64,000 nt of DNA from Pedobacter glucosidilyticus DSM 23534 (lineage in GTDB: Bacteria; Bacteroidota; Bacteroidia; Sphingobacteriales; Sphingobacteriaceae). This document shows, piece after piece, positions 1-64,000 of this stretch. A model generated the notes under the pieces. The model searched no databases. It worked only from the letters and a program-made list of their open reading frames with translations, and was not told the origin of the DNA. A program made the position numbers and the translations under genes. Positions within the stretch are counted from its first letter, which is position 1; every line of letters begins with the position of its first letter. The stretch lies in assembly GCF_000425145.1 (NCBI RefSeq), contig NZ_KE384314.1:1-64000 (forward strand), read 5' to 3'.

Positions 1-170
1 AAACATCTTGAAGTGTTAAACGATTGATAATACCATTTTCTACTTGTCAATAATGCTGTCACTCTTTCTTTTTCAGATTGCTTGATTTTTTCATAATTAT
101 TGTTGTTTGATTTTAGTTACGAAAATTTAAAGGTTTGATAGTTTTCTTCTTATCGTTTATGATTATTCTT

Positions 171-2237
171 TTATCTCTTCACAATTTTCTTAACTACGCT
201 ATCCATATTACCTTTAAGTTTTAGGATATAGATATCAGAAACATAATTAGAAATATCTACAGTGATACTTTGTTGCGCTTTGTTTAAAACAAGACTTTGC
301 AAAATTTTTCCGTTAGCATCTCCTATTTCTAAAGTATGATAAGCTCCAGCATTAAATCGGATATTCACCACATCTTTAACCGGATTTGGAAAAAGCTGAA
401 CATCCGAAGTGGAAAGCTTAAAGCTGACTGTTTTAATACCTAAATCGGTAGTTTTATTGTCTAAATCAACCTGTAGCAATTGGTAGTAATTTATTCCGTT
501 AGCAGGTTGGTAATCTATATAATTATAAGATGCTCCGTTAGCAGATTTTGTATTTATGATAGCAAGATTATCAAAGTTAACACCGTTGGTACTTCTTTTT
601 ACCATAAAATGGCTATTGTTATTTTCGCTGGAAGTTTGCCAATTTAGTATAGCCGAATTATTTTGTGCTTTTGCTGTAAATGATTTTAAGCTAACAGGCA
701 GGGTATTAACATTGTATAAATTTGTAACCTCTGCTGCTGACAAAGCCCTATTATATATTTTAAGGTCGTCCATAGCGCCATTAAAATCGCTACCTAACCT
801 AAAGGTACTCAATTGCGTATTTAAAGTTTGGACTGGGGTTAGAACTCTTATTAACACATTATTTACGTATATTTTTACTTCACCACTTTGTAAGGTTACT
901 ACTAAATGGTACCAATTATTTAAAGAGGAAGTAAAATTGGTAGCTACATCATTAGTATTTGCCTGAAAAATGAGAGATTTACCAACGGTACCATCTTTTT
1001 CTAAGTACATACCAAATGTTTGATTAGCGTTATTAGATCCATAAGAGAATATATTGTAAAAACCAGCAGAAACAAAACTGCTAATGTTATACCAAACAGA
1101 AATTGTCCTGTCAGCATTACCAACAGGTAAATTAGGGATGGTTGCAGTACGCTCACCCACGCTGGCAACAGCTTTTAACTCATTATTTCTATCTAAAGAA
1201 TAACTACCGGTGTTGTTAAATTGCATAGTTCCGCTAATATCTCTTAATGTGCTTTCAAAAGGAAAATTAGCAACAACATCGGCAGATGAAGTAGTAAAAC
1301 TATAAATTTCTGATTGCGATGTAGCAAATGAGTTGGTAGCTTCTAACTGATAATAGTAGGTAGTATTAGGACTTAAACCAGTAAGCGTTTTTAACCCACT
1401 TATTGGTGGCACACCAGTAAGCAATGAGGTACTGGCAGTTAAAGCAGTTGGCGAAGTACCAAATCTAATTAATGAACCAGTAATATTTGCGCCATTGCTA
1501 ATAGTAAAATCTATATCGACTTCATTAATACGTAAACTCCTTGGGCTGATATTAGAAAAAACCGGAGGATTGTTATTAAACATATCTGCTATTTGATTCG
1601 TCGTCAAGGCATAATCGTAAATTTTTAAATCGTCTATTGCTCCAGTAAAATTTCCACCAATTGTAAAATTACCCGCCGTGGTATTGATTAACGTACGAAC
1701 TATATTCATTCTTAAAACATTGTTAATGTATACTTTAACCACTTCGTTGTCATAACTCACTACTAAATGATACCATTGGTTTAAATTTGTAGTAACAGAG
1801 TTTACAGTATTATCATAAGCAAATCCTTGGTGTACAATACCATCCAACCCATTTAAATAAAAACCAAATTTTTGATATTGTAAGTTTTGGCCATAAGCAA
1901 ATAAAGCCGGAAAAGGGGTCCCGTTATTAATATTCGTTATCCTAAACCATAACGAGACAGACCTGTTTGCTTTACCTAGCGGAATACCTGTTATAGCTGC
2001 AATCCGCTCAGTAAAATTCATACTAAGTGCTTTATTAGATTCATTATTTCTGTTAGTGGTATAGCTTGCTGTACCACTAAATGGAGTATTGTCAGAACTA
2101 TTATTTAAAGTTCCATCAAAAGTGTATTCAACCACTGGCGCTTGGGCATTGGCACTGTGGTTTAAAATGTGTAAGAAAAAGATCATTACGGTAATTAATA
2201 CTATGTAATGAAAGCGATTAGATAAAAATTTCTTCAT
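171..2237 (-). CDS. Secreted protein with two LamG-like domains, an FnIII domain and a T9SS sorting domain
   Basis: The protein has 688 residues and a signal peptide ending near residue 32 (HSANAQ). It then reads as a concanavalin/LamG-type jelly-roll (about 36-222, ending in IYDYALTTNQIADMF), a fibronectin III-like segment (about 228-318, with TYYYQLEATN) and a second LamG domain (about 324-512, ending IYNRALSAAEV). A T9SS-associated linker follows, and then a C-terminal sorting domain from about 612 beginning LFPNPVKD and ending KKIVKR. The two LamG copies look like an internal duplication. LamG domains usually bind glycans or protein ligands; I see no catalytic domain, so the role is probably a surface or secreted adhesin or binding protein (inference). 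It diverges from the histidine kinase gene across a 373 bp gap. Confidence 0.85.
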   Translation of the reverse strand: MKKFLSNRFHYIVLITVMIFFLHILNHSANAQAPVVEYTFDGTLNNSSDNTPFSGTASYTTNRNNESNKALSMNFTERIAAITGIPLGKANRSVSLWFRITNINNGTPFPALFAYGQNLQYQKFGFYLNGLDGIVHQGFAYDNTVNSVTTNLNQWYHLVVSYDNEVVKVYINNVLRMNIVRTLINTTAGNFTIGGNFTGAIDDLKIYDYALTTNQIADMFNNNPPVFSNISPRSLRINEVDIDFTISNGANITGSLIRFGTSPTALTASTSLLTGVPPISGLKTLTGLSPNTTYYYQLEATNSFATSQSEIYSFTTSSADVVANFPFESTLRDISGTMQFNNTGSYSLDRNNELKAVASVGERTATIPNLPVGNADRTISVWYNISSFVSAGFYNIFSYGSNNANQTFGMYLEKDGTVGKSLIFQANTNDVATNFTSSLNNWYHLVVTLQSGEVKIYVNNVLIRVLTPVQTLNTQLSTFRLGSDFNGAMDDLKIYNRALSAAEVTNLYNVNTLPVSLKSFTAKAQNNSAILNWQTSSENNNSHFMVKRSTNGVNFDNLAIINTKSANGASYNYIDYQPANGINYYQLLQVDLDNKTTDLGIKTVSFKLSTSDVQLFPNPVKDVVNIRFNAGAYHTLEIGDANGKILQSLVLNKAQQSITVDISNYVSDIYILKLKGNMDSVVKKIVKR

Positions 2238-2610
2238 AATTCTAATTTTAAGTATATATTAATTTTGTTAATTACAATTGTTTAAAGAATAACTCTGACA
2301 TATCATGAAAAACTTTAAAATGTAAAGGTTTTTATTACAAATCAAAAGTGTTACACCCAGCAACAAAAATACAGTGATAACTACTAACTTTACCTACCCA
2401 AAACGGGTAGGTAAATTTTATTTAGACATTAACTTTTCAAAAGCTTATAAAGATTTATATCGGGAAATTTAATCAATAGGCTTGATGAGCTTAACATAAT
2501 TTTATAACTCAACTATTATTTAACCCTATTATAACTTATCACTTAAACTTAACATGTTTTTATAAGCTGAGTTATTTCATTATTATTGATGAAAAATTAG
2601 CAGTAAAAAC
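2238..2610. other. Divergent intergenic region without a gene
   Basis: This 373 bp AT-rich gap separates the start of the LamG protein gene from the start of the histidine kinase gene. It must carry both promoters, but no clear TAnnTTTG box stands out. The only strong structure is the perfect inverted repeat at 2389-2415, described separately. I see no small ORF or RNA gene in it. Confidence 0.5.
2389..2415. repeat. Perfect 11-bp inverted repeat with a 5-nt spacer
   Basis: TTTACCTACCC is separated by AAAAC from GGGTAGGTAAA, so the arms match perfectly. It lies roughly midway between two divergent genes, about 150 bp upstream of the LamG protein gene and 195 bp upstream of the kinase gene. 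There is no T-run typical of an intrinsic terminator, and neither gene ends here. A dimeric transcription factor site is therefore the likelier reading (inference); a cruciform or RNA hairpin is the alternative. Confidence 0.5.
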
Positions 2611-4434
2611 ATGCCTTTTTGTTGGATCATCAGGTTTTTTATCATAAGCTTTTTTTGCATTGGGCTTCAATTGACCAGCAATGCCCAATATACTATCCAT
2701 ACCCACAAGCTTTACCTAAAAAAATCAATTGCCTTTAAGCTTGCGAAGGATGCTGCTACTATTACCATCCACAATTTTAATGATTACCAAACATCCGTTT
2801 ATGTAAGAATTGGCACTATAAATTTAGCTAAATATCATTCTATCGATGTTTTTAGAAATTTGCCAGGTCTAAATTATAGCATCACTTTAAGTAGCAAAAC
2901 GGGGAGTTTTAAAAATGGCCCTTTAATACCTCTAAGTGATAGAGTTGAGCATCCATACTTAAACACTTTTAAGCTTGAAATACCTCCTAAAAGTTCTTTA
3001 AATTATAAATTACGTATTGATAATAAATCTTTAAAAGAAATTGATGGCGAAATTATCTTTTTATCTGCAGATGCCTGGCAAACTTTAAAATCTGGAGAAG
3101 AACAAAATACTCAGGTAAGTCTATACTTCTCATTACTGTTTTTGGGGAATTTAATTATCATGATTTTATTTAGCACCTTGATATTTTTAGAAAATAAGGT
3201 TAAGGATTTTCTATATTACGCTTGCTATCTCATTTTTGTAATGGTTTTTAGCATCATTGCAGATTTTCCTATCAAATACCATAATTTATTTATTTGGCAA
3301 TATCCAGAGATAGCTATCAACAGTAAAGAAACTTTGGTATATGGTTATCTGATTTTTTATCATCTTTTTCTGATGCAATTTTTATCGTTAAAAGAGCATC
3401 TAAGAAAAATTTATCATGGGTTAAAACTGCTTAATTACATTTTTATGGTATTTATGGCTGTTAATATTTTAACTCTTTTCTTTTCTGACTTACCATTACA
3501 AAATACACTTTATAAGTTTAACACTATTATTTTATTTGCTGTAATACCTTATTATGGTTTTGTGATTTATAAACTCTTTAAAAACCGACATATCAAATTT
3601 TACAAATACATTTTATGGGGTATTTTATTCTTTTATCTGGGAAATATTGCAGGTACTTTAAACCAAATATTTGAGTGGAATTTTGGAGGATTATTTCCTA
3701 ATAATTATACCCAACTAGGTACTTTTTTAGAGCTTTGCTTTTTCTCTCTCGGGTTAGGTGGAAAAATGATTGATGAAAGCAGGGAAAAACTAAGATTTCA
3801 GAAAAAAGTACTTGAAGTGCAAATGATGGCATTACAAACACAAATGAATCCTCATTTTACTTTTAATTGCCTTAACGCCATCAGAAATTTGGTGATGCAA
3901 CAACAAACAGAAATGGCATCGTCTTATTTATTAAAATTCTCTAAACTTTTACGCCTCACACTGGAAAACTCTATACATAAAGAAGTAAGCCTAGCTGATA
4001 AAATGGAGTACTTAAATATGTATTTAAATATGGAGCAATTAAGGTTTGGAGACTCCTTACAGTTTAATATTACTAAAGATTTATTAAACGATGCTGAAAC
4101 TATATTTTTACCCCCTATGTTGGTACAACCCTTTGTAGAAAATGCTATTAAGCATGCTTTTAATCATCAAGCGATTGTAAAGGAAATCAAAATATCATTT
4201 AAAGAAACTGAAAAAGATTTAAGTGTAACTATTGAAGATAATGGAATTGGTATTTTACATCATCAAAACCAACAGAAAAATCATGTTTCAAGAGCAACAG
4301 AAATTACTAAAAATTACCTCCAACAATGGAATGCGCTTTATCAACAACAAATACATTTAGAAATCATAGATAAAAGCTATTTAAACTCTGTAGAAAAGGG
4401 CACATTGGTTGTCATAAAAATCATCAAAGATTAA
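2611..4434 (+). CDS. LytS-type sensor histidine kinase with 7TM region
   Basis: This 607-residue inner-membrane sensor kinase begins with a signal peptide (to about residue 26, TSNAQ). A periplasmic domain of the 7TMR-DISM extracellular type (about 27-165) and seven or eight hydrophobic segments (about 168-385) follow. The kinase core is of the His_kinase/LytS family: the H-box MNPHFTFN puts the phosphoacceptor at His415, the N-box is QPFVENAIKHAF (Asn511), and the ATP-lid G-box is EDNGIGI (542-548). The family autophosphorylates and passes phosphate to a LytTR regulator. The gene for such a regulator lies immediately downstream but convergent, with the stop codons abutting. The ligand is unknown. 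Confidence 0.9.
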   Translation: MPFCWIIRFFIISFFCIGLQLTSNAQYTIHTHKLYLKKSIAFKLAKDAATITIHNFNDYQTSVYVRIGTINLAKYHSIDVFRNLPGLNYSITLSSKTGSFKNGPLIPLSDRVEHPYLNTFKLEIPPKSSLNYKLRIDNKSLKEIDGEIIFLSADAWQTLKSGEEQNTQVSLYFSLLFLGNLIIMILFSTLIFLENKVKDFLYYACYLIFVMVFSIIADFPIKYHNLFIWQYPEIAINSKETLVYGYLIFYHLFLMQFLSLKEHLRKIYHGLKLLNYIFMVFMAVNILTLFFSDLPLQNTLYKFNTIILFAVIPYYGFVIYKLFKNRHIKFYKYILWGILFFYLGNIAGTLNQIFEWNFGGLFPNNYTQLGTFLELCFFSLGLGGKMIDESREKLRFQKKVLEVQMMALQTQMNPHFTFNCLNAIRNLVMQQQTEMASSYLLKFSKLLRLTLENSIHKEVSLADKMEYLNMYLNMEQLRFGDSLQFNITKDLLNDAETIFLPPMLVQPFVENAIKHAFNHQAIVKEIKISFKETEKDLSVTIEDNGIGILHHQNQQKNHVSRATEITKNYLQQWNALYQQQIHLEIIDKSYLNSVEKGTLVVIKIIKD

Positions 4435-5193
4435 TTATTTACGCTCTATTTGGTTAAACAATGCCATTACTTTATCCTTATGCGCTTTAGAAACGCTTAT
4501 TTCTTCACCATCTTGCATCATTACATAACCACCATCATGCCTGATAAATTTTCTTAGGTAAGCCGGGTTAATCAGATGAGATTGATGTATACGCACAAAA
4601 CCATGAAAAGCCAATAAACTTTCTACCTCTTTTAAAGTGCGACAAATTAAAATTTTCTCTTGGTTAGATAGATAAAAATAGGTGTAATTACTATCAGATT
4701 GGCAACGCACAATTTCTGAAGCTTTAATAAACTCCAATCCATCGGCTGTTGGCAATGCTATTTTTGAGTATTGTGTATCAGATTTATGATAATGATTTAA
4801 AAACAGCTTATACTGCTCTGTATCAATAGGTTTGGATGTCTTTTTCTCCCACAACTGAATACTTTTTAAAAGCTCAGCCTCATCAATAGGTTTAAGTAAA
4901 TAACTGATAGCACTGTATTGAAATGCCTTGATAGCAAATTGATTATATGCAGTGGTAAAAATTACGTCAAAATGGGGTTCTGTAACTTGCTCTAAAACAT
5001 CAAAACCAGATAAACCAGGCATATCAATATCCAAAAATAAAATGTCAAACTTTTGGCTTTTAATAAAAGGTAATGCTTGTATCGGATGATTAAAAGATGC
5101 AACCACCTGAATGGGTTTATCAAGTTGTTTAAGTTGTGTACTTAAAGAATCTAATCCGTGTTGCTCATCATCTAAAAGTACTGCTTTAATCAT
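4435..5193 (-). CDS. LytTR-family response regulator
   Basis: The protein has 252 residues: an N-terminal receiver domain (1-120) and a C-terminal LytTR DNA-binding domain (about 145-250). Receiver landmarks are the acidic pair Asp8-Asp9, phosphoacceptor Asp55 in FLDIDMPG, Thr80 and Lys101 in LLKP. The LytTR part shows the FVRIHQSHLINPAYL segment typical of the fold. It is the obvious partner of the kinase encoded convergently next to it: the two stop codons are adjacent with no gap, whereas such pairs are normally co-directional. The AGREL-style acidic patch of AgrA is absent. DNA targets are unknown. Confidence 0.92.
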   Translation of the reverse strand: MIKAVLLDDEQHGLDSLSTQLKQLDKPIQVVASFNHPIQALPFIKSQKFDILFLDIDMPGLSGFDVLEQVTEPHFDVIFTTAYNQFAIKAFQYSAISYLLKPIDEAELLKSIQLWEKKTSKPIDTEQYKLFLNHYHKSDTQYSKIALPTADGLEFIKASEIVRCQSDSNYTYFYLSNQEKILICRTLKEVESLLAFHGFVRIHQSHLINPAYLRKFIRHDGGYVMMQDGEEISVSKAHKDKVMALFNQIERK

Positions 5194-5335
5194 TTGATAT
5201 TATTTAAATTCTTACTCAAGTGGTTTAAATCTATAGCATATTAACGCAAATACTCATTAACAGGTTTTCTAATATACAAACATATTTAATTTGGATGAAT
5301 AATTATGTTTTTTGGACTTAAAGCCCTTAATAACC

Positions 5336-6625
5336 ATGAGAATCTTATTTATTCTTAGTTCTTTTATCATCATCAACCTATTTGCTCATGCACAAGAGTC
5401 TTTAAAAGATAAGCTTAAAAGAAAACTGGCAGAAGCAAAAGAACGCACTACAGACCAAACCATAGATAAAATTATTGGTAAAGGAGAGCAAAAAGTAGAT
5501 CAGGAAATTGATGAGGCTATAGATGGAAAGCCAAAATCAACCAAAAAAAGTACAGCTACAACAGAAAACGACGTTCAGAAAACAGCAGAAACAGCTGCAA
5601 ATGCAAGTACCATGAAACTTTCTGCAAGCTCTAAATTTGATTTTATTTCTGGAGAGAAAATCATTGGTTTTGAAGATTTTAAAGAAGATGCTATAGGAGA
5701 TTTCCCTGCAAAATGGAATACCAATAGTAGCGGAGAGCTGGTTAGTGTTACTGCCGGAACTGGCAAATGGTTAAAATTTGGACAAAAAGGGATTTTTTAT
5801 CCAGAATACATTAATGCGCTACCAGAAAATTTTACTATTGAGTTTGATATGCTCGTATCTGATGATTTATCAGCTATGCAATCAGGATTAAAAGTAATTT
5901 TTCCTTCTTTACAAGATAGAAATCTAACTTTTGACCAGTATTTTACAGATAAAGTATCGGTATCTTTAGATATACATCCAGACCAAAGTAATGCTGGTAC
6001 ATCAAACATTTTTGTTATAGACAACAATGGGCAAAACATCCTTAACAATGATGCAAAATTCGCTTATTTATCCTCAAAAGTAAATCGCGTTTCTATTTGG
6101 AGACAAAAAAGCAGATTAAGGGTCTACATCAATGAAAGTAAAGTTTGGGATTTACCTAGAGCTTTCATTCCAAACATCAATTATTCCATCTTATTTGCTA
6201 CCAATATTTTTGAGGGCGCAGCATTTTTAAACAATCTTAAAGTTGCAGTAGGTGCGCCAGACACCAGAAATAAATTGATTACCGATGGAAAATTAGTTAC
6301 CAGAGGTATTTTGTTTGATGTTAACTCGGCACAAATAAGACCAGAATCTGGTGGGATACTTAAAGAAATAGCTAATGTATTGCAAGAAAACCCAACCGTA
6401 AAAATAAAAATTGTTGGCCATACAGATAATGATGGCGTTGCAACCGCAAATTTAGAATTATCTAAAAAAAGAGCAGAAGCAGTAAAAACCACCCTCAGCA
6501 GCATTTATAACATTGAAGCAAACCGCATGCAAACCGATGGTAAAGGCGCAGCAGAACCATCAGAACCAAACACAAGTACTCAGGCTAAAGCCAACAACCG
6601 ACGTGTAGAATTTATTAAACTTTAA
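5336..6625 (+). CDS. OmpA-family outer-membrane or periplasmic protein with central jelly-roll region
   Basis: I place the start at the ATG at 5336. The frame is open from a TTG at 5312, but the signal peptide (MRILFILSSF to FAHAQ) begins at the ATG. A charged helical linker rich in Lys and Glu follows, then a central beta-rich region (about 100-300, with FTIEFDMLVSDD) resembling a LamG/concanavalin fold. The C-terminus is an OmpA_C peptidoglycan-binding domain with ILFDVNSAQIRPES, IKIVGHTDNDG, LSKKRAEAVK and NNRRVEF. OmpA_C domains anchor the outer membrane to peptidoglycan. The next gene starts 10 bp downstream, so the two are probably co-transcribed. Confidence 0.85.
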   Translation: MRILFILSSFIIINLFAHAQESLKDKLKRKLAEAKERTTDQTIDKIIGKGEQKVDQEIDEAIDGKPKSTKKSTATTENDVQKTAETAANASTMKLSASSKFDFISGEKIIGFEDFKEDAIGDFPAKWNTNSSGELVSVTAGTGKWLKFGQKGIFYPEYINALPENFTIEFDMLVSDDLSAMQSGLKVIFPSLQDRNLTFDQYFTDKVSVSLDIHPDQSNAGTSNIFVIDNNGQNILNNDAKFAYLSSKVNRVSIWRQKSRLRVYINESKVWDLPRAFIPNINYSILFATNIFEGAAFLNNLKVAVGAPDTRNKLITDGKLVTRGILFDVNSAQIRPESGGILKEIANVLQENPTVKIKIVGHTDNDGVATANLELSKKRAEAVKTTLSSIYNIEANRMQTDGKGAAEPSEPNTSTQAKANNRRVEFIKL

Positions 6626-6634
6626 ATACTTAAG

Positions 6635-9022
6635 ATGAAAAAACGATTACTTAGCATCCTTATTATATTTTATGGCTTTGTTTTGCCATTACAAGCACAG
6701 CCTTTTATACAAATTAATAAAATGGTTGATATACCGGTTAACCAAAGAACAGAGCAAAGATTTTTGGGCTCTTCTGTAGCACTGTCCCAAACGGATGTTA
6801 TTACCGGTACATTAGGACAACCCCTTCGCCAATTGGTATTTGGCGACCCTCGTGTATCACCTGCCTATATTGCATCATTAGATGATTTAGGCGAAGCAGA
6901 TAATCAAAAAATTATAGACAGAAATAGACCAAACTTAGGTACCAGCACTGGATTTGGTACTAGCGTAGCTATAGATGGTAATTTTGCAATAGTTGGAGAA
7001 CCGTTTTACTTTGATGCTACCACAGGACAAACTGCTGATGGATTAGGAGCAGCAGTTATTTTTGAAAAAGTTGCCGAGACTTGGGTATTTAAGCAGCGTA
7101 TATTGGCATCAGACGGTGTAAATTTAGATTATTTTGGTACCAGCGTAGCTATTTCTGGAGATTATGCTTTTGTTGGGACAGATGTTAATCCGGCTTTAAG
7201 TACAAGAAATCCAAAACATGGTGGCGTTTATATCTTTAAAAAAGATGGTAACGGAAACTGGAACCAGATTCAAAAACTATCACCTGATGCTATTGTACAA
7301 CAACCTGCTACTTTTGGTCAGAAAATTTCGGTTTCCGGAGACTATCTACTCATATCATCTTACGTTAATGCTTACATTTTTAAAAATAACGGTAGCGACG
7401 TTTGGACAAAACAACAAACCATCAGTGTAACAGCAGTAAATGAATCTACAGAGATAAGCAGCTTAGCGTTAAGTGGAGATTATGCTGTTTTGGGCGTACG
7501 TAACGCTTTAAGAGATGCTTCTGGTGCGAATTTATTATTTGACGCTGGAGCAGCTTATATTTTTGAGAAAAATAATGCAGAGAGCTGGATCTATAAGCAA
7601 AAGATTATTGCAAGCGATAGAAGAGCTAATGACTATTTTGGTACTTCAGTAGCTTTATCAGGCAATAAACTAGTTATAGGAGCAGAAGGCGGAGACTACG
7701 AAGGAGAAAGCGCTAATTTTTCTGACGGAGCTGGTGCTGCTTATGTTTTTGAAAGAAATAATAGTGCTACTTGGGTTCAAACTCAAAAACTGGTAGCCGG
7801 TGATAGAAATGGTAGTGCAAGATTTGGAACAAGCGTAGCTATTAAAGGTGATTATATTGCCGTTGGTGCTTCACAATCATCACTAGACCAAAATGGGGTG
7901 AATGCGCAGTATTTTATGGGAGGCACCTATGTTTTTAAGGCTGTAAATTTAACACTTTCAAATGTTGCAAGTGTAGCAAGCGCTGCCATAGGTAGAATAA
8001 GTGATTATTTATTTTTAAGTCCTAATAATGAAGCTATATTAAAATTGGGTGTTAATGGTGCTGTGCCACTTACTGGTAATTTAACCACTGCAAAGGTGTG
8101 GAATGAAAGTACCGTACCTACCTTTAATAGTTTACCTTATTTAGCCAGACATTATGAAATAACCCCAACCAATAACATCACTACAAGTACAGGTACAGTA
8201 ACCCTATTTTTTAGTCAGCAAGAATTTCTAGATTTTAACGCACACCCAGCAAAAACAGCAGATTTTCCTCTTTCTCCTTCTGATAACCAAGGGAAAGCAA
8301 ATATCAGAATTGTAAAAATAAGTGGTAGTAGTAACAACGGTACAGGGTTAATGGATTCTTACACTGGCACTACTACCCTGATAGATCCAGATGACGATAA
8401 AATTATCTGGAATGCTAATGCCAACAGGTGGGAAATTACATTTAATGTAACCGGATTTAGTGGTTTCTTTGCAAATACAGCCCCAACAACCTTACCTCTG
8501 GATTTGGTTGCTTTTCATGCAGAAAAAGAAAATAACCATACCTTACTTTCATGGAATACAGCTTCTGAAATTAACACTCAAAAATTTGAAATAGAACGCA
8601 GCATAAACGGTACGGACTTTATTAAGATTGCGGAAAAACAAGCTTTTGGCACTGGAAATAATACTTATAGCTACAGAGATGATTTAAAACAAATTCATCA
8701 GGCAGAGTGGGTTTATTATCAGCTTAAAATGATAGATATTGATGCCAGCTTTACTTATAGCCCGGTAAGAGTAGTACGTTTAAGTTTAAATAACAAGCAA
8801 AATATCAGCTTATATCCTAATCCTGTAGAAAATCAAACAACGCTAGTGGTAGATAAAGCTTATCTAAATACGAAAGCCGTACTGCTAAACAACCAGGGTG
8901 TAAAACTTAACACCTTTATTTTACAGAATGAAATCATGGAAATAAACTGCTCTGGCATGGCTTCTGGCATATATTTTATAAAATTATCAGACGGAAAACA
9001 TATCAAGCTGATTAAAAAATAA
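6635..9022 (+). CDS. Secreted FG-GAP repeat protein with T9SS sorting domain
   Basis: The 795-residue protein starts with a signal peptide (MKKRLLSILI to LQAQ). Up to about residue 440 it carries several FG-GAP-like repeats recognisable by the recurring FGTSVAISGDYAFVG pattern, which would form a beta-propeller. A less conserved region follows, then the T9SS-associated linker (LPLDLVAFHAEKENNHTLLS) and the sorting domain (ISLYPNPVENQT to KHIKLIKK). FG-GAP propellers commonly bind proteins or calcium; no enzymatic motif is visible. It sits 10 bp after the OmpA-like gene and is followed by a strong terminator, so the two probably form one transcript. Confidence 0.85.
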   Translation: MKKRLLSILIIFYGFVLPLQAQPFIQINKMVDIPVNQRTEQRFLGSSVALSQTDVITGTLGQPLRQLVFGDPRVSPAYIASLDDLGEADNQKIIDRNRPNLGTSTGFGTSVAIDGNFAIVGEPFYFDATTGQTADGLGAAVIFEKVAETWVFKQRILASDGVNLDYFGTSVAISGDYAFVGTDVNPALSTRNPKHGGVYIFKKDGNGNWNQIQKLSPDAIVQQPATFGQKISVSGDYLLISSYVNAYIFKNNGSDVWTKQQTISVTAVNESTEISSLALSGDYAVLGVRNALRDASGANLLFDAGAAYIFEKNNAESWIYKQKIIASDRRANDYFGTSVALSGNKLVIGAEGGDYEGESANFSDGAGAAYVFERNNSATWVQTQKLVAGDRNGSARFGTSVAIKGDYIAVGASQSSLDQNGVNAQYFMGGTYVFKAVNLTLSNVASVASAAIGRISDYLFLSPNNEAILKLGVNGAVPLTGNLTTAKVWNESTVPTFNSLPYLARHYEITPTNNITTSTGTVTLFFSQQEFLDFNAHPAKTADFPLSPSDNQGKANIRIVKISGSSNNGTGLMDSYTGTTTLIDPDDDKIIWNANANRWEITFNVTGFSGFFANTAPTTLPLDLVAFHAEKENNHTLLSWNTASEINTQKFEIERSINGTDFIKIAEKQAFGTGNNTYSYRDDLKQIHQAEWVYYQLKMIDIDASFTYSPVRVVRLSLNNKQNISLYPNPVENQTTLVVDKAYLNTKAVLLNNQGVKLNTFILQNEIMEINCSGMASGIYFIKLSDGKHIKLIKK

Positions 9023-9044
9023 AACTTTATTCGCTCTTTAAACG

Positions 9045-9078
9045 AAGACCTCTTCAGCTTTTTGAAGAGGTCTTTTTT
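9045..9078 (+). terminator. Strong intrinsic terminator after the FG-GAP gene
   Basis: A perfect 12-bp stem (AAGACCTCTTCA pairing with TGAAGAGGTCTT) with a 6-nt loop GCTTTT is followed directly by a T-run. It lies 22 bp downstream of the FG-GAP gene stop and ends the OmpA-like/FG-GAP transcript. Confidence 0.93.
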
Positions 9079-9118
9079 ATTTTACATGCTCACATACCTG
9101 ATATATCTTGTATTTTTC

Positions 9119-9126
9119 TATTTTTG
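9119..9126 (+). promoter_or_regulatory. Candidate Bacteroidota -7 box for the YfhO gene
   Basis: TATTTTTG matches the Bacteroidota -7 consensus TAnnTTTG. It lies 23 bp upstream of the chosen ATG at 9150 and just after the preceding terminator, as expected for a new transcript. No well-spaced -33 TTG is evident, so the call is tentative. Confidence 0.45.
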
Positions 9127-9149
9127 ATGTTCAACACTTTATATATAAA

Positions 9150-11633
9150 ATGAATTGGTTTAAGAAGAATGGTATACACTTGGCTGTTATAGGTGTATTC
9201 GTAATTTTATGTTTTGTCTATTTCACACCCGCTTTTCAAGGTAAAATACTAGTACAAAATGATGTTTCGCAAGCAAAAGCTATGCAAATGGAAATCATGA
9301 AGTACAAAGAAATAGATGGTAAAGCACCATTATGGACAAATAGTATGTTTGGAGGAATGCCATCTTACCAAATTTGGGCTACCTATCCTAAAAATATTAC
9401 GACCTATATCATGACAAGCTATAGAGCCTTGTTTCCAAACCCGGTAGATATGGCTATGCTATACATGCTGGGTGCTTATTTTCTTTTTAGTGTTTTATTA
9501 GCACTATATAATGAAAAACAAAAAAATCTAAATGTATACCTTGCTGTAATAGGTGCATTGGCTTTTACATTCTCCTCCTATAATTTCATCATCCTAGAAG
9601 CCGGACATGGCAATAAAGCTTTAGCCATAGGTTTTTTTGGGCCGGTTTTAGCCAGTATTTTGTTAACCTTAAGGGGTAAATATCTAATAGGTGCTGCCTT
9701 AACTGCCTTATTTTTAGCCTTAGAAATTAGGGTTAATCATATCCAAATGACTTACTACTTGTTCTTAGCTTTGCTAATTTTAGTAGGGATAGAATTTTAT
9801 CATGCTTATAAGCAAAAGCTTACTAAAGATTTCTTCAAATCTATTAGTTATTTAACTGGTGCTGTAATTATTGCTTTGGTTATCAATGCCAGCATGTTAT
9901 GGACTACCTATGAGTATGGCCAATTATCAATCAGAGGAAAATCTAATTTAACCAGTACAAATACACCTGCAAACACAGGTTTAGATAAAGAGTATGCTTA
10001 CCAATGGAGCCAAGGAGTTGGAGAGTCTATTACTTTCTTAATTCCTAATGCTTACGGAGGCGGTTCAGCATCATTATTAGATGAAAAATCTGAGGTGGTA
10101 AAAAACTTAACTTCAAAAGGGATAGATATCAATCAATCTTTAGACTTTGCAAGACAATTACCAAGCTATTGGGGACCAAAACCATTCACCTCAGGTCCGT
10201 GGTATTTTGGTGCTTTTGTATTTTTCTTATTTGTTTTAGGATTATTTATTGTTAAAAGTCGTTTAAAATGGTGGTTATTAGGCGCAACTTTATTAAGCTT
10301 GTTCTTATCCTTTGGAAAAAATTTCAGCCTTATTTCTGATTTATTTTTTGATTATTTCCCGCTATACAACAAGTTTAGAGCGGTAGAATCTACCTTAGTT
10401 ATCGCCTCTTTATGTATTCCTATTTTAGCTATTTTGGCTTTCGCCGAGATTTTAAAAGCAGATAAAGACCAGAAAACAATCTTAAATGCTCTAAAAAAGA
10501 CCAGCTATATCCTAGGTGGAATAGTAATTGTTTTGCTAGCTGTACCAACTATATTGTTCAGCTTTAAAGCGGATAATCATCAGGATTTTATTAACCAATT
10601 AAACCAGGTAACTGGCGACATGTCTTTTGCCAACAGCATTGCACAATCTTTAGTAGAAGATAGGATAAGCTTGTTTAAAGCCGATGCTTTAAGAACTTTA
10701 ATTTTTATCGCAATAGGTGCAGGTATTTTATGGGCAATCATCAGTAAAAAAATTAATACTACTTTAGGTACATTGGCCATTGGAGTTTTAATTGTTACAG
10801 ATTTATGGGCCGTTGATAAGCGTTACCTTAATAACGAAAACTTTGTTACTAAAGCAGTTATTGATCAACAATTTAAAACCAGAGAGGTAGATGAGTTTAT
10901 ATTACGTGACCAAGACCCTCATTATAGGGTTTTAGATTTAACCATACCAACTTTTTCTAGTGCTAATGCTTCTTATTTCCATAAAACAGTGGGCGGCTAC
11001 CACGCAGCTAAGCTTAAAAGATTTCAAGAAGTTGTTGAAAAGCAATTTACCGGTAGCATGAATCAAGATGTTTTAGACATGCTGAATGCTAAATACTTTA
11101 TTACACCTGGTAAAGATGGGCAAAACACTTCTATGCAGGTAAATAGCACTGCTTGTGGTAATGCTTGGTTTGTAGATAAGGTACAATTTGTAAAAAATAA
11201 CGATGAAGAGATGGTAGCCATCAGCTCTTTTGACCCTAAAAAAGAGGCTATCATTCATGATGAATTTAAGACACAACTAGATGATAAAAATTTAGGTACC
11301 AGCTTTAACGGCAAAATTAATTTAACAAGCTATCATCCAGACCATCTTAAATACGAATATTCTATTGGCAAAAGTGCATTAGCTGTTTTTTCAGAAATTT
11401 GGTATCCCAAAGGATGGAAATTATATATAGACGGTGAAGAAAAACCATATATAAGAGCCAATTATTTACTAAGAGCGGCCAAATTACCTGGCGGAAATCA
11501 TACTTTAGAATGGAAATTTGAACCAGAGTCTTATTATTTTGGAGAAAAAATTTCGTTAATTGGTTCTATACTATTATCTTTAATCCTAGCTTTTGCATTT
11601 TTTAAAGAGAGAATACAAAAGTTGAAAGCTTAA
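9150..11633 (+). CDS. YfhO-family polytopic membrane protein
   Basis: The start is taken at the ATG at 9150 (MNWFKKNGIH); the frame extends upstream to a TTG at 9108, which would overlap the predicted promoter. The 827-residue protein has about a dozen hydrophobic segments, a large extracytoplasmic domain (about 580-790) and one last transmembrane helix. The extracytoplasmic part ends with the FSEIWYPKGWKLYIDG and LPGGNHTLEWKF signature typical of the YfhO family. In Bacillus, YfhO is linked to glycosylation of lipoteichoic acid and has a GT-C-like fold. In Bacteroidota the role is undefined but probably concerns lipid-linked sugar transfer (inference). Neighbouring polysaccharide genes fit this. 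Confidence 0.85.
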   Translation: MNWFKKNGIHLAVIGVFVILCFVYFTPAFQGKILVQNDVSQAKAMQMEIMKYKEIDGKAPLWTNSMFGGMPSYQIWATYPKNITTYIMTSYRALFPNPVDMAMLYMLGAYFLFSVLLALYNEKQKNLNVYLAVIGALAFTFSSYNFIILEAGHGNKALAIGFFGPVLASILLTLRGKYLIGAALTALFLALEIRVNHIQMTYYLFLALLILVGIEFYHAYKQKLTKDFFKSISYLTGAVIIALVINASMLWTTYEYGQLSIRGKSNLTSTNTPANTGLDKEYAYQWSQGVGESITFLIPNAYGGGSASLLDEKSEVVKNLTSKGIDINQSLDFARQLPSYWGPKPFTSGPWYFGAFVFFLFVLGLFIVKSRLKWWLLGATLLSLFLSFGKNFSLISDLFFDYFPLYNKFRAVESTLVIASLCIPILAILAFAEILKADKDQKTILNALKKTSYILGGIVIVLLAVPTILFSFKADNHQDFINQLNQVTGDMSFANSIAQSLVEDRISLFKADALRTLIFIAIGAGILWAIISKKINTTLGTLAIGVLIVTDLWAVDKRYLNNENFVTKAVIDQQFKTREVDEFILRDQDPHYRVLDLTIPTFSSANASYFHKTVGGYHAAKLKRFQEVVEKQFTGSMNQDVLDMLNAKYFITPGKDGQNTSMQVNSTACGNAWFVDKVQFVKNNDEEMVAISSFDPKKEAIIHDEFKTQLDDKNLGTSFNGKINLTSYHPDHLKYEYSIGKSALAVFSEIWYPKGWKLYIDGEEKPYIRANYLLRAAKLPGGNHTLEWKFEPESYYFGEKISLIGSILLSLILAFAFFKERIQKLKA

Positions 11634-11653
11634 ACCAACCAGTAAAAACCTAA

Positions 11654-11680
11654 AATCCCGATGCTAACCACATCGGGATT
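11654..11680. terminator. Bidirectional terminator between convergent genes
   Basis: The 10-bp stem AATCCCGATG / CATCGGGATT has a 7-nt loop. It lies between the stops of the plus-strand YfhO gene and the minus-strand glycosyltransferase gene. T-rich tracts follow on both strands (GTTGTTT on plus, TTTAGGTTTTT on minus), so it can serve both transcripts. Confidence 0.85.
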
Positions 11681-11703
11681 GTTGTTTACAGACGTTTTAT
11701 AAA

Positions 11704-12438
11704 CTATTTTTTGAGTATTGCTTTTATCGTAATAATGAGGTGGTTAAAAATATTAGGCCAAAAACCGTAATATTTTTGAAGAATAAGGTAACGCTCTTTT
11801 AAACTTTCTCTTTGCCTTTGTTTAGAGGCTCCGCCTTCTAAAAATTTAGCTACATACATTTGGGTGTTTATAATATGCTTAGCCTTTTTAGCAATTTTTA
11901 AAATCCAGTTTATATCTCCGCTTAAGCGATATTGCAAATCATAAGGCTGGGCTAATGCTCTTTTCACGTAAATAGCTTGATGACCAACATTCATTCCGTA
12001 TTTAAAACTTTTCCATGAGAAATGCTCTGGTATAAGATGTTTCCGTGGACCTAAACTTTCTAATTTCTCATTAATACGCAGTGTTTCTCCGTAATAGATA
12101 TCAGCACCATCAGCGCAAGCGAAAACTTTTTCTACAGTATCTAAAGCATATATTTCATCGCCAGAGTTCATAAAAAGAACATAATCTCCAGTGGCAATAG
12201 CCAAACCTTTATTCATAGCATCGTAAATGCCTTTATCTGGTTCAGAACTAAAATAAAACAAGCTATCTTGATATTTTTTAATCACATCAACCGTTCCGTC
12301 TGTAGAAGCACCATCAATTATAATGTATTGGATATAAGGATAAGTTTGATGTAAAACAGAAAGCATAGTCCTCTCTATATGCTTTGCATCATTAAAAACT
12401 ATAGTAATAACTGATAAAAGAGGTTTTTTCTTTTGCAT
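11704..12438 (-). CDS. Family 2 glycosyltransferase
   Basis: The 244-residue protein shows the GT2 GT-A fold: the N-terminal strand LSVITIVFND, the nucleotide-binding IIIDGASTDGT, GIYDAMNKGLAIATGDYV and a DxD-like NSGDEI motif. It most resembles WcaA-type glycosyltransferases that add sugars to surface polysaccharides on the cytoplasmic face. There is no transmembrane anchor. It is transcribed away from the following polysaccharide genes; the 66 bp to the chosen start at 12505 must hold both promoters. Sugar specificity cannot be read from the sequence. Confidence 0.88.
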   Translation of the reverse strand: MQKKKPLLSVITIVFNDAKHIERTMLSVLHQTYPYIQYIIIDGASTDGTVDVIKKYQDSLFYFSSEPDKGIYDAMNKGLAIATGDYVLFMNSGDEIYALDTVEKVFACADGADIYYGETLRINEKLESLGPRKHLIPEHFSWKSFKYGMNVGHQAIYVKRALAQPYDLQYRLSGDINWILKIAKKAKHIINTQMYVAKFLEGGASKQRQRESLKERYLILQKYYGFWPNIFNHLIITIKAILKK

Positions 12439-12490
12439 AACCTATTTTTAGTAGCTTTTGATTAGCTGCGGAAAGCTAATTAAATATTTT

Positions 12491-12498
12491 TAAATTTG
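12491..12498 (+). promoter_or_regulatory. Possible -7 box immediately before the LGNGPSL protein gene
   Basis: TAAATTTG is an exact match to TAnnTTTG, only 6 bp before the ATG at 12505. If it is used, the transcript would be essentially leaderless. No TTG lies at the usual -33 spacing, so this may be chance in AT-rich DNA. Confidence 0.3.
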
Positions 12499-12504
12499 TG
12501 CTTG

Positions 12505-13380
12505 ATGCAACAATTAGAAAAAATTTATAAATCCTTTCATTGGTTTTTCTCCAATCTGATCAATACATTTTTTTCTTTTTGTAAAATATTCCTTATTTCT
12601 GGTTTTAATCAAAAAATACATAAAACCACTTCCCATCATACCTGTATTATTCTAGGTAACGGTCCATCACTTTCAAATTCATTAAAAGAATATCAAAATC
12701 ATTTAACTAAGTATCCGTTAGTTTGTGTAAATCTTTTTGCACTAACATCAGAGTATGAACAGCTAAAACCTGCCTACTATGTGATGCATGACCCTGCATT
12801 ATGGAAAACCGAATTACCTTTACCACAAAAAGTTTTTGCTGCTATAAAAGAAAAAACAAATTGGCCTATTACCTTATTTTTCCCTTATAGAGCTCGGAAA
12901 TCGGCTTTTGTACAAGCGTTAAACTCAGAATATGTAAAAGTGGTATATTATAATTACACCATTTTTAAAGGTTTTGATGCTATTGCTTATTACTTATTTA
13001 AGCGACAATTGGCCATGCCGCAAAGCCAAAATGTTTTGGTAGCATCCTTATTCCTAACCATTAATTTAAAATATAAAGAGATTTATTTTATAGGTGCCGA
13101 CCATACTTGGCATGAAAACTTAATTGTTAATGATGAAAATATACTTTGCTTAAAAAATGTTCATTTTTATAGCGAGGGTGAGCAAGTTTCTTATAAACCA
13201 TTTTACAAAGGTTTGAACACGCAAGAAACCTTTAAAGTATCAGAGATTTTTGAAAACTGGACAAAGGTTTTTAAAGGTTACGAGCATATCAAAAATTACG
13301 CAAAATACTGCGATACAACTATATATAATGCCAGCCATGTTTCTTTTATAGACGCATTTGAAAGAAAAAAAATATCATAA
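12505..13380 (+). CDS. LGNGPSL-motif protein of a polysaccharide cluster, possible MptE-like/DUF115-type or sialyltransferase-like enzyme
   Basis: The start is placed at the ATG at 12505; an in-frame TTG 9 bp upstream is less likely. The 291-residue protein has no signal peptide. The motif ILGNGPSLSNSL near residue 50 is followed by PLVCVNLFA, YYVMHDPALW and YFIGADHTWHEN. This pattern occurs in the 6-hydroxymethylpterin-pyrophosphokinase MptE-like/DUF115 group and resembles GT42-type sialyltransferase Rossmann cores. I cannot assign a reaction. The stop overlaps the ATG of the next gene by one base (TAATG), so translation is probably coupled to the acyltransferase. A nucleotide-sugar-using modification enzyme is a reasonable guess. 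Confidence 0.6.
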   Translation: MQQLEKIYKSFHWFFSNLINTFFSFCKIFLISGFNQKIHKTTSHHTCIILGNGPSLSNSLKEYQNHLTKYPLVCVNLFALTSEYEQLKPAYYVMHDPALWKTELPLPQKVFAAIKEKTNWPITLFFPYRARKSAFVQALNSEYVKVVYYNYTIFKGFDAIAYYLFKRQLAMPQSQNVLVASLFLTINLKYKEIYFIGADHTWHENLIVNDENILCLKNVHFYSEGEQVSYKPFYKGLNTQETFKVSEIFENWTKVFKGYEHIKNYAKYCDTTIYNASHVSFIDAFERKKIS

Positions 13381-14057
13381 TGGAAACATTGTTATTAAAC
13401 CCAATATCGCTTTGGCTAAGATGGCTTTTTACCAAAGCTGTTTACCTTTTTAAAAACAGAGGTAAGCATCTTAAAATAGAATATATGGTAGAGCTTAGTG
13501 GTTGTACTTTTGGTTATTATAACACTATATATAAGTATACCAGACTTAGAAATACAAGTATAGATAGTTTCAGCTATGTGGCTCGTAATACTTTGGTACA
13601 ACATGCTAAGATTGGTAAATTTTGCTGTATTGGCCCTCATGTAAGTATAGGCTTAGGTGCGCATCCAAGTTCTCAATATGTATCTAGTCATCCTTTATTT
13701 TATTCCACCATTGGTCAAGCATCTGGTTTAACACTGGTAGAAAAAGAACTTTTTCAAGAATATCAAGAAACGATTATAGAAAACGATGTTTGGATAGGTG
13801 CACAAGTCATTATTAAATCGGGTGTTAAAATAGGAAATGGGGCAATTATAGCTTCGGGTGCTGTAGTTACCAAAGACGTTGAACCTTATAGTATTGTTGG
13901 TGGTGTACCGGCAAAATTCATAAAATATAGATTTGCTCAAGAGCAAATAAACTTTCTACAGAAATTTAAATGGTGGGAGCAAAATTTAGATTGGCTAAAA
14001 GAACATAAAGATTTATTTCTTGATGTGGATTTACTGATGAAAAAATTTAATCGTTAA
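13380..14057 (+). CDS. Hexapeptide-repeat O-acetyltransferase (CatB/XAT-like)
   Basis: The 225-residue protein carries left-handed beta-helix hexapeptide repeats, with VARNTLVQHAKIGKFCCIGP near the middle and NDVWIGAQVIIKSGVKIGNG toward the end, then GAVVTKDVEPYSIVGGVPAK. These are diagnostic of the xenobiotic/CatB-like acetyltransferase family. The conserved His lies in LGAHPSS. Such enzymes use acetyl-CoA to acetylate sugars in surface polysaccharide pathways. It is translationally coupled to the upstream gene through a one-base overlap and precedes a flippase gene by 4 bp. Confidence 0.88.
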   Translation: METLLLNPISLWLRWLFTKAVYLFKNRGKHLKIEYMVELSGCTFGYYNTIYKYTRLRNTSIDSFSYVARNTLVQHAKIGKFCCIGPHVSIGLGAHPSSQYVSSHPLFYSTIGQASGLTLVEKELFQEYQETIIENDVWIGAQVIIKSGVKIGNGAIIASGAVVTKDVEPYSIVGGVPAKFIKYRFAQEQINFLQKFKWWEQNLDWLKEHKDLFLDVDLLMKKFNR

Positions 14058-14061
14058 TAGC

Positions 14062-15564
14062 TTGGATAAAAAGGAATCTTATAAAACAGGCACCATTGGC
14101 TCGCAAACCATAAAAGGAAGCATTTATTCTTATTTAGGAATCATCATTGGCTTTTTTAGTGTTACTGTTTTACGTTCTCACGGATTGGGGCCAGAAGAAA
14201 ACGGGATATTAGATTTAATTCTGTCTTTCACCATGATTTTGGCTCAATTGGGTTCTCTAGGCTTTTTCAATGCCAGTATCAGATGCTTTCCCTATTTTAG
14301 AGACGAAACAAGAAACCATAACGGTTTTATGTTTTTATTACTAGCAATACCTTTTTTGGGGCTTTTACTTTTCATGCTACTTTTTTACTTAGGTAAATCT
14401 ATATTACCTGTAGAAAGTAATTTCACTACACTTTTTCAAGATTATACGCCTGTTATACTGGTACTCACTTTAGGTACGGTTCTATTTAATGCCTTAGATA
14501 CTTTTAACAGAACAGCTTTATTAGATGCAGTTACAGGCTCAACACTTAAAGAATTTGTACAAAAACTTACGGTAGCCATAGCCATGGGTTTGATGCTTTA
14601 TTTTACCTTACCTTTTCCATTATTTCTATGGATTTGGGTATTAGCAAATCTCATCCCAACTGTATGGATATTTATCAAATTATACCGAAAAAGAGCTTTT
14701 AACCTTAAACCCGATTTTGCTTTCTTAAATCCAGAAATGGTTAAAATGCTGAGCAGTGTAAGTTTATTTGCTGTGCTTACAGGTTTCACCACCATGATTA
14801 TCCAATACATTGATAAAATCATGATTAATGAGATGATTAATACTTCCTTAACAGGGATATATAGTATCACCGCATTTTTTGGTACTGTAGTATTAATGCC
14901 TTCACGTATCATGTACAGAATTGGTGGCATCATCATAGCAGAGAAATGGAAGGTTCATGATATAGAAGGGATAAAATCTGTATACAAGAAAAGTTGTATC
15001 AATCAGCTTTTAATTGCCATGTTGATATTTATTGGCATTTGGGCCAATATTGATAACGTATTTGAAATGATTCCTAAAGAATACGAGGCCGGTAAATATG
15101 TGATTTTATTCATCAGCCTTTCTGGCTTAATAGAAATGGCAACCGGCTTTAACGGTGTTATCATTGCCACTTCTAAATATTATAAGTACGATACGTATTT
15201 CTTTTTAGCACTTATTTTCATCACCATAGCTACCAATTATATGTTTATCCCTATTTGGGGGATAACGGGTTCTGCTATGGCTACAGCTTTGGCTACGCTA
15301 TTATTTAATTTCTTCAGATACCTTTTCTTGGTTATGAAGTTTAAGATGCAACCTATGGGTTTAAATAACCTTTTCATACTGATGATAGGCTTGTTTACCC
15401 TCTTCATCATTGGTTATTTACCAAAACAATCTTTTTTTGTTTGGGATATTATCTTACGCTCGGGCATCATCACTCTAGTATATGTAAGCAGCATTTATGT
15501 TCTTAAACTAGCTCCAGAAATGAATACCATCATTGATAAATATAAAACCAAATTATTAAGCTAG
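14062..15564 (+). CDS. Oligosaccharide flippase (PST/MOP superfamily)
   Basis: This 500-residue integral membrane protein has about fourteen hydrophobic segments and the Wzx-like N-terminal pattern (GSIYSYLGIIIGFFSV, then LGPEENGILDL). It probably flips lipid-linked oligosaccharide or a related polymer across the inner membrane. The best start is an unusual TTG at 14062 (DKKESYKTG follows); no ATG lies in the first 40 codons, so translation from TTG is likely. It ends the four-gene polysaccharide group and converges with the aminotransferase gene, 8 bp apart. Confidence 0.87.
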   Translation: MDKKESYKTGTIGSQTIKGSIYSYLGIIIGFFSVTVLRSHGLGPEENGILDLILSFTMILAQLGSLGFFNASIRCFPYFRDETRNHNGFMFLLLAIPFLGLLLFMLLFYLGKSILPVESNFTTLFQDYTPVILVLTLGTVLFNALDTFNRTALLDAVTGSTLKEFVQKLTVAIAMGLMLYFTLPFPLFLWIWVLANLIPTVWIFIKLYRKRAFNLKPDFAFLNPEMVKMLSSVSLFAVLTGFTTMIIQYIDKIMINEMINTSLTGIYSITAFFGTVVLMPSRIMYRIGGIIIAEKWKVHDIEGIKSVYKKSCINQLLIAMLIFIGIWANIDNVFEMIPKEYEAGKYVILFISLSGLIEMATGFNGVIIATSKYYKYDTYFFLALIFITIATNYMFIPIWGITGSAMATALATLLFNFFRYLFLVMKFKMQPMGLNNLFILMIGLFTLFIIGYLPKQSFFVWDIILRSGIITLVYVSSIYVLKLAPEMNTIIDKYKTKLLS

Positions 15565-15572
15565 AACACGGC

Positions 15573-16829
15573 TTATTTTAACTTAGCCAATGCTTCTTTC
15601 AACTGTGGAATTTTAGCTGCAATTTCATCGGCAGAACAAGCGCCTACAGATGCTCTATACCAACACATATCATCGGTACCGAAAGCAGAAAAAGGCACCA
15701 AAGCAATATTAGCTTCTTTTATCAAGTAAAAATTTAAATCTATGGATGATTTTAAGACCTCTCCTTCTGGGGTGCTTTTGCCTAAATAATCAATTTTTAG
15801 GGTAAGGTAGATAGCACCCATAGGTTCAATAGCATCTACTGCAAAACCTTCGTTTTTTAAGGCATTAATACCTTTATAAAGTGTATCTAAACTATTTTGT
15901 ATGCGGGTTTTAAAATCTCCTAAATAAGTATCAACAGCTAAAGTATCTTTTAAATACTTGACCATAGCTACTTGCTCTGCCTTTGGTGCCCAAGCACCCA
16001 TGTGGCCTACAATAGCTTTCATTTTATCAATAATTTCTGCCGGACCAAAGCCCCAGCCTACCCTCACACCCGTTGCTGCAAAACATTTTGAGCTACCATC
16101 AATAAAAACGGTATAATCTCTTAATTCTGGAAATAAAGTTACCGGGTCTATATGTTGGTGTTCGCCAAAAGTTAATTGAGAATATATTTGATCATAAAGG
16201 ATGTATAATGGTTTTTCTCCTGCAGCTCTACTTTTATTTTCTGCAATCACCAATTCGCAAATCTCTCTGAGCCCTTGTTCAGAAAACATGGTACCCGTTG
16301 GGTTTAACGGAGAACATAAAGCCAATAAACTAGCACCTTTTAAATGTGATTTCAACTCGGCAGCAGTAGGCATAAAATTATTCTCAGGCTGGGTAACTAC
16401 ACTAATTCCATGAGCACCTAGTAAATGAACGTAATGGTTATTATTCCATGATGGAGCTGGGAAAACTACTTTATCTCCGGCATCAATCAAAGCTAAATAA
16501 GTAGCATAAATTAGCGGACGAGAGCCTCCAGAAATCAGAATTTCATTTTTTGCCGCGTAATCTAAACCCATTCTGCTTTTCAAGAAATCAGCAACGCTTT
16601 CTCTTAAAGTTAAAACACCATCAGCAGGTGGGTAATTCGTCTGAAAATCAGCGTAAGCGTCAACAATATTACTTTGTAGCTCAGCAGGGATAGGATATAA
16701 TTGAGCATCAAAATCACCGATAGTCAAATTAGCTATTTGTGCTCCTTTGGCCTTCATTTGGTTTACTTCGCCTGCTATTTTTATAATCTCTGACCCAATT
16801 AAGGTTTCTGCTAATACTGATACTTTCAT
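15573..16829 (-). CDS. PLP-dependent class I/II aminotransferase
   Basis: The 418-residue cytosolic fold-type I aminotransferase resembles aspartate aminotransferases. The PLP-binding Lys248 lies in FIDGSSKCFAATG. Asn176 in SPLNPTG, Asp213 in LYDQIY and Arg256 in GVRVGWG are the other cofactor-contacting residues. The substrate is unassigned; aspartate or another amino acid used in the adjacent arginine pathway is plausible. It is the last gene of the arginine run, 212 bp after argH, and that gap is filled by two 105-bp repeat units. Whether the transcript runs through is unclear. Confidence 0.85.
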   Translation of the reverse strand: MKVSVLAETLIGSEIIKIAGEVNQMKAKGAQIANLTIGDFDAQLYPIPAELQSNIVDAYADFQTNYPPADGVLTLRESVADFLKSRMGLDYAAKNEILISGGSRPLIYATYLALIDAGDKVVFPAPSWNNNHYVHLLGAHGISVVTQPENNFMPTAAELKSHLKGASLLALCSPLNPTGTMFSEQGLREICELVIAENKSRAAGEKPLYILYDQIYSQLTFGEHQHIDPVTLFPELRDYTVFIDGSSKCFAATGVRVGWGFGPAEIIDKMKAIVGHMGAWAPKAEQVAMVKYLKDTLAVDTYLGDFKTRIQNSLDTLYKGINALKNEGFAVDAIEPMGAIYLTLKIDYLGKSTPEGEVLKSSIDLNFYLIKEANIALVPFSAFGTDDMCWYRASVGACSADEIAAKIPQLKEALAKLK

Positions 16830-16839
16830 TGTTATTTTT

Positions 16840-17044
16840 GAATTACGATTGACGATTTTTGATTTTTCTTTGCGCTCTTTTCATTGCGCTCGTTTGTAAC
16901 GAGTGCTTAATATGGTTTAGCGATTCTATCGCACCTTTATTGTTGAATTACGATTGACGATTTTTGATTTTTCCTTGCACTCTTTTCCTTGCGCTCGTTT
17001 GTAACGAGTGCTTAATATGGCTTAGCGATTCTATCGCACCTTTA
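16840..17044. repeat. Two tandem 105-bp REP-like units
   Basis: Two near-identical units begin at 16840 and 16945 (period 105). Each contains two short palindromes: GCGCTCGTTTGTAACGAGTGC (16886-16906 and 16991-17011) with a CTCGTT/AACGAG stem, and GCGATTCTATCGC with a GCGAT/ATCGC stem. The second unit runs to the argH stop codon. Paired palindromes of this kind resemble REP/BIME elements mobilised by RAYT transposases; no transposase gene is present here. As RNA they could stabilise or attenuate the argH 3' end. Confidence 0.8.
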
Positions 17045-18373
17045 CTTCACTAATTTATCAACTGCCATTGCTATTTTATCAAACTTGAATTGTGCTTGTA
17101 AATCCTGCATCATGGCTTTAACTTCCGGTAAATTTAGGTTTCCGATACTTCCTTCGTGGGTATGATTAACGGTTCTATCGGTCTCAAAATTTCCTGCTTC
17201 GATATCTAAACCTACTTTTTTATAAGCTTCTCTAAATGGCATCCCGCCTAAAACCAAGTTGTTTACTACCTCAACGCTAAATAGATACGCATATTTGTCA
17301 TCTGCCAAGATATTATCCTTAATCTTGATATTTTTCAGCATCAGTTTTGCCATATCTAAGCAACTCATTAGGCTATTAAATGCCGGGAAAAGCGTTTCTT
17401 TAAGCAGTTGCATATCTCTGTGATAACCTGAGGGTAGATTGGTGGTTAACATCATGATTTGATTTGGCAAAGCTTGTAACTGGTTTGTACGACCTCTTAT
17501 TAACTCCCACACATCTGGATTTTTCTTGTGCGGCATAATGCTTGAACCGGTTGTTAATTCATCAGGGAAACTGATGAAACCAAAATTTTGGTTCATGAAT
17601 AAGCAAGCGTCCATAGCCATACGGTTTAGCGTTGCCGCGATGGAAGACATAGCCTGTGCAACCACTCTTTCGCTTTTACCACGTCCCATTTGCGCATAAA
17701 CCACGTTGTAATTTAGTGTATCAAAACCCAATAATTGGGTAGTTAAAGTACGGTTTAAAGGAAAAGATGAGCCATAACCTGCAGCAGAACCCAGAGGGTT
17801 TTTATTACTGATTTTAAAGGCTGCTAACATCAACTCCAAATCGTCTATCAGGCTTTCCGCATAAGCTCCAAACCATAAACCAAAAGACGATGGCATGGCA
17901 ATTTGAAGATGTGTATAACCGGGTAATAATTTATCTTGATGTTGCTCGGCAAGCTGGGTTAATAAATCAAACAGCTCTTTTGTAGAAAGCACCATTTCCT
18001 GAATTTGACTACGAAAAAACAGCTTTAAATCAACCAAAACTTGATCGTTTCTAGAACGTCCGCTATGGATTTTCTTTCCTGCATCACCCACTCTTTGGGT
18101 TAAAAGCATTTCTACCTGCGAGTGTACATCTTCTACACCATCTTCTATAGTGAAATTTCCATCAGCAATTTCTCTGTAAATATTTTTCAACTCACGTTGT
18201 ACTTTCTCTAAATCTTCTTTAGTCATTAAGCCAATACTTTCTAGCATTTGAGTATGTGCTAAAGAACCTAAAACATCAAAAGCAGCCAGATAAAGATCCA
18301 TTTCTCTATCCTGTCCAACCGTAAAAGTTTCTACCAGGTTATTTGTTGATGTATTTTTTTGCCACAATTTCAT
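17042..18373 (-). CDS. argH: Argininosuccinate lyase
   Basis: This enzyme cleaves argininosuccinate to arginine and fumarate, the last step of arginine synthesis. The 443-residue protein has the fumarate-lyase signature GSSIMPHKKNPD at 276-287, the SGRSRNDQV substrate loop at 104-112 and THLQIAMP near 154-161. Its length is typical of the family (about 440-460). It closes the biosynthetic order argG-argC-argD-argF'-argB-proC-argE-argH. The preceding gene in the transcript is a Fic protein rather than an arginine gene. Its stop abuts a REP-like tandem repeat. Confidence 0.97.
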   Translation of the reverse strand: MKLWQKNTSTNNLVETFTVGQDREMDLYLAAFDVLGSLAHTQMLESIGLMTKEDLEKVQRELKNIYREIADGNFTIEDGVEDVHSQVEMLLTQRVGDAGKKIHSGRSRNDQVLVDLKLFFRSQIQEMVLSTKELFDLLTQLAEQHQDKLLPGYTHLQIAMPSSFGLWFGAYAESLIDDLELMLAAFKISNKNPLGSAAGYGSSFPLNRTLTTQLLGFDTLNYNVVYAQMGRGKSERVVAQAMSSIAATLNRMAMDACLFMNQNFGFISFPDELTTGSSIMPHKKNPDVWELIRGRTNQLQALPNQIMMLTTNLPSGYHRDMQLLKETLFPAFNSLMSCLDMAKLMLKNIKIKDNILADDKYAYLFSVEVVNNLVLGGMPFREAYKKVGLDIEAGNFETDRTVNHTHEGSIGNLNLPEVKAMMQDLQAQFKFDKIAMAVDKLVK

Positions 18374-18380
18374 TTTTTGG

Positions 18381-18410
18381 AGTATTGAGTATTGAGTATT
18401 GAGTATTGAG
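18381..18410. repeat. Short tandem repeat of AGTATTG (just over four copies)
   Basis: The 7-bp unit AGTATTG is repeated four times plus two bases, between the argH start and the Fic downstream repeat. Related TATTGAGTATTGAG tracts occur near 28797-28812 and 37038-37050, so this belongs to a dispersed low-complexity family rather than being a lone slippage event. Confidence 0.8.
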
Positions 18411-18460
18411 ATTTTTAAATCATCATTTCTTCAAATTCAATACAAAGTGATATTATTTAT
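18411..18460. repeat. Left copy of a 50-bp direct repeat bounding the Fic gene
   Basis: This 50-bp segment matches 19854-19903 at 46 of 50 positions. It covers the last codons and stop of the Fic gene plus about 42 bp downstream. See the right copy and the finding on the Fic cassette. Confidence 0.85.
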
Positions 18461-19802
18461 TGTAAAGCTCTATGGCTTTTTCTATTTGTGTATGAAACCA
18501 GTTACCTACAGAATTAGTGATTGATTCCATTTCTTCTTTGGTTAACTCTTCGTCATAAAGTTTACTTATTGTTGTTTTAGAACCAGAATAAGAAATCTCA
18601 TAAGCATTTTGATGAAATTGCATTTCAATAAATCCACCATTGAAACTACCACTATCTTCGAAACTTATTAATTTTTTATAACTCGATGAAAACCTGATTC
18701 TACTGATTTTTTCATTAGTATTCATTAAAATAAAAAGAATATTCAGAAAGTCATTTGTGAGCTTTTCATCTATTTCCATTCCACTCACCTTTCCAAATCC
18801 AGTATCTAAAGCGACTTCTCTAGAGAAAAAAAACTGATCAAATTTTTTTAAACCTTTTTCCCATTCATAGGCAAGAGGAAAAATATGCTTCTTTATCAAT
18901 TTTTCAAGAACACTATTGTCAAATTTAAGCTTAACCTCCTTTTCTCGTTTTAACTTTTTCTTTAAAACTGATATTTTCTTTTCTAAATCGCCTTGCTCAT
19001 CAATACTTTCTCCCTTTGCTGCTTTTATAGAAATCTCTAAAGACCATTTTACTTGCTGTGCTATATATTCTATAAAAGGTTCATAATCTCCCACATCTGC
19101 TAAATGCAGAGCTCTCAGATAATTTTGCTTATCGGCTGATTTAATAATAATAGGAGGATAATTATGCCTCAAAAGCACATAATTCATTAATAATCTAGAT
19201 ACTCTACCATTACCATCATCAAAAGGATGAATCCTAACAAACTTATAATGCAACATGGCAGCAAGTTTAACAGGATGCAGATTATCTTCTTCTTCAGCAT
19301 ACCATTTTATAAGATCCTGCATTTCAAAAGGAGTATCTGTTGGAGAAGTGTAGTGAAAAATTTCACCATTTGCTAACCTTACAGAATTAGGATGATTCTT
19401 ATAATTACCGATATTAATGAGTCTTCTTGTATTCTGACCATCAGGAGTTATAGCTTCTTTCCAAAAAGGTCTAACAAGTATAATCTCATTTAAATTTTTT
19501 ATTTTTTGTTCAATCAATGGGCTCTCCTTATCCTGCGCCCATTCTTCTACAAGTAGATAAGCAACATCGTGAGCTTTCATTTCTTCATACTCTCTTAAAG
19601 TATGATTTCCTTTTGTATCATCAAAAATAAGTAGAAGCTCTGTCTCTCCGTATGTTAAAGTGTTCCCTTCTAAATGATTAGAATTAAAATTAAACTCTAG
19701 TCTGAACTTTTTATCTAGTTTAGTCTTATACTCAGACTTTATAGGTTTTAAATCCTCAAGTCTTGTCCACAACTGATCTATAATTTCTATTGTTCTTGAC
19801 AT
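18453..19802 (-). CDS. Fic-domain AMPylator-type protein with N-terminal inhibitory motif
   Basis: The 449-residue protein contains the Fic active site HPFDDGNGRVSR at 192-203, a complete match to HPFx[D/E]GNGRxxR with catalytic His192. It also carries an N-terminal inhibitory motif SNHLEGN at 41-47 of the [S/T]xxxE[G/N] type, which makes it a self-inhibited class II Fic protein. Such proteins usually transfer AMP to a hydroxyl side chain of a target. The C-terminal 150 residues are a likely wHTH or target-recognition region. It sits inside the arginine operon between argE-like and argH and is bounded by 50-bp direct repeats. It is probably a laterally gained regulatory or toxin-like module; the target is unknown. 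Confidence 0.9.
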   Translation of the reverse strand: MSRTIEIIDQLWTRLEDLKPIKSEYKTKLDKKFRLEFNFNSNHLEGNTLTYGETELLLIFDDTKGNHTLREYEEMKAHDVAYLLVEEWAQDKESPLIEQKIKNLNEIILVRPFWKEAITPDGQNTRRLINIGNYKNHPNSVRLANGEIFHYTSPTDTPFEMQDLIKWYAEEEDNLHPVKLAAMLHYKFVRIHPFDDGNGRVSRLLMNYVLLRHNYPPIIIKSADKQNYLRALHLADVGDYEPFIEYIAQQVKWSLEISIKAAKGESIDEQGDLEKKISVLKKKLKREKEVKLKFDNSVLEKLIKKHIFPLAYEWEKGLKKFDQFFFSREVALDTGFGKVSGMEIDEKLTNDFLNILFILMNTNEKISRIRFSSSYKKLISFEDSGSFNGGFIEMQFHQNAYEISYSGSKTTISKLYDEELTKEEMESITNSVGNWFHTQIEKAIELYNK

Positions 19803-19853
19803 AGTCTAATATAAGTCTAAAATCGTAAATCTTACTTCTAAAATAATTCTGAA

Positions 19854-19903
19854 ATTTTTAAATCATCATTCAATCAAATTCAATACAAATTGATATTATT
19901 TAT
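19854..19903. repeat. Right copy of the 50-bp direct repeat bounding the Fic gene
   Basis: It shares 46 of 50 bases with 18411-18460, in the same orientation. It begins 13 bp beyond the stop of the truncated ORF6N gene and lies upstream of the Fic start. In the minus-strand reading both copies start at GATAAATAATATC or AATAAATAATATC and run to TGATGATTTAAAAAT. Confidence 0.85.
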
Positions 19904-19916
19904 CGTCTTTACCACT

Positions 19917-20156
19917 TTATTTCTGAATAGTGGAGGTCACAAATTGTGACCTCCAATTCTTAAATTCTTCCGGAGACATCTCAAACATAAAATCTTCTGG
20001 AAATCTCTCGATATTTCTTTTTACAGATTGTTTAAGCACTTTTGTTTCTACACCGAAAAGTTCTGCAAGATCTCTGTCTAACATTACTTTCTGATTTCTT
20101 AACAAATAAATCTTGTTAAGAATGATTTCTTCTGGTATAGTTATAGGGCTATTCAA
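19917..20156 (-). pseudogene. Truncated ORF6N-domain protein
   Basis: The 79-residue product matches the N-terminal part of ORF6N-domain proteins ([20 protein letters not shown], then [18 protein letters not shown]). It stops at [10 protein letters not shown], just before the expected GGRRYPPYAFTEQGVAML segment. Full-length relatives are usually about 150-300 residues. After the stop the same frame reads six more codons to a second stop and then enters the 50-bp repeat, so the gene appears cut by the event that placed the Fic cassette. ORF6N proteins are phage- or mobile-element-associated and probably bind DNA. The remnant is unlikely to be fully functional. Confidence 0.75.
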
Positions 20157-20204
20157 AATTCTTAGTACTAAAAAACAATTAACCTACTAATTAATGCTTA
20201 CCTC

Positions 20205-21269
20205 TCAAATAATCTCACTTATCATCTTCACATACAGCTTTATGCCTTTTTCAATTTCATCAACATAAATAAATTCATCTGCGGTATGGGAGCGGGCAGA
20301 ATCTCCCGGACCACATTTTAAAGATGGAATATTTAATAGAGCTTGGTCTGATGTTGTTGGCGAACCATAAGTTTTTCTACCTAAAGCAATACCTGCTTGT
20401 ACAATAGGATGATCTATTGGGATAGAAGATGGCTTTAACCGGGTTGAACGTGGTATCACTTCACAATCCACAAATTGCCTTATAATTTTTAGAACTTCCT
20501 CATTGGTGTAAGCATCTGTTACCCTTACATCAACTGTAAACTTACATTCATCAGGCACTACGTTATGTTGCGACCCCGCATTGATAATTGTAACTGTTGT
20601 TTTAATAGGGCCTAATGTTGGTGATACTTTTGTAAACTTATAATCTCTAAACCAAGCAATATCTTTTAAAGCTTTATAAATAGCGTTCTCACCTTCATTT
20701 CTTGCAGCATGACCAGATTTTCCTTTAGCCACGCAATCCAATACCAGCAAACCCTTCTCAGCCACTGCCAAATGCATTTCTGTAGGCTCACCTACAATGG
20801 CAAATTCTAGTTTACCTAAATCTGGCACAATGCGCTCTAAACCTTCTTTACCAGAGATTTCTTCTTCGGCCGTAGCTGCAATAAGGATATTATATTTTAA
20901 ATTTTCTTGCGGATAAAAGTATAAAAAAGTAGCTATTAAAGATACCAAAGCGCCTCCGGCATCATTACTTCCCAAACCAAAAAGCTTTCCATCAATAATT
21001 TCTGGCAAAAATGGGTCGCGAGTATAACCTTGATTAGGCTTTACCGTATCGTGGTGCGAATTCAACAAAATTGTTGGCTTCTTTGCATCAAAATGTAGAT
21101 TGTAAGCCCAAACATTATTCCCTTTTCGATGGATTTTTACGCCTCGCTGCTCTAAAAAAACAGCTATCTCATCAGCTGTTTTATCTTCTTCTTTACTTAA
21201 CGATGGGATAGCAATTAACCTTTGCAATAAGGCTAAAGCATCTTGAAACAAAATGTCTGTATCCATCAA
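20205..21269 (-). CDS. argE: M20-family N-acyl-ornithine/citrulline deacylase (ArgE-like)
   Basis: The 354-residue cytosolic zinc peptidase-like enzyme has M20 metal-site motifs: His72 and Asp74 in SHHDTV, Asp103 in GSNDAGG, the catalytic acid in TAEEEISG (135-137) and GEPTEM near 160. It removes the acyl group from the N-acyl-ornithine or N-acyl-citrulline intermediate. Because the operon uses an ArgF'-type transcarbamoylase, N-acyl-citrulline is the likely substrate, with acetyl versus succinyl left open. It follows proC by 3 bp in the same transcript. Two adjacent Met codons make the exact start uncertain by one residue. Confidence 0.88.
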   Translation of the reverse strand: MMDTDILFQDALALLQRLIAIPSLSKEEDKTADEIAVFLEQRGVKIHRKGNNVWAYNLHFDAKKPTILLNSHHDTVKPNQGYTRDPFLPEIIDGKLFGLGSNDAGGALVSLIATFLYFYPQENLKYNILIAATAEEEISGKEGLERIVPDLGKLEFAIVGEPTEMHLAVAEKGLLVLDCVAKGKSGHAARNEGENAIYKALKDIAWFRDYKFTKVSPTLGPIKTTVTIINAGSQHNVVPDECKFTVDVRVTDAYTNEEVLKIIRQFVDCEVIPRSTRLKPSSIPIDHPIVQAGIALGRKTYGSPTTSDQALLNIPSLKCGPGDSARSHTADEFIYVDEIEKGIKLYVKMISEII

Positions 21270-21272
21270 AAA

Positions 21273-22094
21273 TTAATCTTTATCGTATAATTCGCCAGCT
21301 TTTTGTGCTGATAATTTTATTCCTTTGATCATGGCCGAGCTAAAGCCGTTATGCTCCATCTCATTTAAACCGGCAATGGTACAGCCTTTCGGCGATGTTA
21401 CCTTATCAATCTCATGCTCTGGATGTGATGCTAGCTGTAAAAGTAAATCTGCCGCTCCTTTAGCCGTTTGTGCTGCCATTTTTAAAGCTTCGCCAGCATG
21501 AAAACCAACCTCAACACCACCTTGTGAAGCTGCTCTTATAGAACGTAAGAAAAATGCAATTCCGCAAGCACATAAGGCTGTAGCTGATGTCATGAGCTCT
21601 TCGTTAATCACCACACAAATACCTACCGTATTAAAGATATTTTTCACCAACTCTATATTTTCCTGGGACGCATTGCCTACCGAAATACAAGTCATGGATT
21701 GCTTAATAGCGATAGCCGTATTAGGCATTACCCTTACTACTTGCACATCTTTTTTCAACCTGTTTCTGATATCCTCGCAAGAAACGCCAGATATTACGGA
21801 AATGATTAAATGCTTACTTACATCTATTTGTCCAGCAATTTGATCTAATACCTGATTTAGTTGTTGAGGTAAAACCGCTAAAACAATAATATCAGCTTGG
21901 GCAGATGCTGAAACGTTATCTGCACTAACCTGAAAGCCTTGAAATTTATACTCATCTAAAGCCTCAATATTTCTTCTGGTTAAAGTGATGCTGGATGCTG
22001 GATATAAACCAGATTGTGCTAAACCTTTAGCCAGAGATAAACCGATATTACCACTTCCAAGAATGGCTATTTGATTTGATTTTTTAAAGTCCAT
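21273..22094 (-). CDS. proC: Pyrroline-5-carboxylate reductase
   Basis: This enzyme reduces pyrroline-5-carboxylate to proline with NAD(P)H. The 273-residue protein has the N-terminal Rossmann motif ILGSGNIGLSLAKGL, the RVMPNTAIAIKQSM segment, and the C-terminal family signature SPKGCTIAGLNEMEHNG (canonical SPGGTT becomes SPKGCT). It lies between argB (4 bp upstream) and the argE-like gene (3 bp downstream), tying proline and arginine synthesis together. The length is normal for the family. Confidence 0.93.
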   Translation of the reverse strand: MDFKKSNQIAILGSGNIGLSLAKGLAQSGLYPASSITLTRRNIEALDEYKFQGFQVSADNVSASAQADIIVLAVLPQQLNQVLDQIAGQIDVSKHLIISVISGVSCEDIRNRLKKDVQVVRVMPNTAIAIKQSMTCISVGNASQENIELVKNIFNTVGICVVINEELMTSATALCACGIAFFLRSIRAASQGGVEVGFHAGEALKMAAQTAKGAADLLLQLASHPEHEIDKVTSPKGCTIAGLNEMEHNGFSSAMIKGIKLSAQKAGELYDKD

Positions 22095-22098
22095 GGGC

Positions 22099-22890
22099 TT
22101 ATTTTGTTAATCTTGTTCCAAATATACTTTCTTTTTGTAAAGCAGCTAATTTAGCAGCATGACCGATATAAACTTCTTTCACCCCATTTTGTATGGCATC
22201 AAAAGCATTTTGTAGCTTGGGTAACATCCCATCAGCAATAATTCCATCGGCTTTTAGCTCTTCAAAATAAGATGGATTTATTTCTTTAATAACAGAATTA
22301 TCGTCATTGATATCTCGCATCACGCCATTTTTCTCAAAACAATAAATCAATTTTGTTTCATATAAAGATGATAAGCCTAGCGCTAAAGCCGAAGCAATAG
22401 TATCTGCATTGGTATTAAATAATTGACCATTTCCATCATGCGTAAGCGCATTAAAAACAGGTACTAAACCTGCTTCTAATAAGGTTTTGATGATATTGGC
22501 ATTCACAGAATCAGGCAATAAATCTCCTACAAAGCCAAAATCAACATCTTTAACGAGGCGTTTTATGGCTTTTATAGCGTTTGCATCGGCACCTGTCATC
22601 CCAATAGCGTTAATTTGGTTAGCTTGTAACTGAGCAACAATATTTTTATTCACTAAACCACCATACACCATGGTTACTACGTCTAGCATAGCAGCATCAG
22701 TAATTCTTCTGCCATTAACCATTTGCGTTTCTACACCTAGTTTTGCTGCCGTTTGTGTGGCTATCTTGCCGCCACCGTGAATTAAAATTTTAGCTCCAGA
22801 TAAGCTCGCAAAATCTTTTAAAAATTGTGCAAGTTGTATGGGGTTATCAATAACATTACCGCCTATTTTAATAATATATAATGGATTCAT
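22099..22890 (-). CDS. argB: N-acetylglutamate (or N-succinylglutamate) kinase
   Basis: The 263-residue amino-acid-kinase-fold protein shows YIIKIGGNVIDNP at the N-terminus, the ILIHGGGKIATQ phosphate-binding loop and NTNADTIASALALGL toward the C-terminus. It phosphorylates the N-acylglutamate gamma-carboxylate, the second step of the pathway. It overlaps the argF' stop by one base, which implies tight translational coupling. The N-terminal helix that mediates hexamerisation and arginine inhibition in some ArgB enzymes seems absent. That would fit control at the transcript level, as the upstream leader peptide suggests (inference). Confidence 0.93.
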   Translation of the reverse strand: MNPLYIIKIGGNVIDNPIQLAQFLKDFASLSGAKILIHGGGKIATQTAAKLGVETQMVNGRRITDAAMLDVVTMVYGGLVNKNIVAQLQANQINAIGMTGADANAIKAIKRLVKDVDFGFVGDLLPDSVNANIIKTLLEAGLVPVFNALTHDGNGQLFNTNADTIASALALGLSSLYETKLIYCFEKNGVMRDINDDNSVIKEINPSYFEELKADGIIADGMLPKLQNAFDAIQNGVKEVYIGHAAKLAALQKESIFGTRLTK

Positions 22891-23837
22891 TAGCTTCCTT
22901 TTAACATTGATTTAATTACCGCCTGAGCAGCCCAAACCCTATTATTTGCTTGATTAAGCACTAAAGAATTTGGTCCGTCTAGTATTTCGTGAGAAAGCTC
23001 TAAACCTCTTCTTACAGGTAAGCAATGCATTACACCGGCGTTGTTTGTGAGTTTTAACTTCTCGTTAGTCATCATCCAACCTTCACCATCAGAAAGTATT
23101 TTACCATAATCCTGATAAGAAGACCAATTTTTCACATAAACAAAATCAGCCCCGGCTAAAGCTTCATCTTGATTGTTGGTTACGACAGCATTTCCAACAA
23201 ATTCTGGCGCTAAATCATAACCTGCTGGGTGGGTAATAACAAAATCATAATCTGCTTTATTCATCCACTCTGCAAAAGAGTTGGCAACAGCTTGTGGCAA
23301 AGGTTTAACATGAGGTGCCCATGTTAATACCACTCTTGGTTTAGCTGTTGTTTTTAGCTCCTCAATGGTAATTAAATCGGCCAAACTTTGCAAAGGATGT
23401 CTGGTTGCCGATTCTAAACTTACTACTGGAACGCCACAAAACTGTACAAACTTGTTAAATATCAACTCAGAATAATCCTCATCTCTATCTTTTAAACCAG
23501 GAAAAGAACGTATACCGATGATATCACAATATTCTCCCATAACGCCGGCAGCTTCTCTGATATGTTCTACGGTGGTACCATTCATGATGATGCCATCTTG
23601 TGTTTCTAAAGCCCAGCCTTCTTTATCCATATTCATCACCATTACCTGCATACCTAAATTCATAGCTGCCTTTTGGGTGCTTAAACGGGTACGTAAGCTA
23701 GGATTTAAAAATATTAGACCAAGCGTTTTATGCTTTCCTAATTGCTCATCAGCAAAAGGATTGGCTTTTAATTGAATAGCTTCTGAAACCAGTTGGTTAA
23801 CATCAGTTACGTCTTTAACGGAGGAGAATAGTTTCAT
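22890..23837 (-). CDS. argF': N-acyl-ornithine carbamoyltransferase (ArgF' type)
   Basis: The 315-residue transcarbamoylase carries the carbamoyl-phosphate motif SLRTR (47-51), HPLQSLADL, the proline-rich loop HVKPLPQAVANSFAEW and HCLPVRRG. The proline-rich loop marks acetyl- or succinyl-ornithine transcarbamoylases rather than ordinary ornithine transcarbamoylase. From memory, the Bacteroides fragilis succinylornithine enzyme has Pro90 and the Xanthomonas acetylornithine enzyme has Glu at the equivalent place. Here the residue is Val90 (NGTTVEHI), so the acyl group used is uncertain. The product is N-acyl-citrulline. It overlaps argB by one base. Confidence 0.9.
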   Translation of the reverse strand: MKLFSSVKDVTDVNQLVSEAIQLKANPFADEQLGKHKTLGLIFLNPSLRTRLSTQKAAMNLGMQVMVMNMDKEGWALETQDGIIMNGTTVEHIREAAGVMGEYCDIIGIRSFPGLKDRDEDYSELIFNKFVQFCGVPVVSLESATRHPLQSLADLITIEELKTTAKPRVVLTWAPHVKPLPQAVANSFAEWMNKADYDFVITHPAGYDLAPEFVGNAVVTNNQDEALAGADFVYVKNWSSYQDYGKILSDGEGWMMTNEKLKLTNNAGVMHCLPVRRGLELSHEILDGPNSLVLNQANNRVWAAQAVIKSMLKGS

Positions 23838-23852
23838 CTTTATTGAGGGTTA

Positions 23853-24194
23853 TTAATCTATTTCTAAGCAAGCTAATTCCTGATAATCAGGATTATCTAT
23901 AAAATCTTTTATCAATTGATATTTATTGCAAAGAATCTCGGCAATATTTAATGTAGTGGTGTTTCCAAATCTTAACCAGATAATTTTAGGTGGATGCCCA
24001 TTAAGATTTGCTATTTCAAAAAAATCTGCATCAAAAGTTACGATGGTATATTCGTTCTTCTTTGCGAAATCCCAAATTTCTTTATCAGAGGAATTCTCAA
24101 GCTGTAAAGACCTTACTTGACCAGCATCGGGATAAAACTCTTGTATTTTAGCTAAAATTCTAAATGAAATATTCTGGTCAAAGAGTAGTTTCAC
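23853..24194 (-). CDS. DUF5615 PIN-like toxin
   Basis: The 113-residue protein begins MKLLFDQNISFRI and has DKEIWDFAKKNEYTIVTFD and DADFFE, the acidic layout of DUF5615/Mut7-C PIN-like nucleases. Asp6, Asp37, Asp55 and Asp57 are candidate metal ligands. It overlaps the DUF433 gene by one base; this pair is a recognised toxin-antitoxin arrangement. It lies in the arginine operon between the Phd/RelE-like pair and argF', 15 bp from argF', in the operon's own direction. Confidence 0.82.
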   Translation of the reverse strand: MKLLFDQNISFRILAKIQEFYPDAGQVRSLQLENSSDKEIWDFAKKNEYTIVTFDADFFEIANLNGHPPKIIWLRFGNTTTLNIAEILCNKYQLIKDFIDNPDYQELACLEID

Positions 24195-24415
24195 TATGCA
24201 ACTCGTATTTTATGTTCTCTATCAGCCGCATAAGCCAAACAGGCTTTAATTTGGTTATCAGATAACTCAGGAAAATCTTCTGTTATTTGCGCTATGGTCA
24301 TGCCATTAGCTAGCCAACTTAAGATATCATATACAGATATTCTGGTACCACAAACACAAGGCTTTCCAAACCTTATATTTGGCTCAATAGAAATATAATT
24401 TTGATATGCTATCAT
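24194..24415 (-). CDS. DUF433 antitoxin
   Basis: The 73-residue protein shows the DUF433 signature: FGKPCVCGTRISVYDILSWL followed by AQITEDFPELSDNQIKACL, a winged or helix-turn-helix-like fold. It is predicted to neutralise the DUF5615 nuclease encoded next, with which it shares one base (stop and start overlap). A 35-bp repeat with a TATATTTG box ends 20 bp upstream of its ATG, so the module may have its own promoter in addition to operon read-through. Confidence 0.85.
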   Translation of the reverse strand: MIAYQNYISIEPNIRFGKPCVCGTRISVYDILSWLANGMTIAQITEDFPELSDNQIKACLAYAADREHKIRVA

Positions 24416-24435
24416 AGCTTAAGTTTTTATGCTGA

Positions 24436-24470
24436 ACAAATATAACCATTATCAAAAAGAGTTGAAAACC
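24436..24470. repeat. 35-bp exact direct repeat, copy 1, with promoter-like box
   Basis: These 35 bases are identical to 24976-25010, exactly 540 bp away in the same orientation; together they bound the Phd/RelE-like pair. Read on the minus strand the repeat ends in TATATTTG (24437-24444), a perfect TAnnTTTG -7 box facing the DUF433 gene. Confidence 0.95.
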
Positions 24471-24487
24471 CATATAATTATTAATCC

Positions 24488-24778
24488 TTAGAAGCTTACA
24501 ATAGGATTTTGTCTATTATCCCAAAAGAACACTAATAAAATAGTTTGTTGTGATGTTTCATAAAATAGGGAGGTATGCTTTGATATGAATGCTTTGCGAA
24601 CATTTTTAATTTCTGATTCCTTAAATAAATAAGGATTTACAGCTATTTGTTCTAAAACTTTTAATGTTTGCACTCTTAACTTTTCTGCTTGTTTGATATT
24701 CCATTGAATAGAAACAAACTGATATATTGCATCAAAGGTTACTTCAGCTTCATCAGACCAACGTATTTCAAATTTCAT
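24488..24778 (-). CDS. RelE/ParE-superfamily toxin
   Basis: The 96-residue protein has the family pattern FEIRWSDEAEVTFDAIYQFV at the N-terminus, then AEKLRVQTLKVLEQI and NPYLFKESE, and a final strand TILLVFFWDNRQNP. RelE/ParE toxins are mRNA interferases or gyrase inhibitors; the sequence alone does not decide which. It overlaps its antitoxin by four bases (ATGA). The pair sits between argD and the DUF433 gene within 35-bp direct repeats, as a discrete cassette. Confidence 0.87.
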   Translation of the reverse strand: MKFEIRWSDEAEVTFDAIYQFVSIQWNIKQAEKLRVQTLKVLEQIAVNPYLFKESEIKNVRKAFISKHTSLFYETSQQTILLVFFWDNRQNPIVSF

Positions 24779-24972
24779 ACGTTATATTTTCTCATTACTT
24801 CTTCTGTAGATTTTGTAAGTCCGGCTTTACCCTGCTCCTGACCTCTTTTAATTCCTTCCTTAACGTGGTCGGGTAAAAGATTTGCACTTTCTAATAATGA
24901 GAGATAATCCTCCATACTTAGTTGTACAGCTGTTTTATTTCCTTTCTCGTCTACTAAATAAGTAACTGTCAT
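24775..24972 (-). CDS. Antitoxin of the RelE-like toxin
   Basis: The 65-residue acidic protein (VTYLVDEKGNKTAVQLSMED, then a Leu-rich helix) resembles the short Phd/prevent-host-death-like antitoxins encoded with ParE/RelE toxins: an N-terminal strand, a dimerisation helix and a C-terminal tail TEEVMRKYNV that would wrap the toxin. The ATG lies 4 bp beyond a TATATTTG box in the flanking repeat, so transcripts from it would be nearly leaderless. Antitoxins of this class usually repress their own promoter. Confidence 0.8.
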   Translation of the reverse strand: MTVTYLVDEKGNKTAVQLSMEDYLSLLESANLLPDHVKEGIKRGQEQGKAGLTKSTEEVMRKYNV

Positions 24973-24975
24973 ATC

Positions 24976-25010
24976 ACAAATATAACCATTATCAAAAAGA
25001 GTTGAAAACC
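24976..25010. repeat. 35-bp exact direct repeat, copy 2, at the argD stop
   Basis: Identical to 24436-24470. It touches the first base of the argD stop codon and ends 4 bp before the antitoxin ATG. The minus-strand TATATTTG box is at 24977-24984. Confidence 0.95.
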
Positions 25011-26143
25011 TAAGCTTTCAACTCCTTACTTAATGCTTCTAAAAATCTATCAGCGTGTTCTTTGGTTAGATTTAATGCTGGTAATAATCTAATCACGTTA
25101 GGTTTAGCTTCGCCAGTGAAAATATGATGGTTAAATAACAAGTTTTTCTTCACTTGGTTAAGCTCTTCTGGTAAATCAATACCAATCATTAAACCTTTGC
25201 CACGTACTTCTTTAATATGGTTTAGTTTCTGAAGCTCTTGAATTAAATAGCTGCCTATTTTAGCTGCATTATCCATCAAATGCTCTTGCTCCATCACTTC
25301 TAAAACGGCTAAGGCTGCCGCACAAGCCAAATGGTTACCACCAAAAGTGGTACCTAACATGCCATGCCAAGGTTTTAATGCTGGACTAATGCTAATACCA
25401 CCAATAGGAAAACCATTACCCATTCCTTTAGCCATGGTATAAATATCAGCATCTACACCTGCAAAATCTGAAGCATAAAACTTACCGCTTCTTCCGTAAC
25501 CACATTGTACAGAGTCTGCAATGAAATAAGCTCCGTATTGAGTACATAGGTTACGTATGGTTTTTAAAAACTCATCGCTAGCTACCTGTATACCGCCAAC
25601 CCCTTGAATACCTTCTATAATGACAGCACAAATTTCATCTCCTTGTTTTGCAAAAAGTTCATTTAATGCTTCTACATTGTTGTGTGGCAAGAAAACAACA
25701 TTTTCTGTTTGGTTAACCGGAGCTATAATTTTAGGATTATCTGTTGCCGATACTGCTAAAGATGTTCTGCCATGGAAAGCTTTGGTAAAAGCCACAACTT
25801 TTTTTCTTCCATTGGCAAAAGATGCCAATTTTAAAGCATTCTCATTAGCCTCGGCACCAGAGTTACACAAGAAAAGCTGATAATCTTCTCTGCCTGATGC
25901 CTTACCAAGTTTATCTGCCAATTCTTCCTGTAAAGGAATTTTAATAGAGTTTGAGTAAAAACCCAATTTACCTAACTGTTGCGTTAAGCGCTCTACATAA
26001 TGCGGATGCGTATGACCTATAGAGATTACAGCATGCCCGCCATAAAGGTCTAAATATTCCTGCCCTTTATCGTCCCAAACCAAGCTCCCTTGGCCTTTCA
26101 CGATTTCTATATTGTTTATTGGGTATACGTCGAAAAGTTTCAT
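25010..26143 (-). CDS. argD: N-acetyl(or succinyl)ornithine aminotransferase
   Basis: The 377-residue class III aminotransferase converts N-acylglutamate semialdehyde to N-acylornithine with glutamate. Lys239 in TMAKGMGNGFPIG binds PLP; CNSGAEANENALK (93-105) holds the phosphate, and Asp210 in ADSVQCGYGRSGK stacks the ring nitrogen. The usual DEVQTGxGR is DSVQCGYGR here. The stop overlaps a 35-bp repeat that introduces the first toxin-antitoxin cassette. It is separated from argC by an S23-type gene. Confidence 0.92.
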   Translation of the reverse strand: MKLFDVYPINNIEIVKGQGSLVWDDKGQEYLDLYGGHAVISIGHTHPHYVERLTQQLGKLGFYSNSIKIPLQEELADKLGKASGREDYQLFLCNSGAEANENALKLASFANGRKKVVAFTKAFHGRTSLAVSATDNPKIIAPVNQTENVVFLPHNNVEALNELFAKQGDEICAVIIEGIQGVGGIQVASDEFLKTIRNLCTQYGAYFIADSVQCGYGRSGKFYASDFAGVDADIYTMAKGMGNGFPIGGISISPALKPWHGMLGTTFGGNHLACAAALAVLEVMEQEHLMDNAAKIGSYLIQELQKLNHIKEVRGKGLMIGIDLPEELNQVKKNLLFNHHIFTGEAKPNVIRLLPALNLTKEHADRFLEALSKELKA

Positions 26144-26160
26144 GTTTTTTTAAGTTTAAA

Positions 26161-26182
26161 GTTGTAGGTTATAAGTTTTAAG
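26161..26182 (+). repeat. Imperfect inverted-repeat arm beside the S23-type gene
   Basis: GTAGGTTATAAGTTTTAAG appears here on the plus strand, and its counterpart CTTAAAACTTACTACTTATA lies at 26542-26561 on the other side of the four-helix gene. They share the 10-bp core AAGTTTTAAG in opposite orientations. The arms belong to an AT-rich intergenic repeat type and may mark the ends of the inserted segment (inference). Confidence 0.5.
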
Positions 26183-26540
26183 TACCAGAACCTCTAACTT
26201 TTTGTATCAATACAATTAACATTGCTTTAATTTCATTGATTAACTTTTCTGATTCTTCGAATTGATTCTGATTAATGTAATCTAAATCTCTGCTAAGAGT
26301 TAAAAAGTAGTCAACTTCATTTGCTGAACCTAAAGCAATATTCAAATATCTCGCAAAATCAGATTGGGTAAATTTGCCGCAACCTTCAGCTATGTTTGCT
26401 GGAATCGAAGAGCTTGCTCTTCTCATCTGACTAACCATACAGAATATTTCATCTTTAGGAAAGACTTTAGTTATTTCATAAATTTTAAGTGTAAAACGAT
26501 GCGACTTTTCCCAAACCTTTAATTCTTTGTAGTTCTGCAT
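26178..26540 (-). CDS. Four-helix bundle protein (S23 / 23S rRNA intervening-sequence family)
   Basis: The 120-residue protein opens with NYKELKVWEKSHRFTLKIYE and contains MRRASSSIPANIAEGCGK and FARYLNIALGSANEVDYFL, the hallmark of the S23 family first found in rRNA intervening sequences and related to the Avd protein of diversity-generating retroelements. Its biochemical role is not known; Avd relatives bind nucleic acids. No rRNA or reverse transcriptase is nearby. It lies in the arginine operon between argC and argD in the same orientation, bounded by imperfect inverted repeats, so it is likely an insertion. Confidence 0.9.
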   Translation of the reverse strand: MQNYKELKVWEKSHRFTLKIYEITKVFPKDEIFCMVSQMRRASSSIPANIAEGCGKFTQSDFARYLNIALGSANEVDYFLTLSRDLDYINQNQFEESEKLINEIKAMLIVLIQKVRGSGT

Positions 26541-26563
26541 GCTTAAAACTTACTACTTATAGC

Positions 26564-27595
26564 CTAAAACCCAATCGCTTTCAACCTCAATCCTTCCCTC
26601 TCATCCAAACCAAACATCAAATTCATATTCTGGACTGCTTGGCCAGAAGCTCCTTTCAACAAATTGTCAATAATAGATAATATCATCAGTTTATTGCCGT
26701 GTTTTTCTAGATGAATTAAGCATTTATTGGTATTCACAACTTGCTTTAAATCTATATTCTCTTTGCTGATATGTGTGAAAGGCGCATCTGCATAAAAATC
26801 TTGATATAATTTTTCTGCTTCTTCTAAACTTAAATCACAATCCATATAGCTTGAGGCCATAATTCCTCGCGAAAAAGCGCCTCTGTAGGGTATAAAATTT
26901 ATCTCTTTATCAAAATCAGCTTGTAATTGCAAAAGGCTTTCGCCGATTTCATTTAAATGCTGATGCTCAAAAGCTTTATAAACCGATAGGTTATTACTCC
27001 TCCAACTAAAATGAGAGGTTGTTGTTGGCTTTTGCCCTGCCCCTGTAGAACCTGTTGTTGCGGTGATGTGTACTTCAGATTTTAACAATCCTGCTTTAGC
27101 TAAAGGCAACAAAGCCAATTGCAGACAGGTTGCAAAACAACCTGGATTAGCAATGTTTTGAGCTGTTTTTATGGCTTCTTTGTTAAGCTCGGGTAAACCG
27201 TAAATAAATGCAGAAGGCTGAAGGCCTAAAGCTGAAGACTGATTTTCTAAATCGCTTTTAGCTTTTGGCTTTAAGCTTTTAGCTTTTAAACGAAAATCTT
27301 GAGAAAGGTCAATAATTTTGATATTATCATTAAAACTATTTGCTTCTAAAAACTTCCTAGCATCACCATGGCCAACGCATAAAAACAATACATCAATATC
27401 TTGTGATAATTTATCAGTAAAGGTTAAATCAGTATCGCCCAATAAATCTGTATGCACATCTGATATTAAATTACCAGCATTGCTGTTACTATGTACAAAA
27501 GCAATATCAACCTTTTGGTGATTAACCAAAATTCTTAAAAGCTCTCCACCTGTGTAGCCTGCTCCGCCAATGATGCCTACTTTAATATTACTCAT
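26564..27595 (-). CDS. argC: N-acetyl(or succinyl)-gamma-glutamyl-phosphate reductase with in-frame insertion
   Basis: This is the third pathway step, reducing the acylglutamyl phosphate to semialdehyde with NADPH. The 343-residue protein shows the NADP-binding GIIGGAGYTGGELLR at 8-22 and catalytic Cys153 in NPGCFATC. Between DLSQDFRL (96-103) and FIYGLPEL (130-137) there is an extra Lys/Ser-rich stretch of about 20-25 residues (KAKSLKPKAKS and so on) encoded by AAAGCTAAAAGC-type simple repeats, where relatives have only a few residues. The gene starts 1 bp after argG. The frame is intact, so the enzyme is probably functional. Confidence 0.93.
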   Translation of the reverse strand: MSNIKVGIIGGAGYTGGELLRILVNHQKVDIAFVHSNSNAGNLISDVHTDLLGDTDLTFTDKLSQDIDVLFLCVGHGDARKFLEANSFNDNIKIIDLSQDFRLKAKSLKPKAKSDLENQSSALGLQPSAFIYGLPELNKEAIKTAQNIANPGCFATCLQLALLPLAKAGLLKSEVHITATTGSTGAGQKPTTTSHFSWRSNNLSVYKAFEHQHLNEIGESLLQLQADFDKEINFIPYRGAFSRGIMASSYMDCDLSLEEAEKLYQDFYADAPFTHISKENIDLKQVVNTNKCLIHLEKHGNKLMILSIIDNLLKGASGQAVQNMNLMFGLDEREGLRLKAIGF

Positions 27596-27596
27596 C

Positions 27597-28790
27597 TTAA
27601 AGCCCTTCGTTTACTTTATGCCAGATACTTACTTGGTTACCAAATATTTTGGAGAATCCTTTTACATCGTCTCCGGTGTAACCTTCATTCATCTCGCCAT
27701 AGCTACCAAATTTACTACTCATCAAATCATTCTCAGACTCGATACCAATAATCTGGAATCTGTAAGGTAACAGCTGTACAAATACTTTTCCGTTAACTGT
27801 TTTCTGTGTATTTTCTAAGAAAGCTTCAATATCTCTCATCACTGGGTCATGAAACTGACCTTCATGCATCCAATTTCCGTAGAACATAGCTAATTGGTCT
27901 TTCCAGCTTAACTGCCACTTGGTTAAAGTATGCTTTTCTAAAGCATGATGAGCTTTAATAATCACCATAGGTGCCGCAGCTTCAAAACCAACTCTTCCTT
28001 TTATCCCAATAATGGTATCGCCTACGTGGATATCTCTACCTACACCAAACGGAGCAGCAATTTCTTGTAAAACTTGAACTGCTTCTGTTGGATGGTTATA
28101 TTTTTTACCATTTACAGCTACTAACTGCCCCTTTACAAATTCAAGCTCAACATTTTCTGCCTCTGTTTTGGTTACTTGAGTTGGCCATGCCTCTTCTGGT
28201 AGCATACCATTAGAAGTTAGGGTTTCTTTACCTCCTACAGATGTACCCCAAATGCCTTTATTGATAGAGTATTTAGCTTTTTCGGCATTAATTTCTACGC
28301 CATGTTTATGTAGATATTCAATCTCAGCTTCTCGGCTCAATTTCAAATCTCTAATAGGCGTAATGATACCCACTTTAGGAACCAAGATATTGAAAATCAT
28401 ATCAAAGCGCACTTGGTCATTACCAGCACCAGTACTACCATGAGCAACAAAATCAGCATTAATTTCTTTTGCATAGTTTGCAATAGCAGTAGCTTGGGTA
28501 ACACGCTCTGCACTTACAGAAAGTGGGTAAGTATTATTTTTTAATACATTACCAAACACTAAATATTTTAAACAAGAATCATAATAGCCTTTTACTGCAT
28601 CAACAGCATGATGAGAAGCTACCCCTAAACTGTAGGCTCTTTCTTCTATCTGCTTTAATTCTTCTTCAGAAAAACCTCCTGTATTTACAATTACCGAGTG
28701 TACTTCTAAATCCAAATCTTTAGTAAGATATATGCAACAAAATGAGGTATCTAATCCTCCGCTAAAGGCTAAAACTACTTTTTTCTTCAT
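27597..28790 (-). CDS. argG: Argininosuccinate synthase
   Basis: The 397-residue protein joins citrulline and aspartate using ATP. The PP-loop motif AFSGGLDTSFCC near residue 8 is diagnostic, followed by HGSTGAGNDQVRFDM and SINKGIWGTSVGGKET. It comes after the GNAT gene by 64 bp, a gap holding a hairpin-forming dispersed repeat, and precedes argC by 1 bp. Its length is typical for the family. Confidence 0.96.
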   Translation of the reverse strand: MKKKVVLAFSGGLDTSFCCIYLTKDLDLEVHSVIVNTGGFSEEELKQIEERAYSLGVASHHAVDAVKGYYDSCLKYLVFGNVLKNNTYPLSVSAERVTQATAIANYAKEINADFVAHGSTGAGNDQVRFDMIFNILVPKVGIITPIRDLKLSREAEIEYLHKHGVEINAEKAKYSINKGIWGTSVGGKETLTSNGMLPEEAWPTQVTKTEAENVELEFVKGQLVAVNGKKYNHPTEAVQVLQEIAAPFGVGRDIHVGDTIIGIKGRVGFEAAAPMVIIKAHHALEKHTLTKWQLSWKDQLAMFYGNWMHEGQFHDPVMRDIEAFLENTQKTVNGKVFVQLLPYRFQIIGIESENDLMSSKFGSYGEMNEGYTGDDVKGFSKIFGNQVSIWHKVNEGL

Positions 28791-28796
28791 TTTTTT

Positions 28797-28840
28797 AGTA
28801 TTGAGTATTGAGATATGAGATTTGCGATCTCATATTTCGA
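28797..28840. repeat. Dispersed TATTGAG repeat with a 9-bp hairpin
   Basis: Two TATTGAG-type units are followed by ATATGAGAT-TTGCG-ATCTCATAT (stem 28813-28821 with 28827-28835), between the GNAT and argG genes. A related ATATGAGATTTGCG segment without the second arm occurs at 37025-37040. In RNA the hairpin could modulate processing between the first two genes of the operon; there is no T-run. Confidence 0.65.
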
Positions 28841-28854
28841 TACAGATTTATTCT

Positions 28855-29511
28855 TTAAATTAATCCGGCTACTACCATTTTTAAAGAACGACGCAATTTA
28901 GCTTCTATTCTTTCTAGTAAAGTAGCTTTATGTGTTATCTTCTTTAATCTTTCAGCTTCTTCGGCTTTTTTCTCTTCTGGGTCGTAAAGCATGGCTGTAC
29001 ACATACAATTTTGCCTGTTTTTACTCATCAAGATATCGTAGTTTACACAACTTTGACAGCCTTTCCAAAAATTCTCATCTTGTGTTAGTTGCGAGTAAGT
29101 AACCGGTTCGTAACCTAAATCAGAATTGATTTTCATCACTGCTAAACCTGTTGTTAAACCAAATATCTTAGCGTCTGGATATTTTTCCCTAGATAAATCA
29201 AATATCTTAAACTTAATAGCTTTAGCCAAACCAGCCTTACGATAGATAGGGTTAACTATTAAACCAGAGTTAGCCACAAACTCGCCATGGCTCCAGGTTT
29301 CTATATAACAAAAGCCTGCCCATGTACCGTCTTTGTGCAAAGCAATAACAGCTTTACCTTCTAACATTTTATTGGCAACATATTCTGGAGAACGCTTTGC
29401 TATACCTGTTCCACGTACTTTTGCAGAGGTTTCCATCTCTGTGCAAATAGTTTCTGCATAACCTACATGTTGCAAACCAGCAACCAGTATGTTAAAATCG
29501 TTAATATGCAT
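28855..29511 (-). CDS. GNAT acetyltransferase at the head of the arginine operon, probable ArgA analogue
   Basis: The 218-residue GNAT-fold protein has the acyl-CoA-binding motif A segment NPIYRKAGLAKAIKFK (87-102). As the first gene of the operon and the only acyltransferase in it, it is the best candidate for making N-acetyl- or N-succinylglutamate, since no argA or argJ is present (inference from context). The C-terminal part has Cys152 and Cys155 (CQSC) and Cys169 and Cys171 (CMC), a possible zinc site, and a charged helix. The start lies 14 nt after a hairpin with a U-run in the leader region, so its expression is likely set by attenuation. Confidence 0.75.
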   Translation of the reverse strand: MHINDFNILVAGLQHVGYAETICTEMETSAKVRGTGIAKRSPEYVANKMLEGKAVIALHKDGTWAGFCYIETWSHGEFVANSGLIVNPIYRKAGLAKAIKFKIFDLSREKYPDAKIFGLTTGLAVMKINSDLGYEPVTYSQLTQDENFWKGCQSCVNYDILMSKNRQNCMCTAMLYDPEEKKAEEAERLKKITHKATLLERIEAKLRRSLKMVVAGLI

Positions 29512-29516
29512 TTTTT

Positions 29517-29545
29517 GAAAAAGATAAATCCTTCATGAGGGATTT
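29517..29545 (-). terminator. Terminator-like hairpin in front of the first arginine gene
   Basis: On the minus strand AAATCC-CTCATGAA-GGATTT forms a 6-bp stem followed by ATCTTTTTC. The end of the U-run is about 5 nt from the GNAT start codon. It could act as the attenuator's terminator or hide the ribosome-binding region. The stem is short, so strength is uncertain. Confidence 0.45.
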
Positions 29546-29572
29546 TAATCAGAATAAACAAAAATTAATTAG

Positions 29573-29653
29573 AGACCTGTTTACTTACAAACAGAAAAAG
29601 ATGTCGAAATTATCAGCAGAGGTTTAGGCCCTGGTGACAAACAGAGGTCTTCG
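29573..29653 (-). promoter_or_regulatory. Mutually exclusive RNA pairings of the arg attenuator
   Basis: The downstream segment AAACAGGTCT (29573-29582 on the minus strand) can pair in two ways. Locally, its AAACAG part pairs with CTGTTT (29589-29594), giving a 6-bp hairpin with loop GTAAGT. Long-range, it pairs with AGACCTCTGTTT (29639-29650), which overlaps the Arg and Pro codons of the leader ORF. Because the second partner lies where ribosomes would stall or read through, the choice could depend on charged arginyl-tRNA. Which state terminates is not settled from the sequence. Confidence 0.5.
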
Positions 29654-29761
29654 TCGTAGTAAACGAATAGATGTGTGTAAATCAGAAAGCAACATATAGA
29701 AATTAAGCACCTTTTTAAGGGCTGTTAATTTCTTGAAGGTATGTAAGTTTTGTTGTTTCAT
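29624..29761 (-). CDS. Arginine-rich leader peptide of the arg operon
   Basis: This 45-codon ORF starts with ATG (MKQQNLHTFKK), preceded by the purine-rich GGATAAAAGAA. It ends in a cluster IRLLRRRPLFVTRA with five Arg among its last 13 residues, three of them consecutive (CGA CGA AGA). It lies 112 bp upstream of the GNAT gene, on the same strand as the operon, and its 3' part overlaps a sequence able to pair with the downstream leader. This is the classic layout of an amino-acid leader peptide whose translation senses the end product, here arginine. The ORF is too short for homology-based recognition; the Arg run placed ahead of an arg operon is the key evidence. Confidence 0.75.
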   Translation of the reverse strand: MKQQNLHTFKKLTALKKVLNFYMLLSDLHTSIRLLRRRPLFVTRA

Positions 29762-29859
29762 TTCTTTTATCCATCAGCCACTTAGGGCTAATATTTGACG
29801 CAAAAGAGCGTATTATTTTTATTAATTACAATAAAAAAATGCAATTAATATGAATATAA

Positions 29860-29896
29860 CACAGAGGTGCTTTTAAGATTACATAACACCTCTGTG
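29860..29896 (-). terminator. Hairpin after the desaturase gene
   Basis: A perfect 10-bp stem CACAGAGGTG / CACCTCTGTG with a 17-nt loop lies 10 bp after the desaturase stop. The following bases on the minus strand are TTATATTC rather than a T-run, so termination may be partial or the hairpin may mainly stabilise the 3' end. Confidence 0.65.
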
Positions 29897-29905
29897 CGAA
29901 AGTTA

Positions 29906-30634
29906 TTAAACCTTTCTTAATTTGATAATTTTTACCCAATGTAAAACCTTTAAAATAGGGTAAACTGGATCAAACTCGAACCATTTTTTTGCAAAATTTG
30001 GACTGTTTGGAAACTTATGGTGATTGTTCTGAAAAAGCTCTCCTAACATAAAGAAATCAAAAGGAGTTGAGTTTTTAGATTTATCATCATTATCGAAATT
30101 TGAATAACCGTATTTGTGGCCACACCAATTAACAATAGCTCCATGTAATGGACCCATAATAAAATGGATTGGTAATAATAAAAACATCCACCAAGAGGTT
30201 GCAAAAAATACATAAAATGCAATGTAACCTAAGCCAAATAAAATTCTAGTGATAAAAGAAGAAGCTACTTTATCTATAAATTTCCACTCTGGATAGTTCC
30301 CTTTAAACTCTTTATCCGCTTGTAAGGTTCCTTCTGCAAAGCCATTATACATACCTCTAGTGTTCCACATCATTTGAAAAACATCTTCAAAAAAATGTGG
30401 CGAGTGTGGATCTTTCTCTGTGTCTGAGAAAGCATGGTGCATACGATGCATAATAGCATAAGCTTTAGGCACTAAATAAGATGCTCCCTGACTAAACCAT
30501 GTAAAAATGTAAAAGGCTTTCTCCCAGAACTTGTTTAAGGTAAACATTTTGTGAGAAGCATAACGGTGAAGGTAGAAAGTTTGGGCAAAAAGGGACAAAA
30601 ACCAGTGTGCCAAAAAGAAAATAAGAATGTACAT
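29906..30634 (-). CDS. Membrane fatty-acid (acyl-CoA/acyl-lipid) desaturase
   Basis: The 242-residue membrane di-iron desaturase carries three histidine boxes: HRYASH at 23-28, HRMHH at 63-67 with DPHSPH following, and QNNHH near residue 205. Hydrophobic segments lie at 1-20, 40-58 and 140-160. The family inserts a double bond, often delta-9, into fatty acyl chains using oxygen. It is somewhat shorter than typical delta-9 desaturases (about 250-300). It stands alone, with a downstream hairpin and an 85-bp gap to the TPR gene. Confidence 0.9.
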   Translation of the reverse strand: MYILIFFLAHWFLSLFAQTFYLHRYASHKMFTLNKFWEKAFYIFTWFSQGASYLVPKAYAIMHRMHHAFSDTEKDPHSPHFFEDVFQMMWNTRGMYNGFAEGTLQADKEFKGNYPEWKFIDKVASSFITRILFGLGYIAFYVFFATSWWMFLLLPIHFIMGPLHGAIVNWCGHKYGYSNFDNDDKSKNSTPFDFFMLGELFQNNHHKFPNSPNFAKKWFEFDPVYPILKVLHWVKIIKLRKV

Positions 30635-30719
30635 GTGTGATTTTAAAAATTCAGATAATATAATCTGGTTGCTAAATTAAGGTAATTGTTTATTATCTAC
30701 TAAAAACATAGAATAAATT

Positions 30720-31760
30720 TTAGCGATAAATATTAGAATTAACGTAACTTTCACGCTCTTTGTTATAGATGACGCTATATATTTCTGCTTTTTCTTTACT
30801 TCCCAGTTTAAAATAGGTAATAGCAAGATTTTTTAAAACATCAAATTGAAAGCGTTCGTTTTGATGATTAATAAGCTTTTCTGCCTTTTGTAAATCTATT
30901 AAAGCAAGATCATAATCTTTTATTTTATTTTTAACTTTTGCCAACATCAGTAAAGAACGTATGATACCTTCTTGTTGTTGAATTTTGTTTGCTAAAATAT
31001 TTGCTTGTACGAAGAACCATTTAGCTTCTGTAAACTTGTTCTGGAATAAATATATCCGCCCCAATTGCATATAACAATCAATTTCAGCTTGTTTGCTATT
31101 AAGCTTGTAAGCTATAAGTAAAGTTTTGGTTAAAATTTGTTGCTCTGCTTGTTTAAAATATCCTGCCTTTAGCCATAGCTCGTTTTGTTGTAGTAAAGCA
31201 TTTATATAACTTTTATCGTTTTGGCTAATACGAAAACCTGCCAAAGCAATGGTATTATAATCTGCTGCGGCTTTGTCTTCACCAAAAATTACCGCTAGTT
31301 GATATAGAAAACTAGCTATTTGTGCAACTTTAGCGTGGTTAAGTTGCATTTGATACAGGATTAGAGCTTTATTAAAATGATGGTAAGCTATATTTAAATC
31401 GCCTGCTAGGGTTTCTGTTACAGCCATCATCATGTATAAACCTGCCTGTCTTTCTTTCAAATTTGCCTCTGAATAAAAAATCAGTTGCTGAGGTAAGGAA
31501 TTAAAATAAAGTTGATGCTGATGATAAGTTATTGCACTTATCCCAATATTTAAACTTAAAACATCGCTTATTTTTTTGATAAGCTCTTGAGGGTTTAATA
31601 AAGCTAATTCATCTGCTATGAGACTGTTATTAAAAGATTTAATAAATACAGTATCAACAAATTTTTGTTGAGGAGTAGGGTAAGAATTAAGCTTTTTGTT
31701 TGCAAAACTATCTTCTAACACAAAAATAAAAAACGTTGATAATAATAACAGACGTAGCAT
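30720..31760 (-). CDS. Secreted or periplasmic TPR-repeat protein
   Basis: The 346-residue protein starts with a signal peptide (MLRLLLLSTFFIFVLEDSFA). It is largely helical with degenerate tetratricopeptide repeats, for example KQAEIDCYMQLGRIYLFQNK and QFDVLKNLAITYFKLGSKEK. No catalytic domain and no transmembrane/histidine-kinase part is present, though similar TPR arrays often precede kinases or regulators in this phylum. It lies 34 bp after the sugar-isomerase-like gene and may be read from that operon. Function is unassigned. Confidence 0.7.
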   Translation of the reverse strand: MLRLLLLSTFFIFVLEDSFANKKLNSYPTPQQKFVDTVFIKSFNNSLIADELALLNPQELIKKISDVLSLNIGISAITYHQHQLYFNSLPQQLIFYSEANLKERQAGLYMMMAVTETLAGDLNIAYHHFNKALILYQMQLNHAKVAQIASFLYQLAVIFGEDKAAADYNTIALAGFRISQNDKSYINALLQQNELWLKAGYFKQAEQQILTKTLLIAYKLNSKQAEIDCYMQLGRIYLFQNKFTEAKWFFVQANILANKIQQQEGIIRSLLMLAKVKNKIKDYDLALIDLQKAEKLINHQNERFQFDVLKNLAITYFKLGSKEKAEIYSVIYNKERESYVNSNIYR

Positions 31761-31794
31761 TTACATGTTTAAGAAGTAAAAGAAAGAAAAAAAA

Positions 31795-32661
31795 TTAAAT
31801 AATCCTTCTTAATCTTTTTGCACTTATTTTTATACTCTCATAAGGGTCAATATCAAAATTTTCTTGCTCTACGATAGGATATTTAAGTCCGGCAGTTTTA
31901 GCTTCTTTTATAAAAGACTCAAAATTTATGGTTCCGCTGCCTATTTCAGTATTCTTTGCAGGATTAACTTCATCCATATCTTTAACATGCCATAAAGTAA
32001 AACGTCCTTTATAATCTTTAAATAATTTTACAACATCCTGTTTAGCTCTAACAGCCCAGTATAAATCTAATTCGAACTCTATTTTAGGACTTGTGTGTTC
32101 TAATAAAATTTCATAGGCCGTTTTATTTCCTAGTTGTTTAAACTCAAAATCGTGATTATGGTAGGCTAATGTTAATTCTTCATTTTCTAGTTTGAGTGCG
32201 GCTTTATTAAGCTTATCGGCAAAAGCTTTTACGCTTTCTACGGTATTAAATATTTGAGGATTAATAAAAGGAACTATAATATAAGTTTGCTTCAATATTT
32301 TTGCCGCCTCTATGTAAGAAGCTAAAATATTATCATCACCTGTTTTTTCCCAATCGCTAAATTCGTAATGGGCACTTGGGCAAGTAAGGTTATACTTATC
32401 TAAAAGTTGTTTAAACTGTGTTGGTTTTAAACCCCAGAAACCATCTTTTACCGAGTAACCATAGGCTTCTACCCAAGAATAACCTGCTTTTGATACCTCA
32501 GCAATTACATTTTCTACACCTTTAGAAAATTCGTTTCTTAACGAATATAGTTGTATCCCTATTCTTTTTTTATCATCTACCAAACATCCAAGATTTGGTA
32601 ATACTAAAACCGATGCGGCAGCTAAGCCTACCTGCCTTAAAAATACTCTTCTGTTATCCAT
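31795..32661 (-). CDS. Tat-exported TIM-barrel sugar isomerase/epimerase-like lipoprotein
   Basis: The 288-residue protein begins with a twin-arginine-type signal (NRRVFLRQVG) and a possible lipobox LPNLGC. The mature part is a xylose-isomerase-like AP-endonuclease 2 TIM barrel with metal-ligand positions in YHNHDFEF, FELDLYW, WHVKDMDE and VEQENF. Family members isomerise or epimerise sugars or keto-sugars. It is the last of ten tightly spaced genes with a GMC oxidoreductase and DUF1080 protein, so a role in processing 3-keto sugars in the periplasm is plausible (inference). Confidence 0.82.
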   Translation of the reverse strand: MDNRRVFLRQVGLAAASVLVLPNLGCLVDDKKRIGIQLYSLRNEFSKGVENVIAEVSKAGYSWVEAYGYSVKDGFWGLKPTQFKQLLDKYNLTCPSAHYEFSDWEKTGDDNILASYIEAAKILKQTYIIVPFINPQIFNTVESVKAFADKLNKAALKLENEELTLAYHNHDFEFKQLGNKTAYEILLEHTSPKIEFELDLYWAVRAKQDVVKLFKDYKGRFTLWHVKDMDEVNPAKNTEIGSGTINFESFIKEAKTAGLKYPIVEQENFDIDPYESIKISAKRLRRII

Positions 32662-32673
32662 TTTAAATAAAAA

Positions 32674-33561
32674 CTAAACATCACAAATTTTTACTGCTTG
32701 ATATAAAGATGCTATTTTATTTTCTTTTATCGGAATAAATTCTTGTGCAACATAACCTTTAAAACCTGTTGCTACAATGGCTTTCATAATAGCCGGATAG
32801 TTGAGCTCTTGGCTATCATCTATCTCATTTCTGCCTGGTACGCCAGCTGTGTGGTAGTGCGCAATATAAGGGTGGCTATCTCTTATGGTATGGATAACAT
32901 CTCCTTCATCTACCTGCATGTGGTAAATATCATAAAGTAATTTGAAATTTTCTGAGCCAACTCTTTTACAAAGTTCAACACCCCAAGCTGTTTTATCAGC
33001 AAAATAATCTTTATGGTTAATTTTACTGTTTAAAAGTTCCATTACCAAGGTTACTTTATGCTTTTCTGCTAGTGCCATCAGCTTTTTTAAACCTTTAGCT
33101 GCATTGTTTAAACCTGTTTCATCATCCATACCTCTGCGGTTTCCGCTAAAACAAATGAGATTTTTATAACCTGCTTTAGCAACTATAGGAATCATTTCGG
33201 TATAATTCTGGATAAGCTTCTCATGAAAATTAGGCTCTGCAAAGCCATCAACCAAATTGATTTCTGCGCCGTTACACATGCTAGAATCTATACCATGTTT
33301 TTTGAGAATATCCCACTCTTTAGGACCAACCAAATCGATAGCTTTTATACCTATTTTTTTTGATAAAATACAAAGCTCTTCTAAAGACAAGAAACCATAA
33401 GTCCATTTACATACTGCGTGGTTAATATTGCCTTTTAGTTTGGTGCTTTGTTCTCCATCTAAGGGGTGTGCAAAATTTAGCATAGGTATTGAAGTTAAAG
33501 CGGCAGTTCCTGTCACTATATTTTTAATAACCGTTCTTCTATTCGTTATTTTAGGCATCAT
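32674..33561 (-). CDS. Hydroxypyruvate-isomerase-like TIM-barrel protein with Tat signal
   Basis: The 295-residue protein starts with a Tat-type signal (TNRRTVIKNIV, then ALTSIPMLNFA). The mature domain resembles the hydroxypyruvate isomerase/Hyi group: AVCKWTYG near the start, LVMELLNS, LLYDIYHMQVDEGD, HYHTAGVPGRNE and VAQEFIP, giving a complete Glu-Asp-His-Glu metal site. It lies 8 bp after the MFS gene and 12 bp before the next isomerase. Export suggests that it acts on a periplasmic sugar rather than on cytosolic hydroxypyruvate. Confidence 0.85.
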   Translation of the reverse strand: MMPKITNRRTVIKNIVTGTAALTSIPMLNFAHPLDGEQSTKLKGNINHAVCKWTYGFLSLEELCILSKKIGIKAIDLVGPKEWDILKKHGIDSSMCNGAEINLVDGFAEPNFHEKLIQNYTEMIPIVAKAGYKNLICFSGNRRGMDDETGLNNAAKGLKKLMALAEKHKVTLVMELLNSKINHKDYFADKTAWGVELCKRVGSENFKLLYDIYHMQVDEGDVIHTIRDSHPYIAHYHTAGVPGRNEIDDSQELNYPAIMKAIVATGFKGYVAQEFIPIKENKIASLYQAVKICDV

Positions 33562-33569
33562 GATGCAAA

Positions 33570-34838
33570 TTAATGAGTTAAAGCCTGTTTTTTCCTATTC
33601 TTCATATAGATTACCAAACCTGTGAAAGCTACCACTAAAATCATTGGAATTACCATAGTAGCTTGCAACACTTCTGGACCGGCTGCATTTTTCGCTTGGT
33701 TAAGTAAGTTAGCCATTTCTGTACCTGGTGCAGCACTTAAATACTCAGCTTCATTAGCACCAACAGGCAGTTTTTTAACGATTAATCTATCGTAAAAACC
33801 ACCCATAAAAATGGTATAAATAGAAACTGCAAACATACCAGCACCACCCATCAGGTTTAAACCTAAAGCACCTGATTTTGGTATATTCTCTGCCACAAAG
33901 CCTAACATGGTAGGCCAGAAATAACATACGCCTAAGCCAAAAATAAAGGCTGCAAAATAAATAGCATTTCCTGTTAAAGTACTTAATAAGTATAAACCTA
34001 AAGCAGCTAAAATAGCAGAAATTAACAATACCCCTTGCGGAGAAAAACGGTGAACAATAGGTTCTGCCAAGCCTCTTCCTATAACCATTACACCTGTGGT
34101 AAGGGTTAATATCAGGATAGCATTATCGGTAACGTTTTTAAGTAATACATCTATCCATTGGCCTGTAAAAAGCTCGGTAATAGCTGTGCCAAACATGCAA
34201 ATGAACATGAAAATAAATAAAGGCGATGTTACCGATTTATACATGGTAGCTGTAGAAACACCAGAAGCTACACGCTCTGTTACTGGAAAATCTAATTTAG
34301 AGAATAAGTAACCGTATACCAAGGTTGGCACTATCATGACAGCTACTTGTATTTGCCAACTTAAACCTAGGCTGTTAAATAAAATTACGATAAGTGTTCC
34401 TAAAAATATACCACCTGGGAACCATAAATGAAAATGGTTTAGCTTGGTAGTTTTATTATCAGGATAAATGGTTGCAACTAATGGGTTACAAGCTGCTTCT
34501 ACTGTTCCGTTAGCAATACCAATAAGTAAAGTAGAAATGAAAAGTGTCCAATATCCTTGTGCAAAAATAGTTAAGACAATACCTAGCAAATGAAAGATAA
34601 AGGCCATCACCAATAATCTTTTCATACCAATGGCATCAACAATAAAACCACCTATAACTACAGCTAAAGGGAAACCCCAAAAAGCGGTAGCTGTTATCGT
34701 ACCTAATTCTGTTGCGGTTAATTGAAAATCTGTTCCTAGTTTTCCTAAGATACCGGCCCTTATCCCGAAAGATAAAGAGGTAACCAACAGCGCAAGACAG
34801 CTTGCCCAAAATAGTTGGCTTTTATTAATATTATTCAT
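33570..34838 (-). CDS. MFS sugar transporter
   Basis: The 422-residue inner-membrane protein has 12 predicted helices and MFS landmarks, for example FIVDAIGMKRLLV after TM2 and a central cytoplasmic loop near 190-205. It resembles the nucleoside/sugar:proton symporter group common in Bacteroidota (FucP/NupG-like). It is embedded in the glycoside oxidation operon, so its substrate is probably a sugar or sugar acid released by the neighbouring enzymes (inference). The spacing is 36 bp from DUF1080 and 8 bp to the isomerase. Confidence 0.85.
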   Translation of the reverse strand: MNNINKSQLFWASCLALLVTSLSFGIRAGILGKLGTDFQLTATELGTITATAFWGFPLAVVIGGFIVDAIGMKRLLVMAFIFHLLGIVLTIFAQGYWTLFISTLLIGIANGTVEAACNPLVATIYPDNKTTKLNHFHLWFPGGIFLGTLIVILFNSLGLSWQIQVAVMIVPTLVYGYLFSKLDFPVTERVASGVSTATMYKSVTSPLFIFMFICMFGTAITELFTGQWIDVLLKNVTDNAILILTLTTGVMVIGRGLAEPIVHRFSPQGVLLISAILAALGLYLLSTLTGNAIYFAAFIFGLGVCYFWPTMLGFVAENIPKSGALGLNLMGGAGMFAVSIYTIFMGGFYDRLIVKKLPVGANEAEYLSAAPGTEMANLLNQAKNAAGPEVLQATMVIPMILVVAFTGLVIYMKNRKKQALTH

Positions 34839-34874
34839 TTAAAATTGGGTTAGGTTATAATTGGTTGGTTTGAA

Positions 34875-35564
34875 TTAAAGCGCTTTTATCATGATGTTTT
34901 TAAACCAAACTTCATCGCCATGGTCTTGTAATACAATTTTTCCTGATTTAAATTTACCAAAATCAGGCATGGTTTTGAACTTACTGGCAGCAACCATTTT
35001 GTTCCAAGCATCATCCCACATGGTGGTAGAAACTACTTTAACTCCGTTTAAATAAAATTCTAACTTGCCATTATTGCTTATAATTTCTGCCTTATTCCAC
35101 TCGCCAGCTGGCTTAACGGTTTCTTTGCTACAAGGAATTAAATCATACAAATCTCCAGCTCTGTGTTTAAATATTTTAGCATCCGGATGACCATCATTAT
35201 CTAAAACCTGCATTTCTGGACCAGTAAGGTATGGTTGTGGATATTTTTTAGCATCCTCAAGCACATTGAACATGATGCCACTATTTCCTTTTTTAGCAAC
35301 TTTCCATTCTAATTTTAAATGAAAGTTTGCGTAATCTTTATCAGTAGCTAAGTCTCCACGTTGAGCCTTATCTGCAACAGGTTTAAAATGGAGAACACCA
35401 TCTTCTACCGTCCAAGCGGTACCTGTTTCTGCTTTACCGTAAGTATGCCAACCTTGAGTACCGTTTGCTAATAAATTTTCCCAGCCTTTATTAGCTTTCA
35501 TTTTTTGCGATTTACATGATAGCGTTACCAATAACACCAACATACAGGTTAAAATACTTCTCAT
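34875..35564 (-). CDS. DUF1080 (3-keto-disaccharide hydrolase-like) lipoprotein
   Basis: The 229-residue lipoprotein (lipobox LLVTLSC, then KSQKM) carries the DUF1080 concanavalin-like domain: GWENLLANGTQGWHTYG, NFHLKLEWKVAKKGNSGIMF, GPEMQVLDNDGHPDAK, LYDLIP and GEWNKAEII. The family is now linked to cleavage of 3-keto-glycosides, and its pairing with a glucoside 3-dehydrogenase-like complex supports that here. It overlaps the cytochrome gene by one base. A surface or periplasmic location is implied by the lipobox. Confidence 0.9.
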   Translation of the reverse strand: MRSILTCMLVLLVTLSCKSQKMKANKGWENLLANGTQGWHTYGKAETGTAWTVEDGVLHFKPVADKAQRGDLATDKDYANFHLKLEWKVAKKGNSGIMFNVLEDAKKYPQPYLTGPEMQVLDNDGHPDAKIFKHRAGDLYDLIPCSKETVKPAGEWNKAEIISNNGKLEFYLNGVKVVSTTMWDDAWNKMVAASKFKTMPDFGKFKSGKIVLQDHGDEVWFKNIMIKAL

Positions 35565-35959
35565 TATTTCTTAATTGTTAAAATATATTTAACCATTTCT
35601 TCAGCATCAGCTTGGCTAACTTGCGGATGAGCAGACATTGGAACTTCTCCCCAATTTCCTTGTCCGCCGTTGATAATTTTACCAGCAAGCATGGTAATAT
35701 TTTCTGGTGTAGCTTCATATTTCGCAGCTACATCTGCATAAGATGGTCCTACTAATTTTTGTTGTTCTTTATGGCAACCCAAACAGTCTGATTGTGCTAT
35801 TAATTGCTTACCCTTTGGTTCTTCTACATCTGGTGTTGCTACACTTTCTGTCGCTGCAGAAGTTTCTGAATTTGTACTTTCTGTATTTTGCTGACCGCCA
35901 CCACAAGCCCATAAACTAACTGCAAGAATACTTAAACTTAATACTTTATTGATTTTCAT
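35564..35959 (-). CDS. Lipoprotein c-type cytochrome
   Basis: The 131-residue protein has a lipobox (SLWAC), a Ser/Thr/Glu-rich linker and a single haem motif CLGCH at about residue 59, with a distal Met in VPMSAHP. It is a class I cytochrome c that probably takes electrons from the GMC oxidoreductase complex in the same operon, as in FAD-dependent glucoside 3-dehydrogenases with a cytochrome subunit (established for that enzyme type; assignment here is inference). It overlaps the DUF1080 gene by one base. Confidence 0.9.
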   Translation of the reverse strand: MKINKVLSLSILAVSLWACGGGQQNTESTNSETSAATESVATPDVEEPKGKQLIAQSDCLGCHKEQQKLVGPSYADVAAKYEATPENITMLAGKIINGGQGNWGEVPMSAHPQVSQADAEEMVKYILTIKK

Positions 35960-35969
35960 AATGATACTG

Positions 35970-37022
35970 TTATATACCTAAAACTTGATTATTAAAATTT
36001 GTATCGCCACCGGAAGCTGCGAAATCATCAAAAGCTTTTTCTGTTACCCTGATGATATGATCTGCAATAAATTTTGCTCCCTCTCTGGCTCCATCTTCTG
36101 GATGCTTGATAGCGCACTCCCATTCTAAAACTGCCCAACCATCGTAATTGTATTGTGCCAACTTGCTAAATACCGATTTGAAATTCACCTGTCCATCGCC
36201 CAAAGAGCGGAAACGTCCAGCTCTGTCTATCCAGTTTTGATAGCCGCCATAAACCCCTTGTTTGCCCGTTGGGTTAAACTCTGCATCTTTAACATGCATC
36301 ATTTTTATACGCTCATGGTAAATATCGATAAAAGCCAAATAATCTAAACATTGTAATACAAAATGCGAAGGATCATACAATATATTGGCTCTTTTATGAT
36401 GATTTACTTTATCTAAAAACATTTCAAAAGTTACACCATCATGTAAATCCTCGCCAGGATGTAGTTCATAACAAAGGTCTACGCCATTTTCATCAAAAAC
36501 GTCTAAAATAGGTTTCCAGCGTTTTGCCAGTTCATCAAAACCGGTATCAACCAAACCTGCTGGGCGTTGTGGCCAAGGGTAAACAAAAGGCCAAAGCAAA
36601 GCGCCACTAAAAGTAACGTGTGCATTTAAACCTAAATTCTTTGATGCTTGTGCGGCATACTTTAATTGCTGTACGGCCCAAGCTGTTCTAGCTTTTGGAT
36701 TTTTATGTAATTCTGCAGGAGCAAAAGCATCAAATAAATCGTTGTAAGCAGGATGTACGGCTACCAATTGCCCTTGAAGGTGTGTAGAGAGTTCGGTAAT
36801 TTCTAGACCTGCTGCATTTACTTTTCCTTTGATTTCATCGGCATAAGTTTTACTTTCTGCTGCTAATTTCAGGTCTAAAAACCTACTATCATTTGTAGGT
36901 AATTGCAAGCCTTTAAAACCTAAGTCTTTTGCCCATTTACAAATATTATCTAAACTGTTAAAAGGCGCTTGGTCTCCTATAAATTGTGCTATAAATAATG
37001 CTGGTCCTTTTATTGTTTTCAT
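35970..37022 (-). CDS. Sugar phosphate isomerase/epimerase-like TIM-barrel protein
   Basis: The 350-residue cytosolic protein (no signal) is a xylose-isomerase-like TIM barrel with metal-site segments CYELHPGEDLHDG, ILYDPSHF, MMHVKDAEF and AVLEWECA. It is longer than the two exported paralogues in the operon. Similar proteins act as 3-keto-sugar isomerases or C-glycoside-cleaving subunits in oxidative deglycosylation pathways, a role that fits the neighbours but is not proved. It lies 10 bp before the cytochrome gene. Confidence 0.85.
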   Translation of the reverse strand: MKTIKGPALFIAQFIGDQAPFNSLDNICKWAKDLGFKGLQLPTNDSRFLDLKLAAESKTYADEIKGKVNAAGLEITELSTHLQGQLVAVHPAYNDLFDAFAPAELHKNPKARTAWAVQQLKYAAQASKNLGLNAHVTFSGALLWPFVYPWPQRPAGLVDTGFDELAKRWKPILDVFDENGVDLCYELHPGEDLHDGVTFEMFLDKVNHHKRANILYDPSHFVLQCLDYLAFIDIYHERIKMMHVKDAEFNPTGKQGVYGGYQNWIDRAGRFRSLGDGQVNFKSVFSKLAQYNYDGWAVLEWECAIKHPEDGAREGAKFIADHIIRVTEKAFDDFAASGGDTNFNNQVLGI

Positions 37023-37024
37023 TT

Positions 37025-37055
37025 TTCTTTTAGATATGAGATTTGCGTATTGAGT
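37025..37055. repeat. Member of the ATATGAGATTTGCG / TATTGAG repeat family
   Basis: GATATGAGATTTGCGTATTGAG lies in the 42-bp gap between two genes of the glycoside operon. It shares ATATGAGATTTGCG with the GNAT-argG gap and TATTGAG with the argH-Fic gap. It lacks the second arm, so it does not form the 9-bp hairpin. Confidence 0.6.
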
Positions 37056-37064
37056 ATAGAGAAA

Positions 37065-38207
37065 CTAAAAATTTATCCATTTTTGGGATGATTTTCCAGA
37101 CTCGATAACTTTTTCAATAAAAGTCATCCCTCTAACACCCTCTGTTACGCTTGGATAATCAAGCGCTTCTGCTGCTGGCTGCTGCTGGTTCATTTCTGCC
37201 AAAACAGTTAAAGCAAAATTTCTATACAAGTTAGCAAAAGCTTCTAAATAACCTTCCGGATGCCCAGCTGGTGTACGTGTATTATGCGAAGCAAAAGAAC
37301 TTACATAAGCACCACCAGTTCTGAAGGTTTGCGCAGGTGCATCTAAACATTTTATAACTAAAGAATTAGCGTCCACTTGTTGCCATTCTAAACCTCCTTT
37401 TTCTCCGTATACTCTTATTTTAACATTATTTTCTTCACCGGCAGCTATTTGTGTAGCCATTAAAACGCCACTTGCACCGTTATTAAATTTAAGTAGAACG
37501 GCACCATCATCATCTAATCTTCTGCCATCAATAACGGTATTAATATCAGCGCAAAGCTTAGTAACACTTAAACCAGTTACATACTCTGCAAGGTTAAAAG
37601 CATGAGTACCAATATCGCCCATGGCTCCGGCAATACCACTTTTAGATGGGTCTGTACGCCAATCGGCTTGCTTATTTTCTACCGCTGTACTTAACCAGCC
37701 TTGTGGATATTCTACATAGATTTTTCTTATAGCTCCTAGTTTACCTGCCAAAACTTGCTGACGAGCTTCCTTCACCATAGGATAACCCGTGTAAGTATGG
37801 GTTAACAACAGTTTTTTACCTGTTTGTTGCTGTATTTTTTCTAACGCTAATGCTTCTTGAAGGGATAGTGTGATAGGTTTATCCAAAATAACATGGAAAC
37901 CATTTTCTAAAGCCATTTTAGCTGGCTCGAAATGTAAATGGTTTGGTGTTACGATACTGATAACTTCTACTCTTACGTCTTCTGGTAAACTTTTCTCGGT
38001 TTCTATGAGTATTTGGTAAGATGGATAAGCTCTCTCTGGCGATAAGCCTAACAAAGCTCCTGTTTTTGCAGATTTTTCTGCCGAGCTACTGAAAGCACCG
38101 CAAACCAGCTCGTAACAATCATCAATTCTTGCCGCAATACGGTGTACTGCCCCAATAAAAGCATCGGGACCGCCACCTATCATTCCTAATCTTAATTTCT
38201 GCTTCAT
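37065..38207 (-). CDS. Gfo/Idh/MocA-family oxidoreductase
   Basis: The start is placed at the ATG at 38207 ([12 protein letters not shown] follows). A longer reading would overlap the upstream gene by 46 bp and precedes the Rossmann strand with non-conserved residues. The 380-residue NAD(P)-dependent protein has [16 protein letters not shown], the ILDKPIT catalytic-Lys motif and [13 protein letters not shown]. The family oxidises or reduces sugars and inositols; here it probably reduces a 3-keto sugar or does the reverse (inference). It begins 5 bp after the small dehydrogenase subunit. Confidence 0.88.
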
Positions 38208-38212
38208 AAATA

Positions 38213-38785
38213 TTACGGATTTAGATAAACCGGATCTCCTTTTTTGTAAGGGATACATCCATCAAATCTGCCTGGCACTTCTACATAAGTTAAAACCTGA
38301 CTACCACCTATTTCTGACGTAAAATATCCTAATAAGGTTAGTTCTTTCATCATTCTAAAATAATGTGGTGGAGTATCTTTTTCCTTGGTTTCTTGATAAG
38401 CCTTTTGTTGTTTATCTAAATTGGTTAATAAAGCTTTTTTCTGGTCTTTGTCTAAAGCAAGAAAATCTGCTTTATATTGTTTTTTAGCTTCTTCATCAAT
38501 GTTTTTTAACCCATCAAGGAAAACTTTTTGATGCTCTTTATCATAACAATCTTTCACCATTAAGGCCATAAACTCGCCCGCTTTGGTAGCTTTGGCACCT
38601 GGTGTATTGGTTTCTGGAATAATGGTTTCTGCAATTTCATCTAATAGTAAAACATCATTGCTATTAAACAAATCATTTATTTGCTTTGGCGATGATGTAC
38701 AACCTGTTAAAGTGAAAATTTCTGCCCCTAAAACAGTTCCCCCTAATAACAGGGCTACTGATGATATGGCTTCTCTTCTATTCAT
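38213..38785 (-). CDS. Small subunit of GMC-type sugar dehydrogenase (gluconate 2-dehydrogenase subunit 3 family)
   Basis: The 190-residue protein has a twin-arginine signal (MNRREAISSVALLLGG) and a lipobox-like TLTGC. It matches the subunit-3/hitch-hiker family: LLDEIAETIIPETNTPGAK and YKADFLALDKDQK, with the closing FDGCIPYKKGDPVY. This subunit carries its signal-less flavoprotein partner through the Tat system. The GMC subunit encoded upstream has no signal peptide, as expected for piggy-back export. Confidence 0.88.
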   Translation of the reverse strand: MNRREAISSVALLLGGTVLGAEIFTLTGCTSSPKQINDLFNSNDVLLLDEIAETIIPETNTPGAKATKAGEFMALMVKDCYDKEHQKVFLDGLKNIDEEAKKQYKADFLALDKDQKKALLTNLDKQQKAYQETKEKDTPPHYFRMMKELTLLGYFTSEIGGSQVLTYVEVPGRFDGCIPYKKGDPVYLNP

Positions 38786-38809
38786 GATTTTAATGTTTTT
38801 GGTCTTTAA

Positions 38810-40252
38810 TTAAACACCTAGCGTCCAGCCGGCTCTATAGTTTCTTTTTACAAACTGATTGGCTTCTTCAAAATTGGTTACCCGCATTTGCGCATTATCC
38901 CAAAGTAATTTGATGTTTCTGCCTGGGAAAATGTCTTTACCATCTTTTTGCGTTTTGATATCATAAGACCTGATGGCTAAATTGGCCATTAAAAGAGCTT
39001 CTGTTAGAGGAACTGCTTTTTCAAATGGCGAGCTCAGTTCTTTGTTACCATAACCTGCTAAGCAAGCTTCTACCCATTGTGCATAATGGCCATTGGTGCT
39101 TCCGGTTACTCTATCGTATTTTTGTTTAACTTTTACTTCCTGAGTTTTGCTGGTAGGTAATAAACGAGGGTTTTGGTTATAAGTACCCGCCATCATTTTG
39201 CCTTTTGTACCTATAAATAACATACCGTTGCCGCCATCGCCAAATACTTCATTAGGGCCTAATTCTTCTGGGCGTTCTGGCTGTATACCGCCATCCATCC
39301 AATGTAATTTAATTGCCGATTTATTTTTTGCCGTTGCCGGGAAGTTTAGGATAACATGACTAGAAGGTGGACAAGAATCTGGGAAATATCCGCGTTTAAA
39401 CTCATCAACATAAACAGAACCAACACTAGCTTCAACAGAAGTTGCTGCATTTAAACCTAAAACTGTAAACGGACCTTCCATTAAATGGCAACCCATATCG
39501 CCTAGTGCTCCGGTGCCATAATCCCACCAGCCACGCCAGTTAAAAGGCACTAATTTATCTACATAGTTTTTTTGAGGTGCTGTACCCAACCATAAATCCC
39601 AATCTAATTCTTTTGGAATTTCTGCGGCTTGTGTAGGCCAAGGAATACCTTGTGGCCATACGGGGCGGTTTGTCCAACAGTAAACGGTATGAACTTTACC
39701 TATAACTCCAGCATCAAACCATTCTTGCATTTGCCTAACTCCATCATCTGAAGCGCCTTGATTACCCATTTGGGTAACTACTTTATATTTTTTAGCGGCA
39801 TCTAATAAGACACGAGCCTCATAAATATCATGTGTAAGCGGTTTCTGTACATAAACATGCTTACCTAACTGCATGGCTGCTAAAGTTGTAATAGCATGGT
39901 TATGGTCTGGTGTAGAAACGCAAACGGCATCAAAGTTTTTTGATTCTTTATCAAAAAGCTCTCGCCAATCTTTATAATATTTTGCTGTTGGATAATCTTG
40001 TCTTGCTTTTAATGATCTTCTATCATCAACATCACATAAGAAATTGATAACGGCTTTGCCTGATGTGTGAAAGCTTTTTAAATCGCTATAACCTTTACCG
40101 CCAACCCCAACACCAGCAATATAAAGTTTATCACTAGGTGCTAAAAAGCCTTTACCCAAAACATGTCTGGGTACAATAGTAAAAGCTGCCGCTGCAATTG
40201 CACCAGATTTAATAAAGTTTCTTCTACTTTGTTGATTACTTTTATTTTCCAT
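38810..40252 (-). CDS. Tat-exported Gfo/Idh/MocA oxidoreductase
   Basis: The 480-residue protein has a Tat signal (SRRNFIKSGAIAAAAFTIVP). A Rossmann domain follows (AGVGVGGKGYSDLKSF), with VSTPDHNH, YVQKPLTHDIYEAR holding the catalytic Lys, and DMGCHLMEGPF. This exported Bacteroidota subfamily often keeps its NAD cofactor bound. It lies between the GMC subunit (10 bp) and the small subunit (24 bp), so it is part of the core glycoside oxidation set. Confidence 0.9.
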   Translation of the reverse strand: MENKSNQQSRRNFIKSGAIAAAAFTIVPRHVLGKGFLAPSDKLYIAGVGVGGKGYSDLKSFHTSGKAVINFLCDVDDRRSLKARQDYPTAKYYKDWRELFDKESKNFDAVCVSTPDHNHAITTLAAMQLGKHVYVQKPLTHDIYEARVLLDAAKKYKVVTQMGNQGASDDGVRQMQEWFDAGVIGKVHTVYCWTNRPVWPQGIPWPTQAAEIPKELDWDLWLGTAPQKNYVDKLVPFNWRGWWDYGTGALGDMGCHLMEGPFTVLGLNAATSVEASVGSVYVDEFKRGYFPDSCPPSSHVILNFPATAKNKSAIKLHWMDGGIQPERPEELGPNEVFGDGGNGMLFIGTKGKMMAGTYNQNPRLLPTSKTQEVKVKQKYDRVTGSTNGHYAQWVEACLAGYGNKELSSPFEKAVPLTEALLMANLAIRSYDIKTQKDGKDIFPGRNIKLLWDNAQMRVTNFEEANQFVKRNYRAGWTLGV

Positions 40253-40262
40253 GTTTAAGGTA

Positions 40263-41942
40263 TTAAAGGTTCATCTTTTTAAGTTCAGAAACAGCGTGGT
40301 ATACTGCTCTGGCAGTAAAAGCCATATAGGTTAAAGATGGATTTACGCAGCTTCCCGATGTCATGAAAGAGCCATCAGTAACGTAAACATTTTTAGCATC
40401 CCAAACTTGATTATGCTTATTTACCACAGAAGTTTTAGGGTCTTTACCCATACGGGCTGTACCCATTTCATGAATACCTTGACCAAAACCGTAACCATTA
40501 TCATGCGCTTTAACATCTTTAAGACCTGCTTTTTCAAGCATTTCTTTAGCGTCATCCATCATATCCTTACGCATTTTAATTTCATTCTCTTTTATCTCAG
40601 CATCGATAGCTAAAACAGGCAAGCCCCATTTGTCTTTTACGGTTTTATCTAGGGTAACTTTATTTTCATGGTAAGGTAAAATCTCGCCAAAAGCTGTAAT
40701 ACCCATAGTCCATTGACCGGGTTGTATTAAAGCTTCCTTTAACTCGGCACCTATGCTTAACTCTGCTATTTCACGATTCCAACCCTGCCTGCTAGCACCT
40801 CCCTGATAACCAAAACCACGTAGATAATCTCGCTTTTCGCCATTCATATTTCTAAAACGTGGTACATAAATACCATTTGGTCTTCTTCCGTAGTAGTATT
40901 TATCATCATAGCCTTCTGCAACGCCAGATGCACCTAATCTAAAATGATGATCCATCAGGTTATGACCAAGCTCGCCACTGCTACTTCCTAAACCGCCTTC
41001 CCAAACATCGGTTGCAGAATTCATTAAAACCCAAGCAGAGTTTAAGGTTGATGCGCAAAGGAAAATTACCTTCGCTTTATACTCATAAGTTTGATTAGTT
41101 TGTGCATCTAAAACCTCAACACCTGTAGCTTTTTGGGTGTCTTTATCATAAAGAATTTTAGTAACGATAGAGTGCGGACGAAGCGTAAGATTGCCAGTTG
41201 CCATGGCTGCTGGTAAGGTAGAAGATTGTGTACTGAAATAAGCTCCAAAAGGACAACCTAACGAGCATTTATTTCTAAACTGACAATTGCTACGACCTTT
41301 AACAGGAGCCGTAACATGAGCAACACGACCTATAAACATGTGTCTTTGATCTTTATATTGTTGCCTGATACGGGCTGCAACATCTTTTTCTACACAGTTC
41401 ATGTCCATTGGTGGCAGAAACTCGCCGTCTGGCAAGTGAGCTAAATTCTCTTTAGACCCACTGATACCTGCAAATTTCTCCACATAACTGTACCAAGGGG
41501 CAATTTCATGATAACGAACGGGCCAGTCTACTGCGATGCCTTCTTTAGCATTTGCTTCAAAGTCTAAATCGCTAAAACGATAAGACTGTCTTCCCCACAT
41601 TAAAGACCTGCCTCCTACATGATAACCTCTATACCAATCAAAGCGTTTTACTTCTGTATAAGGTGCTTCCTTCTCATTTACCCAGAAATCAAGATTTTTT
41701 TCTGAAAGTGCATAGTCCCTTTTAAGAACTGGATAGTTTTCAACCATTTCTTGGGTTCTTCTGCCTCTGTGTTCAAACTCCCAAGGTGCTTTAGTAGCAT
41801 TTTTATAATCTTTAACATGCTCTATATTTCTACCTCTTTCAAGCACAAGAGTTTTTAAACCTTTTTCGGTTAGTTCTTTCGCTGCCCAGCCTCCGGAGAT
41901 ACCGGAACCTATCACTATGGCATCATAGCTTTGTTCTGACAT
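40263..41942 (-). CDS. GMC-family FAD oxidoreductase, probable glucoside 3-dehydrogenase catalytic subunit
   Basis: The 559-residue flavoprotein has the dinucleotide-binding motif VIGSGISGGWAAKEL (10-24) and a C-terminal GMC domain with His491 (HEMGTARMG) and Asn534 (NPSLTYMAF) as the catalytic pair. Cys220, Cys226 and Cys230 (CQFRNKCSLGC) resemble the cluster-binding insertion seen in FAD glucose dehydrogenases. It has no signal peptide; export is probably by the Tat small subunit. With cytochrome c, DUF1080 and isomerases it suggests C3 oxidation of a glycoside. It is the first gene of the operon. Confidence 0.88.
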   Translation of the reverse strand: MSEQSYDAIVIGSGISGGWAAKELTEKGLKTLVLERGRNIEHVKDYKNATKAPWEFEHRGRRTQEMVENYPVLKRDYALSEKNLDFWVNEKEAPYTEVKRFDWYRGYHVGGRSLMWGRQSYRFSDLDFEANAKEGIAVDWPVRYHEIAPWYSYVEKFAGISGSKENLAHLPDGEFLPPMDMNCVEKDVAARIRQQYKDQRHMFIGRVAHVTAPVKGRSNCQFRNKCSLGCPFGAYFSTQSSTLPAAMATGNLTLRPHSIVTKILYDKDTQKATGVEVLDAQTNQTYEYKAKVIFLCASTLNSAWVLMNSATDVWEGGLGSSSGELGHNLMDHHFRLGASGVAEGYDDKYYYGRRPNGIYVPRFRNMNGEKRDYLRGFGYQGGASRQGWNREIAELSIGAELKEALIQPGQWTMGITAFGEILPYHENKVTLDKTVKDKWGLPVLAIDAEIKENEIKMRKDMMDDAKEMLEKAGLKDVKAHDNGYGFGQGIHEMGTARMGKDPKTSVVNKHNQVWDAKNVYVTDGSFMTSGSCVNPSLTYMAFTARAVYHAVSELKKMNL

Positions 41943-41971
41943 TCGTTTAATATTAAAATTGGTTAGGTGAA

Positions 41972-41992
41972 TATAGAAATTAAATTTCTATA
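41972..41992. promoter_or_regulatory. Perfect 21-nt palindrome upstream of the GMC operon
   Basis: TATAGAAATT-A-AATTTCTATA is a perfect palindrome with one central base, 29 bp before the ATG of the first gene of the glycoside oxidation operon. Its position fits an operator for a dimeric regulator or a short 5' leader hairpin. No regulator gene is adjacent. Confidence 0.5.
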
Positions 41993-42054
41993 AACAATAG
42001 CCTAAGTGTATTTTTTACAATATGTAATATTAGGATTTCCCAATAAACGTAAAA

Positions 42055-42081
42055 ACCACACTAAATATGATTTAGTATGGT
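42055..42081 (-). terminator. Intrinsic terminator after the SGNH hydrolase gene
   Basis: On the minus strand ACCATACTAAAT-CAT-ATTTAGTGTGGT forms a 12-bp stem with one U-G wobble, followed directly by TTTTT. It lies about 35 bp after the SGNH hydrolase stop and separates the susCD transcript from the GMC operon. Confidence 0.85.
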
Positions 42082-42115
42082 TTAAGAAGCTTAAAAAAGC
42101 TTTAAGTGTTATAAA

Positions 42116-42787
42116 CTATAAATATTTTTTTAGCGATTGTGCCCAGATAGCATAACCTGCAGCTTTTAAATGCAAACCGTCATGAGTATAATCCTTTTTC
42201 ATGCGACCATCAGCATCTAAAAATATTTTATGCGTATCTATTAAGGTGGCTTTTTCTTCTGCTGCTAATTTTTTTAAACCTGCATTAACTGCGGCAATAT
42301 GTTCGTCTTTATTGTAATGATTTTTAAATTGTGTAAATGTATTATTTACAGGGAATACGGTTTGTAAATAAATTTTAGTTGCCGGAGACTCCTTTTTGAT
42401 TTGCTTTACAATACGGTAATAATTATTGATGATTAAGCTATCAGGAATATTTCTTGAGATATCATTAATACCTATTAACAAAAAAACCTTAGCTGGTTTA
42501 CCTTCTGTTACTTCGCCTAATCTTTCTAAAACACCATAAGATATATCTCCAGAAATACCTCTGTTTTTGATATTTAGATTACCTAATAGCTCTGCCCAAT
42601 CTACCCCTGCGGTAATGCTATTCCCCAAAAAGATGATATCTGTTGAAGCGTTTGGATAGCTTTTAAATAATTCTACTTTTAGCTCAAAATTATTGGGGCG
42701 GTAAGTGCTATCCCATTTTACAGCTTGTGCATTGCTATGGCTAGCAAAGAAAAATAGCGCAAGGCTAAAAAATAATAACTTCTTCAT
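42116..42787 (-). CDS. Secreted SGNH/GDSL hydrolase
   Basis: The 223-residue protein has a signal peptide (MKKLLFFSLALFFFASHSNA). It shows the SGNH blocks: Ser57 in FLGNSITAG, Gly80 in RGISGDIS, Asn108 in IGINDI and the Asp203-His206 pair in HDGLHL. It is a periplasmic or secreted esterase, possibly an acyl or acetyl esterase. It lies 20 bp after the phosphoesterase gene and ends the susCD transcript. Confidence 0.9.
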   Translation of the reverse strand: MKKLLFFSLALFFFASHSNAQAVKWDSTYRPNNFELKVELFKSYPNASTDIIFLGNSITAGVDWAELLGNLNIKNRGISGDISYGVLERLGEVTEGKPAKVFLLIGINDISRNIPDSLIINNYYRIVKQIKKESPATKIYLQTVFPVNNTFTQFKNHYNKDEHIAAVNAGLKKLAAEEKATLIDTHKIFLDADGRMKKDYTHDGLHLKAAGYAIWAQSLKKYL

Positions 42788-42807
42788 ATATTTAAATTTA
42801 TAGAGGC

Positions 42808-44214
42808 TTAAATTACAGTTTTCTCTTCGTATTTATGACCAAACCTATCTGTTGCTTGTACTTTGATATTTTTTACCTCTGGGTTGATATGCGCCATAAA
42901 TAAATGCTCGGTTCTTCTAGGCTCTGCAAAAGAGCGTGGTTTAGGTAATTGATCTCCTTTATATAGTTTCACACTTAAAGGATCAAAACCTTTGGTTTGT
43001 TCTAGTAAGCCCATGTATTTATCATCAGCCCACCATTCTATTTTCCATTGTGGGTCCCAATTCCAAACATTGGCTAAAAGCCTTTTTTGCGCTGTTAGTT
43101 CTTCTATATGTAAACTTATTTGATGTGTTTTAGGCTTACGCATAGATTTATAATACCAACTTAACTGATTACCTTTTACATGATAAACGCCATAACCACG
43201 AGGTGCGCCATCGCCGCAGATGGGACCTGTCCACCAAGCGCCACAAACAGTACCATGTACGTGTTCATAAACATTATCTGTGATGTAATTATCGTTATAA
43301 TGTGTATGTCCAGACATGATATGCACTTGCCTGCCTTTTAAGATCTCATATAATGCTACATTATTTTTTACTGAATTATGTACCGGAATATGCAAACCAA
43401 TAACAATCAAATACTCTTTAGGAACAAAAGCTAAATCTTTCTGTAACCAATTTAACTGGTCTTCTGTAATATAGCCATCGTATTTTCTTTCTTCACCTAG
43501 ATAGCGCACATCATCTAATACTATATAATGAACCTTTCCTCTGTTAAAGGAATAATAAGTGGGTCCAAAATTTTGCTTAAAGGTTTTATCGGAAGTTTCA
43601 TCTCCGCCTTGGCGATAATCCATATCATGATTACCTAAAGCTTGGAAAAACGGAATACCCATTTGTTTAACTGCTTCGGCATAGTCTTGAAATAGTTCAA
43701 GTTCATCCCAAACTAAATCTCCAACGCCTATACCGTGTATCAAAGATTTATCACCTAAATCTTTAACCAATTGTTGAACATCAGGTACAGATTCTTCCAT
43801 CATTTGCTTTACATCGGCTTTATTTTTAACCTGAGGATCTGCCCAGATGATGAAATAATGTTCATCATCACTCTGTTTCAATTTTGTTAAATTGAAATCA
43901 AAGCTGTTTGTAGCACTTAAATTTTCATATTGCTTAGAGATGTGATTTTGAGTTTTAAACTCGTAACCAGCCGGGGTACTCATGAAAACATGGGTAGCTT
44001 TATTGTGGGCTTTTAGTTTATAAAAACCATTTTTATCGGTTTTCACTACACTAAAACCATCTGAGATAATCACATCTGCCAATGGTTTACCATCTGTTTT
44101 TACGCTTCCGCTGATGGTTTTATCAGCCTTACTTAAAAAACCATGGCTATTTAAACTTATAAAAGCACTGCCGGCTAGTAAACTAGTGCTTTTGATAAAA
44201 AATCTTCTGTTCAT
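42808..44214 (-). CDS. Calcineurin-like metallophosphoesterase with N-terminal beta domain
   Basis: The start is placed at the ATG at 44214 (NRRFFIKSTSLLAGSAF), which yields a Tat-type signal. The frame continues 16 codons upstream into the MITE-like hairpin, and those codons are unlikely to be used. The 468-residue protein has an N-terminal carboxypeptidase-regulatory-like domain, then a metallophosphoesterase core: ADPQ in place of the usual DxH, GVGDLVWD, ALGNHDMDYR, GLHIPVHNS and SGHTHYND. A C-terminal domain follows. It probably hydrolyses a phosphodiester or phosphomonoester outside the cytoplasm. The substrate is unknown, but nearby glp genes make a glycerophosphate compound plausible (inference). 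Confidence 0.87.
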   Translation of the reverse strand: MNRRFFIKSTSLLAGSAFISLNSHGFLSKADKTISGSVKTDGKPLADVIISDGFSVVKTDKNGFYKLKAHNKATHVFMSTPAGYEFKTQNHISKQYENLSATNSFDFNLTKLKQSDDEHYFIIWADPQVKNKADVKQMMEESVPDVQQLVKDLGDKSLIHGIGVGDLVWDELELFQDYAEAVKQMGIPFFQALGNHDMDYRQGGDETSDKTFKQNFGPTYYSFNRGKVHYIVLDDVRYLGEERKYDGYITEDQLNWLQKDLAFVPKEYLIVIGLHIPVHNSVKNNVALYEILKGRQVHIMSGHTHYNDNYITDNVYEHVHGTVCGAWWTGPICGDGAPRGYGVYHVKGNQLSWYYKSMRKPKTHQISLHIEELTAQKRLLANVWNWDPQWKIEWWADDKYMGLLEQTKGFDPLSVKLYKGDQLPKPRSFAEPRRTEHLFMAHINPEVKNIKVQATDRFGHKYEEKTVI

Positions 44215-44233
44215 TTTTGTGTGAATACTAAAC

Positions 44234-44352
44234 GAGGCTGTTTCAAAAATCCTATTTGTCACATTGGGCGGAGTCGAAATGTTCTCTGATATGCTCAGAA
44301 AAGGCTTCGACTCCGCTCAGCCTGACACAAAGTGGTGATTTGAGACAGCCTC
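44234..44352. mobile_element. 119-bp MITE-like long inverted-repeat element
   Basis: The terminal repeats GAGGCTGTTTCAAA and TTTGAGACAGCCTC are nearly perfect. Inside them TTGTCACATTGGGCGGAGTC pairs with GACTCCGCTCAGCCTGACA, so the whole element folds into one long imperfect hairpin. The GCGGAGTCGAA/TTCGACTCCGC core is a repeat type I recall as common in Bacteroidota. There is no coding capacity. It lies between the DUF5689 and phosphoesterase genes and could attenuate transcription between them. Confidence 0.85.
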
Positions 44353-44368
44353 TTTGATTTTAGTTACA

Positions 44369-45955
44369 TTATCTCAAAGTTGTTGGTGAAACACCATCAG
44401 GATTATCTGTTGTAGGTGCCGGGAAGATTCCCTCTATCTCCTCTAAAGTAGAAGTTTTAGTTAGTATGATAGTAGTTTGTGTTCTTGCCCTAACCCATCT
44501 TCCCAATGTTGGATTATAAATACCTCCTAATTTGTAAAAGAAACCAGCATCAGTAGGTGTGGTATAATTTAAATTTAAAGTATTACTACCTTGTCTGTAG
44601 AAAGGTTGAGATTCTAATGTTATAGGGTTAACAACATCATAATAATCTGTGTTAGCAATTCTGTAACCAACAGGCGGATTAGTACTAGAAAGAAGACTTC
44701 CTCCTGCTCCAACAAATATTACATCAATAGGCTGTGTATCTCTTGTAACATTAGTTCCTTTGAAAACAGCAATACCAAAAGCATTACCACTATTAGCCAT
44801 TAAACCACTAGTTCTTGTTCCGAAGCCATCACCATTTGTTGTAGTGTAATTGAAAGACCTAATCCAATTTGCAGTACTAATTGAAGTAGAATTAGCACCA
44901 TTAATTAATTTAGCAGAGCCCCCAACATAAAAGAAAGTCCCTTTTGCAGCGGTACCAGAGGTTAAATTAAATTTATATGTTCTAAAAGAGGTTGCACCAC
45001 CACCTGTTGCCCAACCATTTGTAGGGAAACCTGTTGGCTGTGAAGTTCCGGCATTATTAGAAAAGACCACTGAATACGGTGTTACAGAAAAATCTATATC
45101 TTTTGTAGCTAATAATTGAACGTATTCATAATTACCATCACCACCTATAACATCATTAATAAAACCACTGATAATTACATCTGCAATTTCTGGTGATGAA
45201 CTTAAAGGTATAATATCATTTAAAGTTCTTACACGAAGCTCGGGAACAAGATTTCCTTCAGCATTTTGCTTACTAATAACTACGCCGTAGTAGTTGGCTA
45301 AGAAGAGTAATCCTGAGTTATTTGCAAATGTGGCATTAGAGGCTGTGTGTAGCGTAAGATTATCAAAACCGTCATTAATAACCTTATCACCTGCATAAAC
45401 TTCTGTTGGGGCTGGAATTGGGTCAAAACCGGCTTTTACAATAGCCACCAAAGTACTTTCATACTTATCTGGATTGGCCAGAATAAGATTACTACCCACC
45501 CTATTTACCGGGATATTTTTACCTGAGGCAACCTTGGTAACTTTAGAAGCGTCAACACCTGTTATTTGTAATAAGCCATCAACCCTTTTTAAAACGCCAC
45601 CTGCAATTTCTACTACTACAGAGTCTCCTGGAACATAATTAGCAGCTTCTGGCCCTATAGGAATAGAAATTCCTCTTAACTCGTTCAATCTTTTTTTATC
45701 TTGAACGATTAATAATCCTTCTGGAAGATTGTTACCTGAATGGTCTGACACTACAACTGCACTAATTTTTGAAGAGCCAAACATATTATCAACTGTAAGA
45801 TTTAAATCTGCGCCTTTATATAGGCTTCTTAAATCAAATATAGGAATGTAAGGACTTACAACACCTCCTGGATAATTACTTTTCTCGCATCCTATCCATA
45901 TCACCGATAAGGAAAGTATGCATAAACTGAGAAATATATTTCTTTTCATTTTCAT
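44369..45955 (-). CDS. DUF5689-type surface lipoprotein of the SusCD locus
   Basis: The start is taken at the ATG at 45955 (KMKRNIFLSL follows), giving a clean lipoprotein signal (VIWIGCEKS) and no overlap with susD; an in-frame Met 12 codons earlier would overlap it. The 528-residue protein shows DLRSLYKGADLNL and a repeated OB-like beta fold (VVVSDHSGNNLPEGLLIVQD) typical of DUF5689, then a C-terminal beta-rich part. Such lipoproteins accompany SusCD pairs, often those linked to phosphoesterases or nucleases, and probably bind the imported ligand at the cell surface. Confidence 0.8.
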   Translation of the reverse strand: MKMKRNIFLSLCILSLSVIWIGCEKSNYPGGVVSPYIPIFDLRSLYKGADLNLTVDNMFGSSKISAVVVSDHSGNNLPEGLLIVQDKKRLNELRGISIPIGPEAANYVPGDSVVVEIAGGVLKRVDGLLQITGVDASKVTKVASGKNIPVNRVGSNLILANPDKYESTLVAIVKAGFDPIPAPTEVYAGDKVINDGFDNLTLHTASNATFANNSGLLFLANYYGVVISKQNAEGNLVPELRVRTLNDIIPLSSSPEIADVIISGFINDVIGGDGNYEYVQLLATKDIDFSVTPYSVVFSNNAGTSQPTGFPTNGWATGGGATSFRTYKFNLTSGTAAKGTFFYVGGSAKLINGANSTSISTANWIRSFNYTTTNGDGFGTRTSGLMANSGNAFGIAVFKGTNVTRDTQPIDVIFVGAGGSLLSSTNPPVGYRIANTDYYDVVNPITLESQPFYRQGSNTLNLNYTTPTDAGFFYKLGGIYNPTLGRWVRARTQTTIILTKTSTLEEIEGIFPAPTTDNPDGVSPTTLR

Positions 45956-45972
45956 GATATTAAAATTTAAGA

Positions 45973-47505
45973 TTAAGGTTTTTGCCACCAAACTTGAGTA
46001 AATATTTCATCAGGACCTTGTGCGGCAACAGCGAGTTTATAATTTGTTGGGTTTGCGGATTCTACATAAACAGGATAAGTCATACGAGCTGGCATAATAC
46101 CATTATTTCTTAAACCCGCACCTTTTGGTAAAGTTGGATATCCTGTTCTTCTATACTCATACCACTGCTGGTTATCTGTTAAAAATAGGGCATAATACTT
46201 TTGTAAGTGTATTTTCTCCATCTTCTCTGCTAAACCATCCGTTGGCAGAAATTGCATATCTGCATTAAACAAATAAGTATCAACACTTATATTCCATGTT
46301 GGTACCCATAGCGTAATGCTATTTAATACTCCAGATTTATAGAAATCTTCTGCTGAACCGTTTATCCAACCTTTAACTGCTGCCTCGGCTAATATAAATT
46401 GTAGCTCTGCGTAGTTCATCATCATCCCTGTTAAAGGATCATTTTGAAGTGTTTGTGCTGGAGCACCAGATACAACAGAACCAATAGAGTAAAAGAAAGA
46501 TTGTTTAGGCTCTCCAGCACCAGGAGTATAACCACTTTGGACACCTGCAAAACCATTAGCCCCTTGCGAAATACCCCATCTGTTTACACCATTTCTTCCC
46601 CAAGTAGAAATATCTAAACGAGGATCATTCCAATCTCTTAAATGGTCTATAAAGAAAGATGCTATGGCTGGGTCTCTCCAATCCTGCTCTCTCACACTTA
46701 AGACATAAGGTGAAGTAAATGGTCCAACACCAGTCCAACGTAAAATTGCAGACTCATCGTTGTTAACCATTCTTGGATAATTTGAAGGGTTAGTATCAAC
46801 CATATCTTTTATCTTATCAATACTTTGTTGTGCTACCTCTGCTTTACCTGACAAGCGAAGTAGCAATCTTAAATAAAGAGAGTTTCCGAATTTTCTCCAT
46901 CTAGAGGCATTTCCTTGATAAACAGGATCACTACCTGCGGGGATATTTGGTGCGCCAGCTAATAAAGTATTAGCTTCTTCTAATTGTTGGAAAATACCCG
47001 CATAAACATCTTTTTGTAAATCAAACTTAGGTTCAAAAATTAAATTTCTCCCTTGTAAAGCTTCACTGTATGGGATATCACCATAAGTATCTGTTAAGAT
47101 AGAAAATATCCAAGCTTGACAGATTAAAGATATACCTCTGTAAGATTTATCTATGTTTGCTGTACTATTGGCAAGATTGTAAATATCTTTAAAATTGTTT
47201 AGCTGAACATATAGGTTGTTCCACGCATAGTCAGAAAGGTTTCTTCTAATTTCATATCTAAAAATTGTAGCTTCTGCATCAGTTTGATTAACTGTTACCT
47301 GCATCAACTCGTTGTTAAGATTTCTATTTCTAACCATATTTACCGTTAAGGTATTCACCAAAGCTGGAGCAAGAAGCTGTGCAGGTGATGCAGTTGGAGT
47401 ACCATTAGGGTCGGTATTAATTTCTTTAAAATCTTTCTGGCATCCTGGTGCTATAAACACCAAGATGGTCATATATATCATCGTTATTCTTAATATCGTT
47501 TTCAT
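45973..47505 (-). CDS. SusD/RagB-like outer-membrane lipoprotein (SusD-like 2 type)
   Basis: The 510-residue lipoprotein (lipobox FIAPGC followed by QKDFKEINTDPNG) contains the helical SusD-like TPR framework: RGISLICQAWIFSILTDTYG, DIPYSEALQ and RKFGNSLYLRLLLRLSG. The C-terminal part has EKIHLQKYYALFLTDNQQWYEYRRTGYP, typical of the SusD-like 2 subfamily. It caps the SusC channel and captures ligand at the surface. It follows susC by 13 bp. The ligand cannot be read off. Confidence 0.93.
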   Translation of the reverse strand: MKTILRITMIYMTILVFIAPGCQKDFKEINTDPNGTPTASPAQLLAPALVNTLTVNMVRNRNLNNELMQVTVNQTDAEATIFRYEIRRNLSDYAWNNLYVQLNNFKDIYNLANSTANIDKSYRGISLICQAWIFSILTDTYGDIPYSEALQGRNLIFEPKFDLQKDVYAGIFQQLEEANTLLAGAPNIPAGSDPVYQGNASRWRKFGNSLYLRLLLRLSGKAEVAQQSIDKIKDMVDTNPSNYPRMVNNDESAILRWTGVGPFTSPYVLSVREQDWRDPAIASFFIDHLRDWNDPRLDISTWGRNGVNRWGISQGANGFAGVQSGYTPGAGEPKQSFFYSIGSVVSGAPAQTLQNDPLTGMMMNYAELQFILAEAAVKGWINGSAEDFYKSGVLNSITLWVPTWNISVDTYLFNADMQFLPTDGLAEKMEKIHLQKYYALFLTDNQQWYEYRRTGYPTLPKGAGLRNNGIMPARMTYPVYVESANPTNYKLAVAAQGPDEIFTQVWWQKP

Positions 47506-47518
47506 TTCTATGTTTTGA

Positions 47519-50500
47519 TTAAAGTCCTATAACTAAGTTTACACCGTAGGTTCTTGTTGATGGAAACTGAGCAGTTTCAAAACCTTGCACAATATCAGTA
47601 CCGGCAAGCGTACCAAATTCTGGGTCGAATATTGGCCATGGAGACCATATAAACAAGTTACGTCCATAAACCCCTATTGAAGCCCTTTGCATGCCTAATT
47701 TTCTAACAAGTTTAGGGGTGAGCGTGTAATCCAATCTGGCTTCTCTAAATTTCAAGAAATCTGTTCTAAAAGTACTTCCCTCTGCGTTATCGATACCCAT
47801 GTGTGATCTGTAATAACCATCAACATCGAAAGTAATGACGTCATTAGGACGAAATGTTCCATCAGCATTTTGAATAACACCATTTCCTATGATACCACTA
47901 TATCTACCTGGTAATGTTTTGGTTAGTTTACCTTGCTCAACCAATTTATAATGACTTAATGAGTGAGCTACACCTCCAATTTGAGCATCAAATAAGGCAT
48001 TAAATCTAAATTGCTTATATCTAAACTCGTTCCCTAAACTTGTTCTAAACTTCGGGATGGTGTTTCCTAGATATACTACCTCATCACTTATTTTTGCAAA
48101 ACCTGTTTGCTCATCGTAAATTACTTGTCCGTCTGGAGCTCGTTGGTAACCTCTTCCATATAAATCACCCATGCTACCACCAACTTTTACTACAATTTGG
48201 CCTCCACCAACTGGTCCGTTTCTTAACACTACAGAGCTATCTCCCAATTCTTCAACCCTGTTTCTGTTTGAGGAGAAAGTGAAATAAGAAGTCCATTTAA
48301 ACCCAGATTTTGTACTAATTGGTGTACCGTTAACTGCTAGCTCAAAACCTCTATTGGTTACTTTACCAAGATTCACAAGAACCTGATTATAGCCTATTGA
48401 ACGATCTACTACACGGGTTAAGATTTGATCTTTAGTATTACCATAGTAATAAGCAACATCAAAATTTAAACGGTTTTTAAAGAGCCTAAAGTCAGCACCG
48501 TATTCGTAAGTCGTTGTTCTTAAAGGTCTTAAATTAGGATTAGGCAAAAGTGTAGGATTATTTAAAGCTCCGCCTGGATATAAGCCACTTCCTGCAATTT
48601 CATAATTATAAGAAGTTCTATAAGGTGTAGTAGAACCACTACCAACCCCAGAAGCTGATACTCTAAATTTAGCAAAATCTATAATTTTTGGAAGTTTTAA
48701 TAATTCAGAAGCTAAAAAGCTTAAACTGGCTGATGGGTAGTTAAAGTTTACATTATCAGTACGATTTGGAGTAGCTAATACACTGTTCCAATCTGTTCTT
48801 GCAGTTAAATCAAGATAAAGGAAGTCTTTGTAAACACCAGAAAATAATCCATAAAAGCTGTTGATATTGTATTGACTTTTAAATGGAAAGGTTGCTAAAG
48901 GTCCAGCGCTATTAGCTATGGTATAAACACCTGGCTGGTTTAAAGAATCGGCTCTAATCTCATCTCTATTATAGATGTTTTTAAGCACACTACCTCCGGC
49001 AGTTGCAGTTATCTCGAAATCTTTTTTAAATTTCTTCGTATATCTTAATAAGAAATCACTACTTGCTTCCTGCGAATAAATGTTTTGGAATCTATAAGAT
49101 CCTTTTGGTAATCTAGTTCCTGCATCGTAAGGGCGCTCTTGCGCTCTTCTCTCGTATCCCATATCTAAGGAAGTTCTCACCATTAAGCTTAAGTTTTTGG
49201 TGAAATTATAGGTAGCTTGGATATTTCCTGTTAAAGTATTTCTGTCTGATTTGTTGATGAACTCGTAAGAAATAGCATAAGGGTTTTCTGGGAAAGAACT
49301 AAATGGATATTGAATACGTCTTCCAACTTCACCGTTTCTCCAATAATTTCTTAACCAGTCTGGATCAGCACTTGGCTGCCAAAATATATACCAATACATT
49401 AAAGATTGGTTACCATAACCAGCACCTGGTAAATTATCACTATTTCTGTTTGTATAGTTTACTTTAGAGGTAACTTGAAGTTTTGGATTTATTTTAGAGC
49501 TTACGGATAAAGCTACGGAATTACGATCATATCCAGTGTTGGGTGTTATCCAAGTGTTTTTAACATTAGTAACAGAAAAGCGAGCGGTAGTTTTATCCGT
49601 TCCGCCATCTAAACTAACTGAATTGGTAAAAGTCTGACCTACATCAAAAAAATCGTTTAATTTACCAGGATAAGGTACCCATGGAGTTCTTTCTGTACCT
49701 CTAGCTTGTGTTACTGGGTCATACTGAAAAAACATTTGTCCGTCAAATCTTGGTCCGTATGCCGAACTTGTTCCGCTGGTACTTGGCCCATCTGGCCCAG
49801 CGCCAAAAGAATAATAATTGGCACCACCAGTACCTTGACCGTATTCGTATTGTAAGTCTGGCCAGCGATTACCGCTCTCAAAAGCCACGTTTGAATTAAA
49901 TGTAACTCCTAAACCTTTTCTTTTAGCACTTCCAGATTTTGTAGTAATGATAATAGCACCATTGGCTCCTCTTTGCCCGTATAAAGCAGCCGCACCCGGT
50001 CCTTTCAGAACAGAAACACTTTCTATATCTTCCGGATTGATATCATTTAGACCGCTACCATAATCCGCAGGCATATTATCACTTCCTGTACCATAAGCAC
50101 TTTCGCCAGCGTTAGCAGTACGCCTACCTGTACCTTGGTTAATCACAACCCCATCAACAACAATTAAAGCTTCGTTATCTCCTGTTAAGTTGTTTTCTCC
50201 ACGAAGGATAATTTTATTAGAACCAGCAGGACCACTATTAGATCTTACTAAGTTTAAACCCGCTACTTTACCAGATAATGCATCTGTCCAGTTATTGGAA
50301 ACAGCATCTGTTAGCTGTTCGCCTTGAACTGTTGTAACAGCATACCCCAAGGCTTTCTCTTCCCTTTTAATACCTAAAGCCGTTACAACAACTTCGTTTA
50401 AAGCAGTAGTAGCAACTTTTAATCTGATAGATAAGTTGCTTTGGCTATTTGCAAACGTCCTTGTTGTAGGATCATAGCCTATGTAAGAAAAAGTAACTGT

Positions 50501-50761
50501 AGTGTTTTTTGGTATGTTTATAGAAAACTCACCATCGAAGTTGGTTGTACCTAAATTCTTCTTATTATTATCGGTTATAATCACACCAATAATAGGCTGA
50601 CCGTCATCATCGCCTAGAAGTTTTCCTTTAACCGTTATTTGTGCCGTTTGGGCAAAAACACTTAACGTATTAAAAATAATTAAAAAAAAGGATAGAAATA
50701 AAAGGCCTAAACCTTTTGCTTTTACCACTTTCTTTAAGCGGGGTAAACATTTCTCATTCAT
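47519..50761 (-). CDS. SusC/RagA-like TonB-dependent outer-membrane transporter
   Basis: The 1080-residue protein has a signal peptide (to about residue 38), a carboxypeptidase-regulatory-like domain (about 43-125, IGVIITDNNKKNLGTT) and a plug domain (NEVVVTALGIKREEKALGY, VLKGPGAAALYGQRGANGAI). A C-terminal 22-stranded barrel ends in YGVNLVIGL. It is the first gene of a five-gene unit: susC, susD, DUF5689 lipoprotein, phosphoesterase, SGNH hydrolase. No anti-sigma/ECF pair is adjacent, and there is no N-terminal STN domain, so regulation must come from elsewhere. Confidence 0.95.
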   Translation of the reverse strand: MNEKCLPRLKKVVKAKGLGLLFLSFFLIIFNTLSVFAQTAQITVKGKLLGDDDGQPIIGVIITDNNKKNLGTTNFDGEFSINIPKNTTVTFSYIGYDPTTRTFANSQSNLSIRLKVATTALNEVVVTALGIKREEKALGYAVTTVQGEQLTDAVSNNWTDALSGKVAGLNLVRSNSGPAGSNKIILRGENNLTGDNEALIVVDGVVINQGTGRRTANAGESAYGTGSDNMPADYGSGLNDINPEDIESVSVLKGPGAAALYGQRGANGAIIITTKSGSAKRKGLGVTFNSNVAFESGNRWPDLQYEYGQGTGGANYYSFGAGPDGPSTSGTSSAYGPRFDGQMFFQYDPVTQARGTERTPWVPYPGKLNDFFDVGQTFTNSVSLDGGTDKTTARFSVTNVKNTWITPNTGYDRNSVALSVSSKINPKLQVTSKVNYTNRNSDNLPGAGYGNQSLMYWYIFWQPSADPDWLRNYWRNGEVGRRIQYPFSSFPENPYAISYEFINKSDRNTLTGNIQATYNFTKNLSLMVRTSLDMGYERRAQERPYDAGTRLPKGSYRFQNIYSQEASSDFLLRYTKKFKKDFEITATAGGSVLKNIYNRDEIRADSLNQPGVYTIANSAGPLATFPFKSQYNINSFYGLFSGVYKDFLYLDLTARTDWNSVLATPNRTDNVNFNYPSASLSFLASELLKLPKIIDFAKFRVSASGVGSGSTTPYRTSYNYEIAGSGLYPGGALNNPTLLPNPNLRPLRTTTYEYGADFRLFKNRLNFDVAYYYGNTKDQILTRVVDRSIGYNQVLVNLGKVTNRGFELAVNGTPISTKSGFKWTSYFTFSSNRNRVEELGDSSVVLRNGPVGGGQIVVKVGGSMGDLYGRGYQRAPDGQVIYDEQTGFAKISDEVVYLGNTIPKFRTSLGNEFRYKQFRFNALFDAQIGGVAHSLSHYKLVEQGKLTKTLPGRYSGIIGNGVIQNADGTFRPNDVITFDVDGYYRSHMGIDNAEGSTFRTDFLKFREARLDYTLTPKLVRKLGMQRASIGVYGRNLFIWSPWPIFDPEFGTLAGTDIVQGFETAQFPSTRTYGVNLVIGL

Positions 50762-50986
50762 TATTTAAAAAATTGATTTTCAACTAGTTGTTTAATTTTA
50801 GGCTTAACTTCGATAATAAAATTATGAAGTTGTTTTGTTTATTAAATTTAAAAATAAAAACATTTAAAAACATCATATTATTTACAATTTATTTTTTATT
50901 GTTTCCTTTTGTTGTTAAGCGGCACAAATAGAGCAATTAAATGTTATTAATGGGTTATTCTAATGTTAAGTATTTGTTATGATTAT

Positions 50987-51715
50987 TTATGAGAGTAGTG
51001 TAAATAATAAAGCAGCCAAAACTGCTCCAACTAAGGGTCCTATAATGGGTATCCATGAATAAGACCACTGGCATACACCGGCTTTTCCTTTATTGATGAA
51101 AAAGAAAACAATACGTGGCCCTAAATCTCTTACCGGATTTATAGCGTACCCGGTTGTGCCTCCTAATGATAATCCAATTGCCCAAACTAAAAAAGCAACA
51201 GGTATAGCACCAAGAGAGCCCAAACCCACTATTGTTTTAGGATTTGCCAATTCGGCATCAGTAAAATAAAAAATGGTAAAGATGAGTACAAACGTTCCTA
51301 CCACTTCATTCATGAAGTTTATGCCTTTGTTTAAAATGGCAGGTTGTGTATAAAAACAAGCAGCTCTAAGGCTAATATCGTCTGTGCTTTTGAAATGATC
51401 ATGATAAAAAAACCATACCATTAAGGAACCAGCTGCCGCTCCTAATAGTTGTGATAATGCATAAGCAGGAACTTCTGCCCAAGCAAATTTATCGGCAACA
51501 GCCAAAGCTACACTTACAGCAGGATTTAGATGCGCACCACTATGAGGCCCTGCAATAACAACTCCTACAAAAACAGCTAAGGCCCAACCAGTAGTAATTA
51601 CTATCCAGCCAGAATTTTGTCCTTTTGTTTTATTGAGCACTACATTGGCTACAACACCATTTCCCAATAAAATCAGGAAAAATGTACCCAAAAACTCGGC
51701 TACATACTGATTCAT
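50987..51715 (-). CDS. glpF: Glycerol facilitator (aquaglyceroporin)
   Basis: The 242-residue inner-membrane channel of the MIP family has six helices. The first pore motif is canonical (AHLNPAVS, 64-66). The second, normally NPARD, reads NPVRD at 193-197, so Ala is replaced by Val while Arg196 and Asp197, the glycerol-pore selectivity residues, are kept. It passes glycerol into the cell for GlpK. It is the last gene of glpD-glpK-glpF, 60 bp after glpK. Confidence 0.93.
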   Translation of the reverse strand: MNQYVAEFLGTFFLILLGNGVVANVVLNKTKGQNSGWIVITTGWALAVFVGVVIAGPHSGAHLNPAVSVALAVADKFAWAEVPAYALSQLLGAAAGSLMVWFFYHDHFKSTDDISLRAACFYTQPAILNKGINFMNEVVGTFVLIFTIFYFTDAELANPKTIVGLGSLGAIPVAFLVWAIGLSLGGTTGYAINPVRDLGPRIVFFFINKGKAGVCQWSYSWIPIIGPLVGAVLAALLFTLLS

Positions 51716-51775
51716 GTTTTCTTTATTTTAGTTTATAATTGGTGATGCACCTTTTCTAGACTGGGTGCATTTATT

Positions 51776-53266
51776 TTATAAAGTTGTCCAATGGTTAACT
51801 GCCTGAACAGCTTTTTTCCATTGCTTAATGTTATTTTGAACCTGTGTTGTATGGGCTGGCTCAAAAATTTGATCTACTTCCCACTGCTTCTTTATTTCTT
51901 CTATATTAGCCCAAACACCAACCGCCAAACCTGCTAAATAGGCTGCACCAATAGCAGTTAACTCTGCTGCCTTAGGCCTTATAACAGATGTATCCAAAAC
52001 ATCTGCCTGATACTGCATTAATAAATTATTTACGGTAGCACCACCATCCACACGTAGTTCTTTAATGGCAAAATCTGCATCGGCTTCCATAGCTTTTAAA
52101 ACATCCATGGTTTGATAGGCTATACTTTCTAAAGCTGCTCTCGCAATATGCGATGATTTAGTCCCTCGGCTTAAGCCAAAAATTGTTCCTTTAGCATAAG
52201 GATTCCAATGTGGAGCGCCTAAACCAGTAAAGGCAGGAACTAACACAACACCTCCGTTATCTTCACAAGCATTAGCCAAATCATCAATTTCTGAAGATGT
52301 TTTAATAATCCCTAAACCATCTCTTAACCATTGTACAATAGCGCCAGCCATGAAGATACTGCCTTCTAAAGCATAATGAACTTCGTTGTTTATCTTCCAA
52401 GCTACGGTAGTAACCAAATTATTTTTAGACATTACAGGTTTGTTACCGGTATTCATCAGCATAAAACAACCTGTACCATAGGTATTTTTCACCATACCCG
52501 CTTGTGTACAAAGCTGCCCAAAAAGTGCCGCTTGCTGGTCGCCCGCTATACCTGCGATTGGAATTTTAGCAGAAAATATAGCTCCAGCCGTTTCTCCATA
52601 AACTTCACTTGATGATTTAACTTCTGGCAAAACCGATTTTGGAATATCAAAAATGCTTAACAATTCGTCATCCCAATTTAAAGTATGGATATTGAAAAGC
52701 ATTGTTCTTGATGCATTACTCACATCGGTAATATGAACTTTTCCACCAGTAAGTTTCCATACCAACCAACTATCTACTGTACCAAAAAGTAAGTTTCCTG
52801 CATTGGCTTCTGCTCTTGCACCTTCAACGTTGTCTAAAATCCATTTTAATTTGGTAGCAGAGAAGTAGGCATCAACCATTAAACCGGTTTTTTCCTTAAT
52901 CAATGGTTCTTTACCAGCTGCTTTTAGCTCATCACAAAAAGAAGCTGTTCTTCTATCCTGCCAAACTATAGCATTACAAATAGGCTCGCCGGTTTGTTTA
53001 TGCCAAACGATGGTAGTTTCTCTTTGATTGGTGATACCAATACAAGCAACATCTTGCGGAGAAATTCTGGCTTTGATAACAGCTTCTGTTGCCACACCTA
53101 TTTGCGAGCTCCATATCTCCATAGCATCATGCTCTACCCAGCCACTTTGTGGATATATTTGCGTAAATTCTTTTTGAGCAACAGCCAGTTGCTTGCCTTC
53201 ATCATTAAAAATGATTGCTCTTGAACTTGATGTTCCTTGGTCTAAAGACAAAATGTATTTACTCAT
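51776..53266 (-). CDS. glpK: Glycerol kinase
   Basis: The 496-residue FGGY kinase phosphorylates glycerol to glycerol 3-phosphate. Landmarks are [17 protein letters not shown] at the N-terminus, [23 protein letters not shown], and the C-terminal [20 protein letters not shown] with [15 protein letters not shown]. Length and motifs are standard. It starts 4 bp after glpD and is co-transcribed with it. Confidence 0.98.
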
Positions 53267-53270
53267 GATA

Positions 53271-54884
53271 TCAAGCTTTAGTTAATAATTGGTCTTCTTT
53301 ATAAGCTGGCGTTACCGGATGCTTGTTTAATAAATACTGCTTAGCTAAAGTTATAAAATTGCTTATTTGTTGGGCTTTCCATTCTTCATTTTGGTTTAAA
53401 ACCGATGCCATTAAATCTGCAACTTTAGGAGCCATTTCTATAGCCGCTTGCGCATCAACAAATAAAATACGCAATCTTCTAGCCAATACATCTTCTACGG
53501 TGCGGGCCATCTCGTTTTTAGTAACCCAAACTATTTCTGCTAAATAATGTGGGAATTTAGGATGTAGCAAAGCTTTTAAACTTGAATCTTGCTTCATAAG
53601 ATTCTGAATATATACCGCATCAAGACCGTAAAAATCTAAATGATTACCAAGTTTCTGGGTTGTACTTCCGTGGATAGCTAAGGCTTCTGTTTTACAATCT
53701 GCTTTTGATAATTGAGCAACCTGAATGACTTGATTGATGGTATCTTCTGCCATTTTACGGTAGGTAGTCCATTTGCCACCGGTAATGGTTACCAAGCCAG
53801 TATCACTTACAATAAGCTTATGACTTCTAGATATTTCTTTTGTTTTACCTGTATTTTTTGTTGGCGCAGCTAAAGGTCTTAAGCCCGCAAAAACGCTTAA
53901 TACATCTTTCTCGGTTGGCTTTTTAGCCAGATATAGCGCTGCCGTTTGTAAAATAAAATCTATTTCTTGTTGTAGTGCTTTTGGCTCGAGGCTGTTTTTA
54001 TCTAGCGGTGTATCTGTTGTACCTACTACTAGATAGTTATGCCATGGCACTGCAAAGAGTACCCTACCATCAGAAGTTTCTGGAATCATTAAGGCAGCAT
54101 CAGCAGGCATAAAAGATTTATCTAACACGATATGCACACCCTGACTAGGTCTTACCAAAGCTTTTGAGCCTGGTTTATCCATACTTAAAATATCATCAAC
54201 AAAAACTCCTGTAGCATTTATTACAGCTTTGGCTTTAATATTATAAGTAATTTGCGTCTCTAAATCTCTTACAGCAATACCATTAACCTTAGAACCAGAT
54301 TTAAGCAAGCCCTCTACCTTCATATAATTAAGTACAGTAGCGCCTTGTTCTATGGCGGTTTGCGCCATGTTTACTGCTAAGCGGGCATCATCAAACTGAC
54401 CATCATAATACTCTACACCACCTCTTAACTTCGTACTATCTAAACCTGGCAAAGCTTTCTCTACACTTTTTTTATTTAAGATAGTTGATGATCCAAAGCT
54501 AAACCTTCCGGATAACCAATCGTAAAGTTTTAAACCTACTACATATTTAAGCTGCTCAAAAACACTAAAACATGGTATAATAAAAGGTTGTTTTTTAACC
54601 AAGTGAGCTGCATTCCTTAATAACAAACCTCTTTCTCTTAAAGCCTCGTATACCAATGCCACATCTCCGGCTGCCAGATACCTAACACCGCCATGCACCA
54701 ATTTGGTACTTCTACTTGAGGTTCCCTTTGCAAAATCAGATTGCTCCACTAATAAGGTTTTAAAACCTCTTGAAGCAGCATCAACAGCACAACCTAAACC
54801 AGTTGCACCACCTCCTATCACCACAATATCCCACTGTATATCTTTTTCTAATTCTTTTACTTGGCCTTCTCTATTGCTATCCAT
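53271..54884 (-). CDS. glpD: FAD-dependent glycerol-3-phosphate dehydrogenase
   Basis: The 537-residue flavoprotein oxidises glycerol 3-phosphate to dihydroxyacetone phosphate and passes electrons to the quinone pool. The FAD motif [20 protein letters not shown], then [21 protein letters not shown] and [14 protein letters not shown], are characteristic of GlpD/GlpA. It is the first gene of the glp operon and lies divergent from the DeoR-type regulator. Its upstream region has direct repeats likely bound by that regulator. Confidence 0.96.
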
Positions 54885-54891
54885 AATTTAA

Positions 54892-54942
54892 AAATCGAAA
54901 GTAAATCGAAACACTAAACAATTATAAGAAAATAAATCGAAA
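54892..54942 (-). promoter_or_regulatory. Candidate glpD operator and promoter
   Basis: AAATCGAAW boxes (TTTCGATTT on the minus strand) occur at 54892-54900, 54903-54911 and 54934-54942, spaced 11 and 31 bp, about one and three helical turns. A -7-like TATAATTG (minus strand, 54919-54926, one base off TAnnTTTG) lies between them. TTTCGATTT-type repeats are typical DeoR-family operators (TTTCRTTTY in AgaR). Their place in the glpD promoter beside a divergent DeoR-type gene supports repression by it. Confidence 0.6.
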
Positions 54943-55074
54943 TAAAAAAGAACAAATAAAAATAAAAAGAAAACCTTAATGCATTGAAAAGAGATTAGAA
55001 AATATTTTGATAACCTATAAAACATTTTCTTTTTATATTTAATTATTACCTTAGAAAATCAAAAAATTAGTGTA

Positions 55075-55839
55075 ATGATAAATATTGCAGAACGCCATCA
55101 GTTTATTTTGAATAAACTTCAAAAAGAAGAGTATATAGCCGTAGTAGATTTGTGTAAAGAACTTGATGTATCTCCTGTAACGATTAGAAAAGATTTAAAG
55201 TTACTAGAGGAAAAAAACTTACTCTTCAAAACGCATGGTGGAGCAACATTACAGAACCCATACACTATAGATAGGCCTGTTAATGAAAAAGAGAAAATTC
55301 AATCTCTGGAGAAGGTTAAAATTGCATCAACTGCAGCAGCAACGATACAGGAGAACGATGCTTTAATTATTGCATCTGGCACTACTGTTTTAGCTTTAGC
55401 AAGGGCTATTCCTGCAAACATGCATCTTACAGTTGTTACAGCAGCTTTAAACGTGGCGCTAGAATTAACTAGGCACCAAAACATTGAAGTTATGCAATTG
55501 GGTGGTTTATTAAGAAAAAGTTCTTCATCTGTTACGGGTTCTTATGCAGAAACCATTTTAAAAGATTTTTTCTGTAATAAGCTTTTTTTAGGTGTTGATG
55601 GTATTGATTTAGAATTTGGTTTAACCACAACCAGTTCTATGGAAGCTCAGTTAAACAGAGAAATGATAAAAGTTGCCCAAAAAACCATTGTTTTGGCCGA
55701 TTCTACAAAATTTGGTAAAAGAGGGTTTGGCAAAATTTGTCCAATTGATGAAATAGACCATATCATTACAGATAGCGGTATATCTGCTTCAACTTTACAG
55801 GCTTTAGAAAGTATGGGTATACATGTTACTGTTGTTTAA
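55075..55839 (+). CDS. glpR: DeoR/GlpR-family transcriptional repressor
   Basis: The 254-residue protein has an N-terminal winged helix (ERHQFILNKLQKEEYIAVVD, then DVSPVTIRKDLKLLEE) and a DeoR sensor domain with ASGTTVLALARAI, GGLLRKSSSSVTG and LGVDGIDLEFGLTT. In this family a sugar phosphate relieves repression; here glycerol 3-phosphate is the likely effector because the gene is divergent from glpD-glpK-glpF across 190 bp. The symbol is inferred from context. Confidence 0.85.
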   Translation: MINIAERHQFILNKLQKEEYIAVVDLCKELDVSPVTIRKDLKLLEEKNLLFKTHGGATLQNPYTIDRPVNEKEKIQSLEKVKIASTAAATIQENDALIIASGTTVLALARAIPANMHLTVVTAALNVALELTRHQNIEVMQLGGLLRKSSSSVTGSYAETILKDFFCNKLFLGVDGIDLEFGLTTTSSMEAQLNREMIKVAQKTIVLADSTKFGKRGFGKICPIDEIDHIITDSGISASTLQALESMGIHVTVV

Positions 55840-55862
55840 TTATTTATCAGAAATAAAAAAAA

Positions 55863-55890
55863 CAGCGCCCTCCTAAAAAGAGAAGCGCTG
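55863..55890 (-). terminator. Terminator of the Gfo/Idh gene, shared convergent region
   Basis: CAGCGC / GCGCTG arms with a 16-nt interior are followed on the minus strand by TTTTTTTT. It ends the minus-strand Gfo/Idh transcript 25 bp after its stop. On the plus strand no T-run follows, so it is a weaker stop for the DeoR-type gene. Confidence 0.8.
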
Positions 55891-55914
55891 TGGTTATACA
55901 TCTCCAAACTAAAT

Positions 55915-57303
55915 TTAAATCTTAATATCCATTATCTTACCGGTTTTTCTACTTTCTTCGGCCATAAAACTCATGATATGGCTTTCGATAGATTCATCAA
56001 TAGTAGAAGTTAAAATACTAGCATTTTGCTGACCTACGGCTTGCACAAAATCTTTAACCAAAAGCCAATCGCCACCACCATGACCACTGTTTTTATAACC
56101 CTCAACATCTTCTACTTTAGGTATAAATTTAACCGATTTACCTGTTCTAAAGTCACTTACAACTAATTCTTCCATATCGCCAACCATATCTCCCATAGTT
56201 CCCATAATACGGGTTCTTCTTCCGTGGTATGATGTGAAAGCTTCCATAGAGAAACTTGCCGTAACACTATCAGCAAACTGGATACTGGTAACATAATGAT
56301 CTGGCTGGTCGTTCTCCATACGGTAAACACACCTGCCATAATTGGTAGTCTTTAAACGTTCCATAATCACATCTGCGTGTTTAGTTTTATCCTCAGGTAA
56401 ATCTAAAACACCTAATCTTTTCCTCTTTTCGTAGTACTCTTTTATAGCAGAATAAGGGCATTCTCTTTCTACCTTACAACCATCCGTACAACGGGCAGTA
56501 CTTCCTTCCGGTGCATTTTCCTTTTTAAACCATTTCAAATCGCCCATGGCAACTATTTTTTGACTTGGTTTATTAATAATCCATTTAATGATATCTAAAT
56601 CATGGCAAGATTTTGCCAAAATAATAGGTGTTGTTTGCTTTGCATTATGCCAATTACCTCTTACGTAAGAATGTGCCATGTGTGTATGTTCTATTGGCTC
56701 AAAGTGCTGAATGCTCACTACCTCACCAATAGCTCCCTGCGCTATCAAATCTCTCATTTTAACAAAATAAGGTGCATACCTCAACACATGACAAACTGCA
56801 ACAATTCTACCCTTCTTTTTAGCCAAACTTAAGATAGCTCTGCATTCTTTTTCTGTTGGTGCAATAGGCTTTTCAAGTAAAATATCATAACCCATTTCTA
56901 GGGCTTTCATACAAGGTGCATAATGTAAATCGTCTGGGGTAGAGATGATAACAGCATCAGCAAACTTGGGTTGTTTAAAAACATCTTCCCAAGTCTTAAA
57001 TCTATTTTTATCTGCTATTTGATGTTGTTTTGCGTATTTCTGATTTCTAAAACTGTTTGGCTCTGCTACACCAATAATATCTAATTGATCTGGAAATTTA
57101 GCTGCAAAATTACCATAAACTGTACCTCTGTTGCCAGCCCCAATGGTAATGGCTGTTACTGCCTTACTAAGAGGCTTATGTAATAAATTTGGCTTGCTGT
57201 TATACAAAAAAGAATCATTAGCCAATTTTGCAATAACCTCTGTGCTGATCACTGAAGCACCCAAAGAGATGCTTATTGTTTTTAATAGATTTCTACGATT
57301 CAT
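55915..57303 (-). CDS. Gfo/Idh/MocA oxidoreductase with Cys cluster and signal
   Basis: The 462-residue protein begins MNRRNLLKTISISLGASVIS, a Tat-like signal. The Rossmann segment AITIGAGNRGTVYGNF, ISTPDDLHYAPC, LLEKPIAPTEKEC with the catalytic Lys, and AVCHVLRYAPYF follow. A mid-region motif RCTDGCKVERECPYSA could bind a metal or form disulfides. The C-terminal HGGGDWLLVKDFVQAV is typical of a Bacteroidota subgroup related to GH109-like proteins. The substrate is unknown. It stands between the regulator and the phospholipase D-like gene. Confidence 0.87.
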   Translation of the reverse strand: MNRRNLLKTISISLGASVISTEVIAKLANDSFLYNSKPNLLHKPLSKAVTAITIGAGNRGTVYGNFAAKFPDQLDIIGVAEPNSFRNQKYAKQHQIADKNRFKTWEDVFKQPKFADAVIISTPDDLHYAPCMKALEMGYDILLEKPIAPTEKECRAILSLAKKKGRIVAVCHVLRYAPYFVKMRDLIAQGAIGEVVSIQHFEPIEHTHMAHSYVRGNWHNAKQTTPIILAKSCHDLDIIKWIINKPSQKIVAMGDLKWFKKENAPEGSTARCTDGCKVERECPYSAIKEYYEKRKRLGVLDLPEDKTKHADVIMERLKTTNYGRCVYRMENDQPDHYVTSIQFADSVTASFSMEAFTSYHGRRTRIMGTMGDMVGDMEELVVSDFRTGKSVKFIPKVEDVEGYKNSGHGGGDWLLVKDFVQAVGQQNASILTSTIDESIESHIMSFMAEESRKTGKIMDIKI

Positions 57304-57390
57304 GAATTAGGTTTTATAATTTTTTTTAAAAGTTAGCTTAAATAAAAATAAAAAAAATTATTATGACTAAGAAAGATTCTTATTTAGAAT

Positions 57391-60264
57391 TTAGATTGCT
57401 ATAAATTTTATTGTATAATTTTCCTGTAATTTATCTAACCTTAATACATACACACCTTTAACTAAATTGATAGGTAATATTATCTTATTTAAGCCCGAAC
57501 TTAATTTTACCTTTTCTGACAAAAGTTGCTTCCCTGATATGTCGAAAATACTTAAATAACCTTCATCTACCTCTTGTTGATTTATAAAAGCTATCACTTT
57601 AACATCATCGGCATAAGCCTTTAACTCATTGGTTAACAAACCATAATTTACAACTTTGATTTCAGATAATGTAGCATCACCATTAAAATCTACCTGTTTA
57701 AGTTGATAATAATTGTTTCCTATTTCAGGATTTATATCTGTATAGTTGTATATAGAAATCCCATCTTTTGTCCCTTGACCCTGTATAGTGCTCAGTAAAA
57801 TCCAGTTTTTAGCATCGCTTGATTTTAAAATTTTAAAATGGGAATTGTTTTTTTCTGATGATGTGCTCCAATTTAAGTTTACTTGTGTGGCTTGTTTAAC
57901 TACTTCAAATTTATTTAAGACTACCGGTAATGATGTTGATACAGCTGTGCCTGCAATGGTAAATACATCATCAGAAGATGTTTCTGATAAACCAAAAGCA
58001 AAAGAGCCACCCGTAGATGTATAACCCCAAGAATAAATTCTGAATTTGATATTTTTAGCGCCTTCAATATTTTGTAAAGCAGCTATACCAGATATATCTA
58101 TAGGGTCTTGTGAAATACCTCCAGCAAAAGTATTTGAGAAAGCTATGGTTGGGCTTACATCTAAAAAAGTACCTCCATTAATGCTGTATTGGATAATATA
58201 ATTTCTAGCGCCAGCACTAGACCGTCTTAACTTAGCATAAATGGTCTTAATAGAAACTTTATAATTGGCTAGTACATTAACATCAAACTCTACATAACTA
58301 TTATTGGCAATAGCACTGGTTTTATCTGTAACAATTGCAAAATTTAGGTTTGCATTTGTTCTAGAACTAAAACCTTTTGATAAGGAAGATGCTTCTAAAC
58401 CGCCGCCTCTAATCATACTTGAAGAAGCAATAGCGCTAGAACGAGTAGTTGAAGTAAAAGAAGCCGTTTCTCCACTTAAAGCATTAGCCCCCCAACTGAT
58501 GAGTAAATTATCATCAGAAATATTAGCTAAATCTCCTCTAATGGAGAGTACGTTTACATCAGTTGTGGAACTTTGTCCAAAAGCAAAAGTTCCAGCTCTG
58601 GTACCTTCGCCATATATATACAACCTTATTTTTACTAATTCATCAGGTCTGATATCTTGCAAATAAACAATATTACTTACATTAATGGGGTCTAAATAAT
58701 ACCCAGTACTAGTGGTATTGACATTAATTTCTGAACCAACATTAGTAACAGGTCCTCCATTTAAAATATAAGTCCATTGCATTTTTGTTGCACCATTTGC
58801 AGTTCTTCTAATCTTGGCAGAAATCTCTGATAAAGAAATAGATTTCCCGGGCAATGGCTTTATTGAAAACTCATAATACTCATTTCTATCTTTAGCCTCA
58901 TTTAAAGTAGTAGTTAGTATACCCGAACCTAAATCTACTTTAACTGATGAAAAACCTTTAGAAAGTGCAAAGTACAAAAGGCCACTCCCTCTTGTTATTT
59001 TTGAGCTTAACATACCCGATGAATATGTTGTAGGATACTCAGAAAATTGGTCTGCACTTGCAATAGCATTTAAATCCCAAGCTAATAATTGAACTGATGG
59101 AACAACAGTTTTTAACCCCTCAAAATAATTATGGTATTGATTAAATAACGGAGAATTTAACAAGTAAACCAATACCTCATTATTAGCTTTTAGTGCCGGG
59201 TCTGTATAATTATGAGAACCTGTAATAATCACTTTTGAATTAGCCTGGCCTTTCCAGGTACCTTCTATCAGCATGATTTTAGCATGGATATTAAATTTAG
59301 CATCGCTACCACTTTCTAGGTTAAATATCCTTACTGTTGCGCCTAATTGTTGCAACTGTCTTAATTTTGATTGTACCTGAGTTCCTGCTGCATCTTTTGC
59401 GTAAACTTCTATAGTTGCCCCTTGATTTTTAAGAGCAATTAATTTATCAGCTATAGCAACTCTTAAATCAGACCAATCAGACATGGCAATTCTAATTTTA
59501 GCATTTGCTACATCTGTAATAGCATTTAAATTTTCTAAAACGTTATCCTGCCCAATAAAGCTACCACCAGAAATCTTTGGAAAAAATTCGGCTCTTAAGC
59601 CATTAGCCACATCCTCAAAAACATCATAGTTGAAATTGTTTTTCATTCCTGAAGCAGCATTATTACGCATCACTTGCCAATTATTTAAAAAAGCATTGTA
59701 GATACCCGCATGATTAAATGTTATAGCATCTTGAACTTTTCTAGCATCAGAAGAAGTAAAGTTGTGCGATGTCTGAAATGTAACATTACTTACTAAACCA
59801 GCATTTGTATTTACTTTAGAAAATAAAGCATACTTATGATGGTTGATAGAAAGCGTACTTACATCGTTAACGGTAGATACTACCTCAGATGCAGCTAAAT
59901 TTGTTTGCAACCATGGTAAAGATGTAGCATTGGTTTCTTGACTATCAGATCTACTCATATCTACCAATATTTTGATATTCACTCCTCTAGTTTCTGCATT
60001 CTTTAATGCATCCATCAAAGGCTGATAATTAATCAGATAAATAGATATCCTAATTTGCTCTCCGGCGGGTGTGTTATCAACCAGAGAAATTAACCTATCC
60101 AAGATAACGGTAGAAGTACCTTCTCTAGCAATAGTAGATGCATTGGTAAAAAGCACCTCTGGAAATGTAATATTAACCTGTGCTTTTAGGGCTGAATTCA
60201 TCATGCTAAACATCATGAATAACACACTAGTTTTTAGTAGTAATTTTCTTATCATATTCTTCAT
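57391..60264 (-). CDS. Secreted phospholipase D-like protein with T9SS sorting domain
   Basis: The 957-residue protein has a signal peptide (ending ALKAQ, about residue 29), two PLD-like halves (about 30-200 and 210-390), two related beta domains (about 410-590 and 600-785, both containing a KGFSS and an FAFG element) and a T9SS sorting domain. The HKD motifs are non-canonical: half one has His142 and Lys144 but Ser149 in place of Asp, and half two has His327 and Lys329 with Glu334. Both halves keep the HNFT/HNYT element after Ser. It may still cut phosphodiesters or be a nuclease or lipase remnant. The glpQ-glpT genes next to it suggest a phosphodiester substrate. Confidence 0.85.
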   Translation of the reverse strand: MKNMIRKLLLKTSVLFMMFSMMNSALKAQVNITFPEVLFTNASTIAREGTSTVILDRLISLVDNTPAGEQIRISIYLINYQPLMDALKNAETRGVNIKILVDMSRSDSQETNATSLPWLQTNLAASEVVSTVNDVSTLSINHHKYALFSKVNTNAGLVSNVTFQTSHNFTSSDARKVQDAITFNHAGIYNAFLNNWQVMRNNAASGMKNNFNYDVFEDVANGLRAEFFPKISGGSFIGQDNVLENLNAITDVANAKIRIAMSDWSDLRVAIADKLIALKNQGATIEVYAKDAAGTQVQSKLRQLQQLGATVRIFNLESGSDAKFNIHAKIMLIEGTWKGQANSKVIITGSHNYTDPALKANNEVLVYLLNSPLFNQYHNYFEGLKTVVPSVQLLAWDLNAIASADQFSEYPTTYSSGMLSSKITRGSGLLYFALSKGFSSVKVDLGSGILTTTLNEAKDRNEYYEFSIKPLPGKSISLSEISAKIRRTANGATKMQWTYILNGGPVTNVGSEINVNTTSTGYYLDPINVSNIVYLQDIRPDELVKIRLYIYGEGTRAGTFAFGQSSTTDVNVLSIRGDLANISDDNLLISWGANALSGETASFTSTTRSSAIASSSMIRGGGLEASSLSKGFSSRTNANLNFAIVTDKTSAIANNSYVEFDVNVLANYKVSIKTIYAKLRRSSAGARNYIIQYSINGGTFLDVSPTIAFSNTFAGGISQDPIDISGIAALQNIEGAKNIKFRIYSWGYTSTGGSFAFGLSETSSDDVFTIAGTAVSTSLPVVLNKFEVVKQATQVNLNWSTSSEKNNSHFKILKSSDAKNWILLSTIQGQGTKDGISIYNYTDINPEIGNNYYQLKQVDFNGDATLSEIKVVNYGLLTNELKAYADDVKVIAFINQQEVDEGYLSIFDISGKQLLSEKVKLSSGLNKIILPINLVKGVYVLRLDKLQENYTIKFIAI

Positions 60265-60332
60265 TTAATTATATAATATTTTGATTTACAATTGTTTATA
60301 CAGATAATTGCTTCTGAATTTTAGACATAATA

Positions 60333-60369
60333 AAGGACCCTCAAGGGTTTTTAGCCCTCAAGAAACCTT
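60333..60369 (-). terminator. Hairpin after glpT
   Basis: On the minus strand AAGGTTTCTTGAGGG and CCCTTGAGGGTCCTT can form a 15-position stem with several G-U wobbles and one mismatch, loop CTAAAAA, followed by TATTATG. It lies about 120 bp after the glpT stop, so it probably ends the glpQ-glpT transcript or marks its 3' end. The direct duplication CTTGAGGG is also visible. Confidence 0.5.
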
Positions 60370-60488
60370 ATAAGTAATATGTGTTAATTGTTATTTCCTA
60401 ATATGAGTATGTAATCCAGCTACCAAGCCAATAAAAGATGTAAAATCTAATTTTGCGGTTTACATTTTCTTTAGCTTTACATTAAAAA

Positions 60489-61823
60489 TTATATCGTTGA
60501 TAATCGTTTAATTTCATCTTTCCAAGTTAATAAGCTTAAGAATATGGTTAAAACGCAAGCCATTACCAAAACGTAAAAACCTCCGTCCCAACCCCAAGCA
60601 TCCACAATGTAACCTATAGCAATATTGGCAAATACAGAACCACCTAAGTATCCAAACAAGCCTGTAAAACCTGCGGCTGTACCTGCTGCTTTTTTAGGCA
60701 CCAAGTCTAAGGCCTGCACACCTATTAACATCACCGGGCCATAAATAAGAAACCCTATTACAATCAAAGAAATATTATCTATCATCGGGTTTCCGGGCGG
60801 GTTTTTCCAGTAAACCAATACAGCTACCAATACAAAAAACATAAAAACAATGGTTGCTGGCACTCTTCTACCATTAAAAACCTTATCGCTTAACCAACCG
60901 CAAAGCAAGGTTCCCGGAATACCAGCATATTCATAAGCAAAATATGCCCAGCCAGACTCAGACATAGAAAAACCTTTTACTTCCTTTAAATAAGTTGGTG
61001 CCCAATCTAATACACCATACCTTACCAGATAAACAAAAACATTGGCTATAGCTATAAACCATAAAGCTTTGTTAAAAAGCACATAATCTAAAAAAATACG
61101 CTTGGCGCTGAGTTCTCTTTCCGCTTCCGGAGAAGCCTCTCCTTCATTTTTATAAATCTCAATAGGTGGCAAACCACAAGATTGTGGTGTATCTCTTACT
61201 AAAATATATGCAAGTATGGCAATTGCCAATGCAATAAAACCTGGGAAATAGAAATTGCTATGCCAATCGTTAAAAATAGCTAAACCTAAAATGGCTAAAG
61301 GCCCAATAAGACCTCCCCCTACATTATGCGCAACATTCCAAATGGACATTTTAACTCCTCTTTCTTTCTTAGAAAACCAATGTACCATCACGCGTCCGCA
61401 TGCCGGCCAACCCATTCCTTGAAACCACCCATTAAGAAACAATAAGGTAAACATGATAGCGATAGAGCTTGTAGCAAAAGGAAAAAAGCCCATCAAAATC
61501 ATGGTAAAGGCAGATAACATCAGCCCAAGAGCTAGAAATTTGCGGGCATCACTTCGGTCTGATACGTTACCCATCAAAAACTTACTCATTCCGTAAGCAA
61601 TAGAAACTCCTGATAATGCTAAACCTAAATCTCCTTTAGAATAGCCCTGCTCAATTAAGTTAGGTATAGCCAAAGAGAAATTTTTCCTAACTAAATAGTA
61701 ACCTGCATAGCCAATAAAAATCCCTAAAAAAACCTTCCACCTTAACTGTTTATAGGTTGGGTCTATTTTTTGTTCTTGTATAAGAGGTTGATGCTTTGCC
61801 GGGTCTAAAAAAGATAATTTCAT
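60489..61823 (-). CDS. glpT: Glycerol-3-phosphate:phosphate antiporter
   Basis: The 444-residue MFS protein matches the organophosphate antiporter family closely: [18 protein letters not shown] with Arg46, [26 protein letters not shown] with His166 and [13 protein letters not shown] with Arg268. These align with Arg45, His165 and Arg269, the substrate-binding residues of E. coli GlpT. It imports glycerol 3-phosphate released by GlpQ and is 22 bp downstream of glpQ. Confidence 0.95.
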
Positions 61824-61845
61824 GTATCTTAAAGATAATTAGCTA

Positions 61846-62700
61846 TTAAAATAAGTTTGGATAATCGGATATAATACCATCAACACCTAAAGCTTTTAAC
61901 TTTTCTATCTCTTCTTTGGTATTAACTGTCCAAGGTATTACTTTTATACCTTGCTTTTTACAAGCCTCTATCATTTCTTTTGTTACCAATTTGTAAGCAG
62001 GACTATAAATAGCAGGCTTAAAGCTTAAATCTTTAAGATGATTTTCTAGAGACCCTTTAGAAACCAAATAAGCAGTTTTTACTTGCGGATATTTTTGATG
62101 AACGATTTCTAAAGAGCGAGGATCAAAAGATTGTATAATTAATCTATCTATTATGCCTTTTTTCTTTATGACTTTCATTAAACGCTTCACAAACTCCTCT
62201 GGTGCTGGGTGTAATTCTCCATCACCTTTTGGAGTAATCTTGGTTTCCATATTATAATGAGGTGCCGGATAGCCTTTTTCTTTAGCATAAGCCTCAGAAG
62301 CGTCAATTAAATCCTCAAGAAGTGGGATATTTACTTTCAGTTTCTTTTGCTCTGGAAATAAAGGATGAAATTTAGAACCTACATCGTAAGTTTTTATTTC
62401 TGCGTAGTTCATTTGATAAAGCTTTAAACCTTTTCCTTTAGGTATTTCCTTACCATTTTGATCTAAAGCAAATACATCAGAAATATAGGGATCATGAGAA
62501 ACTAATACCTTTTTATCTTTACTGATAGCAATATCCATTTCTAAAGTAACACCATAATCGAGTGCTAATTTCATGGCCGGAATAGTATTTTCTGGCATTA
62601 ACCCTCTACTTCCACGGTGCCCTTGTTTATCAAAATTTGCCTGTGCCATGCTAACAAGGTTAGAAAAAATCAATAATAAAGCTAATACTAAATTTCTCAT
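61846..62700 (-). CDS. glpQ: Periplasmic glycerophosphodiester phosphodiesterase
   Basis: The 284-residue protein has a signal peptide (MRNLVLALLLIFSNLVSMAQ). GDPD motifs follow: GHRGSRGLMPENT with His28, Arg29 and Glu37, then Glu54 and Asp56 in LEMDIAIS, and catalytic His69 in VSHDPY. It hydrolyses glycerophosphodiesters to glycerol 3-phosphate and an alcohol in the periplasm. Adjacent glpT takes up the product. A 14-bp palindrome lies 8 bp upstream of its start. Confidence 0.95.
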   Translation of the reverse strand: MRNLVLALLLIFSNLVSMAQANFDKQGHRGSRGLMPENTIPAMKLALDYGVTLEMDIAISKDKKVLVSHDPYISDVFALDQNGKEIPKGKGLKLYQMNYAEIKTYDVGSKFHPLFPEQKKLKVNIPLLEDLIDASEAYAKEKGYPAPHYNMETKITPKGDGELHPAPEEFVKRLMKVIKKKGIIDRLIIQSFDPRSLEIVHQKYPQVKTAYLVSKGSLENHLKDLSFKPAIYSPAYKLVTKEMIEACKKQGIKVIPWTVNTKEEIEKLKALGVDGIISDYPNLF

Positions 62701-62708
62701 TTATTTAA

Positions 62709-62722
62709 ATTGTATATACAAT
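62709..62722. promoter_or_regulatory. 14-bp perfect palindrome before glpQ
   Basis: ATTGTATATACAAT is a perfect palindrome 8 bp upstream of the glpQ ATG. An A-rich tract with CAAAAAGAAA repeats lies just beyond and resembles AACAAATAAAAATAAAAAG in the glpD upstream region. These could be shared control elements, but A-rich sequence is common here. Confidence 0.35.
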
Positions 62723-62833
62723 GCTAAACAAAAAGAAACAAATAAAAAAATAAAATAATAAATAAAAACAAAAAGAAAACAAAAAGATAATGATTATTTA
62801 ATAATAGCTCTAATATGAAATGCCTAATAATAA

Positions 62834-63277
62834 CTACCGTTTATAAAAAATATAATCGGTATTAATAGGCTCTAAGCCTATTGATTTAAATTCTGTTGCA
62901 ATTTGCGCTCTGTGGTAATTAGAATGATTGATGACATGAAACAAGATATCGCATACACTACTATTAAATTCTATTCCATTACTTGTTTTGTAATTGAGGA
63001 CAATACTAAGGTCGAAATCCTCTATAATTTGTAAAGTTTGCTGATAGTTTACAGCATTAATATTTGGTAAATCAACAAGCAAATGAACATCCCAAACACC
63101 AAAGCTAGTAACTTGAGACTTTATTCTTTTATTCCATATATGGTGTGCATTTAATATGTGGCTATAAAGTTTAATAGCTTTTTCAGAAAGCTTATCAGGA
63201 TGTTCATTATAGACACTCTCTAATTTTGTATTGGCGTAATTATTATAATCAAATAATTCTTTAAAAAAGGATTTCAT
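62834..63277 (-). CDS. DinB-fold protein
   Basis: The 147-residue protein has the DinB four-helix pattern: an N-terminal YNNYANTKL helix, LNAHHIWNKR and the C-terminal HVINHSNYHRAQIATEF with the His residues that bind a metal in this family. DinB/YfiT-like proteins are often metal-dependent thiol transferases; the particular reaction is unknown here. It is a lone gene between glpQ and the HepT/MntA pair. Confidence 0.82.
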   Translation of the reverse strand: MKSFFKELFDYNNYANTKLESVYNEHPDKLSEKAIKLYSHILNAHHIWNKRIKSQVTSFGVWDVHLLVDLPNINAVNYQQTLQIIEDFDLSIVLNYKTSNGIEFNSSVCDILFHVINHSNYHRAQIATEFKSIGLEPINTDYIFYKR

Positions 63278-63334
63278 AAAATCGAATGAATAGAAGTAAT
63301 TTAAGAAGTATAAGGGTTATATGTTTTGTAAAAG

Positions 63335-63694
63335 CTAAACTTGGCTTTCTTTAATCAATTTTTCAACTTCTAATTTCAGCTTAGGTAAGTGATGAGTAAG
63401 TACCGACCATATATTTTCATCAGAAATATTATCGTAAGCATGGATAACTTGATTTCTTAATCCTACAATAGCTCTTGAATTATTTATCCTTTCAACAAAA
63501 GAACAATCGCGGGTAATAATCCTATTTACTGCCTCCCCAATAATTTCCAGGTTTCTTTCCACCGCTCTTTTGAGCATAATGTTCTCTTTGTATTTCAGGA
63601 AGTCTTTTTCTTTACCTTTGAAAAAACTTTCAATTTCATCAACACAAATTTTAATATCAAAAAGCCATTTTAAAATTCTTTCATCCATAAACAA
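63335..63694 (-). CDS. hepT: HepT-type HEPN toxin
   Basis: The 119-residue helical protein has the HEPN RNase motif RNQVIHAY (Arg80, His85, Tyr87; Rx4HxY). Its start overlaps the end of the nucleotidyltransferase gene. In characterised pairs HepT is an RNase whose Tyr is AMPylated by the partner MntA, which inactivates it. Met3 (start at 63688) is an equally good start. The order antitoxin then toxin is usual. Confidence 0.88.
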   Translation of the reverse strand: MFMDERILKWLFDIKICVDEIESFFKGKEKDFLKYKENIMLKRAVERNLEIIGEAVNRIITRDCSFVERINNSRAIVGLRNQVIHAYDNISDENIWSVLTHHLPKLKLEVEKLIKESQV

Positions 63695-63980
63695 GCTCTT
63701 TGGATTTATTAATAGAATTGATTAAAATAGGATTTTTTAAGGTTTGCTCTTCTACTAAGTCTACTTTACGTCCAAATAATTGCTCTAACTTTCCTTTAAA
63801 ATTTATGTAGTTATCAAAATAATTTGATAAATCCATGGATTTAAACTTTACAAGAAAATCTATATCACTCTTATTAGAAAAGTTTTGATTTAAAGCCGAG
63901 CCAAACAAATACATCCTCTCTACCTGATAGGCACTACATAGTTTTATAAATTTCTCAATATGCTCATCCACTACATGCAT
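63681..63980 (-). CDS. mntA: MntA-type minimal nucleotidyltransferase antitoxin
   Basis: The 99-residue protein carries the minimal nucleotidyltransferase motif GSx10DxD (Gly27-Ser28, Asp39 and Asp41 in SDIDFLVKF). It is expected to transfer AMP to Tyr of the HEPN partner. It overlaps the toxin gene by up to 14 bp, implying coupled translation. Confidence 0.88.
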   Translation of the reverse strand: MHVVDEHIEKFIKLCSAYQVERMYLFGSALNQNFSNKSDIDFLVKFKSMDLSNYFDNYINFKGKLEQLFGRKVDLVEEQTLKNPILINSINKSKELVYG

Positions 63981-64000
63981 AACAACAAATTTATTAAAAT

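Follow-up and report, generated by a model that had tools for sequence, protein, structure and literature searches.

Leader-peptide attenuators are known for the his, trp, leu, thr and ilv operons, in which a short ORF carrying codons for the end product precedes the biosynthetic genes. Arginine biosynthesis is in many bacteria placed under the ArgR repressor, and in fungi the nascent chain of the arginine attenuator peptide senses free arginine, with the ribosome stalling at the stop codon. The theory of leader-peptide attenuators, in the part that concerns us here, treats a biased choice among synonymous codons (PMC1183508). According to the parts of its description drawn upon here, the rbfL leader ORF of S. 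aureus detects a shortage of arginine by way of Arg codons that depend on a scarce tRNA, and it controls a biofilm regulator in that the paused ribosome blocks the downstream ribosome-binding site (PMC13009471). TnaC and SpeFL are described as ligand sensors in the corresponding portion of PMC8429421. For Bacteroidota, leader-peptide attenuation of amino-acid operons has been suggested in connection with structured 5' regions of Flavobacterium psychrophilum, and the section on these regions names no arginine operon (PMC9723704). Searches of the open-licence PMC literature brought up no paper describing a leader of this kind, for arginine and ahead of arg genes, in Bacteroidota, and, going by the cited portions of the two papers, rbfL (PMC13009471) and the general Flavobacterium psychrophilum remark (PMC9723704) are the nearest published cases.

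The locus described here lies in a window of 64,000 nucleotides (the whole stretch of DNA that was analysed). It resembles the his, trp, leu, thr and ilv attenuators in placing a short ORF with end-product codons before a biosynthetic operon and, as far as the cited part of the theory covers it, in its biased use of synonymous codons. It differs from them in that the amino acid is arginine, that a rare codon, CGA, occurs in tandem, that a non-Arg residue is conserved at a fixed distance from the stop, that the length of the ORF is nearly constant, that a hairpin lies over the stop codon and that no conserved terminator was found. With rbfL, as described in the parts cited above, it would share the perception of arginine limitation through Arg codons; rbfL, however, does not serve an arg operon and belongs to another phylum. 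Conserved residues near the stop codon and a proposed stall at termination are common to TnaC, SpeFL (in the cited portion of their description), the fungal arginine attenuator peptide and the leader of the window; unlike TnaC and SpeFL, the latter has one Arg fixed as a codon, and its sensing of a ligand would be hypothetical. ArgR likely performs the same task as the leader, arginine control of the arg operon, but it is a protein.

The leader ORF and its arg operon

A preliminary description of the window placed a 45-codon ATG ORF ending in IRLLRRRPLFVTRA in line with a GNAT gene, with 112 nt between the leader stop and the GNAT ATG and with argG, argC and argD following, and the letters of the window bear out each of these points; argF'-, argB-, proC-, argE- and argH-like genes lie further on.

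29624-29761, minus strand: leader ORF, 45 codons, ATG at 29761, TAA at 29626-29624, MKQQ...SIRLLRRRPLFVTRA
29651-29656, minus strand: tandem CGA CGA codons, the proposed pause site, present in 75/76 named leaders
29627-29635, minus strand: last codons, T-R-A, conserved at the amino-acid level (relatives mostly P-R-A/V/F/I)
28855-29511, minus strand: first operon gene, GNAT-fold acetyltransferase by PDB sequence match to GNAT PA4794 (E 2e-6)
27597-28790, minus strand: argG, Pfam and TIGR00032 above cut-off
26564-27595, minus strand: argC, TIGR01850 above cut-off
25010-26143, minus strand: argD, top NCBIfam match TIGR00707 below cut-off; Aminotran_3 (Pfam)
22890-23837, minus strand: argF' (N-acetylornithine carbamoyltransferase-like), top NCBIfam match NF003384 just under cut-off; OTCace domains
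22099-22890, minus strand: putative argB-like gene, named from a Pfam match
21273-22094, minus strand: putative proC-like gene, named from a Pfam match
20205-21269, minus strand: putative argE-like M20 peptidase, named from a Pfam match
18453-19802, minus strand: Fic protein (Pfam match), between the argE-like and argH-like genes
17042-18373, minus strand: putative argH-like lyase, named from a Pfam match

The first gene of the operon was without a Pfam or NCBIfam match; it adjoins argG in relatives too and is a possible candidate for the N-acetylglutamate synthase of this group. Its closest counterpart among the named GNAT sequences comes from a Pedobacter glucosidilyticus assembly (Sphingobacteriaceae). 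The arg genes between 17042 and 22890 may form one transcription unit with GNAT-argG. A RelB-like/ParE pair and a DUF433/DUF5615 pair are situated between argD and argF' (23853-24972), and a gene in the argC-argD interval (26178-26540) encodes a 23S rRNA-intervening-sequence protein.

The Arg-rich end of the leader, likewise pointed out beforehand, is unusual for the window, at least five Arg in the last 13 residues being unique among its 267 ATG ORFs of 20-60 codons. No Rfam match at gathering score was obtained in a scan of positions 22000-33000.

Of 100 genomes, 65 have a GNAT orthologue, as do 275 of 301 family genomes and 56 of 60 genomes of Pedobacter proper; a set of 80 named loci was kept besides. 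Loci of the 100-genome and named sets were all examined and those of the other two sets in part: 30 loci and 20 further stretches, which yielded 34 new loci, were used from the 275 matching genomes, and the best 30 of the 56 from Pedobacter proper; named and other loci partly share genomes. Under an amino-acid rule, 76 of the 80 named loci have a leader of this type ahead of the GNAT-arg operon, recognised as an ORF whose Arg-rich end lies 80-175 nt from GNAT; none was seen in L087, L156, L128 and L150, the last two of which have little upstream sequence. With no Arg rule applied, an ORF of exactly 44 codons occupied the leader's place in 28 of 29 usable loci of Pedobacter proper. When the ATG nearest to 43 codons was taken (3 of 157 leaders are without an ATG in range), 134 of 154 unique leaders proved to be 44 (n=91) or 41 (n=43) codons long, while their stop codons lie anywhere between 82 and 154 nt from GNAT.

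A sequence model built from 62 leader ends (R1) found 41 places at E<0.01 in the 100 genomes, all just upstream of GNAT, as judged from coordinates, and one per genome; since many of them are the model's own source sequences, the informative part is that no other places appeared at this threshold. R1 missed some leaders seen otherwise, for example in genomes G006, G051 and G052, and nine hits at E 0.0197-0.048, away from the GNAT upstream site, were taken as chance. The conserved Arg-rich ORF that the preliminary description expected in related genomes is present in their upstream regions, and, as far as sequence comparison can tell, a leader ORF with a conserved, translated-looking, Arg-rich end across the family Sphingobacteriaceae is real.

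Two small-genome members of the window's genus (L014 and L062) carry a degenerate leader without CGA-CGA, and genome G004, one of this pair, has a stop inside the GNAT frame. In a second leader type, seen in L023, L028, L033, L036, L052, L255 and L257, the stop is immediately preceded by P-R-R or R-R-R; when the first five of these were folded, a hairpin CGC-TGAT-GCG enclosed the stop codon.

The leader body is fast-evolving, with pN/pS of 0.77, 0.73, 0.60, 0.84, 0.52 and 0.52 in six clades, and the last 8 codons gave 0.00, 0.32, 0.16, 0.35, 0.00 and 0.00 in the same clades. Counted from the stop in the 157 unique leaders kept for this purpose (L192, which has a short flank, was left out), Arg recurs at -8 in 153, Pro at -3 in 142 and Arg at -2 in 155; the two Arg counts are partly built in, as both the amino-acid rule and the rule by which the Pedobacter and added Sphingobacterium loci were picked demanded Arg at certain places, and Pro -3 and codon choice are independent of those rules. 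Every one of the four Pro codons is used at -3 and every one of the six Arg codons at -2, so that at these positions the amino acid itself is kept. At Arg -8, by contrast, it is the codon that is fixed: 117 of 129 leaders have CGA there, and all 28 Pedobacter leaders have CGG. The tail is thus not independent of synonymous codon choice, position -8 being fixed as CGA/CGG whereas -3 and -2 vary.

The preference for CGA shows in the tandem pair, which is in frame in the said 75 of 76 named leaders, a codon count repeated on loci chosen by the amino-acid rule without the CGNCGN rule, as against none of the 32 Arg-Arg pairs in window ORFs of at least 150 codons, 23 of which are AGA-AGA. CGA also makes up 316 of 509 Arg codons in the leader tail versus 7 of 155 in the body, counts biased by the fact that 132 of 160 loci had passed the CGNCGN rule. 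CGG and CGA are the least used Arg codons in the long ORFs of the window (0.4 and 1.1 per 1000 codons, AGA reaching 18.8), a rarity in keeping with ribosomes pausing where a codon is poorly decoded. The CGA pair of the window's own leader occupies positions -10 and -9 and is followed by AGA. CGA is read through inosine wobble of tRNA-Arg(ACG); the tRNA-Arg anticodons found in the genome were UCU, CCU, ACG and CCG, and a tRNA-Arg with a UCG anticodon was not found, which is a weak negative since the tRNA list itself is without tRNA-Pro and thus incomplete.

The same tail could perceivably act as an arrest peptide, the nascent chain sensing free arginine in the tunnel and stalling at the stop codon, with the hairpin P1 described below reading the stall; the sensing element would then be the conserved end, i.e. 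Arg -8, Pro -3, Arg -2, one residue and the stop. Conservation at the amino-acid level at a fixed distance from the stop is indeed what we find: Pro -3 and Arg -2 are retained through all of their synonymous codons, tail pN/pS is 0-0.35, the spacing to the stop is fixed and the length of the ORF nearly constant, and most leaders of Pedobacter proper have just 2 Arg in the last 12 codons (26 of 28). A fixed codon at Arg -8 would, however, be needless for a peptide sensor, and we consider this explanation unlikely.

A promoter-like element precedes the leader.

29800-29831, minus strand: promoter-like element, TTG at 29831-29829 and TTTGC at 29804-29800, offset 27

The corresponding motif, TTG-N21-25-TTTG[CT], which we take to be the Bacteroidota promoter type and which was defined after the sequences had been seen, precedes the start codon of 106 of 153 leaders, as compared with a mean of 3.7 and a maximum of 7 in 20 rounds of dinucleotide shuffling. 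In the window it lies upstream of 29624, the point beyond which a transcription start would have told against the preliminary description. A stricter form, TAnnTTTG, was present in 52 of 153 leaders versus 13 of 763 windows inside GNAT; it is absent before the window's own leader.

RNA structures between the leader tail and the GNAT start

Three hairpins can be drawn in the region that leads from the leader tail to the first gene.

29611-29639, minus strand: hairpin P1 (29639-29631/29619-29611), stop codon in the loop; covariation and own fold
29577-29594, minus strand: hairpin P2 (core 29594-29589/29582-29577); own fold
29517-29545, minus strand: hairpin P3 (29545-29540/29531-29526) with ATCTTTTTC tail, just before the GNAT start; weak fold

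P1, which was absent from the preliminary description, is by our measures the structure with the best covariation at the locus. Its 5' arm lies within codons -5 to -2 (29639-29631), and in the window it folds at -9.6 kcal/mol (z -2.3). In the window's genus 94.8% of cells are paired (slid versions at most 48%) and 8 cells carry a double change, compared with 2.8 in shuffled alignments, none of 500 of which reached 8. In 50 wider sequences, for which the structure was specified by the analyst beforehand and not taken from the consensus fold, 92.2% of cells are paired (slid versions at most 66%), with 20 double-change cells versus 6.9. Two of the five measures were no better than shuffles in both sets, namely how many pairs show a double change (3 vs 2.5 and 3 vs 2.1 shuffled) and further pair types. 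Judged by folding energy, P1 is most distinct in the genus (mean z -2.67) and Sphingobacterium (-2.44), less so in Pedobacter proper (-1.26) and the rest (-1.31), and weak in Mucilaginibacter (-0.73). The consensus fold of the 50 wider sequences contained no pairs because rows of differing loop length misalign, and R1 was therefore built from sequence only.

The locus was initially drawn as a classical transcription attenuator, in which the segment with the last Arg codons (29639-29650) would pair with 29573-29582, the latter could form a local hairpin with 29589-29594 instead, and a U-run hairpin before the first gene would serve as terminator. A conserved short ORF rich in end-product codons does lie upstream of the operon, as such an attenuator would have it, and the local hairpin exists (folding with 8 pairs at -5.3 kcal/mol, z -4.0); a hairpin at the P2 site appears in the consensus fold of eight genus members and is absent from that of the five nearest. 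The Arg-codon pairing fared less well. Complementarity is there, with a 2-nt bulge, and the best duplex of the segment reaches -10.1 kcal/mol in L001 and -10.0 kcal/mol in L004, but members of the genus differ in whether they retain it: the duplex with a member's own downstream stretch beats the mean obtained with the stretches of other members in 7 of 12, clearly in L010, L011 and L005 and by about 1 kcal/mol in L001 and L004, and weaker in the other 5 (L002, L006, L007, L012, L013). As a consistently conserved feature it was rejected on this count.

The proposed terminator is similarly doubtful, P3 being weak in the window (-4.6 kcal/mol, z -0.66) and missed by a terminator scan, which found no intrinsic terminator before the first gene. 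A hairpin was found at the place of P3 in all 12 genus members folded, with the U-run missing in 8 of them. The P3 region has a mean of -6.8 kcal/mol (z -1.08) in the genus, versus -3.3 kcal/mol (z 0.10) for 44 long-ORF starts of the window, and z from -0.28 to -1.02 in other groups (-0.28 to -0.54 outside the genus and Pedobacter proper, barely below shuffles). Among 27 selected loci, 18 have a hairpin with a T-rich tail, mostly a weak one, and 9 have none. With P3 weak in the window and U-less in 8 of the 12 genus members, an intrinsic terminator was rejected as a conserved output; the U-run terminator is no conserved part of the system, and control of translation initiation is as likely. 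We thus do not regard attenuation by transcription termination as established, and control at translation initiation fits at least as well. The classical attenuator, possible as its pairing is in the window, strikes us as very unlikely.

In Sphingobacterium (32/32) and Parapedobacter (8/8), a GGTCG element just upstream of the GNAT start can pair with CGACC in the Arg-Pro codons (score at least 4). Mean scores, for which there is no shuffled control, are 6.34 and 4.44 in these two groups and -0.42 to 3.04 in the others, in a comparison that leaves out 7 of 38 'rest' leaders and in which the segment tested in the other groups is not always CGACC, 15 of 28 Pedobacter leaders reaching 4.5 with an A/T-rich segment. 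Such uniform matches are in line with the view that CGACGACC is an RNA or DNA element, a pairing partner or a protein site, in which the coding of Arg is incidental. The lower scores elsewhere, the in-frame position of CGA-CGA in nearly every named leader, the frame that stays open despite a diverging body and the tail kept by amino acid all speak against this view, however, and we find it extremely improbable. As regards mutually exclusive pairings in general, P1 is conserved, the alternative is mixed in the genus and a long-range helix is clear in the two clades just named.

A loop-loop contact between P1 and P2 may be a clade-level lead: its mean score is 3.66 vs 1.38 swapped in Sphingobacterium and 1.56 vs 0.32 in Parapedobacter, and groups beyond these two gave no clear signal. 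In Sphingobacterium (L029, L044, L123-L160 in part, L165-L184) the P1 and P2 loops seem to change in step, as GAGCT/AGCTC and GGGCT/GTCC. In Pedobacter proper, a hairpin that would sequester the start codon has 94.7% of cells paired (26 rows, 19 distinct) with no covariation, and it therefore remains a suggestion.

Arginine sensing and the relation to ArgR

A domain search found neither of the two ArgR domains in any of 61 family genomes, the window's own included. Both domains were found in 2 of the 100 genomes, with the control genomes positive in 9 and 8 of 14. The C-terminal domain was met in 8 of 148 genomes of the class Bacteroidia; one of these matches, in G433, is weak, has an internal stop and lies far from argG. 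Five of the other seven genomes have argG (G092, G402, G430, G456 and G480), and in all five argR is located just before GNAT-argG, i.e. in the leader's place, as judged from coordinates and from the GNAT match in between. An ORF with at least three Arg in its tail was present in none of these five and in 31 of the 49 other genomes outside the family (Fisher p 0.011, relatedness ignored). Taken over all 54 unique outside-family genomes (60 rows minus six repeats; G401 and G447, with partial argG, left out), the 31 are those in which an upstream ORF has three or more Arg among its final 12 codons; shuffles reach this number in 12.9% and the opposite strand in 10 of 54, so that some of the 31 may not have a true leader. 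The leader would stand in for ArgR, which the family Sphingobacteriaceae appears to lack.

The leader, its codon bias, the peptide-level conservation of its tail, P1 and the promoter-like motif are all read in the DNA itself, and from them we infer how arginine might be sensed and how P1 might be coupled to expression. We consider it probable that the leader is a regulatory arginine leader peptide and that ribosome pausing at CGA controls the GNAT-arg operon, in replacement of ArgR; the idea of an arginine leader as such is strongly supported by the comparisons above, and most likely the leader would let the ribosome sense arginine shortage and switch the arg genes. Transcription would start upstream of the leader ORF, as the promoter-like motif suggests, and a ribosome translating the leader would pause at the tandem CGA when arginyl-tRNA is short. 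Given the geometry of the sequence, whether the ribosome is on the Arg codons, at the stop codon or gone could decide whether P1 forms; P1 together with P2 would in turn govern whether the hairpin next to the GNAT start codon is formed or open, and expression of the GNAT-arg operon would follow from this. The control may be exerted through readthrough or through translation initiation, either of which would be possible.

Sensing at the level of codons is favoured here because of CGA, and sensing by the nascent chain is kept in play by the conserved Pro -3, by a constant spacing and by how few Arg the tails of Pedobacter proper contain. It counts against the preferred account that Pro -3 is conserved though proline is not the end product of the operon, that these tails in Pedobacter proper are poor in Arg, that neither a conserved intrinsic terminator nor a consistently retained alternative pairing was found, that two of the P1 measures equal shuffles and P1 is weak in Mucilaginibacter, that P3 is hardly stable in most groups, and that outside the family the case rests on the Arg count. 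A more far-reaching proposal would unite the two modes: the P-R-x-stop leader of near-fixed length would be the arginine sensor of arg operons across ArgR-less Bacteroidia, combining codon sensing (at the tandem CGA) with nascent-chain sensing of arginine at the stop codon, would have been exchanged with argR in evolution, and would be to bacteria what the arginine attenuator peptide is to fungi. In this full extent we deem it quite unlikely.

Taken together, our findings provide a natural case of a rare tandem codon conserved across most of a family, and the 157 unique natural variants represent a resource for telling codon sensing from nascent-chain sensing. With the pausing leader as the preferred explanation, they point to an alternative to ArgR, made of RNA and the ribosome, in a large family, and suggest how a group without ArgR could regulate the arginine pathway.
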